Positions 1 through 64,000 of a stretch of DNA of 64,000 nt are shown one piece after another. The DNA comes from Blastobasis lacticolella. Taxonomy: Eukaryota > Arthropoda > Insecta > Lepidoptera > Blastobasidae. The translations under genes were made by a program, and so were the position numbers. How positions within the stretch are numbered: the stretch's first letter is position 1; every line of letters starts with the position of its first letter. Below the pieces are notes generated by a model, which did not search any database, was not told the origin of the DNA, and was given only the letters and a program-made list of their open reading frames with translations. The stretch is taken from the NCBI GenBank assembly GCA_905147135.1, contig LR990064.1, positions 10,868,001 through 10,932,000 of the forward strand, written 5' to 3'.

Positions 1-154
1 TGCAGTGTTGCAAACATAACAATGGAAAACGCTGCTGCCCATTTTCCAGTTTACGGAGACTCTAGATCTTTTGTCTCTAAACATTAGTCGCCTTGTACGA
101 CACCCACGAGTGTAAGGGGTTGGTGCTATTGTACTCTGCCGGACACCACACGGC
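1..154 (-). mobile_element. SINE-like repeat R2, cut by window edge
   Basis: This matches other copies in the window at 14107-14364, 15463-15657, 26766-27030, 42731-43003, 47985-48236 and 60820-61068. Read on the minus strand it starts GTGGTGTCCGGCAGAGTA, and complete copies end in GATGAT repeats. A GATGAT-type tail is typical of RTE-clade elements, so R2 may be a non-autonomous RTE-driven repeat; that is inference. There is no coding capacity. Confidence 0.8.
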
Positions 155-507
155 ACATTGAAAATATACGAGTTGAAGTAAACTTGGCCGAGGGTTGTCC
201 GACATTTTCTGTCGGTTAGATTATTGTCACTCTGCTGCAATCCTGTTTATATTAAAAATGCCCAAGTTTGTAAAGATGTTTGAATGTTTGGTGCTCCTAC
301 ACGGAACAACTACTTTTTATCCCGAAATAAATTTGCGTTCGTGAGTGCACGAAGAGTACTAACGATTAAACGCGTCATCGATAATAATTTGTTTTCTTGC
401 TTTAATTGATAGGTTACACATCATATGTATTTTAAGCCGCAACACCACATATCACATTAGATGTGTTCTAATATCATCTCTAATCATATTAACTTTTTGT
501 GTTTCAG

Positions 508-585
508 GCCGCATTTAATACTCCGCCTCAGGCATATCGAAAGAACAGAAATAAGAGATATCGAAATAACAGAAATGATTTACGC
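508..585 (+). CDS. Gene A exon, 26 codons, Arg/Asn/Tyr-rich
   Basis: The acceptor is TTTGTGTTTCAG and the donor GTAAGC follows at 586. In phase 0 it reads [11 protein letters not shown] then [16 protein letters not shown] second frame is also open. I chose phase 0 because the next exons demand it and because the peptide resembles the last gene B module (NRYNRGSYRNY). The 78 nt length keeps the frame. Confidence 0.72.
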
Positions 586-3500
586 GTAAGCCATTTGATA
601 ATTATTATGTCCATCCTCGAGACGATTTGAGCATCGGTGGCTGAGATCTTAAGGTATCCGACTCTTCAGCGAGAGGTATCGGGTTCGAATCCCACTGCGG
701 CCATGTACCAATGACTATTTTCTGAGTTATGTACGTTAGTTGATTTCTAACCGATGAGGGAAAACATTGAGATCAAACCTGCGCATTTGTGCGACTGAAT
801 GTGTAGTAATGATCCAATCTGGTCAGGTTCCCCTATTAATGACCCTGACCAGGGGATCCAGGGTTTGTCAGATCAGGTAGTTATAGTAAAAATAAATTAA
901 AATCATTTATTACGTCTATCTCACACATGGCACATATTACATTTGGTCATAATATATGGCATAATAGAGCATACAAAAAACAATGAGAGAGGGACAATGC
1001 TATCTTTACTTTATTACCTGTGCCATAAGGAGACGTGCAACGGGGCCACATTCAGCATAAGTCACGGCTGACGCCATGGCGCTGGTTTTCAGTTTGCCCC
1101 TCAGTGAAGTACGGCCGTACGTACGTAGAGTGACTGCCGTCAGTGACCCTTTTAATATCTTACGATATCTTTTAAAATCTTAAAATAGAGTACCTGACCA
1201 GATTTCCTATTTTCTATATTGTGTATAGTTGGTTGTCATGAATATGGATGTCATAACCCTTCATCTGACATACGAAAATTTTACCTATAGTTTTGCATGT
1301 ATGTCTGGGTACCGATTCTGGTGTGCAATGCAGTTGTTATTATGTTGCAATGTTACTGTGATGTTACTATAACTACGTCGAGGTATCGAGTCAGTCCCAG
1401 CATCATCCCAGTTAAATTGCAGTTAAATCATTGTTCGAACTTTGACACGTTTTAGTTGACAGAATTGAAGGCAGTTTGACAACTAAGAAAGATGCAACTT
1501 TGTAATTTATATATTTATTGGAGTACAAACAGCCATATAAAACCATAATGTAACTAATTACCAGAAAACGAATTGTGTAATAGTTCGATCTCATGAAAGT
1601 TGCAACTTAACATCTGTCATTTGAATAACAATCACACGTTTGACATGCGATGCAATTGTAATGTTACTGCAACTGAGACGATTTCCGTACCAGAATCGAA
1701 GCCCTGTGGACCGATTTGAATACGATTTTCTCTATTTGAAAGGCAGTTTAATTGAAATGGTTCTTAGCTTTTTTTTTCATTAAAATCGATTATGTGAGTT
1801 AGGAAGTAAAATTGGTCGGTTAGGTTATGCATTTTTGGGCCCCCCTGTACCTGACAGTTACTGGTTAGTGGTAACTACTTGGGACACAAAAAACGTACGC
1901 AGTTTTTCAGAGAGCGATCTTTATTTATTGCAGAGAGCATTGGACCTTGACAAGAAGGTTAGATCTTTAATTTATTTTCACATAGGCTACTTTATTTCAT
2001 AAGGATGTAAGTAACATTTACTTGAATATGTTTATCAAGCTGTTTAATTTTTTTTGTTTAACTAAGATCAAATACAGAACAATTATGCAGCTTGTCTTGT
2101 CTCTATTCTGCCTTTTTTTGGGTCTTGAACTAACTAGGGAGGGAGGCAGAGAATACTCATGTAATCTAGCGCGACCGGTTGGTTATGCTAGACACGCAAG
2201 AAAGACCTCAACACCTGTAGATTGTAATCTAAACACTGCTTTGGGACCTATAGCCGCGAAGGCTTTTCAGTTTCATCGAATGCGATACCCAATAGAGACG
2301 GGGTGCGTAGTTCTCATTTGTACACTTTATGGATAATTTAAACCCTCACCCAGACAGGTGCAACAATGCGTCCCACGATAATGTGTCCCGGTTTGAGACC
2401 CGGTGGTATTTGTTCATTACCATTACTTACAAAATGTGTTGTTTGTAGTTTGTCATGTGTTTGGTAGGCCTGCTAAATTTCTTGTTAGAAATCAGTACCG
2501 CCTGTTATGTTATATCTATTCTACCTGATGTTCGCTCGTTAAGTTTTTTTTATGTAATATTAACTCAAGATAACATTAGTATAAACTTTGATGGTTTTTA
2601 TGTGTCATTCACACTGTTTATTACAATTTTCGTTTATCATATGATAAATGAATTAAAAAAATATGTTCATGTTCATGTGTACAATAAACAGTTAAATGTG
2701 TAAAAAAATAAAACTAAAAATTAAGCGATAAAAAGAGGTTCAGCATTTGTGTTACGCAACCTTAATGTATGAATTATAGATGTTATACAATAAATGAATA
2801 AAATTTTCTTTTTTACAATTAAATTAAAAATTAAATGTCATTTATTTCAGGTACATAGGTCCCATAAATACATAATTAATAATGTCACATATAACACAAT
2901 AATAATAATGTCATACACGCAAGAATAACATATGTTACACAGGGCAATTACAATTAAATGTTATTATAATTAAAAATGTCAAGATATAAAAATCACAATG
3001 TCAACCAAGAAAAATTACAATTAAATGTAATAAAATGTCAAGATATAAAATTTACAGTGTCAACCAAGAAAAATTACAAAAATGTAATTAAAATTAAAAT
3101 GTCTAGATGTAAAATTCACAATGTCAATGTTAAATTACTAATGGTAAATCACATTAGACTAAAAAAAATAATAATATTTAATATAAATTATAAATAATAC
3201 TATTGAAGTTGCTATCAAATAGATAGAAACCATATTATATTGATACTATTGTTCTATTCGCGGACGTACGCACTCTCTCTTCGAAGGAGGCCCTAGCATT
3301 TCGCAATACTGCGAAGAAATCGTTAACTCTGTGCTCAGCGAACATACCAGACGCACTTCACCTCCACTGTAACCCCAGCATGCCCCTGAAGGCGTTGTTA
3401 TATTGTACTCTTAAGGTGTTATACGAGTACTTAGTGAAGGAGTACCACAGGTGGCTAGTGTAGAACCCCTGGCAGTACGCCTTGAACAGAGTCACCTTGG

Positions 3501-6500
3501 CGTCGTTCGAGCAGCGAGCAAACCGCCTCGCCAGCATGTTGCTTCGCGCGGCCAGCGCCCGCCGCGCCCTCTCGAGGTCCTCCTCATCCACCAGCCTATC
3601 CGTGACCACATGGCCCAAGTATTTAAACTTGGTTACAACCGCTAGCTGTGTTCCACATAGGTAAACCGGTAGGGTAACTTTTGGCATATTCTTATACACA
3701 AATGTCATAACTTCTGACTTTTTCACATTATATTTAAGGCCATGAATCATAGCGTATCGTTCACAGATTACTATTAATTTTCTGAGACCCTGGATCGAGG
3801 GGCTCAGCAACACCATATCGTCCGCGTAGCTCAGGTTATTTATCAAGTGTCCATTAACGTAGCATCCCACTTTGATATTGCTGAGCTCCTCGATTAGGTC
3901 GTTCATATAGAGGTTGAACAGTAAAGGCGACGTCAGTCCACCCTGCCTGACCCCGCATTCTAACTTATAGCTGTCGGATTCCACATTATTCCATCTCACT
4001 ACATTGGTCTGGTTCCCGTACCAGAATTCCAACAGACATGAAATATCTCTCGCTGCTCCCGTACGCCTTAGCTTGTTCCAGAGAGTATGAAAATGAATGA
4101 AAATGAAAAAGTATTTATTGAATTAGGATTACGTTAATTAATCTCTTTTCAAAAGTCAAAAATCTAACGGAAAACAAAGGGAAGTTAAGCGAGCTCATCC
4201 AGGTAGGGGGCGACGCATGCAGACCGATCAGCGCGTACGAGGGCTTACTCCGGCGAGACCCCGGGCACCGATACGCGCCACGCACATAACCGCCTAGGCG
4301 AATCATGTGCAGCGCGCGCCCGGCCCCAGCCAGCCCGCCGGCGCTCACACCCGCACGCACCAGCCGGCCTACCCGCGTCGCCCCCTGAGCTCGGAACAAA
4401 TAAGTAAAAAGAATGTCGTCTGTCTGTCAGTATGCCGCTTCAGTTAGGAAAATGACCATCTGTGGGAAAAAGAAACGGCAAGAAACCCACAGGTACACTT
4501 AAATATGATTACATTGCATTGATACATTTGTCAATTTAATTTGAGTGAGCCTGTTTTGATTGGAATATGATGTGAACCTCTACAAATCGGTCAAGATAAC
4601 TAAAAATAAAAATAAATTCAAAAACAAAAAATGGCACAGCAAAAGCAGGCCAGTCCACCAAGGCAGCACCCGTTCACGAGCATGACGCAGGGCCCAGCCA
4701 TCGTCCAATTCAACCATATTTGAGGGAAGAGAACGACCCGACCCCCATGCCAACACCAGGCAGACTTTTAAGTGAGCATGCGCTGCCAATGCCGTACACA
4801 TTAAAAAAAGATTTGTTATTCAATGACTATTACACATCAAATCATCCTCACCCAATTAACAAAATTGTAAATTTATAAATAACTTCCTATTTCGAAGAGC
4901 TAGTAGTACACCATACATTTTTGTCATTGATATATTCATCAATTTTATAATAGGCTTTTTTCATTAAAGTTGTTTTCACCTTATCTTTAAATTGTAATTC
5001 AGGCAAATTAATAATACATTCAGGAATATGATTATAAAATCTTATACAGTTACCCATGAAAGATGAATTTACTTTACTTAGTCTGAACAACGGTGTTACC
5101 AGTTTATTTTTGTTTCTTAAATTGACATTATGAATATCAGTATTTTTAGCAAATTGGGTAATATGCTTTCTAACATACATAATATTATCAAATATATATT
5201 GACTTGAGAAAGTCAATACATCAATTTCTTTAAACAATTCTTTGAGCGAATCACGTCGACGTAATCCATATATTGCTCTTACAGCTCGCTTTTGTAGTTT
5301 GAAAATGATGTCACTATCAACACACTTGCCCCATAGTATGATGCCGTATGACATAATACTATGAAAATAACTATAATAAACTAATCTAGCTGTATTCACA
5401 TCCGTTAGCCTCCTTATTCGCCACACGGCAAATGCAGCCGAACTTAACCTACTAGCCAATGATTCAATATGTGGGCCCCATTGAATTTTTGAATCTATAT
5501 TAACGCCTAAGAAAGTAGTTTTCTCTACCAACTCAAGTTGCGTTTTATCTAATATAACATTACATTGATTACTTTGTACATTAGGGAGGCAAAAATGAAT
5601 GCATTTAGTTTTTTTAGAGTTTAAGACTAAGTTATTAATCGTAAACCAATGAAGCACATTCTGAAGAACACAGTTTACTTCGTCTATATTATTATCTTTC
5701 CTATTAATTTTAAATATCAGTGAAGTGTCGTCAGCAAACAAGACTATACCAGCAATATTCTGCACCATGTATGGAAGGTCATTTATATATACAAGAAAGA
5801 GAAACGGCCCCAATATAGATCCTTGTGGCACTCCAATGCTTACTTTCCCACCCGCAGATAACTCGCCATTTACATTTACTTTTTGAACTCTACCTTCTAA
5901 GTATGATTTCATCATTTCAAGACTATCATGCGTAAAACCGTAATGTTTTAATTTTAGTAATAGTGTTGAATGATTTACACAATCAAATGCTTTAGACAAA
6001 TCGCAAAAAACACCTACTGCATTATGATGTTCTTCCCAAGCGCCAAAAATTTGTTGAATGAGGCTAATACCAGCTTCGGTAGTATTGCGGCCTTTTGTGA
6101 AGCCATATTGTTGTTGATGAAATAATTTATTACTGTTAAAGTGCACAATCATTTGACTTAACATGATTTTTTCAAAGATTTTACTGAAAACGGGCAGGAT
6201 GGATACCGGTCTAAAATTATTCAAACTATTTTTACAACCTGATTTGAATAATGGCACCACTTTACTGATTTTCATGAGGTCGGGGAAAACACCTACTTCA
6301 ACGCAAGCATTAAAAATGTAAGCTAAATATGGTGCTAAAATATAAACAACAGTACTTATAACTCTAACTGACATTCCCCAAATATCTTCCGTATTTTTCA
6401 ACTTAATGCTTTTAAAAGCTTTAATGATAGTTTTAGCGTCTACTTCGGAATAACAAAAGCCATTTTCACAGGCACCTATATTTTCTTTTAACAAGTTTTC

Positions 6501-9500
6501 TGCACTAATTGGGCACGAGTTTAGCAGCGAGGTAGTTTTAATCGGTATTTCGGTAAAAAATGTTTGGAACAACTCTGCCACTTCTTTATTTGCGGTACTA
6601 GTTCCGGTTTCTGTTTTGATTTCATAATGTGTATCACGAGGCTTTGTTTTCCCTGCCACCTTATTTATTACATTCCACACAGTCTTAGCCTTGTTTGAAG
6701 ACGAACTTATAATTTTCTTATAATGCTGTGATTTTGCAATTAGACAAACTTTCTTAAACATTTTTGAATATTTTTTGACATATTCTACAAAATCTTTATC
6801 ATGGCAATAAGCTCGCTGACCGTATAGTTCAAACATTCTATCTCTGCTTTTGCGGATACCTAAAGTAGCCCAATCACTAAATTTAGATTTACAGTTACTT
6901 TTTATTCTTTTTTGCGTAAAAACACTTTGATAAACATTATTGACAGAATTGAACATATCAGAAAATAGAATGTTTGGGTCATGAGAATTAAGAGAAAGGC
7001 CGGCAATGGTCTCCGATAAGGCTTGTTTGAAGTGTTCAATTCTCCTTTGAGTAATTGGTCTTGTAATTATTTCATTGATATTACATTGTTCCGTAAAATC
7101 AAAAACAACGAATTGTCCACTATGGTCAGATCTTGTAAAATTTATAATAGCCTTTTCGTTGACCTCGCAACAGCAGAATACATTGTCGATGCAAGTCGCT
7201 GATGATTCTGTGCATCGTGTCGGCTCTAAAAATACATAATTAAGATTAAAACTACGAAATAAGCTTATTATTCTCTTACTAAACGTTGTTTTTTCTAGTA
7301 AATTAACATTAAAGTCTCCACAAACGATTACCTTTTTTTTACACGTACAAAGTCTTTCTAAAACTTGTTCCATAGTTTTTTCAAAAATCTCATAGTTTTC
7401 ATTGTATGGTGGCCTATACACACAAAGTATGATGCACTTTTCTAGCTCCACGCAGGATAACTCAATCTTATGTTCAACTGAGAGGCCAGAAACATCTTTC
7501 CGGTCTTTCGATTTAATATTTTGCCGTACTGCAATTAATGAACCACCACGGGAAATAGATTTTCGATTAAAACAACTAATTATATTATAGTTAAATAAAT
7601 TAAATGACATGTCAGATTCCCTCAGCCAGTGCTCAGTTAAACATAAAACTTCTACAGGAGTTTTCTTTAAATATAATTCTATTTCATGTTCTTTGCCAGA
7701 AAAACCTTGTATATTTTGATGAATTAATCGTAAACAATTCTTGGGCTTTTCTTTTGTCTTAAAATCTAGTTTAAAGAGCATCCTTTGTCCTTAGATGATA
7801 ACATGCAGGAGCCCTGGTCAATCCTACTTACGCTAATATTGTTATAACAATTAATATTATAAGCTAACAATGTAGTAATATACTTTTTGTCCTTTTGCTT
7901 GAGATACAATGTATCATATGTACAAATAATATTGCCAACAAATTTGTTGATGTCAAAAAATGTAAATGCGTTACTATAACGAGTCAAATTATATAAACAT
8001 GTATTCAGTCTATGAATACGTCTATTTAACTTAGGGTCATTATTTGTGTATGGGAAAGCACACAAAGTAATTTTATTAAAATTATGGGACTGAATTTTTT
8101 GAAAACTCTCTACGATATCATTTCTAGTTATTCCCATGCTATTTCCGACCATTACTATAATATTGGTACGGTCTTCATTACATTGTTGACTAGCTACATT
8201 TATTATCTCATTAAATGATCGGTTTGGCAAACAATGATTACATACAGATGTATTGACATCATTACTTATTAATATGCCCATGCCTTTGCCAAGCGAATCG
8301 GAATATATTATGGTGCGTATTGAACTCTTTGCCGTGTCCGTAGTGCCCGCCAATCTCGTTGTCGCCACGACGGCCGGGGCGGCTGGGGTCTTGTGGGGCC
8401 TGACGACCGCGGGCTGGATGTGGGCCGCGGGGGCCGTAGAGCGCGTCGATCTCCTTGCTATGGTGGCATAGGAGGTGGCCGCAATAGCCGGTGCGTCTGT
8501 GGCCTTGAATGGCTCGTCGACGGCGGGCTGGATGTAGGCCGCGTGGGCTGTAGAGCGCGTCGTTCTCCTCGCAGCGGCGGCATAAGAGGTGGCCGCGAAG
8601 GCCGGGGCGGCTGAGGCTTTGGGGGGCCCGCCGACAGCAGGTACGATGTGGGCCGCGGTGGCAGAGGTGGTCGCGACGGCCGGGGCGGCCAACACCTTAC
8701 ACCCGGCGCCCGCGGGCTCGACGTTCACCGCAGGAGCCGCGGTGCTCGCAGCGTGCGCCTCGGGGGCGACGACAATGTTTTGCGGCTGGGGCGCGGGGCG
8801 CTGAAGCTGCGAAGCGACACACTCACATTCCTCTTCTTTGGCAGTCATCAGTCGTTCGATCATGTCCGTGTTTTCATTTGACAACTTGACCATTTCAGAG
8901 GTAGCTTCTCTCCAAGTAATGATTTCATTTTGTGCTATTTTATATTTTCTATTTACTATCTTTAAGTCTACTTGCAACTTTTTTATTTTTTTATTCATCT
9001 CGTGTGTCTCCGTGGTATGAGTTTGTTGCGCACGTACCAATTTAGAATTACAATCTTCAAAATCAATTCGCAACTTTTTCGTTAATTTTTTAATTATATT
9101 TATATTAAGTAAAGATGCCATTGATGTGGTCTCATTCCAGGAATTGCATAGGTCAGAAGTGTTTTCAGACACTGCTTGGTGATCATGTTCTGGTTCTACT
9201 AATTCATCATAAAGACACTGGGATTTTTGGTGTGAATCGCAAGACTGTCGCTGCTCATATTTTGTTATGATATTGTGAGCCTCGCTCAGAGCTAGCTCCA
9301 GTTCTGAGATTCTGCTCAAGGCACTTGTGTAATTCCTGTGACAGGTCTGCTGTTCTGTGAGTACTTTGCGTATCTCGTCTCTGTCCCTGGTTACTTCCAA
9401 GTACTCCTTATGCATAGATGCAAGCTCACTCTTTAACTGAGTGTTAGTGCCAATGATGCTTTGGATCTCCTGTTCTGCGTCTATGCGTTCCTCCAACAGC

Positions 9501-12500
9501 TGGTCGCAGAGAGTTTTGGAGCATTTCAGCTCGTCCAGCGCCAGCTGCAGCTTGCATTCGATCTCCTCGCAGGCAGCGCGTCGTGTCTTCACCATATTTG
9601 AAGGTATTCGTCAGCACTGGGCGGCCTGAAACTGACAACAAACCGGGACAGCAGAAATTCCAACACGAATATTAGGAAGGAACACGTGAAGCTATCTTTA
9701 ATATTAATCCAACTAATCTATAGTTTGTAAATATATAAATAATATACTATATTATTTAACCTTGTCAATAGTCAAACAACCCCAAACAAATATTTAAATA
9801 TCTATTAATTACTTTCTAATACGTACTATAAACTGCTAATTTAGTTCTCCACTTAACAAAATATTATATATTATGGCAAAGCGCTCCACTGATTTGAAGG
9901 AGGCTCAAGTCAATAAGTTAAATTATACCTATGAAATGGCAAACAAACCATACACTGCTAATTTAGATATCTACTTAACTAAATATAATATAATTTTGGC
10001 AAAGCCCTCCACTGTTGTGGAGAAGGCTCCAGTCAAGCAGTTATTACCAACTAACTGGCAAACAAACAATAAAATAGCCTGTTAACTACCTACTTACTTA
10101 ACATTAAAAAAATAATCTATATTATTTCACTTATTTCACTGATATTAATGTGGTCAAACAATGACTTAATACTTATACTTATACCTACGAACTATAGTTA
10201 ACAAACAGCAATACAGTTTGCTAATTTAGCTGGGCAATCCCCTATTTAATATGTATCTATAAGCAATTATGCAAGCAGTTTTAAGAGGTATGGTAAATCC
10301 AATTTACGAGCCCCTGCTATTAAGTGACTATTATTAAAATATTCTGACAACAACTAGTAATACCTACAAACATTAGGAATCTGTAATCAGTTAATCACCT
10401 ATCACCCATCGGTCTACACCTAAGTACCACGCTAGCCAGCTGGGTATGTCAAACTACCCACCCACCCACATTACAACGTAAATGGAATAAAAAATGGAAA
10501 AAGTTAAATAAGATAAATACAAAGCGGGAAAGATAAACAGGGGAAAGGCAGGCGTTATATAATAAATTAAAGTTAAAGTTAGATGAGAGGTCTTAGAATG
10601 AAGAGTAAAAAAAGAGGTAGGTATCTGTTTAGCACCTACTCTGTACCTAAAGCAAATCTGCAAAAACGGCGGACGCATGCACCTACCGCAGAGAAATATG
10701 TGCCTTGTGTCTTGTATTGATGCGATATTGTTATTTCTGTGCAGTATGTGTTAGTGCTGTCTGAGGTCAATGTTTTTTGTCTTCTACTTCGCTTCCACTA
10801 ATTGTCAAGCGAAGAGAGCCGGTAAACTGGACCTAGTGAGTGGATAAACGTTGTTCACTAGATAATGTGAACGCTGTGCAGTTTAAAATTGCGTGTTTTA
10901 TGTTTAATAAGTGTATAGGTAGGCAAACCAAACACAACACTCCAATACGCAGGCGAATACGTCCACAGTCAAATTCGTGGGGTTCGTGGGGTTACCACCA
11001 GCGACTATCTACGTAAATATAGTAGGTGAGTAGCTATGAATCTATAAACTCGAAAATTTCGATTTTTTCGATTTCGATTTCCGCGGCTTGGCAATCTGTT
11101 GGATACCTACGAGTGCAATACGTATCGCGTAGGTACTCACTCACCGGTAGTAATAACAATCGATAATTATTTAGGGATCAATTATGAATGAATACGTATA
11201 ATAGGTATGTAGGTGTAGAAAGATAGATGCAATCTGTTTCGATAATTATAGAAGTAAGTCCTTAACAAAATTACCTATTCTAAATATTTTACAGTACGTA
11301 GATAGGCTTAACTAAATCTGTGCGTGAAAGTTAGTAAAACTAGCAAAATAAACAATACTCGCCTGTTTCGTTGTCCTCTTATTTCGATCGAACAAAGGCG
11401 ACCGTTACGACTTTAGTGTCGTTATAATAACTTTTTTGCCACAAACACTGGCACCATAGAAATCGTAACACTTGTTTGTTATGATATACTGTCACAAATT
11501 AATAACTTGTTTAAACTTATCAACAATTATAACTATTTTTAAAATAAATTAATTGACGAGTAATGCAATTTCACGTCTTAACCCGGGTATTTCCAACTAC
11601 CCTCCTCTCCTCCTGTATTATAGTTAATTGTGTCAAAAGCGCGAACTTTTCCAAAACTTTTGAGAATATAGTAGCCAGCGATATAGGACGGTAATTTGAC
11701 AAGTTGGAGACGTCGCCTGTTCTGTTTTTTACGAAGGACACTACGTTGGTGCGCATGAGAGCATCGGGCAAGTGAGAGTGTGCGATACATTTATTAAATA
11801 GAGTGGCCATTTTATGAAATAAAAGGGGGCTAGCGTTAATAATATGTTCAATACTAAGATGGTCATGCCCCGGTGACTTTCCTCGCTTCATGTTTCGCAC
11901 ACACATGAACACCTGTTCCGGAGTGAATCTCGTCTCCACCTCGGTTTCCGGCGCGGGCTGCGACGAGCGCTGCGCGTACGTCCCGTCATCAATACACGAG
12001 TCAGTCTTAATATTAAATTGTTGCGCAAACATATTCGCAATCTCTTTAGTGTCCCGAGAGCCGTTAACACTTATTGGAAGTGCAGGTTTCCTGTCAAGGC
12101 GCTTAGTAGATTTCCAAAAGTCACAGAAATTTTTAGCATGTCTATGTTTTGCTAAAATGTCCATTTTGAATTGCTCTTCATTTTTTTGACAGCAGCTGAT
12201 TTTATTTTTAAATTCTTTTCTAGAGCTATGCATCTTTTCATAGGTAATACCTTGCTTGGGTCTGCCATGTAACTTCCACATCTGATAGTAAAGTAAAGTA
12301 GTGGTAGTAAAGCCTTGCCGTATAATGCAAGTGTTTTACATGTAGGTTCCACCCAGTTATTTGACGATATATTCGAACACAGTTTTTGCCTCTATAAGAG
12401 TTAATAGCGGCTTTGGTTAAACAACTAATTATATTTTTATAGACTACATCAATGCTGTGCTTATGATCGTGGTTGTTACATGTCAGTCCCTCGCACGGAG

Positions 12501-15500
12501 TATATGGAATGTTAACATGTATTAAATACTCACTACAGAGATTTTTGTAGTGTAAGATCTGTTCCGGATTCCTAGAACCCCATATTACTTTGTTTACAGA
12601 TACATTTTTATACACATCACATGATTTTTTCTTAATTATATTTAAGTCACAGATAAAAGCGACCGGAAAATGGTCAGACCAATAGACGTCATCGACGACG
12701 TACACGTTACTAATAAGCTCCATCGCACTCGACGTAGCCACGCAGTGATCAAGCCAACTAGTAGACCCGCGCGCCTCACTTCGGAACGTGTACGTCTCCG
12801 ACGATTCCCCGAGTAAACAAATGTCAGCACATACCCAGTCCTGGTCCACATAGTATAACTTCAGTTCCTCACCGAAGCGGCTGTTTACGTCGGCGTTGTA
12901 ATCACCGAGCATAAAGATACTCTCGGTGTCGCTGTTTTGCACTATTGCACTTATTTTACCTAATGTCTCGGTAAACAATGGTAGATTTTCCGCACATTCC
13001 GTCGGCATGTAGACCGACATGACTATAAATTCACGATTTTCGACGCTAATACGCACTGCTGCGATCCGTTTACTGCAACTGTCGAGAGGCGCCACCTTTG
13101 GAAACATGGCCTTGCGCCACAGCACGGCGACTCCGCCGTACGGTCTGCCCCGCAGCGGCCCGCTTGTCGTATCCACCGCTGACACTCCGTAGTATGCGAA
13201 ATCGGGATGTATTTCTGATAAGAAGTCTATATCGTCCGGAATAAGCCACAGCTCCTGTAGTGCTATAATGTCGTACTCGTCACATAGCTCTCTCACGTGT
13301 ACGATACTTCGTTTAATAGACTTACAATTAAATGTTATCATTTTTATTCTATTAATTTCTTGATTTTCCATAATTAAATATATTAATAGAATAGCGAAAC
13401 GAGGTTGATCTTTCGCTGGAGACCGGATTATATACCGTTAGGTAGGTATTTAGGGTTAAACCTTTTTTGTCTAAATCCTCTGTATTCAATTCCGACGGGC
13501 CAGAAGTCGTCGTTTGCAAATACACTATATTTGTGTGATGGCACAGTTATCTTAAACGACGAATAAAGTGATGGTTTGAATGGAACAATTAATTCGACGT
13601 CAGTAGCTATTTCACACGATTCGGTGATAAATTCTTTTATATTTTCTGCAGTTGTGCACTTGTCAAATCGCGTCACAAAAAGATAAGATTGCTTGACCGC
13701 TATTTTAATTTTGTCCGATGTTTTGGTGGATTTTCCCAGGTTATTTTTGTTCGTCTTATTTCCTGTTTTCTTCTTTCGAGTACAACTTTCGGTTTTATTA
13801 CGTTGCGCTGGTACGGGAGGCGGGTGCGCGGCCGTTGGAGCGCGCGCGGCGGTCGGCGGCGGCCGCGGGCCGCCTGACGTCACTGCCTGCGCGAACGACT
13901 TGGGACTGGATGTACGCGCGGGCCGCGTCGCCGGCGCCGGTCGCGCTGACGGTCCGCGCTCCGTAACCGTTGAGTCTAGGGTCGATCTACCTTCTTCTTT
14001 TTCGATAATAGTGATATTATGCGGGTCGGATTTTTCTTCCAAGTCCTTACGAATCCCAATGATTTCTCGTTGTAATTCTTCGGTTACCTGTATTTTGGAG
14101 TAGTTTCATCATCACAGCCCGGTACAGTCCACTGCAGGACTTAGGACCTCTCCCACGAAAGGGAAGGTTATTGCCATAATCTCCACGTTTGGCAGGCGGG
14201 TTGGAGATCGCAGTATTTAAATAATACAATGGAAAATGCTGCTGCCCATTTTCCAGACTACGGAGACTCTTGATCTTATGCCTCGAAAACATTAGTCGCC
14301 TTGTACGACACCCATAAGTGTAAGGGGTTGGTGCTATTCTACTCTGCCGGACACCACACGGCCAAGTAGTTTAATTTGATGTTATTAATGTCTTGTTTTA
14401 TGGTTACTAGGTCCTTTAAAAGGCTCGTCACGTCTATGTGGTTAAAAGTCACAGGAGGAAGCCTCCTCAAATCTTTTGCAACGAACGTAGGCAGTAGATC
14501 TGGCTCTGTCTCCTTCAAAGTCGAGATAATATCTTGAATAGCGCGTTTCACACGACCTTCCCCCTTACGAAGAGTACGCTTGTTTTTCAGATATTTATTT
14601 GAAACCACTTTCGCACTGTCCACTTCACTTTCTGAGAAATTTGACTCGTAAATTAAGTTTAACGAAGTTTCGTACATTACGTCCAACTTGCAACTAATGA
14701 AACACAGCAACTCGTTTATTACTATATTACACTTATCACAAGGTTGAGACATTTTAATTCGGTTTTAGGTACGTTGGAGGCGCAATATCACTCTGTTGAC
14801 ATGACCGATCGTTCGGCTAGGTTTTACGTTTTTAGTTTTTTTTGTTCTATTTCCCACACTATTCCACAGATTTTATGGGGATTTCACTCATGGCTCCAGG
14901 ACACTTTCCTCGACAAGTAGATCACAATACTTTTGCACTCGGACACAAAAATCCCATCACTTGGATTTTTTAAATGCGGAGTAGCTTTGATTTGCTGTGT
15001 ACGCGTTAAACTACCCGCGTCTTATAATACTTAACTGTGTATTCAATACGTATACACAGTTAAGTATAAAAAAGTAACGATAAAAAGCGATACAAACGCA
15101 ACTTTGTAGAAAGGAGTCGGAACGCATTATCTGGGGCAGGCTTTAAGTGTGCGATTCAATAATAAAAGGCAAAAAACTTTTGAATACAAAATAATAAATA
15201 TTGAACTTTTCATGAAACCTTTAAAAAAGTTTTATCTGCCTTCTGCATGTTATCCAGCATGAAGACTGAAACAAAAAACATTGATTGTATTCTAATACTA
15301 GATGTATATAATTAACTGATTATATTATAATATTTTTACAGGACCTACCAGACCTGGCTAATAATGAAGAAGAACTAGGCGAACGTGTAAGCAATTTTAT
15401 TATAGACATAGACGTATCTTCATTTGGTCCAATAACTATACTTGTACTTATAACAATCATCATCATCATCATCACAGTCTATAACAGTCCACTGCAGCAC

Positions 15501-18500
15501 TTAGGGCCTCTCTCACGAAAGGGGAGGTTAATGCCATAATCTCCACACTTGGTGTGTTAGAAATCGCAGTGTTATAAATACAACAATGGAAAACACTGCT
15601 CGCCCACGTCCCAGTGCCCAGTCCACGGAGATCTTTTGCCTCGAAAACATTAGTCCATCAGTTAACCTTCTCGCCGATCACGAATTAATTATTTTGCACG
15701 TTTTTCCACCGAATCCTAATCAGCCAATTAGTATTTGACTGATCCGTCCCCGAGGTGCCAGCTGCACTCCATGCAAGATCGGAGTTGTGCTTGATACAAC
15801 TGAAGCAACTGCCTTGCAGTGAAGTACCGTTTGACCTTCGAGAGGATTTCAAGTCTGTTGGCTGCAGTCTTGGCTTTTGATTCGATGTACTGTTGAGATT
15901 GGTTGATAGCTCAACATCCAGGAGCTGTAGGTTGTCGGTAATTACTACAGATACATTTTGGAAAGTCAGAGCTAGATGGAATAGATTTGAAAACAAACAC
16001 GCCTGTGTTTTAGTGGCGTTGAACGATACTAGATTGGCTTCGCCCCAATCGGACACTGCCTTGAGAGCTTCGTTCAAGCGACCAACCATGGCCTCTCGAC
16101 AAGTCTGAATGCCCTGAAGCCCCTGTGGGCTTTTGCCTCTGACATATATCTATCAGTTACTGTGCTGTCGTCTGCGTACTCAAAGGTACAGGTCCAAGCA
16201 GATTGTTAATATGCAGCAGGAAAAGAGTCACGGACAGAACCGACTCGTGAGGGACTCTCGCGTCGATAGCCTTAAGATCAGAAGTGTAACCATCTACACT
16301 GATTGATTGTTCAATCAGAAAATCCGATATCCAGGGGGCTTACCATGAGCTCTTATAACATGACCTAATCAGAATTGCTTTCGCTTTGAACGAGATAAGC
16401 TTATGTGACACGTATAGCGCTGCCTCGTTCTAAGCAAAGCAGTTCTGTTTAGGTTCTGCTATAAGAGTTCATGGTAAGGCCCCAGGTGCAAAAGCCAGCA
16501 GGAATACCGTATGAGGGAAGCTTTCTTAAAATAGCTGCGTTAAAAACCCTGTAAAAGGCCTTGGCGATATCAAGAGACACAGCAAGGGCCTCGCAATGTT
16601 TCTTAACACACCAGAAAGTCAGTGCCGAAATAGAGCGGAAGATGCTTGTTATGAAAAATTGCTTTTCATTCGAGAACTTATATTTTACAGACCGGCATAA
16701 TAGTGAGTAGATACTATCAATACTATACATGTAAATATCTTTTTCTCCACTGGCCATCTCACCTGGTAGTAAGTAACGATGCCGCCAAAGGCAGAAATTG
16801 CCGATTCTCTGCAGCCTTGAAAGTGTCTTTCAATGAACCTAATATTATGTTTATTTAGATAATTAAGTTATCATATTTATTTAGTTTATTATTTTTTTAA
16901 TAAATAATAATTAATGTAACTAATACATACACTTAATTAAATACTACACTTTAATTTAATTTCAGGGAAACATAATTGACGGCTTAGTCGTAAGTTACTC
17001 GTAAATAACATTTTGAAATTTACGCGTGCGAAAAGTATGCAAACGCATATTTATCACTTACGCTCAAAACTTTTTTACACATTTTTTATTTTGCCTACAG
17101 CCACAATCGAGAGTGTTTTGCTCGTATACGGTTAAGATTTCGGAAAAGCTTACGAAGCAAGTAGAGAATTTTAAAGGCTGTAATTTAGTCATGAACCATA
17201 TTTCTTTAGGATCCAGTGTTTTCGATATTACAAACTTACAAAAACCAAAAAATGGTACCTTTCGGGCCCCCTCATACCAAAATCACCAAAAGAACAGGTG
17301 TATAATTTTAGTATGTATGTAGTGTGTTTAATTTTAGTGTGTTGATTAGAAGCGTATTACCAACCATTTGTGGCAATAATAACATCTGTTGCAATTAGTT
17401 CACCTCAAGTCCCACTTTCGGGTAATTCTACTCCACTATAAGAACAGATCTGAGATGGAAAAGTACTAGCCCATAAAAGACCACTGCAGAACTACTACTA
17501 GAGCTGGGAATAATTAATAGTGATTATAATTAAGTAATTTAAAATAAATTAAAATGCAGTTAGATCATTAACTTTCTTTTCATGGGGTAGGTACAATGTA
17601 AAGCCCTTTTTAAAAAGTGGCAAGCGTCCAGATCTCCTGAAGACCACGATGCGTACAGGGATACCAGACGACACCACTTACGTCCTTTGTACGATAAGTT
17701 GGAATCGTCTGAGAGACAAAAACTCATTTACAAGTTGACACGATCGAGGGTTAAAGCGGCACAGGACATTTCCACGTGCCGCTGTGTTAGTGACTCTAGC
17801 GGTAACCTGTTATGCGATGACCGCGCAGTGAAGAAGAGATGGCGCTCGTACTTCCAAGAGGTGCAGCCACTGAACCTCTCTCGGAAGCAAGGACTTGTGC
17901 CACCGCCTGATAACGCCTGAGGAAGTGGAGAAAGATCTTCGCCGCATGAAGAATCGGTAAGCGGACGGGCCCGATGGAGTCCCTATCGAGGCATGGAAAT
18001 CGATGGGCTCTCGTGATCCTTACCGACCTTAATAACCGCATTCTCCTCACCGGGAAGATACCCGACCAATGGAGGCTGAGTAATATTACTCCAGTCTATA
18101 AGGGCAAGGGCTCGGTGCAGGAGTGCACCAACTTCCGCGGTATGAAGGTGATGTCTCACACTATGAAGCTCTTTGAACGCATTGTGGACTCTCGGATCCG
18201 ACGGGAGTGTACAATCTCGGAGTGTCAGTATGGGTTTCCGGCCGGTTGTGGGACCATACACCCCGTATTAGCCCTGTGAACTCTCATGGATAGATACAGA
18301 TCAAAGAACAGCTTTTGCAGAAGGCTTTTGAAGATGATATGATGGGCTTTGCGGTCCAAGTCGATACCTGAGGCCTATATTGACATTTTCCGAGACATGT
18401 ACCATTCCGATTCCATAGCAAGGACTGCCGTTGGTGACACCATACTGTTCCCGATTCCCGTTGGGGTACACCAGGGCTCTGTGCTCAGCCCATTTCTGTT

Positions 18501-21500
18501 CAACGTAATATTAGACGTATTGTCAGACAGCATCCGAGATTATCACGAGGTACGTCTATGGCTGAGCATGTATGCTGACGATATCACGCTGACACACTCT
18601 GACAAGGGGATCTGTACTTAGATCAACCGGGGACATCGATGGCGACGTCAAGGACCGAATATCCGCTGCTTTGGCCAAATAGCGGGAGGTAACAGGTGTC
18701 ATTTGTGACCCCAAAATGCCGATAAAGCTAAAGGGACAGGTCTATAAGACCATCATTATACCTGCTCTCCTTTACGGTAGCAAAACTTGACCCCTATTAG
18801 AGCGACACAAGCAGAAACGTCATGGAAATGTAGGTTTGCCTGTTTGCCTACCGTATGACATAAAAAAAAAAAAAAAAAAAAAAGGTGCTGCCTTGGCGTC
18901 CGTGACATCGCAGATAAGCTGCAAGAATTCCGCATGCGATGGTATGGTCGTGTCTTGCACAGACCGGCCAGTTATGTGGGGAACAAGTGTCTGGCAATGC
19001 CATGACCCCGTCGGGCACGGGAAGGAGAGGCCGGCCCAAGAAGCGATGGCTTGACGTAGTCAAGAATGATATGCGTGCCAATAAACTCGCCACTAAGGAC
19101 GCCGAAGACCAAGCGAGGTGGGCCAAGAATAGCAGGAAAGCGGACCCTGGGCCCTCGCGTGCTGCGCGGGGGCGCAACCGGGACATAAAGCCAAGATGAC
19201 GAAGTACAATGGAAATAAATACTGGGTTGACCTCGAAATGTTTTTAGATCATATATGTATATAAGCGTTTGTTTTTCAGAGTGTACTGACGACGCCCTTC
19301 CCAGAACAGTATCCCCACCACTCTAAATTACCAGAGGAGAATAGACGAGCAAATTCTGTAAGTTTGATTATAAAATTATTTTGTAAAGCTCTGTCAAGCC
19401 TGGGGTTTTTGCCTGGGAGGCCCCGCCACATCTTTTCCTGTACTATGTCACTGGTCGAGTGGCAGGATGCTTGCAAGACCGATAATCAAGATTAAACAAC
19501 GTTCGTAGAGTTAGGGACCTGTATCGTACTTGATTTATGTTGCTTTATTGTGATCCGAGTGGAAAGGTAAGGAAGCCAGTGTAATAACAGGCATAAGGTA
19601 TTCAAGATTATAATATGATAGTTTTTAAGTATAATTGCGGGTAGATGAACGAGTAAACATCAGTTTGACTAGCTCTCCTATTTATTAAATCATTTATAGA
19701 GTTTTTTAAAGTACTTTACCACTATTTATACTAAAACCAGTAATTTAATATCTAAGTGTGGTGCGTGGTTGAAAGAAGTGTCTTTCTCCGACGTGGTTCA
19801 GTTTAAAAAGGCTGGATGTGATCAGCAATACCACCCTCTTTGTGCTGGAGGTGGCACGCCGTCGGATATGTCGCTCTGGTTGTGTCCTCTCTGTCGTGCT
19901 AAGGATAGAAAGAGGAAGAATAGCAATGAAACACATGTGAAATCTTTTTATTGGTCGAGATGAAGAGCCTACGACAACTGTTGGTGTGAAAAAGTCAACA
20001 ACAACTGCAACATTGTTGCCGGCAAATACTGAAACTAACTTTGTCAACCAGAAAACGTAAGGGATCGCCTTTTATTCTTGTGTCAAATACATAAATCTTA
20101 TGAGAGTGGATATTCCACTTGCAGTTACTTTCCTCCTTTCATTTCACCACCATACATGCACTATATTCCTCACACGTTTACATAAGCTTCTGTGCCCAAT
20201 ATAATGCCTATTACAGTCATAGGCGTCGCGAAGGGGGGTTCAGGGGGTTCAAATCATTTCACACCGCCTGCGCCGTGTGATCAATCAGGATTTTTACAGC
20301 CAAAATACAAAAAATTCCGAGCTCGCTGCGCCCGCTTATTCATTAGTTTTTTTTAATACATCTCTAGAACGATCCCATGTCATAGTTCAAAGGAAACACT
20401 ATCCTACCCGTCATTTGCCTAAAGTCAAAAGGACTTATCAACTTATCTTTTTCGCTGGCACGTTCCGACATCATCATCCGAGTCCTACTTGATCATGAAT
20501 ACCAGTTTCTACTGGTACGACATGTACCTTCATAATGCATTATTGTAATAAGTTTACGATGAAAATATTTGCCTATTTTGCTTAACATATTGTTTTAGAT
20601 TTATTCGTTCATTCGGAATTAGTTATTACTTTACGTTCTCGGTGGCATTCACCGGTGTGCAGTTCGTTTCTCTATAAATAATCAACTTTTCCTCGTCAAC
20701 CTATTATTTTCCCAGGATATTAAGCCTATGACTCTTGGACTACGAGTATCCTCTAGGAGAATACCGATTCACAACTTGACAAAACTACCCGTTCAGTATA
20801 TATCATGGGCCCGCGGATCTATAATATTGAATTTAAAAAAATTTTTTCTTTCTGTGACACTCAATATTGTATGCGACTATTTATTTCATTGTACATTATA
20901 TTTAACATTACGATTAATTAATACTTGACATATAGTTTCCGAATATTGTATTTGACATTTCATATTATGATTTAATTTTATAGTTGACATTTTTGAAGCA
21001 TTTGTAATTTTCTTATAATTATTTAATTTAACATTTGACATAATTATTATTTAATATTATAATACTAATTTAATTCATGAGGATTTCGAATCATGATAAT
21101 TTAATACTATTGAATAAATTGTATTTTAACATTGACATTAGCTATTAGTAATTCTATTCATGAAACAATTTTAAATGACGATGTATGATTATTACTACGA
21201 ATAAATGAATATGCTACTTAGTGATAATGTAGAATTCTATTAGTTAAAGAATTTTTAAATCGGTCCAGTAGTTTTTGAGTTTAATTTCAATTTATTGATT
21301 GAGTAGGTAGAATAAAATTATAGGTTCGCATCTGTAATATCGCATTCGATGACTTAGCAGCCTTCCCCCGCACCTCCCGCACGTAACAGGTTGGTACAAT
21401 CTGTTTGTTTGTGATGGCTGCTCTATTACGTTAGTAAATATTTCCTCTATGCCCAATATTGCATAGCTGGTACTTTGAGAACGCATAGTAAAGCTACTTT

Positions 21501-24500
21501 ACTCAGACAAGTAAAGAAGCTTTCGACACATTCGCAAGCTTAGTATCTCAATGTTTTCGGGCATCAGAATTCGGGAAAACGACGTCATATAATTACTGCA
21601 TAATTTATAAATATATAAATGTATAATAACTTATATTACTCTATTACAGAAAGCAAAACAGCAGAAAAGTAATCACACTGTAAGTTGGTACTAAAAGCTT
21701 GTAAAATTTAGTAAAAACACAGTAAGTAGGTATTAGAAAAAAAAAACCATTGGTACCGGGCCCCGCTCAAATGGGATTTGAACCCGGATCCCTCGCTTGC
21801 AATGCGTGCTCTCGATACTTGGCCAATATAGCTACAAAACACATCGGCTTTTGAGATTAAACACTGTAAGTCGACAAGCCTAGAAAAAGAAGACAGTTGA
21901 GACTTAGCTTGGTACCACAACTAGTGTATGTATGTATGTAAACTCTATATTGCAACAGCATAGTAGATTACAAAAGAAAACACATACAAAGCAAAGGCGA
22001 GGTTATTCCAGAACGAGATCTCTTCCAGCTAACCTAAGACAAGCCAAAAGGAGCTTTAGCGAGCGGAGTAGGCAATATCGAGCAGTTACCTTACTTTAAA
22101 AATAACTAAAGACTTAATTTAAATATAGTAAATAGACAGTAAAACTAATATCAGTACGTAAATACATAAATATGTCTTTAAATATATATTACATATTCAT
22201 GTATTTAAAAAAAATCCTCTGGCGTTAATGTCACGAGAGCCCGGGGTCCGTCTTGACCATGATCCAGGATTTGGCAGATCAGGTAATTACAGTGGAGCGA
22301 CTGTCATCTGACCTCCGGAGCCTGACCAGATTGGATCATGGTTACACACTCAGTCGCCTGAATGTGCAGGTTTAATTACGATGTTTTCCCTTACCGTAAG
22401 AGCATCGGTTAGTGTTTAACTAATGTACATAACTCAGAACACTTCAGTCTGGCAATCGATCGCGCAAAGGGACTCCGAGCAATATATGTCTATATCATAA
22501 ATATATAGAGATATATATAATAATCATATAATCCAAAAACCTTATTTGACGTTTATTAAAAATATTTAATTTAAGGACAAAATATGGCTTTAACTGGCAC
22601 TTAAATGATGAAATTTGATAGAAAGTAACAAGCAATTTTAGCTAAAATAGGTTTAATAAACGTCAAATAACTTTTATGAATAAGACCCATAGAGCATATA
22701 AAAATTATAAACGCTACATTATTTTGTTGTTGCAGACCCCAAAGCCACCATTAAGGTCTCGTGCCACAGCCAAGTCTCCTGCCGCGGCCAGGTCTCGTGC
22801 CCCGGCCAGGTCTCGTGCCCCGGCCAGGTCTCGTGCCCCGGCCAGGTCTCGTGCCCCGGCCAGGTCTCGTTCTCCAGCCAAGTCTCATGGAAAAGCGTTG
22901 GCCCGTGTACCAGCAAAGCGCCATGCACCAACAACGCCGCCCAAGACACAACCAACACCACGTTCACCAGTGAGATCACGAAGACCAAATCAATCATATC
23001 GTAATCAATTGCCAAAAGGCCCTGTATATTACAAGAACGAGGTGAAAACTGCTGTAAGCAACTTTGTCATACATACTTCTATACAAACACACTCTCGCCC
23101 ATATCCCATGGGTATAGGCCTTAGATCAAATAAGAAATAAATATGGCGCGCTGTCACATTGACATGAGACCGATTTTGTAAACATGTGTGCAATGGCGTA
23201 GTTTGGTTGTCAATGTGTGCGTGTGTGACCGTTTACGTACGCACAGCGCGGCGTAGTTTGTTGTTCGCAGGATTCTGTCTTTCTTTCTTATTTGGTCTAA
23301 GGGGTAGGCAGACATAGGTTGCCACAAGTTCCGTGGCTTGACATGTCTCTTTTGCCTGTCCAGTCTTGTGTTACATTCTTCGGAAATCTACTTATATATT
23401 GCAACGGCTAAAGGTGCTCCTGATCTATCCTTTTTGATGGTACTTTTTATCAGTATGATCAGTGTTCTCCTGCCATTGATCATTTAAGCATCAACGTAAA
23501 CATCAAACAATCCACTGATGAGCTAGAGATTCCTCAACATTATTGGATTTCTTTTCTCTTTGGCAGACGTTTGGAAGTTTTGAAAACGCTGATATGCCCA
23601 TCTGATCTTTTTTATAACAGGTCCCCACTCTTAATGTCATCAGCGGAAGATCTTAGTCAATGTCTGGGTGGACCGACCTAACGTAACATGAATAAATGAA
23701 TGGGGAAATCATTCATTTGTTATTTGATCATTATACATAATATATTTATTTGATATATCAAATAACATAAACATGGCCTTATCGCTAAAAACAATTTCTA
23801 AATATAGCCATAAAATAAGTCTCACATTTTACGTATTTATTTCAGTACCCAGTGAAAATCAGGAATAGACTCCAGAAACGGAATTACTATAATAGTCTGT
23901 ACCGTGGTCATAATGACTACCAACAGTACGAGTATGTACCGCAGTATTCCTGGTACGACAAGCCGAATCGCTTTCGGCAAAAGAAAAGAGACTACCAGAG
24001 ACCAGTCCAGACCAGATATCCAGATGAGAATGGTTACCTTTTGGTGGGTGGTCTGGGCCCACTTCCTTAGGTTGGTATTCCTATTAATTTTCCTTTGATC
24101 CCAGCAGTTCCATTTTGGTACTAAACGCGCGCTCCAATGCATTTCTATTTAACGTAACTCACGACTCAGACGTGGTAGGGCGGTAACTCTTACGTATATT
24201 TTTTGAGGTTATCTACGACAATCGATCCACATAAAGATAGAGGTATTTTAGACAAAATGTATAGTAAAAATTAGCAAAAAGTGTAACAAAATATACGAAA
24301 ATTATATACATCGGCCTCAGCCCTTGCAAGAGCTACTGAGAAATACAAATTACGGTTGAAAAGAGGGGGCCATGGGCCACACGTGGGTACCCCATTCTCA
24401 GGGGCTAAGCGGCGAGGCGGTTTCGAGCGTCTCAAAGCTGTATAGGTAGACGTTTCACGTTAAAACCAACGGTCTGGTGTTCCGTAACAGCCCTGCCCGA

Positions 24501-25164
24501 TTTTTATCCCAGCAGTTCCAAGGAACTATTGTATTTATTTTGGAAGAACACTTTAGTCAAACTGATTCCATTAATAAGTATGATTGGTAATGGAAAACTT
24601 TTGCGAACGTGTCATTCGGTGAGCTGAAAAGTCATATAGCGCGCTCGAAAAGAAAAGATTCAGGTTCTTAGACGGGTACAACAGACAGTCTAACAAGCAG
24701 GAGGCTACACAGAGTATCAAAGATACGTTTCAGAATATATGGTACGTCCTGGTACAGCCCTTGTGTAGCCTGTAATTTATACGAATCCAAATATATAAAA
24801 TCGAGTTGATTGCATTGGACGAAATAGAGATCTTTTGCAGATTTCTCAGAACTTCACTTTCTCAAAATGATACGTTCACAAGGTACTTTCATAAGGCAAA
24901 AATTTTAGATTTTAAGGGCTTGAACTTAGTAGTAGACTAGACAATATTCCCATAGGATGCACTGCTTTCGGGATCAATTAACCAAAAAACGTTACATATC
25001 GGCCCAAATCTCACCAAATGTTCGCGACCCCTTGGGGAATTTTAGTATGTTATATGTTTTTAAAATTATGTGTTCATAACGTATTTCAGATGACGGTGCC
25101 AGTAGCTAAAGAAGAACCAGGAAGCCATTTTAATAATAAACTAGTTGTAACTTCATATAAATAG
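508..25164 (+). CDS. Gene A: multi-microexon gene, 5' part outside window
   Basis: I do not recognise the family. At least eight exons can be joined in one frame, and every exon is a multiple of 3 in phase 0: 508-585, 2004-2006 (or 1986-2006), 15342-15386, 16966-16989, 19280-19357, 21650-21679, 22736-23053, 23846-24043 and 25090-25164. Each has an AG acceptor and a GT donor, mostly GTAAGT or GTAAGC. About 280 codons are visible. Modules in order are Arg/Asn/Tyr-rich, acidic, a short hydrophobic stretch, Pro/His, a basic Gln stretch, a long Arg-Ser-Arg-Ala-Pro repeat, a Tyr/Arg/Gln-rich segment and a short C-terminus ending at TAG. No cysteines or known domain are seen. The introns are full of LINEs and SINEs. 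Composition suggests a disordered cationic extracellular or structural protein. That is inference; the start and any signal peptide lie left of the window. Confidence 0.72.
629..890 (+). mobile_element. tRNA-derived SINE R3
   Basis: It has a tRNA-like head with an A-box-like stretch (TGGCTGAGATCTTAAGG) and a B box (GGTTCGAATCC), then a conserved tRNA-unrelated body. Other copies lie at 22213-22470, 37560-37890, 42645-43240, 51110-51215, 51915-52245, 61195-61540 and 61765-62075. It sits in the first visible intron of gene A. Confidence 0.8.
891..1985. other. Intron of gene A, no gene seen
   Basis: This is low-complexity AT-rich intronic sequence with the GC-richer patch GTACGGCCGTACGTACG at 1109-1125. 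No coding or RNA gene could be supported. The short minus-strand reading frame near 1412-1594 has no recognisable features. Confidence 0.5.
2004..2006 (+). CDS. Gene A candidate one-codon exon GAT (Asp), or 21-nt exon
   Basis: The trinucleotide GAT lies between acceptor TTTCATAAG and donor GTAAGT at 2007. An alternative upstream acceptor, TTTCACATAG ending at 1985, would give a 21-nt exon (1986-2006, ATLFHKD). Both keep phase 0. The one-codon reading matches gene B, which has GAT and GAC exons with the same donor. Without transcripts I cannot choose between them. Confidence 0.45.
2100..2345 (+). repeat. Dispersed repeat R5, copy 1
   Basis: The stretch with GATGCGATACCCAATAG-like and CTATAGCCGCGAAGG-like segments recurs diverged on the same strand at 53415-53660. 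Both copies lie a few hundred bases after a GAT candidate microexon, one in gene A and one in gene B. It could be an independently inserted element or part of an old segmental duplication. Confidence 0.55.
2955..3140. repeat. Minisatellite, about 60 bp x 3
   Basis: ATGTCAAGATATAAA-type units start at about 2976, 3035 and 3099. Each is followed by CACAATGTCAACCAAG-like sequence and AT-rich filler. The plus-strand open frame at 2976-3197 merely crosses the repeat and is not taken as a gene. Confidence 0.75.
3231..4086 (-). pseudogene. Non-LTR reverse transcriptase, 5'-truncated and broken
   Basis: The minus-strand frame covers the C-terminal part of an RT. It has [20 protein letters not shown], the catalytic SYADDM box, then a thumb region with [11 protein letters not shown] and arginine-rich [16 protein letters not shown]. 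Homology-like reading continues upstream to about 4086 (LWNKLRRTG). Downstream of a premature TGA near 3358 it reads on ([15 protein letters not shown]) to a stop near 3231. The endonuclease and fingers domains are missing; a SINE abuts the 5' side. This is a dead LINE fragment inside a gene A intron; the clade is not certain. Confidence 0.85.
4087..4446 (-). mobile_element. GC-rich SINE-like repeat R1, copy 1
   Basis: A second copy lies at 55546-55889 in the same orientation with similar ends. On the minus strand it begins CCTAACTGAAGCGGCATACT and ends in an AATAAATAC-plus-TTTTCATTTTCA tail, the layout of a non-LTR-mobilised element. The middle is strongly GC-rich. The minus-strand open frame at 4115-4399 follows from base composition and is not called a gene. 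Confidence 0.75.
4887..7781 (-). CDS. LINE ORF2: APE endonuclease and reverse transcriptase, 964 aa
   Basis: The protein nicks target DNA and copies the element RNA at the nick. The N-terminal APE-type endonuclease shows [39 protein letters not shown] and the catalytic SDHSGQ by about residue 220. The RT starts near residue 460, with [80 protein letters not shown] and the catalytic LFADDTS, then a thumb region with FLGVNID. All catalytic aspartates (D of the LSKAFD segment, FADD) are present. The start ATG at 7781 lies inside the end of ORF1, so translation probably uses reinitiation or a similar coupling. An intact 964-residue frame implies a young, possibly active copy. Confidence 0.93.
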   Translation of the reverse strand: MLFKLDFKTKEKPKNCLRLIHQNIQGFSGKEHEIELYLKKTPVEVLCLTEHWLRESDMSFNLFNYNIISCFNRKSISRGGSLIAVRQNIKSKDRKDVSGLSVEHKIELSCVELEKCIILCVYRPPYNENYEIFEKTMEQVLERLCTCKKKVIVCGDFNVNLLEKTTFSKRIISLFRSFNLNYVFLEPTRCTESSATCIDNVFCCCEVNEKAIINFTRSDHSGQFVVFDFTEQCNINEIITRPITQRRIEHFKQALSETIAGLSLNSHDPNILFSDMFNSVNNVYQSVFTQKRIKSNCKSKFSDWATLGIRKSRDRMFELYGQRAYCHDKDFVEYVKKYSKMFKKVCLIAKSQHYKKIISSSSNKAKTVWNVINKVAGKTKPRDTHYEIKTETGTSTANKEVAELFQTFFTEIPIKTTSLLNSCPISAENLLKENIGACENGFCYSEVDAKTIIKAFKSIKLKNTEDIWGMSVRVISTVVYILAPYLAYIFNACVEVGVFPDLMKISKVVPLFKSGCKNSLNNFRPVSILPVFSKIFEKIMLSQMIVHFNSNKLFHQQQYGFTKGRNTTEAGISLIQQIFGAWEEHHNAVGVFCDLSKAFDCVNHSTLLLKLKHYGFTHDSLEMMKSYLEGRVQKVNVNGELSAGGKVSIGVPQGSILGPFLFLVYINDLPYMVQNIAGIVLFADDTSLIFKINRKDNNIDEVNCVLQNVLHWFTINNLVLNSKKTKCIHFCLPNVQSNQCNVILDKTQLELVEKTTFLGVNIDSKIQWGPHIESLASRLSSAAFAVWRIRRLTDVNTARLVYYSYFHSIMSYGIILWGKCVDSDIIFKLQKRAVRAIYGLRRRDSLKELFKEIDVLTFSSQYIFDNIMYVRKHITQFAKNTDIHNVNLRNKNKLVTPLFRLSKVNSSFMGNCIRFYNHIPECIINLPELQFKDKVKTTLMKKAYYKIDEYINDKNVWCTTSSSK
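7766..9595 (-). CDS. LINE ORF1: coiled coil, Ala/Pro repeats, SGNH-like domain, 609 aa
   Basis: This is the RNA-binding or accessory protein of the element that encodes ORF2 next to it. Residues 1 to about 260 are rich in Glu, Lys and Leu heptads (for example [20 protein letters not shown]) and predict long coiled coils. Residues about 265-410 are Ala/Pro-rich, with two to three imperfect repeats holding ARRTTRST or ARRSTRST. The C-terminal 190 residues look SGNH/esterase-like: the YSDSLGKG block resembles the nucleophile Ser motif, and VMVGNSMG resembles the G-N block. ORF1 esterase domains are known in CR1-type elements. I do not see a clear C-terminal DxxH pair, so activity is uncertain. 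Its stop overlaps the ORF2 start. Confidence 0.85.
   Translation of the reverse strand: MVKTRRAACEEIECKLQLALDELKCSKTLCDQLLEERIDAEQEIQSIIGTNTQLKSELASMHKEYLEVTRDRDEIRKVLTEQQTCHRNYTSALSRISELELALSEAHNIITKYEQRQSCDSHQKSQCLYDELVEPEHDHQAVSENTSDLCNSWNETTSMASLLNINIIKKLTKKLRIDFEDCNSKLVRAQQTHTTETHEMNKKIKKLQVDLKIVNRKYKIAQNEIITWREATSEMVKLSNENTDMIERLMTAKEEECECVASQLQRPAPQPQNIVVAPEAHAASTAAPAVNVEPAGAGCKVLAAPAVATTSATAAHIVPAVGGPPKASAAPAFAATSYAAAARRTTRSTAHAAYIQPAVDEPFKATDAPAIAATSYATIARRSTRSTAPAAHIQPAVVRPHKTPAAPAVVATTRLAGTTDTAKSSIRTIIYSDSLGKGMGILISNDVNTSVCNHCLPNRSFNEIINVASQQCNEDRTNIIVMVGNSMGITRNDIVESFQKIQSHNFNKITLCAFPYTNNDPKLNRRIHRLNTCLYNLTRYSNAFTFFDINKFVGNIICTYDTLYLKQKDKKYITTLLAYNINCYNNISVSRIDQGSCMLSSKDKGCSLN
9661..11573. 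other. Intronic AT-rich stretch with a 122-bp tandem repeat
   Basis: CTGCTAATTTAG recurs at 9833 and 9955, followed in both by TGGCAAAGC and CTCCACTG, a period of 122 bp. A weaker unit is seen near 10215. The rest is AT-rich with TACCTA-type simple motifs near 10190-10460. No gene is supported; short frames at 9873-10085 and 10454-10678 are attributed to the repeat or to chance. Confidence 0.55.
11571..13371 (-). pseudogene. Second LINE ORF2: endonuclease plus truncated RT, frameshifted
   Basis: 12345-13371 encodes an APE domain with [50 protein letters not shown] and YWSDHFPVA. The frame is lost at about 12290-12350 and resumes at about 12281 as the RT N-terminus ([42 protein letters not shown]), then stops at 11571. 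The fingers are present, but the palm with the YADD box is missing, so the 3' half is deleted. This is unlike ordinary 5' truncation and points to a later rearrangement. It is inactive. Confidence 0.85.
13428..14752 (-). pseudogene. Second LINE ORF1, interrupted by SINE R2
   Basis: The N-terminal part (14373-14752) starts [17 protein letters not shown], hinting at a partial zinc-binding start, and is Lys/Glu-rich. The C-terminal part (13428-14098) has a Pro/Ala/Arg-rich linker encoded by a GC-rich block, then a folded-looking end ([38 protein letters not shown]), resembling the RRM-like single-strand nucleic acid domains of LINE ORF1 proteins. Both halves are in one frame once the R2 insertion is disregarded. 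It lies just upstream (minus strand) of the endonuclease ORF. Confidence 0.75.
14107..14364 (-). mobile_element. SINE-like R2 inserted in LINE ORF1
   Basis: The flanking 8-bp target-site duplication AGTAGTTT is visible at 14099-14106 and 14365-14372. The R2 body runs from CATCATCACAG to CACACGGCCA. The insertion interrupts an otherwise continuous ORF1 and is therefore younger than the host LINE copy. Confidence 0.9.
14753..15341. other. LINE 5' region and gene A intron
   Basis: About 14753-14800 is likely 5' UTR of the second LINE. The rest is AT-rich intron, including the inverted pair TATTTAACTGTGTA-type and TACACAGTTAAGTA-type near 15025-15065. No gene is seen. Confidence 0.5.
15342..15386 (+). 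CDS. Gene A exon, 15 codons, acidic
   Basis: The acceptor tract is TATAATATTTTTACAG and the donor is GTAAGC at 15387. The phase 0 peptide is [15 protein letters not shown]. It resembles the gene B duplicated exons DDVPPSNN and DDLPPLNN, and a preceding one-codon Asp exon would make the match closer (DDLPDLANN). Confidence 0.78.
15463..15657 (-). mobile_element. SINE-like R2, partial
   Basis: It begins with CATCATCATCATCATCACAG, the minus-strand image of the GATGAT tail. It follows the R2 consensus with a few deletions and lacks the CACACGG end. Confidence 0.75.
15658..16760 (-). pseudogene. Non-LTR RT fragments (LINE-C family)
   Basis: Two degenerate pieces are seen. 16449-16757 holds the first RT aspartate region ([28 protein letters not shown]). 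15685-16089 holds the thumb region ([22 protein letters not shown]). The same family recurs at 29950-30842 and 45620-47475. Stops and frameshifts are throughout. It lies in the intron between two gene A microexons. Confidence 0.75.
16966..16989 (+). CDS. Gene A exon, 8 codons
   Basis: The acceptor is TTTAATTTAATTTCAG and the donor is GTAAGT at 16990. The phase 0 peptide is GNIIDGLV. It is 24 nt, a multiple of 3. Confidence 0.72.
17101..17130 (+). CDS. Possible gene A exon, 10 or 20 codons
   Basis: A very strong acceptor (ATTTTTTATTTTGCCTACAG) precedes an open phase 0 stretch [10 protein letters not shown]. Two weak donors keep phase: GTTAAG at 17131 or GTAGAG at 17161, the latter giving 60 nt. 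Because the donors are weak and the peptide contains a cysteine, unlike its neighbours, this remains a candidate only. Confidence 0.3.
17590..19240 (+). pseudogene. RTE-like LINE fragment, decayed
   Basis: Plus-strand pieces follow in LINE order. First is the pre-RT region ([19 protein letters not shown]). Then come RT fingers ([51 protein letters not shown]) and the palm ([30 protein letters not shown]). The tail is basic ([18 protein letters not shown]) and ends at a stop near 19199. Several frameshifts are present, and an internal run of about 22 A lies at 18860-18882. The order and tail suggest the RTE group, by inference. Confidence 0.8.
19280..19357 (+). CDS. Gene A exon, 26 codons, Pro/His/Glu
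   Basis: The acceptor is GCGTTTGTTTTTCAG and the donor is GTAAGT at 19358. Phase 0 reads [16 protein letters not shown] then [10 protein letters not shown]. It is 78 nt, the same length as the exon at 508-585. Confidence 0.75.
19380..19600. repeat. Decayed dispersed repeat fragments
   Basis: AAGGTAAGGAAGCCAGTGTA at 19563-19582 resembles GGTAAGGTAGCCAGCGAAAT near 48891-48910, including the following ATTACAGGCATGAGG-like stretch. It is probably an old LINE tail. The GTAAGG here is therefore not read as a gene donor. Confidence 0.4.
19745..20060 (+). pseudogene. PHD-type zinc finger remnant, probably LINE ORF1
   Basis: The frame at 19769-19963 shows the second half of a PHD finger ([23 protein letters not shown]). 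It is followed by basic KDRKRKN and low-complexity Ser/Thr sequence. PHD fingers are known in ORF1 proteins of several non-LTR and other insect elements. Only the C-terminal metal ligands remain. No neighbouring ORF2 belongs to it. Confidence 0.55.
20061..21649. other. Gene A intron, AT-rich, no gene seen
   Basis: 20890-21160 carries many TTGACAT and ATTTAAT motifs and looks like decayed simple sequence. No open frame has recognisable domains. Confidence 0.45.
21650..21679 (+). CDS. Gene A exon, 10 codons, basic
   Basis: The acceptor is ACTCTATTACAG and the donor is GTAAGT at 21680. Phase 0 reads [10 protein letters not shown]. It is 30 nt. Confidence 0.75.
22213..22470 (-). mobile_element. 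tRNA-derived SINE R3, minus copy
   Basis: It shares the R3 body (AAATCCTGGATCATGGTCAA-type, GTCATCTGACCTCCG, GCATCGGTTAGTG). The tRNA-like head is partly missing. It is intronic to gene A. Confidence 0.7.
22736..23053 (+). CDS. Gene A large exon, 106 codons, SRAPAR repeat
   Basis: The acceptor is TATTTTGTTGTTGCAG and the donor is GTAAGC at 23054. It opens [18 protein letters not shown] and runs into about five perfect or near-perfect 18-bp units encoding Arg-Ser-Arg-Ala-Pro-Ala (about 22795-22890). It then continues with Pro/Thr/Arg sequence ([19 protein letters not shown]) and ends [20 protein letters not shown]. It has no acidic cluster and no cysteine, so it is highly basic and probably disordered. 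The open frame extends into the flanking introns, but the phase 0 splice sites define it. The GC-rich repeat contrasts with the AT-rich surroundings. Confidence 0.82.
22795..22890 (+). repeat. 18-bp coding minisatellite in gene A
   Basis: The unit GGTCTCGTGCCCCGGCCA is repeated four to five times with almost no divergence, flanked by diverged units. Because 18 is a multiple of 3, copy-number change would keep the frame. The near-identity implies recent expansion or homogenisation. Confidence 0.85.
23846..24043 (+). CDS. Gene A exon, 66 codons, Tyr/Arg/Gln-rich
   Basis: The acceptor is TACGTATTTATTTCAG. Phase 0 reads [16 protein letters not shown], then [20 protein letters not shown] and [20 protein letters not shown], ending NGYLL before donor GTGGGT at 24044. 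If that donor is not used, translation continues as VGGLGPLP to a TAG at 24068-24070. I prefer splicing because 25090 offers a strong phase 0 acceptor and a clean terminal exon. Tyr and Arg together are about a quarter of the residues. Confidence 0.8.
24044..25089 (+). other. Last intron of gene A
   Basis: It starts at GTGGGT and ends TTCATAACGTATTTCAG. A stop codon in frame with the preceding exon lies at 24068-24070, so retention would give an alternative short C-terminus. No other gene was seen inside. Confidence 0.55.
25090..25164 (+). CDS. Gene A terminal exon, 24 codons and stop
   Basis: It follows acceptor CATAACGTATTTCAG and is open in phase 0: [20 protein letters not shown] then TSYK and TAG at 25162-25164. 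The internal ATG need not be a start. The first AATAAA downstream of the stop lies about 260 bp away. Confidence 0.65.
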   Translation: MTVPVAKEEPGSHFNNKLVVTSYK

Positions 25165-25420
25165 TTATTTTATTGTACCCTCTCCCTCCTCCCTTGGATC
25201 AGTGATGATTTCTTGGGCCCTAAGGAATCGCTAAATCTTTCAGCCAATACGATTTGGCTAACGATACACCGAACATATATACGTTTATATGTGGTATCTG
25301 TCTGCCCCTACGGAAAAAGGCGTGTACTGTCGGGCTCATAAGTGCATTATCATCTTAATATTCATATTCCTGTGCAGCTGTAAAAAGATTTAATAGCATG
25401 TAGCATACTGTTCAAAAGGG

Positions 25421-25426
25421 AATAAA
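25421..25426 (+). terminator. Polyadenylation signal AATAAA for gene A
   Basis: AATAAA is followed by an A/T-rich region and TTGTTTCGC within 45 bp. It is the first AATAAA seen downstream of the gene A stop codon, giving a 3' UTR of about 280 nt. Confidence 0.5.
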
Positions 25427-25449
25427 GTAGACAACATTTTAAAATTAAA

Positions 25450-26224
25450 ATAATATCAACATCGCTTGTTTCGCTTTATGAATAGTTACTGTGGTTTATT
25501 TTATATATTCTTATCCTATAATGTCATAATGTAATTTTTTTTCTGATTAAGGTCATTGTTTTGGAAATAACTTCATCAATTTTATCAGCAAAATAATTGT
25601 AGTTTATGCAACTGTCACACGAGGCGTAGATTAGTATGATAATAGTTTGAGTATTTTAATACCTAATTATATGCAATTGCATACACTACTTTATCTACAC
25701 TCATATTTTTATGTTAAAATATAGTACCTATAATTTGCTCAACTTTGCTGGAAGTAAGCTGCGAGTCAGTTCTGTTGTAACTACGCGTCGAGGATATCAA
25801 GCAGCGGGAAATTCACTTTACTACTTTCACATTTATCTATTTATTTGCTTAACACAACAATTAGAAAAAATATTCAGTTTTGCGGGAAAATAATTACACA
25901 AAAATATAAACAGGTAACAATATTGTCAAAGACATCTAGGTATTCTGCCTACTGTTCCGGCGCCCGACAAACATTTAAAAATAAAAGTGTTGCATAATTA
26001 TTACAAAGTTATTTTAAAATAGTATAAGAAAGCTGTATCGAAAAGTATTTTTTTTTAATTTTATGAGCTGGCGTGAAAAATGTATACCCTCAAACGACTG
26101 TTTTCGAATATGTAATTAGAACATTACGCTATGAGTGTAGATAAATAATTAAACAATGCCAGATGAAGCTAAACCTATTAAAAATAATATGATGCGATAT
26201 CTTCGCCCGTAGCGTTTCAATAAG
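25450..26224. other. Intergenic AT-rich stretch
   Basis: No gene or clear repeat family is recognised here. The open frame at 25711-25893 has no features beyond chance. Confidence 0.45.
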
Positions 26225-26271
26225 GAACCAGGTACTGAGTCAGATTCAAAATGGATGCATTGAAAGTTGCG

Positions 26272-26433
26272 ACGTTCGTAAATTTTATTATGGAAGAATG
26301 CTCGGACACCAGTGATAGCATCAAGTTGAAGATTTTAATTAATCATAAGTCGACGTTCGTAAAATTTATTACGGAAGAATGCTCGGACGCCAGTGATAGC
26401 ATCAAGTTGAAGATTTTAAATAATCATTTGTCT
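26272..26433 (+). repeat. 81-bp tandem duplication in gag
   Basis: Two copies start at 26272 and 26353 with ACGTTCGTAAA and encode near-identical 27-residue blocks (core EECSDTSDSIKLKIL and EECSDASDSIKLKIL). The few mismatches indicate a recent local duplication in a dead element. Confidence 0.85.
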
Positions 26434-26765
26434 CCTAGTGTATATACTTTCATAAAAATTTGTAAAATTTATAAGGAAGCAATCAAAATGCTCAGTGACA
26501 TTTATATAAAACCCAAAAATTTAATTTATGCACGTCAAGCTTTGGCCACTAGGAGACACCTTACTCATGAGTCTATATCAGATTATATCCGTGAGTTAAA
26601 GGGCTTAGCAAATGATTGCCATTATAAAGATACCGCAGAGCTTATCCGCGATGCTTTCATATCGGGGATTTGTTCTCCAAAGATTAGGCAATGATTGCTC
26701 GAAAATAAAACTTTGACCTTCTATGATGCGCCGAATCAGGCCCTAACTTTGGAATCACATCGCAG

Positions 26766-27030
26766 ACCGTAACAGTCCACTGCAGGACTTAGGGCCTCTC
26801 CCACGAAAAGGGAGGTTATTGCCATAATCTCCACGCTTGGCAGGCGGGTTGGAGATCGCAGTGTTTAAATGTAACAATGGAAAATGCTGCTGCCCATTTT
26901 CCATACTTAGAAGACTCTTGATCTTTTGCCTCGAAAACATTAGTCGCCTTGTACGACACCCATGAGTGTAAGGGGTTGGTGCTATTCTACTCTGCCGGAC
27001 ACCACACGGCCAGCCGGACACCACACGGCC
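26766..27030 (-). mobile_element. SINE-like R2 within gypsy remnant
   Basis: It runs from the GTAACAGTCCACTGCAGG end to the CACACGGCC end. The terminal CCGGACACCACACGGCC is tandemly repeated at 26997-27031, a small local duplication. Confidence 0.85.
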
Positions 27031-28024
27031 AAGCTCGATCTTATAAAAGTCTTGGCACAACTCATCTAATTGCCGTTGCGCCTAAAGCTAATAAACCTCC
27101 GGAGATGACATTTACTTCAACCCAACACATTAGATGGCGATGATTTTTCTGTGGTGTAAATTCTTTTCATCGTCGCCCTGCAGACTACTCGTAATTACTC
27201 AGAAATCACTCTCAGACAATTAACCGCACACTTGAAGATTGAGTCTATTATATCCAAAGTCTCGAAATATAGTTTTTCAGTCAGATAAATTTAAAATCGG
27301 CATACCATCAAATTCTTATTCTTCCAAAAGAAAAGCATTTGACAGCTTTTGAAGCCTGTGATCATTTATACCAAATTTCTCAGAATAAATAAGACCTCTT
27401 ATCCAATGCAAATCACCACTCAATATTAAATCAATTAACTGTTTTAATAAATTGAAGTCCGAAATTGCTAAATCAGCTCTGGCTGCTATAAATGACACAG
27501 ATATCTTGTCCGTTGAAACTGATGCTTCAGAGTACGCTGTTGCTGCCACTTTGTCCCAAAATGGACGCCCAGTAGCTTTCATCTCCAGGACTTGGAAATG
27601 ATTCAGAAAACGACATTCTTCTATTGAACAGGAGGCAAATGCCTTAGTTGAATCTCAATGATTCAACATGAAAGTGGCGGCATTATTTGATTCGCTGTAA
27701 TTTTTTATTAATTACTGATTAATAGTCTGATTCATTTATGTTGAATCAAAAGCACTCGAGCAAGATAAAAAATGAGAAATTTGAAAAGTGGCGCTTAGAA
27801 TTTTTTGTTATAAATATGATGCATTGGATTAAAGCTAAAAATCTCCCGTATTCAGAAAACTATGTAAAATCAATGACTGCTGCTTGCCCTACATGTGCGC
27901 AAATTAAACATAGATTTGCAGAGATTAGAGGACAATACGATGAATATACTAGATTTCCATTCGCTTATGAATGTAAAGATCTTTCGGCTACAACCCTAAT
28001 CAAATCACTGAATGACTTTTTTTA

Positions 28025-29480
28025 ATATTTGGTCTACCTACACCGTGCAAATCGTTGATTCTAAAGGCAATGTAGCCAAACTTGAAGCTCTTCCGGTTAC
28101 CAGAGGCGTAATTCAGGGTTCTATTCTCGGCCCCATACTTTTTGCAATATACACTGCTAGCATCGCCTGTCATTTTTTTTATATTATACAAGACAGGCAT
28201 TTGACCGCCATCTCACCTGTTGGTAAGTGACGACGCGACCGAAGATGTCGGCTCTAAATTCCACCTTTACGCGGATGACACGCAAGTATACGTGCACACA
28301 TCTCGTCTTTTGAAGCTCGTCCAGATTGAACCGCCATCTTGAAGTTGTTGCGGAGTGGTCTAATAGGCATGGACTGGAGGATGAATCCCAAAAAGAGTGT
28401 TTCTAATTTCTAATGGTAATCTGTGGGACTCGGCACCAAGTGCAAGCGATAAGAGACCTCAAGCCAGTGATTGGGATAGGGAATGCAGTCATACCTCAGG
28501 AGAAATCTGTACGAAACTTAGAATAGTTAATGGATGAGAACCTAAAATTTAAGCAACGTGTCCAACAGAAAATTGGCAAATGTTTCGACTTTCTCAAAAC
28601 TCTTTATAAACTTAGACCATTTATAAACTCTTCTGTTTGATTGCAGTTATGCAACAGTTTGGTTTTGTCTCACCTCTACTATTGTGATTTGGTTTATGGT
28701 CCCCGTCTACTGGTCAAAACAATGAAGTCAATTCAACGTGTCCAAAGCGCCTGCATGCGATACTGTTACACAATACTTAAAAGAGCTCACATTACACCAC
28801 ACACCATTAATAAGCAGATGCTGAACATGGAAAACTCACGTATTCTCAGGTACTCCTATTTTCTTACCTCCCACTTCAAAAATGAGTGTCCTATCTACAT
28901 GTTCGATAAACTTGAGGTCATGACTTACAACCGCAGTCTTCGAGATTGAGGCCGTTTATTACTTCTGCCAGTACAATCTCTCGCCAGCACTACTGGTTGC
29001 TTCAAATACGCCGCAGCCAGAATCTGGGACGACCTCCCCCTCCAGTTCGTGCAGCATCATCCCTGATCCATCCCACATTTGAAAACACACACAGAAAAAA
29101 TGTGCAAACTAGCTGCTACTAAGTATTCCCGGGCTGCTGGATTGTTGGTGTTGACCACGGTTTCTGGTAACGTTCGTTACTACATGTATATTATGATATT
29201 TAAATTTTAAAGCTATATGCATGTAATTTGTATTATAGGTACATCATTTACAGCTATTTAAGGTAGACCTTGTGTGCGAATAAAGTAATTTAGGCTAAAT
29301 ATTGTATGATCAACGTTTAGTTTAAATCTGGCCATGACAGAATACAAACGATTTCACCCTCATCCATACGCTCAGTCATGGACCATTTTATCTATGTTTT
29401 CTCAAAAGTCTTATGTTTTATATACCTAATGTAATTATCAATTGTAAACTATAAGCAAAAAAAATATTTCTATTTCTATT
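28025..29480 (+). pseudogene. LINE fragment, RT and C-terminal region
   Basis: 28070-28160 carries the RT segment VTRGVIQGSILGPILFAIYT. A degraded catalytic region with FHLYADDTQVY-like reading lies near 28255-28290. 28641-28949 is the post-RT region (SLVLSHLYYCDLVYG, SIQRVQSACMRYCYTILKR). The 3' tail is AT-rich, ending AAAAAAAATATTTCTATTTC near 29465. Frames are broken throughout. Confidence 0.7.
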
Positions 29481-29900
29481 GTACATGATTGTATGACGAC
29501 CATTCACATTACATGAGAATTGAACGTAGTAGGTACCTACGGCCGTCTAGACTTGCCTGATCAGCCATAGGATCAGCTGCCTACCTACCTACATTACTTA
29601 TACGACTGCTTACAGACATTCACATCGTACTAGAATCGAACCCAGTACCTGCCTACCGTCGATATCAGCAGTAAAGGTCACGATCGATAGTCCAATACCT
29701 AACCGGGTACATGATTGTATCACGTCACGGCCATTCACATTTCCTCCATGAGAATTGAAAGTAGTTGGTACCTGACTGTGGTTGTACCTAGGCAGCTCCC
29801 TACCGCCACGCGGACCTTTTGTCTGATTAGCTGACCGGATGACCGGATAACAAACCAAAATGTTTGTATTACGAACATTCCCAATTCCCATCACACGACC
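29481..29900. repeat. Diverged local duplication, about 225 bp apart
   Basis: GTACATGATTGTATGACG and GTACATGATTGTATCACGTC begin similar blocks at about 29481 and 29707. Both contain CATTCACATT, GAGAATTGAA and GTACCT. GAATCGAACCC at 29634 looks like a B-box remnant of a tRNA-derived repeat. Confidence 0.5.
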
Positions 29901-29949
29901 GAACCGTGGAGATTACGGAAAACTCTTTGAAACTATTGTTCTCACTTGT

Positions 29950-30842
29950 AAGTGAGAGGTACCGGGTTCGAATCCCTTACGTCCTGCCTGGCTCCAAGGT
30001 GTGCCAATGCTGTCAATGGACAGCATTTCATTGATATGAAAGAGGAACAGAGTAAGAGATAGCTCCGAGCCTAGCGATACACCAGCGTTAGTATCAAAGC
30101 TATTGGAGCAACAGCCGTCAACTACTGCTTTGATGCATCTGATAGACAAAAAGCTAGTTACCCACTTGCACAATCCCTCGGGAAGCCCGTACGATGGTAA
30201 CTTCGATATAAGACCACTATGCCGGACCCGATCGAATGCCTTCGCCAGATCTAGGCCAACTGCCAGTGCCTCACCTTGACTCTCAACAGCTAAAGCCCAA
30301 CGGTATGTTAGGTACACTAGAAGATCACCCGTTTAGCGACAATGTCGGAAACCATATTGGCGGTCGCTCAAGAGATCGTGTTCTTCTAGGTAACCAAGGA
30401 GCTGTGTGTTTATAACTCGCTCCAACGCCTTAGAGAGAAGGGAGGTAATAGCGATAGGCCTATAATTCGATGGGTCTGATCTGTGGCCCGTTTGGGCACA
30501 GGGTGCATGTGGGCACTCTTCCATGAAGACGGGACTATCCCAGTGGAGAATGAGAGCGCAAAGAGGCGCGTTAGTATCGGACACAATTTGGGAGCACACA
30601 GTTTAAGCACCACCGCCGGAATACCATCAGGCCCACTCGACTTTCGAACTACAAGAGAGAGTAGCGCTCGCCGTACATTCCGTTGAGAAATGAATATTTC
30701 CAGCATTGCCGCACCACGGGATAGTAGGCGAGTCGGCGCCTCTGTCGTTCGGGGTCGATTTTAAGGCAAAGAACGTACCCAATAAATTGGATATCTCTAT
30801 TGCACTATGGACCAGAGTACCGTTATGTTTACGCAGGTACAC
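29950..30842 (-). pseudogene. LINE-C RT fragment
   Basis: Minus-strand pieces give RRALLSLVVRKSSGPDGIPA, PSNYRPIAITSLLSKALERV, LSDRQYGFRHCR, GLDLAKAFDRVRHSGLISKL and LSLTLFLFHINEML. The catalytic YADD box is lost. It is the same family as 15658-16760 and 45620-47475. Confidence 0.8.
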
Positions 30843-30844
30843 AT

Positions 30845-33800
30845 TTATTTTATTTATTTATTTAACAGTTTATTGTGCACAATAACATTTATACAATATT
30901 AACATAAGGAAAACAATACAAAAGGTACAGCTTATTTCATAAGAAATATCTTACAGCAGACCTACGGAAGAGACAGGGCATAATCAGAAAGGCAGACGGC
31001 GTGCACCTTAAAATACCTAACCTACATAACACTACCAAAAAAAATATACTACAACGAAATTATAATACCTAATTAAATACATACATATATATGTATGTAT
31101 GTACATACATATATACTATGAATAATAAATGGAAAGATAATACTCTTTAACTCGCTTTTTAAAGGTTTTAAGTGAAGGACTGATACGTACATTAAATTGC
31201 AATGAATTCCACAATCTAGCCGCATGAACAGAGAAAGAATTAGAATAACGCTCAGATTGATGAGGGGGAATGGAGAGGAGTGCGTTGACGCTAGAGCGAC
31301 TAGGCATGTCCTGGGGGTAGGAAGGGGCTCGAGGATTATGTAGGACATTATAGAGGACGGAAAGAATATGAACATTCTTACGAAGGCGAATTGGAAGCTA
31401 CTTGAGTTGAGCCCGAAAATGAGAGACATTGTCATATTTACGTAATCCAAATATGAAACGTATACCAACATTTTGGAGCCGCTCAAGCTTATTCAATAGC
31501 TCTTCGGTAGCGTCAAGGTAACAAGTGTCAGCATAATCTATGATGGGAAGAATAAGGGTTTGGACAGTAGAGATTTTAGCGTTCAAGGGCAAAAAGTATT
31601 GGAAACACTTAAGAGAGTGCACCGTGTGGTGAACTTATTTGCTCACATTGTTGACATGGGCGATCCACGACAGATTCGAGTCTAGAACTACCCCCAAATT
31701 GTTGGCAGTAAACGTATATGGAATAATAGTACCATCATAAGTAATCGAAGGTAATGTAGACATGTTCAAACGTTTACACATATAGGTACTGCCGACTATC
31801 ATCACCTTGGACTTAGTGGGGTTAACGAGCAAACCATAGTCCTTTGCCCAATTACAGACATTTGCCAAGACGGAATTAAAATAGCTGATGGCACTATCAA
31901 TATCCTCGGCACAAAAATGGTGATAAAGCTGCAAGTCGTCTGCGTAGAGATGGAAATTGCAAGGAATAACCGAAGCAACTGTATTAATAAAGAAAGAAAA
32001 GAGAAGAGGAGAGAGAACGCCACCCTCGGGCACGCCAAGTCACACTAGTCTGAGTGAGACTCATTCAAGCCGACTCGCTGCGTGCGGCCCCTAAGATACG
32101 ATTCAAACCAATATAAAGCTGGATAGGACATATTAAGGGATCTAAGAACTGCAAAAAGAATATCAAAATCCACGCTGTTAAAGGCGCTACTAAAATTAAG
32201 CAAACCAAGAACAGTTAGCGACTTCTTTTCAATAGTCCAACGAAAGTCATCTGTAACCTTAAGAAGGGCAGTAACGGTGCTATGACCAGAACGGAACCTA
32301 TACTGATAAGAAGATAACAAATTATTAGAAGAAACGAAATGTGTAAGCTGCTTGTGGGCAATATGCTCAAGGACTTTGGAGAGTAATGGTAAAATTGAGA
32401 TAGGCCGAAAGTGGGTAGGGGAGGTGGGCCTGGAGATCTTGGGAAGAGGAATGACATTGGCGCATTTCCATGCTGAAGGGAATGGGCTCTTAGCCATGGA
32501 GAATTTAAAAATGCGTGTTAGTTAGTATAGCTCAGGGAGGAGTAAGGAAACCATACGGGAAGATACGTTATCATTGCCCACAGAAGTAGAAGTAATGAAT
32601 ATAATATGTTTTTTGACATCCTCCTCACTTAGAGATTGAAAAACGAAAGAGCTGCATGATGGCAAAGGTTGAGAAGCAAGATTTGAAATAGTATTGGATT
32701 TAGTAATATTGCCTAGTAGAGCAGGTAGAACAGAGAAGTGATTATTAAGAGAATTTAAATCTACTGGCCCATTAAAGGATTCAGATGACTTCCCAATGCC
32801 AAGCGATCTAAGAAATCTCTACACCTGTGAGGAGTCAGAAGTATCGATAGATTTATGAATGTAGTGTCTTTTAGCAACGGTTTCGCAGATATTTATACCG
32901 ATCTAAATTATTGTCTGAAGGACACCTCCTGTAACTTTTTTTGCGCGATCACGTCTACCCATCATATCCTTAATATCTGAAGTTAGCCAAGGTGCCGGGA
33001 CATGCTTTATTTTCATCTTTTTTATTGGAGCATGAGTGTCATACAATTTAATAATATTGTCATTAAAGATGTTTACCTTATTATCGATCAGATCAGTGTC
33101 AATAACAGGGGTCCAATTAATCAAAGATGCATCTCTCCTCAATGCCTCCTCATCTATGCCCTTAAAGCTACGCAAAAAATGAAATTTATATTTTACTCTG
33201 GGAGAACGAATTTCGTATGAGAGATAAATAATATCATGATAGGAAAAATTTGCCGGAAGTTGACCGATTGATGCTGTGTGATCAAGGGAAGAAGTTATTA
33301 TAAGGTCCAAGAGAGAAGGGGTAGAGTTTGGAGCGTGATAAGTAGCAGTAAGGGGAAGGAGATGAAGATCGACCGAGGACGTTTTTAAGCAGGCATGTGT
33401 TGAAGTCACAGAGCAAAATAATATGTTCATAATTGGGGCGTAGAATGGATAGCGTTTCTTCCAGCTTACCAAAATAATCGATGTGGAGATTGGGACTATA
33501 AAATACTCCCAATAAAACCTTTTTATGATGCAAGGTGACCTCAACGAAAATATGTTCCGCCGATTGTGTGTATTGACTAACAGACACACTAATTATATTA
33601 TAGTCAATATTCGCGCGAAGGTAAATCGCAACACCACCGCCTCCCTTGCCCGTTCGATCATTACCGATTAATTTGTAACCTGGAAGAGGATAAAGATAGG
33701 AGGAAAGAGTAGGCTTTAAGAAAGATTCGGAAATTAAAATGGCATCCACAGGAGGGTTACCAAATGACGCCAGAAGGTCTGAGTAATGTGCCGGAATGCT

Positions 33801-33975
33801 CTGCGCATTGATATGCACAACATTAAAATTTTTTGGGTATTTGGAAAAAACAAGTTTTAGCTTATCATGCACAGATGAGAAAGTAGAATCATTGTCACTG
33901 TCGGCACTCAAAAAAGTTTCGCTAGATGAAGAGCATGAAAAATAACTATCATCAAAGAGTATTGTATCCATAATA
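30845..33975 (-). pseudogene. LINE-D: near full-length but broken non-LTR element
   Basis: 33282-33971 holds an APE endonuclease (VVHINAQSIPAHYSDL, ISESFLKP, GKGGGGVAIYLR, LLCDFNT). 32903-33300 continues toward the RT. 32045-32497 has RT fingers (FPSAWKCANVIPLPKISRPT, HFRPISILPLLSKVLEH). 31635-32033 has the palm with LYADDLQLYHH. 31073-31622 holds the post-RT region. At least four frameshifts separate them. The 3' end is AT-rich with TTTATTTATTTATTTAAC. A second 3' fragment of the same family is at 57495-58345. Confidence 0.82.
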
Positions 33976-34200
33976 TTTAAAAATATAAAATATATATAAC
34001 TATACTATAAATACCTAGAAAGCCAAATACAAATATACCTAATCTAAATTGTGGTTCTATTTAAAATCACTACAAACTAAATCGGCACTTGCCAAGACAC
34101 ATTAATTATTAACCACAACCAATCAATGCAAAGAGTGAGATAACTAATTTTAACAGCACAGAAAAAAGAAAAAATATATAAATTGCTTTGGCCGTAATGT
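33976..34200. other. Junction between LINE-D and gypsy remnant
   Basis: This is AT-rich sequence without a recognisable gene. It lies where the gypsy pol stops abruptly. Confidence 0.4.
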
Positions 34201-34206
34201 CGTTGG

Positions 34207-35580
34207 TTAGACCACACGTGAGCCCAGTAACACGCAGTCATCTTGCACGGATAACTCCACTCGATGAAGCCAAAATGGCCATAATTCTGCATCAACTACT
34301 TTTGCTGGCCAACCGCGTGGAATATAATGTTTAACTCGAGATAGAACTTTATCGCGCTTTGATTCATTCGCTATTTCTTCCACGTCGTAAGGAAAATCAT
34401 CGGGAGTTTCAACCATCAATAAAATCTTGCATAGCTCTTGCTCTGGTTGGTCAGGCACCGGTTGCGGCCATCGATTTAAACTGTCAGCATTACCTATCTG
34501 CGGTCCTGGCTTATAAACTATTTCATAATCATGTGCCGTTAATGCTATAGCGATTCTCGTCAGTCGCGGAGATAGCATGTTAGGCATAGGTTTCTTAGGG
34601 TCAAAAATGCCCAATAGCGGTTTATGATCCGTCACTATGCGGAAACGCCTTCCCATAATATAATTGTGCAATTTTGTAATTCCAAACATTATTGCTGCGG
34701 CCTCCTTATCTAGTTGGGAGTAGCGGCGTTCATGCGTGTGCAGCGTTCGTGAGCCCATTGCTGTTGGACGTTCCTGGCCGTCTTCTAATTCATGTCCTAC
34801 CGCCCCCACTCCATATTCTGAACTGTCGCAAGTGAGGACTAGTGTTTTTCCTACATAATAATGTACTAATGTTAGGTCAAACGTAAGCATGCGTGTAGCC
34901 GTCTCGAATGCAGTCTGCTCACGTTCTGTCCATTTCCATGTCTGTGATGTGTCCAGTAGCCTATGAAGGGGCTCTAATAACGTCGCCTTATGCAGTATGA
35001 ACCGTTCGTAAAAATTATAAAGGCCAAGGAACGCCTGGAGTTCTCGTTTATTGCTTGGTTTGGGAGTGTTCACTATGGACTCAACTTTACTTGGCGCGGG
35101 GTGAATGCCTTCTGAGTCTATGACAAATCCCAAAAACTCGACTCTTTGTTTAGCAAGTCCTGCTTGTCCGATTCTCTTTAGAACGGTGTCGAGCCTCTGC
35201 TTCATTTCCATGACTGAACGACCGGAAACTATAATGTCGTCGATCAGCACTGCCACCCCCGGAATATCTGCTAATAACGACGTCATTAATCGCTGGAATA
35301 TCCCGGGACATGCCTTTACTCCAAACGCTAATCTATGGACGGTGTACAGACCTTTACAGGTGTTTAAAGTTAACATCTTGGTTGTGTCCTCGTCTACAAC
35401 CACCTGCGTGTAGGCTCGATCCAAGTCCAGTGTTGTAAAAAATCTTCGTCCAGCCACGGCGGCGAAGACTTCATTAGCTGTCGGCATCGGGTATGTATCC
35501 GATGCAGTTGCTTCGTTAACCGTACTTCGGTAGTCCCCACACAGCCGAATTTCTCCTGATTTCTTCATAATTGGAACCAC
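34207..35580 (-). pseudogene. Ty3/gypsy pol: reverse transcriptase and RNase H, no integrase
   Basis: The 457-residue frame starts inside RT (MVPIMKKSGEIRLCGDYRST) and shows TTLDLDRAYTQV, TLNTCKGLYTVHRLAFGVKA, the catalytic VLIDDIIV, VEFLGFVIDSEGI and AFLGLYNFYERFI. RNase H follows, with LVLTCDSSEYGVGAV, RRYSQLDKEAAAIMFGITK and IVTDHKPLLGIF. It ends just after the connection region toward the integrase. The integrase and 3' LTR are missing, so the element cannot integrate by itself. Some sites are altered, for example V-LIDD where YxDD is usual. Confidence 0.88.
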
Positions 35581-35662
35581 CGGAGTAGCCCATTCTGAAA
35601 AAGAGATCGGCCGTAATACTCCTTCTCTCTAAAGCCTGTCGATTTCTTTCTCGAGTCTGTCT

Positions 35663-35911
35663 TTAATTGCGTACGGTACTGGTCGGGTCTTTCAGGAATC
35701 TATGTGTAGCTCCGGCCTTAACATGTATAGCTACAAGGCGTCCCCGGTAGGTACCGAGTCCATCTTTGAAGACTTCGCTGTGCCTGGAAATCAGGTTCTG
35801 CAACTCTTGACTGTCATCGCTTGTCACGAAATTCAGTTTGAGACTTAAATTTAACGGAGCCATCCAGTCGCGACCTAATAAGTTAGATCCATTTCCTTTA
35901 GCCACTATCAC
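35663..35911 (-). pseudogene. Ty3/gypsy protease-RT linker fragment
   Basis: It contains the end of protease (NLLGRDWM) and the RT N-terminal lead (ISRHSEVFKDGLGTYRG). It is separated from the RT frame by about 80 bp with a stop, and from gag by a stop and frame change. Confidence 0.7.
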
Positions 35912-36930
35912 ACGTAAATCTCGTGAAATGTCTTAATAACGCACTGTAAGCGTCGCTTGGCCTAGCAGCTGGACAGGAGTTTTGGTCCAGGTGCGTAGCG
36001 CGAGCGCGGCGGGGCGCAGCGCGGCGGCGGCGGCGGGCCGGCGTCCGGCGGCGCAGCGCGAGCCACGTGCCGACTTGCATGCGCACGGGTATATCAGCTA
36101 CTAATAAATCTATTTCGTATGCCGGTACGCGGCTGGTACCTTCCACGTAGTATATGCCATTTAAATTGTTGTCAGAGTCCTCAGCAAAATTCACATTTTG
36201 TTTACCGGTCTTCTTTTTTGTAATGCAGACCTTTTCTAGGTGCCCTTTCTTCTTACAAAAGCGACACACTGTATTTATAAAGCGACACTGTCCTGGGTGA
36301 CGATCGCCACACCTGTAGCACATCCGAGTCATATTTGCTTGCACTGCGTTAACGTTCATCGGCTTGGCGGGCGGCTGCGCGGACGCAGCGCTCGGGCCCG
36401 CGGCGGGCGGCGGCGCCCTGGTTCATGCGCACGTCACGTCCCGCGCTCTCCGACGACAGAATGGCGTCCACCACGTCTTTGTAGCTCAAGTTGTCGCGTT
36501 TCAATAGTTCATATTGCAGCCTGTCGTCGGACATTCCATATACGAGTCGGTACCGCAACATTCTCTCCAACTCATTAAAATTGCAGCCGGTGCTAAGTTT
36601 CCTTAGGTGCGCAATATAATCCGCTGCCGTCTCATCGCGATGTTGGTCGCGTTTATAAAATTTGAATGAAACAGAAATTTCGTTTGGTTTCGGGCTATAA
36701 TGTCTTGTTAACGTGAACACTATTTTACTGAAAGTCACATCACTTGGTTTCCTTGGTGTGATTAACGCAAGTAAAGTCCCATATACTCGAGAACCACATA
36801 CAGTGAAAAAATTTGCCCTTTTCACAGTGTCCACTGTCACGCCATTTGCTTTTAACAAAACGTTAAACGGTTTATGTATTTGTCCCAATTATCGGATTGC
36901 GGAGAGTCCCAATCATAGAATTTAATTGCT
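35898..36930 (-). pseudogene. Ty3/gypsy gag with zinc knuckle
   Basis: 36349-36888 is gag capsid-like (FNVLLKANGVTVDTVKRANF, ETAADYIAHLRKLSTGCNF, YRLVYGMSDDRLQYELLK). 35898-36359 has a CCHC-like pair (CYRCGDRHPGQC and CRFCKKKGHLEKVC) and leads into protease. Where an aspartic protease DTG is expected after PVRMQV the frame reads GTW, so the active site appears lost. A GC-rich stretch at 35995-36070 follows. The gag start probably lies upstream near 36935. Confidence 0.8.
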
Positions 36931-37247
36931 TTTCTATCTATTTTTAGCACTTTTCACTATACGTCGCCACTATTATGTTTTAATATGTATTAAAACAACT
37001 GTTATAATTGTAAGTCGTATATTTCGCTAGGGAGCGAGATTAGAAGAGTGTCTTACATCGAAACCTGTCACTACCCGCATTTCAGTACATTATTATAATA
37101 ATAGCGTAAAATGACAGTACCTATCTACAGCATAACCAAAACAATGCCAACTCTGTATATCACACTAATTTTAAATTCAATGAATATACTGACGAAATGA
37201 AAACGCGTTTACTAGCTACGCCTACCCGCCGAAGAAAAAAAGGCTAC

Positions 37248-37720
37248 TGGTGACTGAATGTATAACCATGATCCAGTCTGGCCAGGTTTCCATGGTAGCA
37301 GGGTCACTAAGGTCAGATGACAGTCGCTCCACGGAATTATCTGATTTAACAGGTCCAGCATTTTTCTAACGGTGTATGAGTTAACAGAGGCAGAGCTCCT
37401 TTACCAAGTAGACACAATAGTAATTTTCATTTACTCAATAATATTTATATTACTATGTGTCCATTGTAGTGTGATAAAAATACACTTATGACATATAAAG
37501 TGTACACAACCGGGTTAGTACTATAGTAAAACTAGTTTATTATCACAAGCACAAGCATATATTACGTCTAGTTGGTAAAGGAGTTCTACCTTTGTTAATT
37601 CATACACCGTTAGAAAAATGCTGGACCTGTCAGATCAGATAATTTAGTGAAGCGACTGTCATCAGAATGACAACTGAATAAAACCTGCCCAGACTAGATC
37701 ATGGTTGTACATTCAGTCGC
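37248..37720. repeat. Long inverted repeat made of SINE R3 parts
   Basis: The left arm (37248-37400) and right arm (37565-37720) are inverted copies. Examples are CTAACGGTGTATGAGTTAAC near 37357 against GTTAATTCATACACCGTTAG near 37595, and GGTCCAGCATTTTT against AAAAATGCTGGACC. The spacer is about 165 bp. The arms contain R3 body sequence (GACTGAATGTATAACCATGA). It could fold into a long hairpin. Confidence 0.75.
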
Positions 37721-37890
37721 CTGAATGTGCAGGTTTCATCACAAAGTTTTCCCTGACCGCTTACAATAGCATCGGTTAGCATTCAAGTAATGAACATATT
37801 CAGAAAAGAGTCATTGGTACATGTCTGCAGTGGGATTCGAACCCGGTACCTCTCGCTTACGAGTCAGAAACCACCTTGGCTCATTATGCG
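37560..37890 (-). mobile_element. tRNA-derived SINE R3, minus copy
   Basis: It carries the R3 body and the minus-strand B box (GGATTCGAACCC) near 37832. It forms the right side of the inverted repeat. Confidence 0.75.
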
Positions 37891-38754
37891 GTATTATATG
37901 CGATTAATGATGAAGTTCTTGAGTTCATCATTAACGGGAATTAGGCGGGAAAATCGGGAAGCGACGAGTGTAGTGAGTTGCTGTTGCTATGAACCATCGC
38001 GCACGACGGGACATGCATTATTTACTGCCGACATCTCTTATCAGCTTACTTCTGAATTTGCCGTTACCGATAAAGAATTGAACTAACAATTCGAAAACTT
38101 CTGCTGAAAGTTCTTGGTAAAATCATGCCATCGGCACTGTCCTCATTTAAAATGATAAAAGCATATGAACAATTTTCTTGATTCCTCACCGCAATAGCAA
38201 CGGGTATCTTTAGATCGATGTTTTACAGATATTTTATAATATAACATAGGTACGGCTGGCCAAAAAAGTAATCTATAAGTTTTTATGATAGACCACGTGG
38301 TACATGTCACTAAGGTTAAAATAGACAATTATTGCAAGGGAAAATCAATAGTTTTGGTAAGTATAACAGAACTTCAACTTAGGGTGGTAGACTTTAGGTA
38401 CCTATACTGTCGTGAAATGACCTGCAAAGAGAAAGCACGTTATGCAATGTTTACATTCTTTGCATTGCGCCTAAATTATAACATAATGTAGTACCCACGT
38501 ACTTACCATCAGGCATGTCATTATTTATTTAATAGTTGACTCACAAATAAACTCGGTACGTATTTATTATAATATGTAAAATGTTGGATTTTATACTGAT
38601 TGTATTATAGGTTATCTTAATTTTTTGAGACTTGCGAGCGGCAATCATCGTTTATGCGCTCGGTGTGATGACAGCGTCACAGTGACAGCCGACAGGTGGC
38701 CGGTGGCGGCGCTTGAGTTGCGGAGATAACTACTTTTTTTTCTGTGGCCATGTC

Positions 38755-39758
38755 TATGCGCCTATTACACATACCTAAATTCAGTAGACTAAATTCAGAA
38801 GCAACTAGCTTCTAAATTTAGAAGCTTCTGATTACACTGTTCTTAATTCGGTAACTAAATTCATTTACTGGTTGAAGCGTCACGAAGTCGGACGTGTTGT
38901 GTACGAGAACGGCTACAGTACTTTTGAATTTCCGCCATTCTGTTTTCTTTTTATTTAGATGTTGCGTTCGAAAACTGCACTGCTTGATATTTATATGAAA
39001 ATTAAACATGATTCTTATGAGTAAGCGATCATCTTGTCGTTAATGACGCTCTTGAATAATGTTTAGTAATATTTAATTATTTCTCTAAAAAGGCCTAATG
39101 TTACAAGATTAAACTCACACAGTTAAATTACCAGGCAAAAATGAAATTTCTGAACGTCCATCTGAATTAAGTAAGTTACTAAATGCAATATGGAGTTTTC
39201 CAGTAGGTATAGTTGGTTTCAAAAAGCATCAATAGATGGCGCTCGTACAATTTTGGTAATCTTTTTTTAATCGTTATGATGGTGGCAGTGATTTCATGCA
39301 GCCGATTAATACGTAACTTAAAAATAATATGTTTATTAATATAAACATAACTGTTAAAGATTGAACGACATGTAAAAAGAAATATTTATGGAAGTTGGCA
39401 CTATGTTCCATTTTATTACAACCTCTAAAATGATTGAAAACTATTGACAAATACAATATTATCCAATACAACGTACCCAACGTTTATATTGTGTTTGCCA
39501 AGAACCTATTTAAAGCGATTATCAATTACCAAAATTGTCAGGGCGCCATCTAGTGAGTGGTTAGGAATGCTTTAGATACCTATTGGAAAACTCCTCATTA
39601 CACCTTCCTAAATGCGTTTCTAATTAGGCTTCTAAATTCAGAAACCATACGTTTTTCTAAATTTAGCATCCTAACTTGCTAAATGCGATTACATCTGACT
39701 GAATTCAGTAACTGAATCATTTAGTCTACTGAATTTAGGCATGTGTAATAAGCGCATG
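38755..39758. mobile_element. TIR DNA element without transposase
   Basis: The terminal inverted repeats are ATGCGCCTATTACACATACC at 38755 and the complementary GGCATGTGTAATAAGCGCAT near 39738-39757. Both continue through CTAAATTCAGTAGACTAAA. The sub-terminal regions carry TTCTAAATTTAGAAGC-type repeats. There is no transposase frame. It carries the nested MITE M1 at 39190-39596. Confidence 0.75.
39190..39596. mobile_element. MITE M1, copy 1
   Basis: The termini GGAGTTTTCCAGTAGGTA and TACCTATTGGAAAACTCC are inverted repeats. The subtermini ATAGATGGCGCTC and GGGCGCCATCTAGTGAG are also related. An inverse-oriented copy lies at 44405-44856. Confidence 0.8.
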
Positions 39759-40181
39759 GCTATTTTGACTGTGTCAGTCGGTCTCTGCACGGCCAAAGAT
39801 ATGCGCACGATGATGCCACGGCGCCTAGCATTGGGTTAAAATGGTTATAGTATTTTATTTAATGTTACCTATGTAGGTATGACGTTCATAAGTATTTGTA
39901 AAAACATAACTTGAATAAATTTATTCGAATTTTTGAATATGTGGGCGATTGGATTGAAACATAAACGCGGTTATATTAGCATGTTTCATTATTACCCCCG
40001 AGCAACCTAAAAAAGTAAAATTGAATTAAAAAATTGACAGGAAAAGCGACTTTGGTGTCAGATGAAAGACAATCAGGTTATGGACAATGGTCGTAGGTTA
40101 ACGATACATTTTTACAAATGAAGCTGATGTTTTTAGCAGATTAACGTATTTTTCCAAGAATATCTGTTGCCGCTGTTTACA
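39759..40181. other. Intergenic stretch, no gene seen
   Basis: This is AT-rich sequence between the TIR element and the copia-type LTR. No recognisable coding region. Confidence 0.4.
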
Positions 40182-41807
40182 CAGATGGATTATGTGCAGA
40201 AATCAAACAGATGTATGCGATTAAACTTGATTTAATTATATTCATATAAGCACGGTACACGAGCACAAGATTCAGCGGCCATAGCTGAGAGCAAGAAGAC
40301 AGAAACAGCAGATGCATAATGCATCTCATTCTAATTTGACGTTGACAGTTGACACTGACAAGATACGTTTCGTTTACAAATATATTTCCAACACCACGCC
40401 TTAAACTAACACATCCTGAGAATCCTTGCCCTCCATTGACACCAGTGCAGTCTGCTTACCTACACTAGCTGTGGAATCCTGAGAAACCGAGTCCATGGCA
40501 ACCTCTGACTCAAGTAAACAGCTCATGGCTTGTTCTACTAAATCTAACTGATAAATGCCATTATAACAAGTACCTGTCGCAATGATTTCATTACCATCAT
40601 AAATTTTACAACCTTCAGAGTTAAAAATTACATTATAACCCTTCCTATTTAATTCACTAACTGATAATAAATTTGCAGAGAGATGAGGTATGTAGTAAAC
40701 ATTACTTTTTGTTTTAAGTCCACTTTTTAACATGACTTTTACTTTACCAAGTCCACTTGTCATTACTGTGTCCAACGCTTTTGAACACTGAAAGTCAAAC
40801 ATTATCTGCTTACTGTTGCACATATGATTTGTCGCACCAGAGTCTATATACCAAATATCATTCCGCACTTTTACTGACAATGCTGTCAACAATGACTTGT
40901 CCTTGGACGGAGTAGTGGTCTTGGGACTATAACTCTTTAGGTTCTGCGGACAATCTTTCTTCATATGCCCAGCCTTTTTACAGCGAAAACATTTGAATAT
41001 TTTCTTTGCCGCTAAAGCGTTGATGTTGGAGTGATCAACTTTTTCTTCACGCCGCTGCTGCTCCTGCAATAGCTTCGTTTTAACCATTTCACTGGTGAGT
41101 ACCTTGCTAGAATTTTCCAGGGCCATGATCAGTGGGTCATAGTCTTTTGTTAAGCCACTTAACATTATTACAGCTATAAACCCATCGTCTAGCTTTGAAC
41201 CGATGTCGTCTAGCTGCTGCCCAAGCTCCGTAATCCGTGATAGGTATGCTTGCATGCTCTCCGCTTCACTCAATTTCATGCCAAACAGTGATCTTAGCAA
41301 CCCCAGACGTCGACACAGTCCTTTGTCTTCGTATGCACGCTGCAGATTAGTCCAAGCTTCGAATGGTGTATTTGCATTACGTACATGTGTTAAAGCTGTA
41401 GGTCCTACAGACAAGCAAATTTTAGCCAAAGCCTTCTGTTTTTTTCTTTCGTCCTTAAATGCGGTTGCGGACTCTGCGGTTTCGATACATTCGTACAGAT
41501 CTTCATGCATTAACATCATCTTTACCATGAATTTCTAGAATTGTAATCTTCAATTCCCTTTAGTTTTTCGATAGGGATGCCGAGGGACAGTCCAGATCCT
41601 GATGTAGCCATCTTGCGTCGTATTTGTGCGGTCTCGTACAGGTTATATCGAATTTACCTTTTTTTCAAATATTTACGTTGCAGGGTACAATAAACGTCCC
41701 TGGGCCCATAACCAGATGGATTATGTGCAGAAATCAAACAGATGTATGCGATTAAACTTGATGTAATTATATTCATATAAGCACGGTACACGAGCACAAG
41801 ATTCAGC
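40182..41807 (-). mobile_element. Copia-type retrotransposon lacking most of pol
   Basis: The minus-strand 3' LTR is about 40182-40393. It begins with the canonical TGTTGGAAATATATTTG and shares its last 96 bp with the remnant 5' LTR at 41712-41807. Right after the 5' LTR lies GGTTATGGGCCCAGGG (41696-41711 on the plus strand as its complement), which matches the anticodon-arm type of primer binding site used by Drosophila copia with a half initiator tRNA-Met. The body holds gag and protease but no integrase core, RT or RNase H. It is non-autonomous. Confidence 0.8.
40401..41528 (-). CDS. Copia gag-protease ORF, 375 aa
   Basis: Gag (about residues 1-165) has AFEAWTNLQRAYEDKG-like and LSGLTKDYDPLIMALE segments typical of copia-type Gag. 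A CCHC zinc knuckle CFRCKKAGHMKKDC lies near residue 190. The protease active site IWYIDSGATNHMC is near residue 230, with the downstream LSANLLSVSELNRKGY. The frame then passes to a Ser/Glu-rich end and stops 8 nt before the 3' LTR. The true gag start appears to be ATG near 41612 (MATSGSGLSLGIP), but a stop near 41531 separates it, so the N-terminus is frameshifted. It resembles the Gag-protease product of the spliced copia transcript. Confidence 0.8.
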   Translation of the reverse strand: MVKMMLMHEDLYECIETAESATAFKDERKKQKALAKICLSVGPTALTHVRNANTPFEAWTNLQRAYEDKGLCRRLGLLRSLFGMKLSEAESMQAYLSRITELGQQLDDIGSKLDDGFIAVIMLSGLTKDYDPLIMALENSSKVLTSEMVKTKLLQEQQRREEKVDHSNINALAAKKIFKCFRCKKAGHMKKDCPQNLKSYSPKTTTPSKDKSLLTALSVKVRNDIWYIDSGATNHMCNSKQIMFDFQCSKALDTVMTSGLGKVKVMLKSGLKTKSNVYYIPHLSANLLSVSELNRKGYNVIFNSEGCKIYDGNEIIATGTCYNGIYQLDLVEQAMSCLLESEVAMDSVSQDSTASVGKQTALVSMEGKDSQDVLV

Positions 41808-41823
41808 CTACACCAGGCCTATA

Positions 41824-41964
41824 GGCCTAGCACAAGTTGCTCTCGCGCGTGATAAGCGAGAAAAAGCGCGATATAGGCGTTGCTATCTCTTTCGTCTTAG
41901 TATTGAGAGAAAGAGACAAACGCTCTCTCGCTCTCTTTGTCGCGGACTCACTTGTGCTAGGGCC
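41824..41964. mobile_element. Short MITE or foldback element
   Basis: The ends GGCCTAGCACAAGTTGC and CACTTGTGCTAGGGCC are inverted. The interior is rich in CTCTCTCG and GAGAGAAAG. The length is about 140 bp. It follows the truncated copia LTR. Confidence 0.7.
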
Positions 41965-41974
41965 ACTGGCATCC

Positions 41975-42225
41975 AACTAACTTACGGACATCGCGAGCAT
42001 TTTTCTCAACCGTGCAAGATGTGGAATGAGCCCCTTACTTTTTCTTTTGCACTATAATATGAGGTTGTTCAAAAAGCATGTATCTCAGGTACCTCAAAGG
42101 TCGGCTCTGGCCTTGAACGCCTGTAGATTGTAGTTATCCAGCATAACGGTTTCCACTTTCCATCAGGTAGACAATTCATCCGTGTGCCTCCCTAGGCAAT
42201 AAAAAAGAAGAGCACCAATGCATCC
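41975..42225 (+). repeat. LINE-C 3' end
   Basis: It shares with 47240-47475 and 49215-49415 the string GTACCTCAAAGG, then TCCATCAGGT-like and CCGTGTGCC, ending TAGGCAATAAAAAA. It includes remnants of the ORF2 C-terminus. Confidence 0.65.
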
Positions 42226-42644
42226 TGTTCTCCGCTTGTGGCATCCATAATCAGACATTCACAAATAGTCGCTTATTCTGGCCGTAGGACGTCGTACATT
42301 TGTATTCTTGGTCGCTTGCTGAGTCGTGGTCTCAAGAACTCGTATACTCCAGCGGCGAAGTTCGGTTCTTCGGCAAATATGGTAAGCACACCGCCACTTC
42401 TGCTTGCTAGTTCTGTCGAATTTATTGTTTTAATTAAAAAATCAAATCCATTGAATTAGTCACAGCAATAAATTAGGAGTAATTTATTGCAATCTGACTG
42501 ACCGCAAACTAATTTTCCATTACTCAATACTCATTAAAATAAACATGAATCAATTTAGCTGGGCCATGTCAGATAATTTTACGACCACAACTGCATACCG
42601 CCACGTAGGGATTACTTTTAATTATTGGAACGAATCATTATCAC

Positions 42645-43240
42645 ATCATCTTGGCGTTAATGTCCTCGTGCACGAGGATAAAGATCCAAGATTTAGCAGA
42701 TCACCTGATCAATTACCATACAAATGAAATCTGTCTGTGGCGTGTGGTGTCCGGCAAAGTAGAATAGCAGCAACCCCTTACATTTGTGGGTGCCGTACAA
42801 GGCGATTAATGTTTCCGCAAAAGATCTAGAGTCTCCGTAGGCAGGAAAATGGGCAGCAGCGTTTTCTATTGTTATATTTACAACACTGTGATCTCTAACC
42901 CGCCCGTCAAGCGTGGAGATTATGGCAATAACCTTCCCTTTCGTGGGAGAGGCCTTAAGTCCTGCAGTGGACTATTATGAGCTGTGATGATGATGACTGC
43001 CATCTGACCTCCGTGACCCTGCTACCAGAGAACTTGACCTGATTGGATCAAGGTTACACTTTCAGTAGTCTGAATGTTCACGATGTGTCACGATGTTTTC
43101 CTCACCGTAAGAGCATCGGTTAGTATTCTACTAATGTACATAACTCAGAAAAGAGTCATTGGTACATGGCCGCAGAGGTATTCGAACCCGGTACCTCTCG
43201 CTTACGAGTCGGATACCCTAACCGCTTGGCGATGCTCTCT
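42645..43240 (-). mobile_element. SINE R3, minus, split by R2
   Basis: The R3 3' part (42645-42730) and the head with minus-strand B box (ATTCGAACCCGGTACCTC near 43180) flank an R2 insertion at 42731-43003. The R3 tRNA-like head here reads TCGCCAAGCGGTTAGGG on the minus strand, a good D-arm match. Confidence 0.8.
42731..43003 (+). mobile_element. SINE-like R2 inside SINE R3
   Basis: A full R2 copy from GTGTGGTGTCCGGC to the GATGATGAT tail. It interrupts R3, so R2 was active after R3 inserted. Confidence 0.85.
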
Positions 43241-43375
43241 TACATATTCACATTTTGTTTGGTATAATCTTCGGAGCACCTACTCATAATACTGTGATCA
43301 AAAAGTAAGGTGAAATCGTCATTTAAAACTCCCGGGCATTAGGAAGGCAGGTAAATTTTTTTTTCTAGGTTGGTA

Positions 43376-43626
43376 GAGCTCGTCTAGTCTAAGATGACGC
43401 GCCCCACTACTTAGTTAGTTGATTTCGATGTGTGAGTGCAAATATTGATAACGACACTTCATCTGTGTGGGAGCCAATGAACGACGCGTGCTGCTACGTT
43501 TGAATCTTACCGGCAACTGAATGACCAATTACAACGGCATTTGTATATGTATTGCGTCCATATTTTAAACTTTCTTGTGTGCGTTAATGCGATAGTGGGG
43601 CGCGTCATTTTAGATTAGACGAGCTC
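43376..43626. mobile_element. MITE M2 with TA target duplication
   Basis: The inverted termini GAGCTCGTCTAGTCTAAGAT and ATTTTAGATTAGACGAGCTC are flanked by TA at 43374 and 43627. GACGCGCCCCACT recurs inverted. The TA duplication and about 33-bp TIRs fit a Tc1/mariner-type MITE. It lies in the 5' leader of the mariner element. Confidence 0.85.
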
Positions 43627-43735
43627 TAGGACTGTCTATAACATTTGCCAAGCGTCTGTTTGTCAAAAGGTTTGATTATCTCCGATTACATGTGTTTTTT
43701 TTAAACAATCAAAAGTGAATTTTTAGATTTTTACA

Positions 43736-44390
43736 ATGGGTGATTTTGTTGAGCAAAGAACTTGCATCAAATTTTGTTTGCGGATCAAATATTCTTGTGC
43801 GGACACGTTGAAAATGTTGCGGAAGGCCTTTGGTGATCAAACTATGGCACAAAAAAACGTTTATAAGTGGTACGACGAATTTAAAACGGGCCGAGAACGC
43901 GTTGAAGACGGACCGCGCTCTGGACGACCATCAACGTCTACGGACGAGGGCCACATCCAAAAGATCAAAGATTTGGTTCTTGAAAATCGTCGATGACAAT
44001 AAGAGATCTTGCAGATAATGCTGGAATATTATTTGGCTTAGCCCAAACCATGTTAAAGGATGCTTTGAGTCTCAAACGCGTCAAGTCTCGATTGGTGCCA
44101 AAAACGCTTAATTGTTTGGAAAAAAAGCGTCGCATTGATGTGTGTGAAACTTTGCTGTCCGACTTGGATTTACGCATACGACCCTGAAACCACCGACCAA
44201 TCCAGCGAATATCGTGCAAAAGGTGAAGCAAGACCGAATCGAAGAAGGTCTTGAAGGCTATACCAAAAAAAGACTATTCCGACTGTTTCGAGAACTGGGA
44301 AAAAGTGCGTTGGCAAAAGTGCGTTTTATCGGACGGGGATTACTTTGAAGGGGATGAAATTGATTTGGAACAATTAATAAAAAAATTACA
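43736..44390 (+). pseudogene. Mariner transposase, internally deleted
   Basis: It starts MGDFVEQRTCIKFCLRIKYS with the N-terminal helix-turn-helix region and the KNVYKWYDEFKTGRERVEDG linker of mariner transposases, then RPSTSTDEGHIQKIKDLVLE. A stop replaces a codon at about 43994. The next part (TIRDLADNAGILFG) continues to 44187. The last part (WIYAYDPETTDQSSEYRAKG, then CFENWEKVRWQKC) shows that the middle of the catalytic domain, with most of the DD34D residues, is deleted. It is inactive. Confidence 0.88.
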
Positions 44391-44404
44391 TTTTATATAC
44401 AAAT

Positions 44405-44856
44405 GAGCAGTTTTCCAATAGGTATCTAAAGCATTCCTAACCACTCACTAGATGGCGCCCCGACAATTTTGGTAATTGATAATCGCTTGAATTAGGTTCT
44501 TAGCAAACAGGATATAAACACTGGGTACGTTGTATTGGATAAATTTGTATTTGTCAATTGTTTTCAACCATTTTAGAGGTTGTAATAATAATGGAATTGC
44601 CAAATGGAAGTGCCAAATTCTATAAATATTTCTTTTTTCATTTCGTTCAACCTTTAACAGTTATGTTTATATTAATAAACATTTTATTTTGAAGTTTAGT
44701 ATTGGTTAGTCAACTAATACTAAATTTGCAAAAAATGCAGTCGCATGAAATCACAGCCACCATCATACAGATTAAAAAAAGATTACCAAAATTGTAGGAG
44801 CGCCATCTATTGATGCTTTTTGAAACCAACTGACAATACCTACTGGAAAACTCCTC
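44405..44856. mobile_element. MITE M1, copy 2, inside mariner
   Basis: The ends GAGCAGTTTTCCAATAGGTA and TACCTACTGGAAAACTCCTC are inverted. It is the reverse orientation of 39190-39596 and similar across its length, with TAAAGCATTCCTAACCACTC and GGCGCC. It interrupts the 3' end of the mariner element just before the TIR. Confidence 0.82.
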
Positions 44857-44879
44857 ATTCACCTTACTTTTTGATCCCA

Positions 44880-45210
44880 TAGTTTATTTTTTTAATTTGA
44901 TAATTTTTTTTTTAATTCATTGTAACATTTACCTACTGGAATCTGGAAAAATTGGAGGAGGTTTATGTCCAACTGTCTAGAGTTAAATTTAGATTTAATT
45001 TGATAGCAGTTCTAAATCTTATTTGTGTACCAAGAATGCTTCCTTAAGGTACACCACATCATTGTAAACAATGTGCTTTTTATTACAACTGTATCCATTG
45101 TGTTTTGTTTTACGAGAAAACTCTAAATCTTGTTATTACCGTATGTATTAAAACTTAATTTAACATATAGTAATACTAATTATTAATTAGTCACGCAATA
45201 ACCTAACTAG
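44880..45210. other. Upstream region of gene B
   Basis: This is AT-rich sequence. No other feature is recognised, apart from a probable proximal promoter in its last part. Confidence 0.45.
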
Positions 45211-45211
45211 G

Positions 45212-45217
45212 TATAAA
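45212..45217 (+). promoter_or_regulatory. TATA box of gene B
   Basis: TATAAA lies 79 bp upstream of the ATG at 45291, preceded by CTAACTAGG. A start near 45242 would give a 5' leader of about 50 nt. A TATA-driven promoter fits a tissue- or stage-restricted, highly expressed gene; that is inference. Confidence 0.6.
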
Positions 45218-45290
45218 ATGTGTAAGTTTTTAATATTATTTACTGATTTTTGATACCTCACACTACACTGGTGCGAAGAGGCTATACAAG

Positions 45291-45353
45291 ATGCAGTCTT
45301 TATCGTTCGTGATTTTATTTGCGGCTTTCGTCAGTGTTCAATCATATTACTCG
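45291..45353 (+). CDS. Gene B exon 1: signal peptide
   Basis: The ATG at 45291 begins MQSLSFVILFAAFVSVQS then YYS, ending at donor GTAAGA (45354). The hydrophobic core LSFVILFAAFVSV and small residues before YYS fit a secretory signal peptide cut near VQS. The start was chosen because it follows a TATA box and no other ATG precedes it in frame. Confidence 0.82.
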
Positions 45354-48300
45354 GTAAGATCTATCACTATCGGACTCCAATTACTCAAGATTAGGGTTTT
45401 ACGATAATTTAATTTTAGATAGTTAAGTTTTTAATTTTTGTTTGAATTATTTGTATATTTTTGTTTATTTAATCTTTTAACTAGATTAACCATACATTCC
45501 GCCCCTTTTTTAATGTTGTAGTGTAGGCGGCACCTGGTCCCGCGTGTGTTTTTAACTTTCAGCAAAACAACCGCAAACCCTCCCCTCCCCCTACTGTAGA
45601 AAGTCTATATGACTGCTAAAAATTAAAGGAAAATCGTTTCTCCGGCAACTCCCCTTCCACATTATATGTGGACTTCTGCAATGTAAAGGCATTGCACTCT
45701 AACCTACATGTCGTCCATCACCATCTCGAGACTGCAAAGCCATTAGTCAAAAGTATTATTACTAACGGAGACGCAGATATCTGTCCGACACTTCCTACCT
45801 GGTACACACATGCCTAATATTGAGGATTACGTACCTTCATTACTGAATCTAATGCTGACTTTTTACCCAGAGGGCTATCAGGTGTCCGTCACCCATGGTT
45901 CGATAAGTCCTGGGCGGAGGCCTTCAGCCTAAAACAGGAAGCTTAATTTACTTGGGCGGCAGCACGAGATGTGAAGGACACGGAAACCGATGCACCAAAG
46001 AAGCGATACAATGCTGTCTCCAGAATTCCAGATCCAATAAAAAGAAAATAGCCAGGGCTAATCACAAACTCATTCTCAACATTGGTGAGAGACTACTAAG
46101 CCCCCAATCTGGGAGTCGTGCTTTTTGTCCTCTCGCCACAGCCATCGAAGGAAATTTGTGTTCCTTACCAACCTATGCCTGATGTGCGTTTTACACAGAC
46201 TGCGGTGCGACGTGTATTGTTTTCTCTCGACGTCAGGAAATCCAGCGGGCCCGACGGTATTCCAGCAATTGTGCTAAAAACATGTGCTCCTGAATTGGCT
46301 CCGGCTTTGATACGCCTGCACTCGCTCTCCTACTCTACTGTGGAAGTGCCGTCCTCATCGACTATAGCCTCTATCATCCCAGTTCCTAAAAAGGATGACC
46401 GTCACACAGAGCCGTCTAACTATCGGCCTATCGTAATCACCTCCCTACTCTCAAAAGTCATGGAGCAAGTAATTAGTACCCAGCTTGTCGGTTACCTAGA
46501 GGAAAACTTTCGCAAAGGTCGCTGTGCTGGTGACCTTTTAGTGTTTGACTCACCGACGGGAAGCTGCCATTGAGAGTAAGAGGGAAACGTTGGCCGTCAG
46601 TCTGGATATCGCAAAGGCATTTGGTTCATGAGCCTCCTGTCTGAGTGGAGTATTCAAGTCGTCTGATGCGTCTCTGTGTTGTCGCCCACGTTGTTCATTC
46701 TGATAAAAGTGTCATATTGCAGATCAGTGATATTCATTGCTATGCGAACAACAGCACAGCAGTTTGTGCGATCACATCAAAAAATAACCTATTTTATGCT
46801 TAAAACAGTGACACAGTTCTGGAACGTTCCCTTTACCATCTCAAGGAGTATTGGGATTCTCGGCATCGACATATCGAACCACGTTCACTTTTAGGATAAC
46901 TTGGACGATAAAGCTCCAAAAATTTGGGGTACTTAGTAATGCCAACAGATCTTTATACCGGGGTTATTGACTATTGAGTACTACTCTAATCTTTGGGATA
47001 ATGCGCCCCAATATCAACTTCTTCCATTTGATTCCCTTCAACGCCAGGCTGTTCGTATTATCGATGATCCCCTTCTGACGGATGGTCTAGATCCCTTAGG
47101 CCTCCGGAGAAACGTTGTCTCTTTGAATGTTCTCTACCGTCTGTTCAACGGGGAATATTCCGAAGAGTGCCACTGTCACATTTCCGCCACTTTACCCTCC
47201 GATGATTGGATAGATTTCATCCACACCATCTTATTGTCTGGCAACCTACTAACGTACGGGCATCACGAGCCTTTTTACCATGCACGTGTAAAATGTGAAA
47301 TTTCGTAGTCTTTCCTCTGCACTACAAAATGGGGTTCTTTCAGAGGCATGTCTAAGGGTACCTCAAAGGTCGGCACCGCATCCGCCTCGTTAGGATGCAG
47401 ATGTCTTGGATGACGGTGGCCACTTTCCATCATGTGGACCGTCCGTCCGTGTGCCGCCCTAGGCATTAAAAACAATAGCCAAAAACAACGAATTTTTAAA
47501 ACATCTTTGCTCTTTCCGCTAGTCAGTAGCGGCATATTACTAACACCATACCAGGTCGGTCCGCTTTCTTGTTTCTTGATTTCGCTTCCCGTGACATTAT
47601 GCGGCGACAAGCTATCTCTGGATGCATTTAAACCGTACTTTTCATTCTTATATTGTAGGATTACCCATACAATCCGTTAGGAAAAGCCGATTCACCACAG
47701 CCTCATCCATCTATCAGTAGGGAGACTATGAGCAGATGAGGTCGGCTTGCGCCCGTGACATGGTGATGTAGACTCACTCAACCGCCTACCTATATGTGTT
47801 AGTAGCGTCATTTATTTATTTATTTAACCATTTATGTATTCTTCATCTGATAGTTGTATAATATAATCGTATATAATAAAGTATAATCGTTTCTCTTTTC
47901 AGGTGCCACCACCAATTGTAAGTGCATTGTGTGAAATATGGAAAAAGGCGTGACGTTGTGTGAAATCATGCAATACATCCGTGTGTCCGTTTCGGGTAGA
48001 GTAGAATAGCATACTTACACTCGTGGGTGTAGTACAAGGCGACTAATGTTTTCGAAGCAAATATCCGTAGTCAGTCTCCGTAGACTGTAAAATGGGCAAC
48101 AGCGTTTTCTATTATTATATTTACAACACTGCGATCTCCAACTGTCCTGCCAGGCGTAGAGATTATGGCAATAATCTCCTCTCTCGTGGGGGAAGCCTTA
48201 GTCCTGCAATGGACTACTACCGGCTGTGATGATAATGACATTTTCTATACCCATTACCAAAGAGTGGTTAAAAGGGAGCGTGCTGAGCATGTAAATTATA

Positions 48301-51300
48301 ATGGTAATCAATATTGAAATCTGATGGCGAATATTTAAAATGAATTGCGGATAATGATACAATACATGTTAATATAGATAGCGATGTAAGTACGCACTGT
48401 CCACGCTTGGCAGGCGGGCCATAAACCCTGCTGCCAATTTTCTGGTATATGACAATTTGACAATCATCTTTTACGATGTAGTCGAAGAGGTTGGTGAAAT
48501 TCTACTCTGCCCGACACCACATCACCGGGATTTTTTTGTATCGTGTATGAAGAATTATTATTCTCTGGTATTGAGAAATTTTAACTTTTCTTGTTGCAAC
48601 AGGCACGGGATTCGAATGTGAGTTCAACTGAAAATACCTACGTCAAAATTTGTTATTAATGTATATAGTACCTACAGAACAAAGAAGGTGGATAAAAATG
48701 GCTCCACGTTATACAGAAAATGAGAAATACCTCAAAATTGTTAAAAATACGTGTAGCATACCTAACAGTTAATCTAAATTAGGTGGTAGGACTCTGTCAA
48801 ACCTGAGGAGTCCGCCTGGGTGAGTACCACCGCGTTATCTATTACTGCTGCCAAGCATCACTGCTTGCATCATTGTGTTCCGGTTTGAAGGGTAAGGTAG
48901 CCAGCGAAATTACAGGCATGAGGCATTTCATCTTAGTCCTCACAGTGAGAACGTATCTGCGGTTTTGCATTTTTGTTACCTGCAACCTAAATGTAAGAAT
49001 CGTAAATGTTATGAGCGACAGTTACCATTTACCATTAGGTGGGCTGTTTGCTCGCTTGTCACTGAGTATCATAAAAAAAAACACAAACGAAATTGCTAGG
49101 AATTGGTTTTCACAATTTCATGTTGACATAACACTGAACCACAATACCATAACCCATCGTGTTGGCTTTGCCGAAGTCGATTAAAACGACCCTCTCCCAC
49201 TGAACTTAAGCATAATGTTCTTCATAAGGCTTGTCTACAGGTGCCTCAAAGGCACCGCATCTGCTACCCTTGGGTTGCAGATGTCCTGGACCTCGATTCT
49301 GGTACGAAAATCGTCTCAGTTGCAGTAACATTACAATTCTGGACGACGGTGGCCATTTCCAATGTGACCATCAGGTGCACTGTATGTCCGTGTGTCTCCT
49401 TAGGTAATAAAAAATAAAGAACCTATCCCTACTAATGAAAATGAATCATTCTATTGTAATTTATTGCTTTATTATTAATTAGCACAAGATTTACCTAATT
49501 ATTTATTTTTTATATTGCTTTTCAGCTAAGAAGCCTAGTAAGTACTGTTAATTAATATTAAAGACGGAAGCGGTACTAGTCTAGTGACAGCGTGTTTTCG
49601 AGGCCAATAACCAAGGTTAGGATAATTAATTAATTAATAACCAAGGGAACTGGATAGGTGACCGTTTCGTACATTAAGGCTCAAACTTCAGCATCGCAAT
49701 GCAATGAGCTCGCTACTCGTTAGGTGTGCCTGTGTTAGAACACTACTGGCCAAATGGGGTTCACCTTGGTCTTTTGCTGTAGTCCCTGAGATTGGTTGAA
49801 CAGTTTCGAGTGATAATTGGTTCTTAATGATAGTATCCGTCCAATCTGTAGAAAACATGTTGCGCACTATCTGCATCAACAATTAAGTGTCGAGCAAAAC
49901 TTGGTATGGATGTCGAACCACTTATCTTGTATAACAATATTATCCCTGTGCCTTTATATAATAAGTTGCTTTTTATTGTTTTTTTATATACTCTATTTCA
50001 AGTAATAAGCAAATGTACCCATATACTTAAAATGTTGACTATATGGGTGATTATATTTAATATATTTTTCGTATATAGTCGCGTCCACCTATTCAGCGCG
50101 TGACGCCCGACAGGAATCGCGTCTAAATCGCGCAGCCTACCATATTGACACGGACGATGACGCGGTGACTAGGCGTGCGGGACGCGAGGGCTGCGCGATT
50201 ATTTACAAATAATAAAATAAGCTTTCTGTCATAAGTATAGAAACCAAAAATTTAAAAACTTTTTGGAGAAATCGCACAGAAATCTCGTACGTCTGTATGG
50301 GATCTAATCCTTCATTGGCTATATAGGCTTAATACACTAAAAAATAAACAATTTTTTCACAGGGTGATGACATTTTGCAATCGATCGATGAATATATTAG
50401 GGTAAGTGAAAAAGACGTAATGTTATATTAAATATAATGTTATGTTAAATTAAATTTTAAGTAAGTATACTAACTTAAAATTTAGGAATCCTTACATCTA
50501 TGGGTGACGTAAATCTTTGCCGAGTCTTCATCACACCATATTGGAATATATATAGCACTTATTACCAAACCGACAGACAATGTCGACCAAGTTTACTTAT
50601 CATCATATCAGCCAGAAGACGCCCACTGCTGAGATCTCCACAAAGACCGGTCCTCTGCTTTCCGCATCCAGCTGGTACCTCAGTACCTTCAGTACCTAGT
50701 TTTTGAATTCATCCCGAACAGACAGACGCGTCGTGAGACTTTGTTTTATATGAAGTAAAGTACAATTATATCTAAAATTATGCAAACAAATAAATATTTC
50801 TTTCTTTCTTTCAAGATCTTCCTTTCGGTAAGTATCTTAAACTTTCGTCTGAAAAGACAGCAGGGGTTGCATCACAAGTACCGTATTATGTGAACCAGCA
50901 GCAACAAAGTTACGGAGTATATTATAGGTAGAGCAAATTAAACTATATTTCTATAATAAATAATATCATAATCGCTTTCGGCAGTTTCGAGAAAAGTGCA
51001 TGTCAAAACACATGCATTTTTCTCTAAACTGCCGGGACTGATTTTAATGTCGTACGGCATAAGACTAACAACTAAATATGCTCAACCTGTACTCCATAAC
51101 CATGTCACTTATCATCAGCTTGGCGTTAATGTCCCGGTTGTGCTCTCGCGCACGAGGGCCCGGGGTCCGCCTTAACCATGATCCAGGATTTGGCAGGTTG
51201 GGATATTACAGTAATCCATAACCATGTCACTGCTGGTTCAAATAACTGTATTCATCATCATCATCATCATCATTATATCAGCCGAAAGCCAAGCCGAAAG

Positions 51301-54300
51301 CCACTGTAAAGGCCTCCCCCAGAAATCTAAACAAAAGCCGATCTTGTGCCTTCCGCATCTTTTTCCATACAAATGTGACAAACGAATGCTTTTTTCTCGA
51401 AACTGCAATGTCCGATTTTGATGTCGTGCAGGATAAGAATATATGATCTGTTTAAACTGACCTATTTTATTTGGTTTACAAACAATGACCAAAATCACGA
51501 ATTGCCGTATCAATCACGCTACGTATATTGTGTATAGATGTCGAGAATTATATAAGAAACACATAGAATGTGAATTTCAACTAATACTGCTGCACATTAT
51601 CCATTTAAATACATAATTTCCTAAACCAAATAAGACAAGTCAGTTTGGAATGTTTATAGTTAAAGGTGCTCAGCCTGTATTCCGTAACAATGTCACAACT
51701 GGTTCAACGAATACGGCATTTGTTATGTGCAAAAGACATGCCGTTTTAGACCTAAGTCAATGCTCGTCAAAGTCAAAAATGAATTGTCAGAAGGGATACG
51801 TTAACTTTTTTGCATACTACTAATTGATAACATTCTATTTCAGAAAAAAACTAGCAAGCTAGTCGTAAGTTTGTTTTCGCTTTTTAAAACGTCAATTATC
51901 TTACCAAATATATAAAAAGATCATCTTGGCGTTAATGTCCCGGTATTCTCGTGCACAAGGGCCCGGGGTCCGCCTTGACAATGATTCACGATTTGGCAGA
52001 TCAGGTAATTACAGTGGAGCGGCTGCTATGTAACCTCCGTGACCCTGCTACGAGACTAGATCATGGTTACATCAGGCATTTGCAGGTTTCATCACGATGT
52101 TTTCCTCGCCGTAAGAGCATCGCTTAGCGTTCAACTAATGTACATACCTCAGAATAGAGGCATTGGTACATGGCAGCAATGGGATCCGAAACAGGTACCT
52201 TTCGCTAACGAGTTGGGTACATTTTCTACTAGGCCACCGGTGCTCCTAATTATCTTACCAAATATTATTCTCGCGCCTTTGTCGGCTAGATCTTTAAACC
52301 AGGCATTGTCGTGAATGGTCACACTTTTAGTGATAGTCTTCCGCCAGCTAGGCCCTTCCAACTATTCTAACTAATACTAAATGTCACCATGACCCTACCA
52401 TCCAGGGCAATTTCTCTTGTCTGTTCACTGTGTGACAGAACCTGTCTTTCCCTTATTGACCTCTACAGCTATCAGAGAAAATGCTGTACCATAACAGTGA
52501 CACTGTTTAGATCGTTTATAATATATTTTTTAAGGTCAATGATGATGGTTCTCACTGCTAAGCTAGAATAGACGGTTTTTAAATTTTCTCCTACCTTGCT
52601 TGACGCGCGGGTTGGAGATCGCACATTTCGGATACTCAACAGAAAACATACCCCTCCGACAGGATAACGTCAGAATACACAGGCCAAGTAAACTACTGAA
52701 CCCGATTTTAATGAAACAAAGCAACCTTACACATTTAAACAGATGCACACTTTAAACCTATAAATCCCACCTTTTTGGCGCGATAAAATGGATCAGAAGA
52801 CACCGCTGATCATTTTCTGGACAACACAGGTCTTAGTTGATCCCCTAACGGATAGGGCCTAACCTATAGTCGCAACAAGCTTTTTAATATTTTGATGGTT
52901 GACAACACCAGCCAGACGAAGAATGTGGCGCTAAGTTATATTTCTGTGTGCTATGTTCTACTCCTAAAGTTTCGTGGTTATCAGCCGAACTACAAACATT
53001 ACCATATGTATATAGCGAGGCCAGAAACAACAGCGCTACTCTTTTTAAGAACAAAATGTTGGAACAGATTCTTAGTTCTCCACAGCCAGGCGTCAAACGG
53101 CTAAATAATAGGAAGTTACTCAAACAATAAATAAGTAATATCGAGATGTCTATTAACAAGATAAAAATGTTTACATTTTATAGGATGTAAGTATAGTTTA
53201 TGCTATTTTAGCTTAATTGATATGATCATTAAACGTAATAACCCATGGACGTAAATAATATGATCATAATGTTACGTCTATGGGTTCTAATCAAATCAAA
53301 CCACTAGAGTGCTAATTTATTGGAAAATAATTTAGCATTCTAGTACCTTCTTTCTTTTCAAAAATAATAACACGAGAAAAACACGATGCACCAAATTTGT
53401 GCTTTTTGCGCCTACCGCAAAGGGTATAATGAAACCCTTCGGACTAACGGGGGAAGTATAAAGTACACTCATGTGTACCAGCGAGCCCGGCCGGCTGATT
53501 ATGCAGGACTCGCAAGAAACCTAGGCACCTACTATCTAAACTTGCCTTGGAAGTACCTATAGCCGAGAAGGATTTTCAGGTTGCATCGAATGCGACACCC
53601 AATAGGGGTGTGCAAGCCAAATTGAGGCAGTTTAGTGGAAAGTTTATGGAAAAGCTGCACTGATATGAAGCAATAAAAGATCATTTGTTTCCTAGTAAAC
53701 AAACCTAATCTTTTGTCCGATTGCACTACACTTTAGGCGAAGCTTAAGTTAATTAAGAGAAAACAAAACTCGCTAAGTAAGTTTATGACACCGACTTCTT
53801 TACTTCTAAATGTTTAGGAATATCTTAAGGCGCCAACTTAAGAGTCGCCTAAGTTTAGCATACTTAGTATGTCGAGCATGAAAGTAGAGGCGTACGTAGT
53901 TGCTTAACTATGTCACAGTAATATTGCAAAGACCATGATATTATGAATTCATAAGTGATATTACAATGATGTCTCCTCTAGTAGAATCCTCTAAGATTTA
54001 TTAATAATATTTAAACACATTTTTATAGGTGGTAAGTAATACTTTGTGTCAAATCCAATTCATTATTTTCCTACTTGTTTTTCTTTTATCAAATTTCAAA
54101 TCAAAGTATACCAAAGTAACATGCTTCTTCTTACTTAATCGTATTTTATCTCTAATTGACGAGCAATTTATACATTTTTGGATCGAATAATTATTTTTTA
54201 CGTTTTATGTCCTTTAAGCTGGTACGTATTTATTTTATATTATAAACAATATGACATGGAATAGAGATTTTTAGTTCCTGCCATTTTTATAACTTATCAC

Positions 54301-57300
54301 CTCTGGGTTTTAACTCAACCTTGATCGAATTATCATCTGTTTTTTATTTAGATTAATTATGTAAGTGCAATATTTACGTATTTTTCATTTTAGAACTTAA
54401 ATAAAAATTTAAAGCAGCCACACTTAAGCAAAAAGTTATTTCTACGCCCATATTATATATTTAGTTGGCGATTATCTTGTGTGGTTTAATAATTAGTGTA
54501 TACCGTAGTAAAAAGTGTGTGTGTGTGTGTACCACTAAACTTTTAAAGCTAAGTTTTAACTAATAATATAAAATTATATTTAATATTTCTAGCTTCAACA
54601 AAACCCGGTAAGTGTTATTTTATTTGTGTACTAGCTGTTCAGATTTTAGGAAAACCATTAATTTACATTAATAATTACATATTTTAATTTATATATTTTT
54701 GTATGCAAACTTTGGCTGTACATTGCAACTACCTTTGCTCAACCCTCATCAAATCATATTCAAAATTCAAATATTTAAACGATTCACTATTCAACTACCT
54801 TTCATGAGAATCAGTAGCCTCTCATTACCGTTGTAATGTATGCTCTCCGAATTAAATTCATTGGAATATACAGTCCACTCTTCATTATTTAAAACTGGTT
54901 ACCCTGAGGTCTACGACCGAAGAAAGTAGGCCTGATCACTAGCCAGACATTTGACTGCCATGTCATCTGGTGGTAAGTGACGATGCGTCCGAAGATGGAG
55001 CACACGTCTAGGAACAGCCTATTCTTTCTAGCCTTTTGAAATTTACACTTTTTTATTGCCTAGGTACCATAGAGTTACGGTCTATCTGATGGAAAGCTGT
55101 AGGTAGGACATTTGTAACCTAAGGCTCAAGTATATAACTTATAAGCCTCCGCAATGCGCGTTGTTTTGGTCACGGCGTTGGTATTTTGTATATATTTTAT
55201 ACAAAATACCAACGACGAGTTGGACGCCTTTTGTAAAGATTGGCCGAGGAAAGCATCCGACCTTAAGTCGTAGAAGATGGATAGGGAGGGCGACAGAAGT
55301 GGCTAAAATATTTTTTTTTTAATTCCATTTTTTGTTTAAGTAAATAATAAGCCACCCCTACATACTCTTTATTTACTTAATCACCAAGTAAAATTGTTTT
55401 CTTTATGCAGGACGTAAGTTTCTATTTTAGCTTTTAACACTATTTTAATCCAATGAAATATTATCATATTTTAAAAATATATTTAGGAATAATTAGACAT
55501 ACTGGATGGACCAGATTGGATGTGTACATTCGCGCGTTCCAGTAATGAAAATGAAAATAGTATTTATTGAATTAGGATTACGTTAATTTATCTCTTTTCA
55601 AAAGTAAAAAATGTAACGGAAACCAAAGGGAAAGTTAAGCGAGCTCATCCAGGTAGGGGGCAACGCATGCAGACCGATCAGCGCGTATGAGGACTTACTC
55701 CGGCGAGACACCGGGCACCTATACATGCCTCGCACACAACCGCCTAGGCGAATCATGTGCACAGCGTTCCCGACCCCAGCTGTGCTAACACCCGCACGCA
55801 CCAGCCGGCCCACCCGCGTCGCCCCCTGAACTCGGAACAAAAAGTAAAAGTAATGTCGTCTGTCTGTCAGTATGCCGCTTCAGTTAGGCTTAATTAAGAG
55901 TTTTGTGTGTATACGTTTATGTTTGTATGTATACGTCACAGTGTATTTGGCACGTACTTTGGCAGATTCAGTGTTATTGGCCTACTCGGCAGAGACCCTC
56001 AACACAGTCTACATATCCTTAAATATTTTCAAACTAAATAAAAGAAGTGCTAGAACGCATCCACATATCTACACACAACGAAGACTCCATTACTATAACA
56101 GTCATAATTTAACTTGATATTTTATAACATTCAGATCGTGAGTATATTGTTTTATTTTTAGATATTTGTTAAAAACATAATACTGCATGGGTAGAGACTG
56201 CATTGCAAATTGATAGTGCAGCGACATCTATCGCTGTAATAAGAAACTCCAATAATACTCATCATTTCGAATACACGAGCACGTAATTGGCAACCGTCGC
56301 ACATAGATGGCGTTGGCCTCCTTCATATGAATCTCAACTTTTCATACTTAAACCTAAATCGCGCTAGAGAAGTGTCCAATCATTTTGCGATGTTTATATC
56401 GCCACCAACTCGTCACTGCATTCTGACATACCTTCATAGCCTGAGCAAACATGGGTCGTCCAGATGTGACAACAGCATGACCTTTGATAGACACATAAAT
56501 AGAAAAAAAAAATTAAAAAAGCAATTGGTACACAAAAATTTAACACTAACACAATTTTTTCTAGCCTGACGACGAGAAGCAGAAGGTAAGAAAATTCAAG
56601 GCAACTTAGTAGGTACGAGGCGAGTCCAGAATGTAAGTGTACTGTGTCAGACAGAATTCTGAACTTACGCTTATCTTAGGGTAAAAATAAAAGTCATAAA
56701 ATGTTAAAAATATAATATGAAATAATAATATAATATAAATGTGATAAAAAGATCAATCTCGCAATACAGCGGTGCACATCGGCCAGTCTATTGGGAACAA
56801 TTTCTTCTACGAGGGACTTGGGGCTAGTTTTTTATTTGTAAATATTCTTTTATAATTTAGATAATTTTTTTCCCTTTATATTTAATTTATCTCTATCATG
56901 TTAATACTTTCATTGACAATTAACAAAACAATGAACAGTACAGAAACATTGATAGTTTAAATAGAAAATAACAAATCAAACTAGACATATTTAATGATAT
57001 TTCGAAATTTTATTGCTGTTTTTTTATTTACAAATCCATAAGATAATTAAGCAATTTGCCAACCTTATAAAGCGAAACCATAGATAAATCTCGCCTAGAT
57101 TTAAGTTAGGTGAAAAATTCCAATTGGCTAAGGTGATTCCTGAGTGGTTCAGTGGTCGACAAAAATACAACTTTTTTTTAAAAATGAATCTCGATTTCTG
57201 CCTAAACTATGAGTTTCCGCGGGTATGTTTCTTGGGAAAAGTTGTTCAGTTTCATGGGTAGAATATGGGGTTTCAATTAATGCTAGCGGTCTTTTTACAC

Positions 57301-60300
57301 CCTGTATACCTACTTTTTTGTAATTTTCATTCGTTCATTTAACTCTATTTTATTTTCCTACAGTACATAAATGATCTGCTACACGCAAGACTTGTAGAGG
57401 TAAGGCTAAATATAGTATATAGTCGCGCCCCCGTATTTATATAATTATAAACATTGCTATGAACAAGTATTTGTGTTTGGTAGTAAAAAAAGTTAAGCTG
57501 TTATTTATTTATTTTTATTTTACAATTTATTGTACACATGAAACTTTGATGAAAAATACAGAGTTAAAGATGACACAACAGGCGCTACTTATTTCTTAGA
57601 AGAAATCTCTTCCAGCAGGCCTATTAAAGAGATATGTGATAAGTAGTCGCAGATTAGACATGCACAATATCTAACTAAATATACATACACATATAATAAC
57701 CTAATATATTAAACTACATATACCAATACATAAAATACATAGATATCTACAAATTATCTATAGGCATTGTACCCCGCATTTTCAAGAACTAAGAGAGAGA
57801 TAGTGCTCTTTCACAAATTTCTTAAAAATACCGATAGATTTACTATCGCGTATTCCATACGGTAGAGAATTCCACAACCTTGCAGCATGAACAGTGAAGG
57901 AGTAGGAATAGAAATCGGAATGGTGAGGTGGTATTGCTAATGAGGTTCGTACACTGGGACGACAATGTTTGTCTAGTGGACGGGAGAAATGAAAACGTTC
58001 AGAGAGATATAAAGGAGCAGACGGGTTATGGAGAATATTATAAAGAGTGGAAAGAATGTGAGCATTCCTACGTAGTCTAATTGGGAGCCACTTGAGTTGG
58101 GATCAATAACTTGAGACGTGGTCGTACTTGCGTAAGCCAAAAATAAAGCGTATGCATAAGTTTTGAAGTCGCTCTAGCTTACTTAAAAGGTCCTCAGTGG
58201 CATCCAAATAGCAACAGTCTGCATAGTTTGAGCAAGAGATATTTTAGTTTTCAAAGGCAGAAAACTTTGGAGATCTTTGATAGAGATCTCATTGACCTGA
58301 GACACCCAGGACAAATTGGGCTCTAAAATCAAACCTAGGTTTTTTGATTTTTTGCTGAGCGGAATGGAAATTCCATCGTAACAAATAGTATGAATAGTAT
58401 ACTTTAGCGTAATTTAAAGAATAAGAAACGAATATTACGTCATTAATCGTTTTATTAAAGTAACGAATGAAATAGAAATTAAGAACAAATAGAAAAAGTT
58501 AAAAATATCATATTCATAAATTTTGTTGTCGAAGACCTTAAATCTCAAGACGGACGACACTGTGAGTGCAGCTCCTACTACGGTGGTTTTTATTGCATAA
58601 ATACCTTGCAGTGTACAAATTCTTACAAATATTCCTATATACCTGATCAACTCCTGAGAAACTCCTTCGGAATAGGTCCACAGAGATAAAAATTCCGGGA
58701 AAAATTCCAGGCCGGGAAAGCTCAGCACTCAGGGAATAATTTCAGTCGGAATAATGTTGTCGAAAAGCCCTGGATATAATAAACATATTTTATAATTATA
58801 TAATAAATTTCGGCGAGTGGGTTTAAATATCCACTAAATCGCCACTGCTGACTAGCCTGACGAAGTGTCCTGTGTCCTTGATAATAGATTTTGGACAATT
58901 CTAATAAGATGATTTATACTTATACATTCAATCAAATTAATTAGGTACACACGCATACCACATACACACACATACGCACGGTACATGCACACGCTAACGC
59001 ACTCTCATATATAAAAAATCTTTACAGTATTCCACATTCCATGACACCGTTCATGGCTAAGAATCTTACTTTTGCAAAGCTCAAAAAAGGGATTACTATC
59101 TCCGATAGTACAGGTTAACCTAGTTTAGGAGACAGGAAATCAATATGTGGCTAATACATTTTTAGTGACTGAATTATTACATACACACATTGTACTTAAG
59201 ATATATATTGCCATTTATTGTACAGTTATATTATATTCGTTGTTATATTATTTGGTTTATAAATACTATTTATATATTCATGCTAAATCACTTAAATACT
59301 ATGCTAAGTAGTTCACGTTGCGCAGAGTTGTATTTCTATATATCGAGTCTGTCATATGTACGTGCAGCTTCTGGAAACTTCGCAGCGCCGAATGTTGAGT
59401 ATGTAACATGTGATACACAAACTATTATTAAAAATTTCAGGAGGCCGAGCTCAAGAACATCGTAAGTATCCCATACCATCAACAGTCTACTGCTTGACTT
59501 TCCACAACTACTTGCGTACTAGTGGACTGGTAGAAAAAGCTGCTAAGCTTTAAGTAATATGCATGAAATAAATTTAAATAAATAAATTATCCAAAACAAT
59601 TTTTTATGCAAAAATAATGCAAAAATTTAAAGTTGACTTCTGTTAAAGTAGAGGACAGGGTACGACAAGCAAATATATATATAAACTGAAAATAAAACAG
59701 AAGTAGTCATATGAATCAAGGCACATTTATCTCTTAGAACAATCTGGTTTAAATAGCCTAAGAAATAGTATCTTTTGATTTGCGTAAACTAAGATAACAA
59801 TTATTATTATTTTCCTCTAGATTTTCCCCCATTTACCAAGTGTAAGTATTTTAAAGATATATTAATAGAAGGTAATAATGGTTACTGCAGAAATCGCCGT
59901 CATATAAAATCCAGTTCGTCACCCTGTATGTTACAATATATTTTGATGTAGTCATCTACGACAATAACATATCAGCTATCAGATTCCCGATAATAACGAC
60001 ATACGCTAATAAAAAAAATTGACGACATCGATTCTAAAATCCTACTCGATTCACTCACAGATTCATGTTGTTTTTCCTGCGTTTTCAATGGCTGGCCTCC
60101 GTGGGAGAGGTCCCACCCGGGACCATCTCCGGGCAGAGCCAATTAATTCCTGTCCGTAGCGACCATGGGACGATCCGAGTAGCCAAATGTGTAAAATGTA
60201 TAAATTGACATAACATAATCTCATTTCACATATTTTGATTTAGCCGTGAGCGAGTGATCGTCTAGTTATCGATTTAAAATTTTCAGACCCGTTACGTTTG

Positions 60301-62595
60301 TATACATTTTGAAAAACGTCACAAGGATTATTTTAGTTTATGGCAATACTCTATAAATCAACAAATAATAAAATTTAGTTTATGTAGATAAAAGTAAAAT
60401 CAAATACCGACATCCGCACAAATGAAACGAATGAATCATAAAATCCGCGTAAGTCAGATGTCCAATGCACGCAGATCCAAATAGTCAAACAATTTATAAA
60501 ATCCGTACAAGAAATCAAACAAAGAATAAAGTAAACATGCGACTTAGCTTTGACAGCACTCGAAACGGCAACGGATTCTTCTTTCTTCTGTGGCCACCCT
60601 AACCCTATAATTACGAAACCCTAACATTGTCCTTACCTAAATAATATGAAATAGAGGCCTTTAGGTCTCGGAAATAGCCTAAATCGATAGGAAAAACCTG
60701 GGCTCACCCTCCAAACCTACACACCAGGCCAAACATGAACATATAGACCACATGTCCTGCGCATGCGTCCAGCAAAACCTTGACATCAAACGAACCAGTG
60801 ACCTATTGTCTACTTCGCTCGTAGAATAGCACCAACCGTTTACACTCATGGGTGTCGTATAAGGCGACTAATGTTTTTCGAGGCAAAACTTCTAGAGTCT
60901 CCGTAAGCTAGAAAATGAGCAGTAGCGTTTTCCATTGTTATTATAACACTGCGATCTCCAACCCGCCTGCCAAACGTGGCGATTATGGCAATAACTTTCC
61001 CTTTCGTGGGAGAGGCCCTAACCCCTGGTAGTGGTCTATTATGAGCGGTGATGATGATGATGATGAGATTGTGGTGGAACGAACAAACCTACAACCAAAT
61101 TTTTTTTTCAGGATGATGTACCACCATCGAATAATGTAAGTATATATATTACTCGCATATTAATAATCACTTTGGCCTTCGATATATCGGTTGTACCGGG
61201 TTCGAATCCCACTGCAGCCATGTACCAATGACTCTTTTCTCAATAATGTACATTAGTTAAAGTCTAACCAATGCTCTTACGATGAGAGAAAACATTGTGA
61301 TCTTCTTTTTTGCTTGACGACTAGTGGCGGGTCAAATTTGCGGGGACCAGTAGTCCAGTAACATTGTGATGAAACCTGCACATTCAGGCGACTGAATGGT
61401 AACCATGATCCAATCTTGTTAGGTTCCCCTGGTAGCAGGGTCACGTAGGTCAGATGGCAGTCGCTCCACTGTAATTATCTGATCTGCCAAATCCTGGATC
61501 ATGGTCAAGGCGGACCGCGAACCATCGTGCGAGACACTAAACACTGAATTCCCTTATAATATTCAAAATGTATACGTGAATGTTATTTTATTGTTTTTTT
61601 TTGTACCACTTAAGTGGCAAACAAGATTGCAGTGATGATGATGATGTGGTTGTGGTGTGGAAGGAACAAATCTACAATCAAATTTTTTTTTCAGGATGAT
61701 TTACCACCATTGAATAATGTAAGTATATATTTTACTCGCATATTTATTATCATTTTGGCGTTCGATATCTCGGTTGTAGCGGGTTCGAATCCCATTGCAG
61801 CCATGTACCAATTACTCTTTTCTGAATAATGTACATTAGTTGAATTCTGACCGATGCTCTTACGGTGAGAAAAAACATTGTAATGAAACTGATAAATCCT
61901 AGATTATGGTCAAGGCGGACCCCGGGCCCTTGTGCGCGAGAGCACAGTCGGAACTACGCCAAGATGTTAAGCACGGTAACAGGGGAACCCGACCAAATTG
62001 GATCACGGTTACATATTCAGTCGCCGGAATGCGCAAGTTTCCCTCACGATGTTACACTTAGCGTAAGAGCATTTTTATTTATACCACTAGGGTGGCACAC
62101 AAACTTACGGCCTGCCTGATGGAAAGCAGTCTATGGACATTTGCAATACCAGGGGCGTCACCCACGCGTTGCGACCCCGTAAAAAGCTTTTCATCCCTTT
62201 CTTGAAGAACTCCCTATTGTACTCTACAGGAATAACTTCTCCAGGTAGTTCATTCCACAACCTTAGTGGGGAAAAAGTTCCTATAAAATTGCACAGTTCG
62301 CGACTAATTTAGCTCCAAGGTGTGAGGATGAACTCCTGTCATTGGCGAGCGGTGCGATGATAGAATGTATCTGTAGGCACTACGTCAAACAGTTCGTGAG
62401 AACAAACACCGATGTGCAAGAATCGTTTAATATTCAACTAATACATATACGAGTACATGAGTCACAAAAGTGGTGAAGGCATTGCATAGATTGCAAGCAG
62501 ATATACCCTAAAGGTAAAAGGTACACCGACGATATATTTTATTTTTATACCGTTTGTTCCAGAATCGCTACAACAGAGGATCTTACAGAAACTAC
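45291..62595 (+). CDS. Gene B: secreted multi-microexon gene, 3' part outside window
   Basis: I do not recognise the family. Nineteen exons, some marked as candidates below, join in one frame to about 130 codons across 17.3 kb. Every exon is a multiple of 3 (3 to 63 nt) in phase 0, and almost every donor is GTAAGT. Exon 1 encodes a signal peptide. The rest alternates acidic, Asn/Pro, Leu-rich and Arg/Tyr modules, without cysteine and without a known domain. Three exons are one codon long. Two neighbouring exons (61112-61135 and 61695-61718) are duplicates. The introns are filled with LINEs, SINEs and MITEs. Phase-symmetric exons let splicing drop or keep any module, so many isoforms could arise; that is inference. 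The layout resembles schistosome MEG genes and aphid bicycle genes in form, but no sequence relationship is claimed. Confidence 0.75.
45620..47475 (+). pseudogene. LINE-C element in gene B intron 1
   Basis: Endonuclease-like pieces lie at 45650-45830 (YVDFCNVKGIALNLHVVHHH). RT pieces lie at 46118-46573 (RRVLFSLDVRKSSGPDGIPA, PSNYRPIVITSLLSKVMEQV). The C-terminal region lies at 46967-47308 (AVRIIDDPLLTDGLDPLGLR). The tail at 47330-47470 is typical for the family. Frames are broken and the RT palm is largely deleted. Confidence 0.8.
47903..47917 (+). CDS. Gene B microexon, 5 codons (VPPPI)
   Basis: Acceptor CGTTTCTCTTTTCAG, donor GTAAGT at 47918. 15 nt. Confidence 0.75.
47985..48236 (+). mobile_element. 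SINE-like R2 in gene B intron
   Basis: Near full-length plus copy with the GATGATAATGA tail. A minus fragment of R2 follows at 48398-48528. Confidence 0.8.
48398..48528 (-). mobile_element. SINE-like R2 fragment
   Basis: It contains CCACGCTTGGCAGGCGGG and CTACTCTGCCCGACACCAC, with internal deletions. Confidence 0.65.
48603..48617 (+). CDS. Gene B microexon, 5 codons (ARDSN)
   Basis: Acceptor AACTTTTCTTGTTGCAACAG, donor GTGAGT at 48618. 15 nt. Confidence 0.72.
49215..49415 (+). repeat. LINE-C 3' end fragment
   Basis: Shares GTGCCTCAAAGG, GTTGCAGATGTCCTGG and CCGTGTGTCTCCTTAGG with the other LINE-C tails. Confidence 0.65.
49526..49537 (+). CDS. Gene B microexon, 4 codons (LRSL)
   Basis: Acceptor TTTTTTATATTGCTTTTCAG, donor GTAAGT at 49538. 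12 nt. Confidence 0.7.
50363..50401 (+). CDS. Gene B exon, 13 codons
   Basis: Acceptor AACAATTTTTTCACAG, donor GTAAGT at 50402. The phase 0 peptide is GDDILQSIDEYIR, a likely short amphipathic helix. Confidence 0.8.
50816..50827 (+). CDS. Gene B candidate microexon, 4 codons (IFLS)
   Basis: Acceptor TTTCTTTCTTTCAAG, donor GTAAGT at 50828. The acceptor tract coincides with an AATAAATATTTCTTTC-type repeat tail, so the match could be accidental. Confidence 0.45.
51110..51215 (-). mobile_element. SINE R3 fragment
   Basis: Contains CTTGGCGTTAATGTCCCGG and ATGATCCAGGATTTGGCAGG of the R3 body. Confidence 0.6.
51844..51864 (+). CDS. Gene B microexon, 7 codons (KKTSKLV)
   Basis: Acceptor TAACATTCTATTTCAG, donor GTAAGT at 51865. 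21 nt, basic. Confidence 0.78.
51915..52245 (-). mobile_element. SINE R3, minus copy
   Basis: R3 body with GCGTTAATGTCCCGG and the GCACCGGTGGCCTAGTAG-like tRNA head near 52230 (minus). The B box is decayed (GGATCCGAAAC). Confidence 0.7.
53184..53186 (+). CDS. Gene B one-codon exon GAT (Asp)
   Basis: Acceptor ATGTTTACATTTTATAG, donor GTAAGT at 53187. Three nucleotides, phase 0. Alternative acceptors upstream are weaker. It parallels the candidate at 2004-2006 in gene A. Confidence 0.6.
53415..53660 (+). repeat. Dispersed repeat R5, copy 2
   Basis: Similar to 2100-2345. The shared core includes AAGGATTTTCAGGTTGCATC against AAGGCTTTTCAGTTTCATCG and GCGACACCCAATAGGGG against GCGATACCCAATAGAG. 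Confidence 0.6.
54029..54031 (+). CDS. Gene B candidate one-codon exon GTG (Val)
   Basis: Acceptor ACACATTTTTATAG, donor GTAAGT at 54032. It could also be a recursive-splicing-like site. Phase 0. Confidence 0.45.
54352..54360 (+). CDS. Gene B microexon, 3 codons (INY)
   Basis: Acceptor ATCTGTTTTTTATTTAG, donor GTAAGT at 54361. 9 nt. Confidence 0.6.
54593..54607 (+). CDS. Gene B microexon, 5 codons (LQQNP)
   Basis: Acceptor TATTTAATATTTCTAG, donor GTAAGT at 54608. 15 nt. Confidence 0.72.
55411..55413 (+). CDS. Gene B one-codon exon GAC (Asp)
   Basis: Acceptor AAATTGTTTTCTTTATGCAG, donor GTAAGT at 55414. Three nucleotides, phase 0, with an excellent polypyrimidine tract. Confidence 0.62.
55546..55889 (-). 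mobile_element. GC-rich SINE-like repeat R1, copy 2
   Basis: Same ends and orientation as 4087-4446, with a 3' tail ATTTTCATTTTCATTAC (minus) and a small internal deletion. Confidence 0.75.
56565..56585 (+). CDS. Gene B microexon, 7 codons (PDDEKQK)
   Basis: Acceptor CACAATTTTTTCTAG, donor GTAAGA at 56586. 21 nt, charged. Confidence 0.75.
57364..57399 (+). CDS. Gene B exon, 12 codons
   Basis: Acceptor CTATTTTATTTTCCTACAG, donor GTAAGG at 57400. The phase 0 peptide is YINDLLHARLVE, helical in composition. Confidence 0.8.
57495..58345 (-). pseudogene. LINE-D 3' fragment in gene B intron
   Basis: Parallels 30850-31700 of the LINE-D copy: ACAATTTATTGTACACA-type end, GAATTCCACAACCTTGCAGC, and GGGAGCCACTTGAGTTGGG against AGCTACTTGAGTTGAG. 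Frames are broken. Confidence 0.75.
58346..59437. other. Gene B intron, no gene seen
   Basis: AT-rich sequence with an ACACACATACGCAC simple repeat near 58960. The minus-strand frame at 58435-58728 shows no recognisable domain. Confidence 0.45.
59441..59461 (+). CDS. Gene B microexon, 7 codons (EAELKNI)
   Basis: Acceptor ATTATTAAAAATTTCAG, donor GTAAGT at 59462. 21 nt. Confidence 0.77.
59821..59841 (+). CDS. Gene B microexon, 7 codons (IFPHLPS)
   Basis: Acceptor TTATTATTTTCCTCTAG, donor GTAAGT at 59842. 21 nt. Confidence 0.78.
60820..61068 (+). mobile_element. SINE-like R2 in gene B intron
   Basis: Full plus copy ending in a GATGATGATGATGA tail directly before the duplicated exon block. 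Confidence 0.8.
61112..61135 (+). CDS. Gene B duplicated exon a, 8 codons (DDVPPSNN)
   Basis: Acceptor CAAATTTTTTTTTCAG, donor GTAAGT at 61136. 24 nt. Near twin of 61695-61718. Confidence 0.82.
61195..61540 (+). mobile_element. SINE R3, plus
   Basis: B box GGTTCGAATCC and the R3 body. A 60-bp diverged stretch (61300-61360) interrupts it. Confidence 0.75.
61695..61718 (+). CDS. Gene B duplicated exon b, 8 codons (DDLPPLNN)
   Basis: Acceptor CAAATTTTTTTTTCAG, donor GTAAGT at 61719. The flanks match exon a on both sides for about 200 bp in total, including the start of a SINE R3. Confidence 0.82.
61765..62075 (+). mobile_element. SINE R3, plus, duplicated copy
   Basis: GGTTCGAATCC with R3 body. 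Its head is part of the duplicated block. Confidence 0.75.
62563..62595 (+). CDS. Gene B exon, 11 codons (NRYNRGSYRNY)
   Basis: Acceptor ATACCGTTTGTTCCAG, donor GTACGT at 62596 (or GTAAAC four bases later, which would break phase). 33 nt. Similar in composition to the gene A exon at 508-585. Confidence 0.7.
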
Positions 62596-62818
62596 GTACG
62601 TAAACATTATTATTTAAAATCTTTGCACAAATAATACTTTTCTAACTAAAGTAGCGTAGCCCTTTTGCTAAGTGAACGCACTGCGTTTAATACAGCTCGC
62701 TATAATAGGTCAATTTTGTTCATTTGACAATGATATGAAGATCACGATAGGACCGCGACATATGTAGTATATACAGCAGAACATATTTTGAAAAGTTTCT
62801 TTGTCTATTACAGTACAG

Positions 62819-62824
62819 TACAGG
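62819..62824 (+). CDS. Gene B candidate 6-nt exon (YR)
   Basis: Donor GTAAGT at 62825 follows a TTACAGTACAGTACAGG run with three AG acceptors 5 nt apart. Only the middle one gives a multiple of 3 (TACAGG). Weak but in phase. Confidence 0.35.
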
Positions 62825-62829
62825 GTAAG

Positions 62830-64000
62830 TAGATGTAAGGTTTCTATTATAATCAAGAAGATTAGGAAGAAAACATGTGTGACAAGTTATTTTGTATGTA
62901 GGTATACAATACAATACAAAATATGTTTATTTCTCTCAAGAAGGCAGCACGTGTAACAAAAGCTGCTCTACAAATTTGCATCTAAATCAAAAAGCAAAAA
63001 ACAACTATCCTCACAAACATTTTTATTGCCTAGGGGAACACTCGATCAGGTGCATGATGCAAAATGGCCACCGTCGTCTAGGACATTAGAAAATTATAAT
63101 TTCATTGAAAAAATTTTGAAAGGGCTACGAATGTAATAACAAAATTAGAAAAGCCAACCGTGTTATTTAGCAAATCTTATAATTCAAATGTATGTGTCTG
63201 TCCAAAAACTTACTAGATCTAAATTAAAATGTTAAAATTACACATTTGACACAAAACCGAAGGGTTAGGTAGCGAGGAGCGAAACGCCGAGCATGTTAGT
63301 TGTAATGAACATTCATTGCACATGCTAATTCTACAAATTAGGCTATGTGAGCATGCTGCGCCCCGCGCGGCGTCAGTCTTCCCTTGCCTCGCGACCGTGA
63401 CTATTTTCCTGGCCACTTGTTAACGCTGTATTTAGCGAGTGTTTTATTTAACCTTGGTTTTGTGAAACGCGATTACTGGCTTTAATTTTCTGTGCCTTCG
63501 AACACTCTGCTGAAGTAATTGGACATACATAAATATCAGTGTTATATAGGTAAAATGGGGACTATAATACATCATCATCATCGTAATCTGTAACCCCACA
63601 ATTTAATAAAAACCGAAAATTCTTTGAACTTTTAAAATTAAACGAGTTTATAAATAATAATAAATTTTATTGGCCTTTGAACGATTTCGCCAATAGTGTA
63701 ATAGATCATGTAAATGCTGATATTTTGACTTTGGTCAGTTTATTTTTTGATCAAATGCCCATTTGTTATTTTAAAATTTTATGTTTAATTCGTAGTTCTT
63801 TCAAATTTGCTCATTGAAGGTTTGATTTTCCAATATTAATGTAACCGACATCGGGCAGATGTGATGCCGGCCTTTGACGTACCTGTACACACGCTTTTTG
63901 AAGAATCCCATGATATTGATAGTTCGAAAGAAAGACTAGATTTACGCACTTATTATAAAGTATTAATAGGATTAGAAGGAAGATAAATTTTGTCCTGGAT
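62830..64000. other. Gene B intron continuing to window edge
   Basis: A LINE-C tail in minus orientation lies at about 63020-63085 (TTTTTATTGCCTAGGGG, CAAAATGGCCACCGTCGTC). The rest is AT-rich. No further exon could be supported, but gene B has no stop codon yet, so it presumably continues beyond 64000. Confidence 0.5.

Follow-up and report, generated by a model that had tools for sequence, protein, structure and literature searches.

A putative microexon gene for a predicted small secreted protein in the lepidopteran Blastobasis lacticolella

Secreted proteins built from microexons are known in the schistosome MEGs (PMC4671649) and the aphid bicycle genes (PMC9168663). As outlined in the former source, MEGs encode small proteins and have a 5' exon with the signal peptide and central microexons of <36 bp, mostly multiples of 3 in length; in one MEG set described there, 26 of the 33 microexons are symmetrical. 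Bicycle genes, as summarized in the latter, contain many microexons of a single phase, with about 17 exons on average and nearly all internal exons in phase 2, and encode divergent secreted proteins. In addition, a 3-bp exon bordered by CAG and GTGAGT/GTAAGT has been described in insect homothorax (PMC7392893), and splice variants are described for the seroins, small proteins of lepidopteran silk glands, for which very short exons are mentioned once in the source (PMC6405961). Among titles in the open-licence literature on Lepidoptera and Bombyx mori we found no lepidopteran microexon gene family, at least under the words searched, other wording being possible.

In the window, that is, the whole 64,000-nt stretch of B. 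lacticolella DNA analysed here, we retained 21 coding segments of one gene, gene B, on the + strand at 45291-62824, comprising 399 nt or 133 codons. An earlier note had proposed a gene of about 19 microexons; its AG/GT borders, lengths in multiples of 3 and extent of about 130 codons over 17.5 kb all held, with the count now raised to 21. The same note's proposal of a secreted protein assembled from phase-0 microexons was borne out, in that all 21 segments are multiples of 3 in length and in phase 0, and the exon at 45291-45353 is the sole signal-peptide candidate on the + strand of the window (by a hydropathy rule, not SignalP); the minus strand contains one weaker candidate exon with a hydrophobic start. 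Judged by its sequence, gene B is quite probably a genuine microexon gene encoding a predicted small secreted protein of the gland type.

A possible, weak TATA box seen in the sequence (TATAAA, 45212-45217) lies 79 nt 5' of the start codon. The coding part of exon 1 (45291-45353, 63 nt, donor GTAAGA) encodes the predicted signal peptide MQSLSFVILFAAFVSVQSYYS and is followed by microexons for VPPPI (47903-47917, 15 nt), ARDSN (48603-48617, 15 nt, donor GTGAGT) and LRSL (49526-49537, 12 nt), an exon for GDDILQSIDEYIR (50363-50401, 39 nt), the doubtful microexon IFLS (50816-50827, 12 nt) and KKTSKLV (51844-51864, 21 nt). Four exons consist of a single codon each, namely GAT (D, 53184-53186), GTG (V, 54029-54031), GAC (D, 55411-55413) and ATC (I, 56135-56137, donor GTGAGT), with INY (54352-54360, 9 nt) and LQQNP (54593-54607, 15 nt) located between the second and third. 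Further downstream are PDDEKQK (56565-56585, 21 nt, donor GTAAGA), YINDLLHARLVE (57364-57399, 36 nt, donor GTAAGG), EAELKNI (59441-59461, 21 nt), IFPHLPS (59821-59841, 21 nt), the duplicate copies DDVPPSNN (61112-61135, 24 nt) and DDLPPLNN (61695-61718, 24 nt), NRYNRGSYRNY (62563-62595, 33 nt, donor GTACGT, from the relaxed-donor list) and YR (62819-62824, 6 nt), the acceptor of which is ambiguous, several AGs being possible. The segments at 50816-50827 and 62819-62824 are the least certain of those retained. One further segment, 48790-48819 (DSVKPEESAW), was rejected because of a poor acceptor (score -1.78) and an adjoining repeat at 48865-48919 (80%, E 1e-8); a repeat match overlapping this segment (67%, E 7e-4) does not exceed chance level, and the self-comparison at E 1e-4 had not picked it up.

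After the start exon, the exons are 3-39 nt long, with pyrimidine-rich acceptors and GTRAGT donors in 17/20; in all, the 21 donors comprise 15 GTAAGT, two GTGAGT, two GTAAGA, one GTAAGG and one GTACGT. The introns, of 223-2549 nt, contain dispersed repeats and transposon pieces. The 3' end of the gene lies outside the window; within 62825-64000, the acceptors at 62948, 63739 and 63796 are open for 2, 3 and 9 codons, respectively, and none of these resembles the terminal exon of the neighbouring gene A.

Gene A (508-24070, + strand), located upstream, is of similar build. Its segments are at 508-585, 1986-2006, 15342-15386, 16691-16702, 16966-16989, 19280-19357 and 21650-21679, followed by an exon with an 18-nt repeat encoding RSRAPA (22736-23053, 318 coding nt) and a terminal exon with the stop codon (23846-24070, 225 coding nt). 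Weaker candidates at 9345-9356 and 26582-26590 were left out. No signal exon for gene A was found in the window, and its 5' end is probably outside it. Comparison of the exon peptides of the two genes showed no significant similarity (best pair P 0.31), and we do not claim homology between them; they may nonetheless be members of one local group of genes built from microexons.

The earlier likening of gene B to MEGs and bicycle genes stands for MEG architecture and fails for the bicycle phase pattern. As in MEGs, the 5' exon encodes a predicted signal peptide, and the segments after it are <36 nt in 18/20 and multiples of 3 in 20/20; unlike MEGs, gene B has four single-codon exons, plus two segments of 36 and 39 nt. 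As for the long flanking exons of MEGs, the 5' coding part of gene B is 63 nt and its 3' exon is out of the window; in gene A, the last two exons contain 318 and 225 coding nt. The resemblance would be one of architecture, and kinship to MEGs is not claimed. Bicycle genes differ in having almost all internal exons in phase 2, whereas those of gene B are all in phase 0, and in encoding CYC (Cys-Tyr-Cys) motifs, whereas the known mature part of the gene B product is free of cysteine. The homothorax micro-exon, a single codon between CAG and GTGAGT/GTAAGT, is like the single-codon exons here, but it is one microexon in a transcription-factor gene, whereas gene B has four such exons in a gene built of microexons. 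Seroins, as small silk-gland proteins with splice variants and, in one mention, very short exons, may offer a further parallel. In the neural (SRRM4-type) microexon programme, a UGC motif lies immediately 5' of the acceptor; this motif was not enriched in the 20 stretches of 30 nt upstream of the gene B acceptors (3 TGC vs 6.7 expected).

Chance was assessed by pairing each GTRAGT donor with its best acceptor, frame being ignored. We found that 17 of the 26 GTRAGT donors on the + strand of 45200-64000 had an acceptor scoring at least 2.5 within 45 nt, and that all 17 enclosed segments were multiples of 3, compared with 4/5 on the rest of the + strand and 1/3 on the minus strand. We assigned the splice-site weights manually and picked the thresholds once the list had been seen; when threshold and maximum length were varied through 12 settings, the GTRAGT pairs in the region were all multiples of 3 in 11 (from 12/12 to 17/17), the remaining setting giving 17/19. 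When the donors were widened to GTRAG[TAG], the proportion in the gene B region ranged from 19/26 to 13/14, and on the minus strand it was at most 4/7, with 14/30 in the largest sample. Strict pairs numbered 14 in the gene B region (12 of them multiples of 3) vs one on its minus strand and a mean of 0.4 (maximum 2) in 40 first-order resamplings; there were seven (five multiples of 3) in the left part of the + strand and one on the minus strand there. For the four 3-nt exons, 200 second-order resamplings gave a mean of 0.03 and a maximum of 1, and exons of 0-9 nt on the + strand had lengths of 3 (four), 6 and 9 only. In addition, the joined 399 nt contain 0, 8 and 15 stops in forward frames 0, 1 and 2, respectively.

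Looser listings of pairs were less favourable. Multiples of 3 made up 24/46 pairs on the minus strand vs 23/41 in the gene B region of the + strand in one listing, and 8/15 vs 12/16 (one of the 12 not being a retained exon) in another, in both of which rows may have acceptors or donors in common; the control strand leans to multiples of 3 as well, and this counts against the gene B model. Self-repeats at E 1e-4 overlapped only the duplicated pair 61112/61695 among the gene B segments. A more sensitive self-comparison placed 50816-50827 within a weak match, in inverted orientation, with 51678-51849 (61%, E 2e-6) and found a weak match over 53184 with E 6e-4, a range in which 17/220 shuffled queries also reach 1e-3.

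Database searches revealed no relatives. Protein searches gave no match at E 10 or better among 16 candidates, none at E 0.1 among 7996 candidates scored, a search probably crowded by RSRAPA words, and zero candidates for the C-terminal part of gene A only; these negatives are weak, as insect proteins may be missing from the database. There was no match in Pfam, no significant match in PDB or NCBIfam, and none in Rfam at gathering scores. A sigma-70 promoter scan is inapplicable to an insect gene.

That the segments are chance open stretches or transposon sequence is scarcely credible: transposon pieces are abundant in the introns, the rejected candidate 48790 adjoins a repeat and 50816 is within a weak one, but the resamplings and the minus-strand and frame controls argue against this explanation. 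Decay of a once genuine gene that has lost its expression, with which the large, repeat-rich introns would be compatible, is very improbable given 21 retained segments without a stop or frame change, an argument weakened by the fact that lost exons would escape notice, since segments were kept for their intact borders. We also consider it unlikely that the product is an effector acting on the host plant in the manner of bicycle proteins; it is predicted to be secreted, is built of microexons, is without a detectable homologue and has a neighbour of similar build, but the phase is 0 rather than 2, the lack of cysteine in the known part means that there is no CYC motif there, and there is no link to salivary expression.

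A less remote, though still doubtful, alternative is that the microexons are freely skipped or included as in schistosome MEGs, so that one gene yields many secreted variants. All 21 retained segments are symmetrical, a property shared by 26/33 microexons in the MEG set cited above (PMC4671649), and arithmetic bears out the earlier statement that every module could be left out with the reading frame intact. However, an all-phase-0 structure is also expected from growth by exon duplication, and the strong donors and acceptors suggest that use is mostly constitutive, which leads us to infer that most exons are probably included constitutively. Splicing probably depends on strong intronic sites, since exons so short hold few exonic signals.

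Returning to gene B as a genuine microexon gene, its uniform phase 0 would allow growth by copying of an exon with its flanks. Such a block is duplicated at 61112/61695, where 61052-61301 and 61633-61884 are 89.7% identical; that this duplication arose by growth of this kind is our inference. The predicted product would comprise a signal peptide, an acidic and perhaps partly helical middle, a D-D-x-P-P-x-N-N module in two copies and the first part of a tail rich in Arg, Asn and Tyr. Helical amphipathicity gave p 0.26-0.59 for the mean moment and 0.25-1.0 for the maximum in an exon-order test, and p 0.02-0.21 in residue shuffles; the mean moment rises when IFLS is dropped. Its likeliest role may be that of a rapidly changing secretion, for example from the silk/labial gland or a reproductive gland. 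Gland and function were guessed from composition.

Much of gene B would probably be missed by ordinary gene-finding programs because its coding pieces are tiny, four being single codons. We put forward, tentatively and at slightly less than even confidence, that an insect lineage, probably within Lepidoptera, has independently evolved clustered secreted-protein genes composed mainly of phase-0 microexons, including repeated single-codon exons, with protein length and sequence open to editing per codon-module via exon duplication, loss or skipping. Another such case of independent origin, combining uniform phase 0 with several one-codon exons, would raise the question of how 3-nt exons are recognized when they have no space for exonic signals, and gene B would offer a clear setting in which to ask whether microexon genes exist to diversify isoforms or reflect simple growth by exon duplication. 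If this is true, annotated insect secretomes can lack whole genes.

Gene B, the candidate secreted-protein gene on the forward strand, comprises 21 retained segments between 45291 and 62824, with a start exon of 63 nt (45291-45353) followed by 20 segments of, in order, 15, 15, 12, 39, 12, 21, 3, 3, 9, 15, 3, 3, 21, 36, 21, 21, 24, 24, 33 and 6 nt. The coding sum is 399 nt (133 codons), interrupted by 20 introns of 223-2549 nt each (17,135 nt altogether). The sequence was read from 44500 to 64000, with a listing of GTRAG[TAG] donors beyond position 45000. GTRAGT followed 17 of the 20 segments after the start exon. The earlier note's description of phase-0 segments with lengths divisible by three (3n), amounting to about 130 codons, was borne out, as was the presence of many short phase-0 segments, but its count of 19 gave way to 21. 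The peptide opens with a signal-type start and, assuming cleavage before YYS, has a mature part of 115 residues with a net charge of -4 and no cysteine, rich in D, L, N and P.

Four concordant controls argue against a chance origin of the segments of gene B. Acceptor-donor pairs passing the strict cut-offs numbered 14 on the plus strand and one on the minus strand of the region 45200-64000, and seven and one, respectively, in the left part of the window; in 40 first-order resamplings of the region the mean was 0.4 and the maximum 2. Twelve of the 14 pairs were 3n, the remaining two being second acceptors of donors already counted. When the best acceptor within 45 nt of every GTRAGT donor was taken regardless of frame, 3n lengths were found in 17/17 pairs in the region (plus strand), 4/5 on the rest of the plus strand and 1/3 on the minus strand. 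With acceptor thresholds of 1, 2.5 and 4 combined with maximum lengths of 30, 45, 60 and 90, all pairs in the region were 3n in 11 of the 12 settings (17/19 in the other), and the minus strand gave at most 9 or 12 pairs, of which 3 and 5, respectively, were 3n. A wider donor, GTRAG[TAG], gave 3n fractions from 19/26 to 13/14 in the region and from 0/1 to 4/7 on the minus strand, where the largest sample gave 14/30. The joined segments contained no stops in frame 0, 8 and 15 in frames 1 and 2, and 9, 8 and 6 in the reverse frames.

Weights for the splice sites were hand-set, and the thresholds were picked after the list had been seen; 3n length was no part of the selection. A looser listing gave remainders of 0, 1 and 2 in 23, 10 and 8 pairs in the region (plus strand), 17, 5 and 10 on the rest of the plus strand, and 24, 9 and 13 on the whole minus strand; the control (minus) strand thus also tended to 3n, for which we offer no explanation beyond site-sharing rows and chance. 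An alternative pair rule gave 3n in 12/16 rows in the region, 5/8 on the rest of the plus strand and 8/15 on the minus strand. One of the 12 3n rows of the region, 62814-62834, has an in-frame stop and was not kept as an exon; the non-3n rows of the region were 45335 (within the start exon), 53982 (a distant acceptor to the donor of 54029), 62814-62824 (an alternative acceptor) and 62267 (unrelated).

One segment, 48790-48819, which would read DSVKPEESAW, was removed, having an acceptor score of -1.78 and an adjacent repeat (48865-48919, matching 19540-19594; 80%, E 1e-8). It was included in the queries of the first protein search and first Pfam scan and absent from the PDB, NCBIfam and second Pfam queries. 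Self-comparison at E 1e-4 flagged only a duplicated exon pair, and a more sensitive comparison of 22 segments with 100-nt flanks gave overlaps at E 1e-3 not only for that pair but also for 48790, 50816 and 53184 (E 6e-4). The match overlapping 48790 (48776-48847; 67%, E 7e-4) is weak, since 17 of 220 shuffled queries attained E 1e-3. Segment 50816 lies in a weak inverted match to 51678-51849 (61%, E 2e-6) and is therefore doubtful; without it, gene B has 20 segments (387 nt) and the frame is kept. The inverted repeat (50744-50919 and 51678-51849, 61%) spans exon 50816 and the acceptor of 51844.

The most unusual trait of gene B is the occurrence of four one-codon exons within one gene: GAT at 53184, GTG at 54029, GAC at 55411 and ATC at 56135, all on the plus strand and all isolated, with a pyrimidine-rich AG before and GTRAGT after. 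With a GTRAGT donor and an acceptor score of at least 2.5 required, a threshold only just below the score of the weakest one-codon exon (2.6), the whole plus strand contained four exons of 3 nt, one of 6 nt, one of 9 nt and no others in the 0-9-nt range, and the minus strand had one of length 5; three-nt exons in 200 resamplings of the region averaged 0.03, with a maximum of 1. Similar borders flank a documented 3-bp exon of insect homothorax (PMC7392893); for Bombyx the same source gives the length once as 3 bp and once as 9 bp.

The upstream neighbour, gene A, is likewise made of short phase-0 exons, with nine segments on the same strand from 508 to 24070 (78, 21, 45, 12, 24, 78, 30, 318 and 225 nt), the last open as far as TAG, and is cut less finely than gene B. 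Its 318-nt exon carries an 18-nt repeat (RSRAPA). No signal exon for gene A was found in the window, and its start therefore probably lies before position 1. Similarity between the exon peptides of the two genes was not significant (P 0.31), and to call them a family is therefore a guess based on their architecture and location. A seemingly intact LINE-type element (4887-9610, minus strand) lies within one of gene A's large introns and has two long open frames of 967 and 614 aa, the first with RVT_1 and endonuclease domains (Pfam). Pieces of LTR-type elements, with RT/RNase H domains and copia-type gag (Pfam), occur on the minus strand at 34207-35628 and 40401-41534. Intron 1 of gene B contains frames (46100-47300, plus strand) that resemble by eye a degenerate reverse transcriptase; 46100-46573 had no Pfam match at 0.01, and 46238-46507 is similar to 30378-30643 (68%).

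Judging from its start exon, the product of gene B is probably secreted. Gene B has an acidic middle and an Arg/Tyr-rich end; in gene A the repeats are cationic and the terminal exon is rich in Tyr and Arg. An effector would fit this composition no better than a structural or coating protein made in a gland. The gene B peptide had no match in Pfam, a best E of 0.032 in NCBIfam (14.2 bits, where the cut-off is 110) and a best E of 0.14 in PDB. Neural microexons show an enrichment of UGC just upstream of the acceptor, which is absent in gene B. Gene B behaves as a microexon gene and belongs to no named family among those tested. Schistosome MEGs, one of the two comparisons made in the earlier note, are nearest in architecture (PMC4671649); the likeness to aphid bicycle genes holds for microexon architecture but fails in phase and, within the known part of gene B, in cysteine.

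Exons DDVPPSNN and DDLPPLNN of gene B sit in two blocks with 89.7% identity across 252 bp. The two 24-nt exons differ at two positions, both amino-acid-changing and too few to infer selection. A dispersed repeat occurs at 47979-48239, 60821-61060 and other places across the window, at about 72-87% identity. The 3' part of both blocks is similar to dispersed repeats at other sites in the window, and a repeat-mediated duplication is therefore plausible. Because copying a phase-0 exon keeps the frame, the all-phase-0 structure of gene B may stem from the way the gene grew and not from any need to skip exons.
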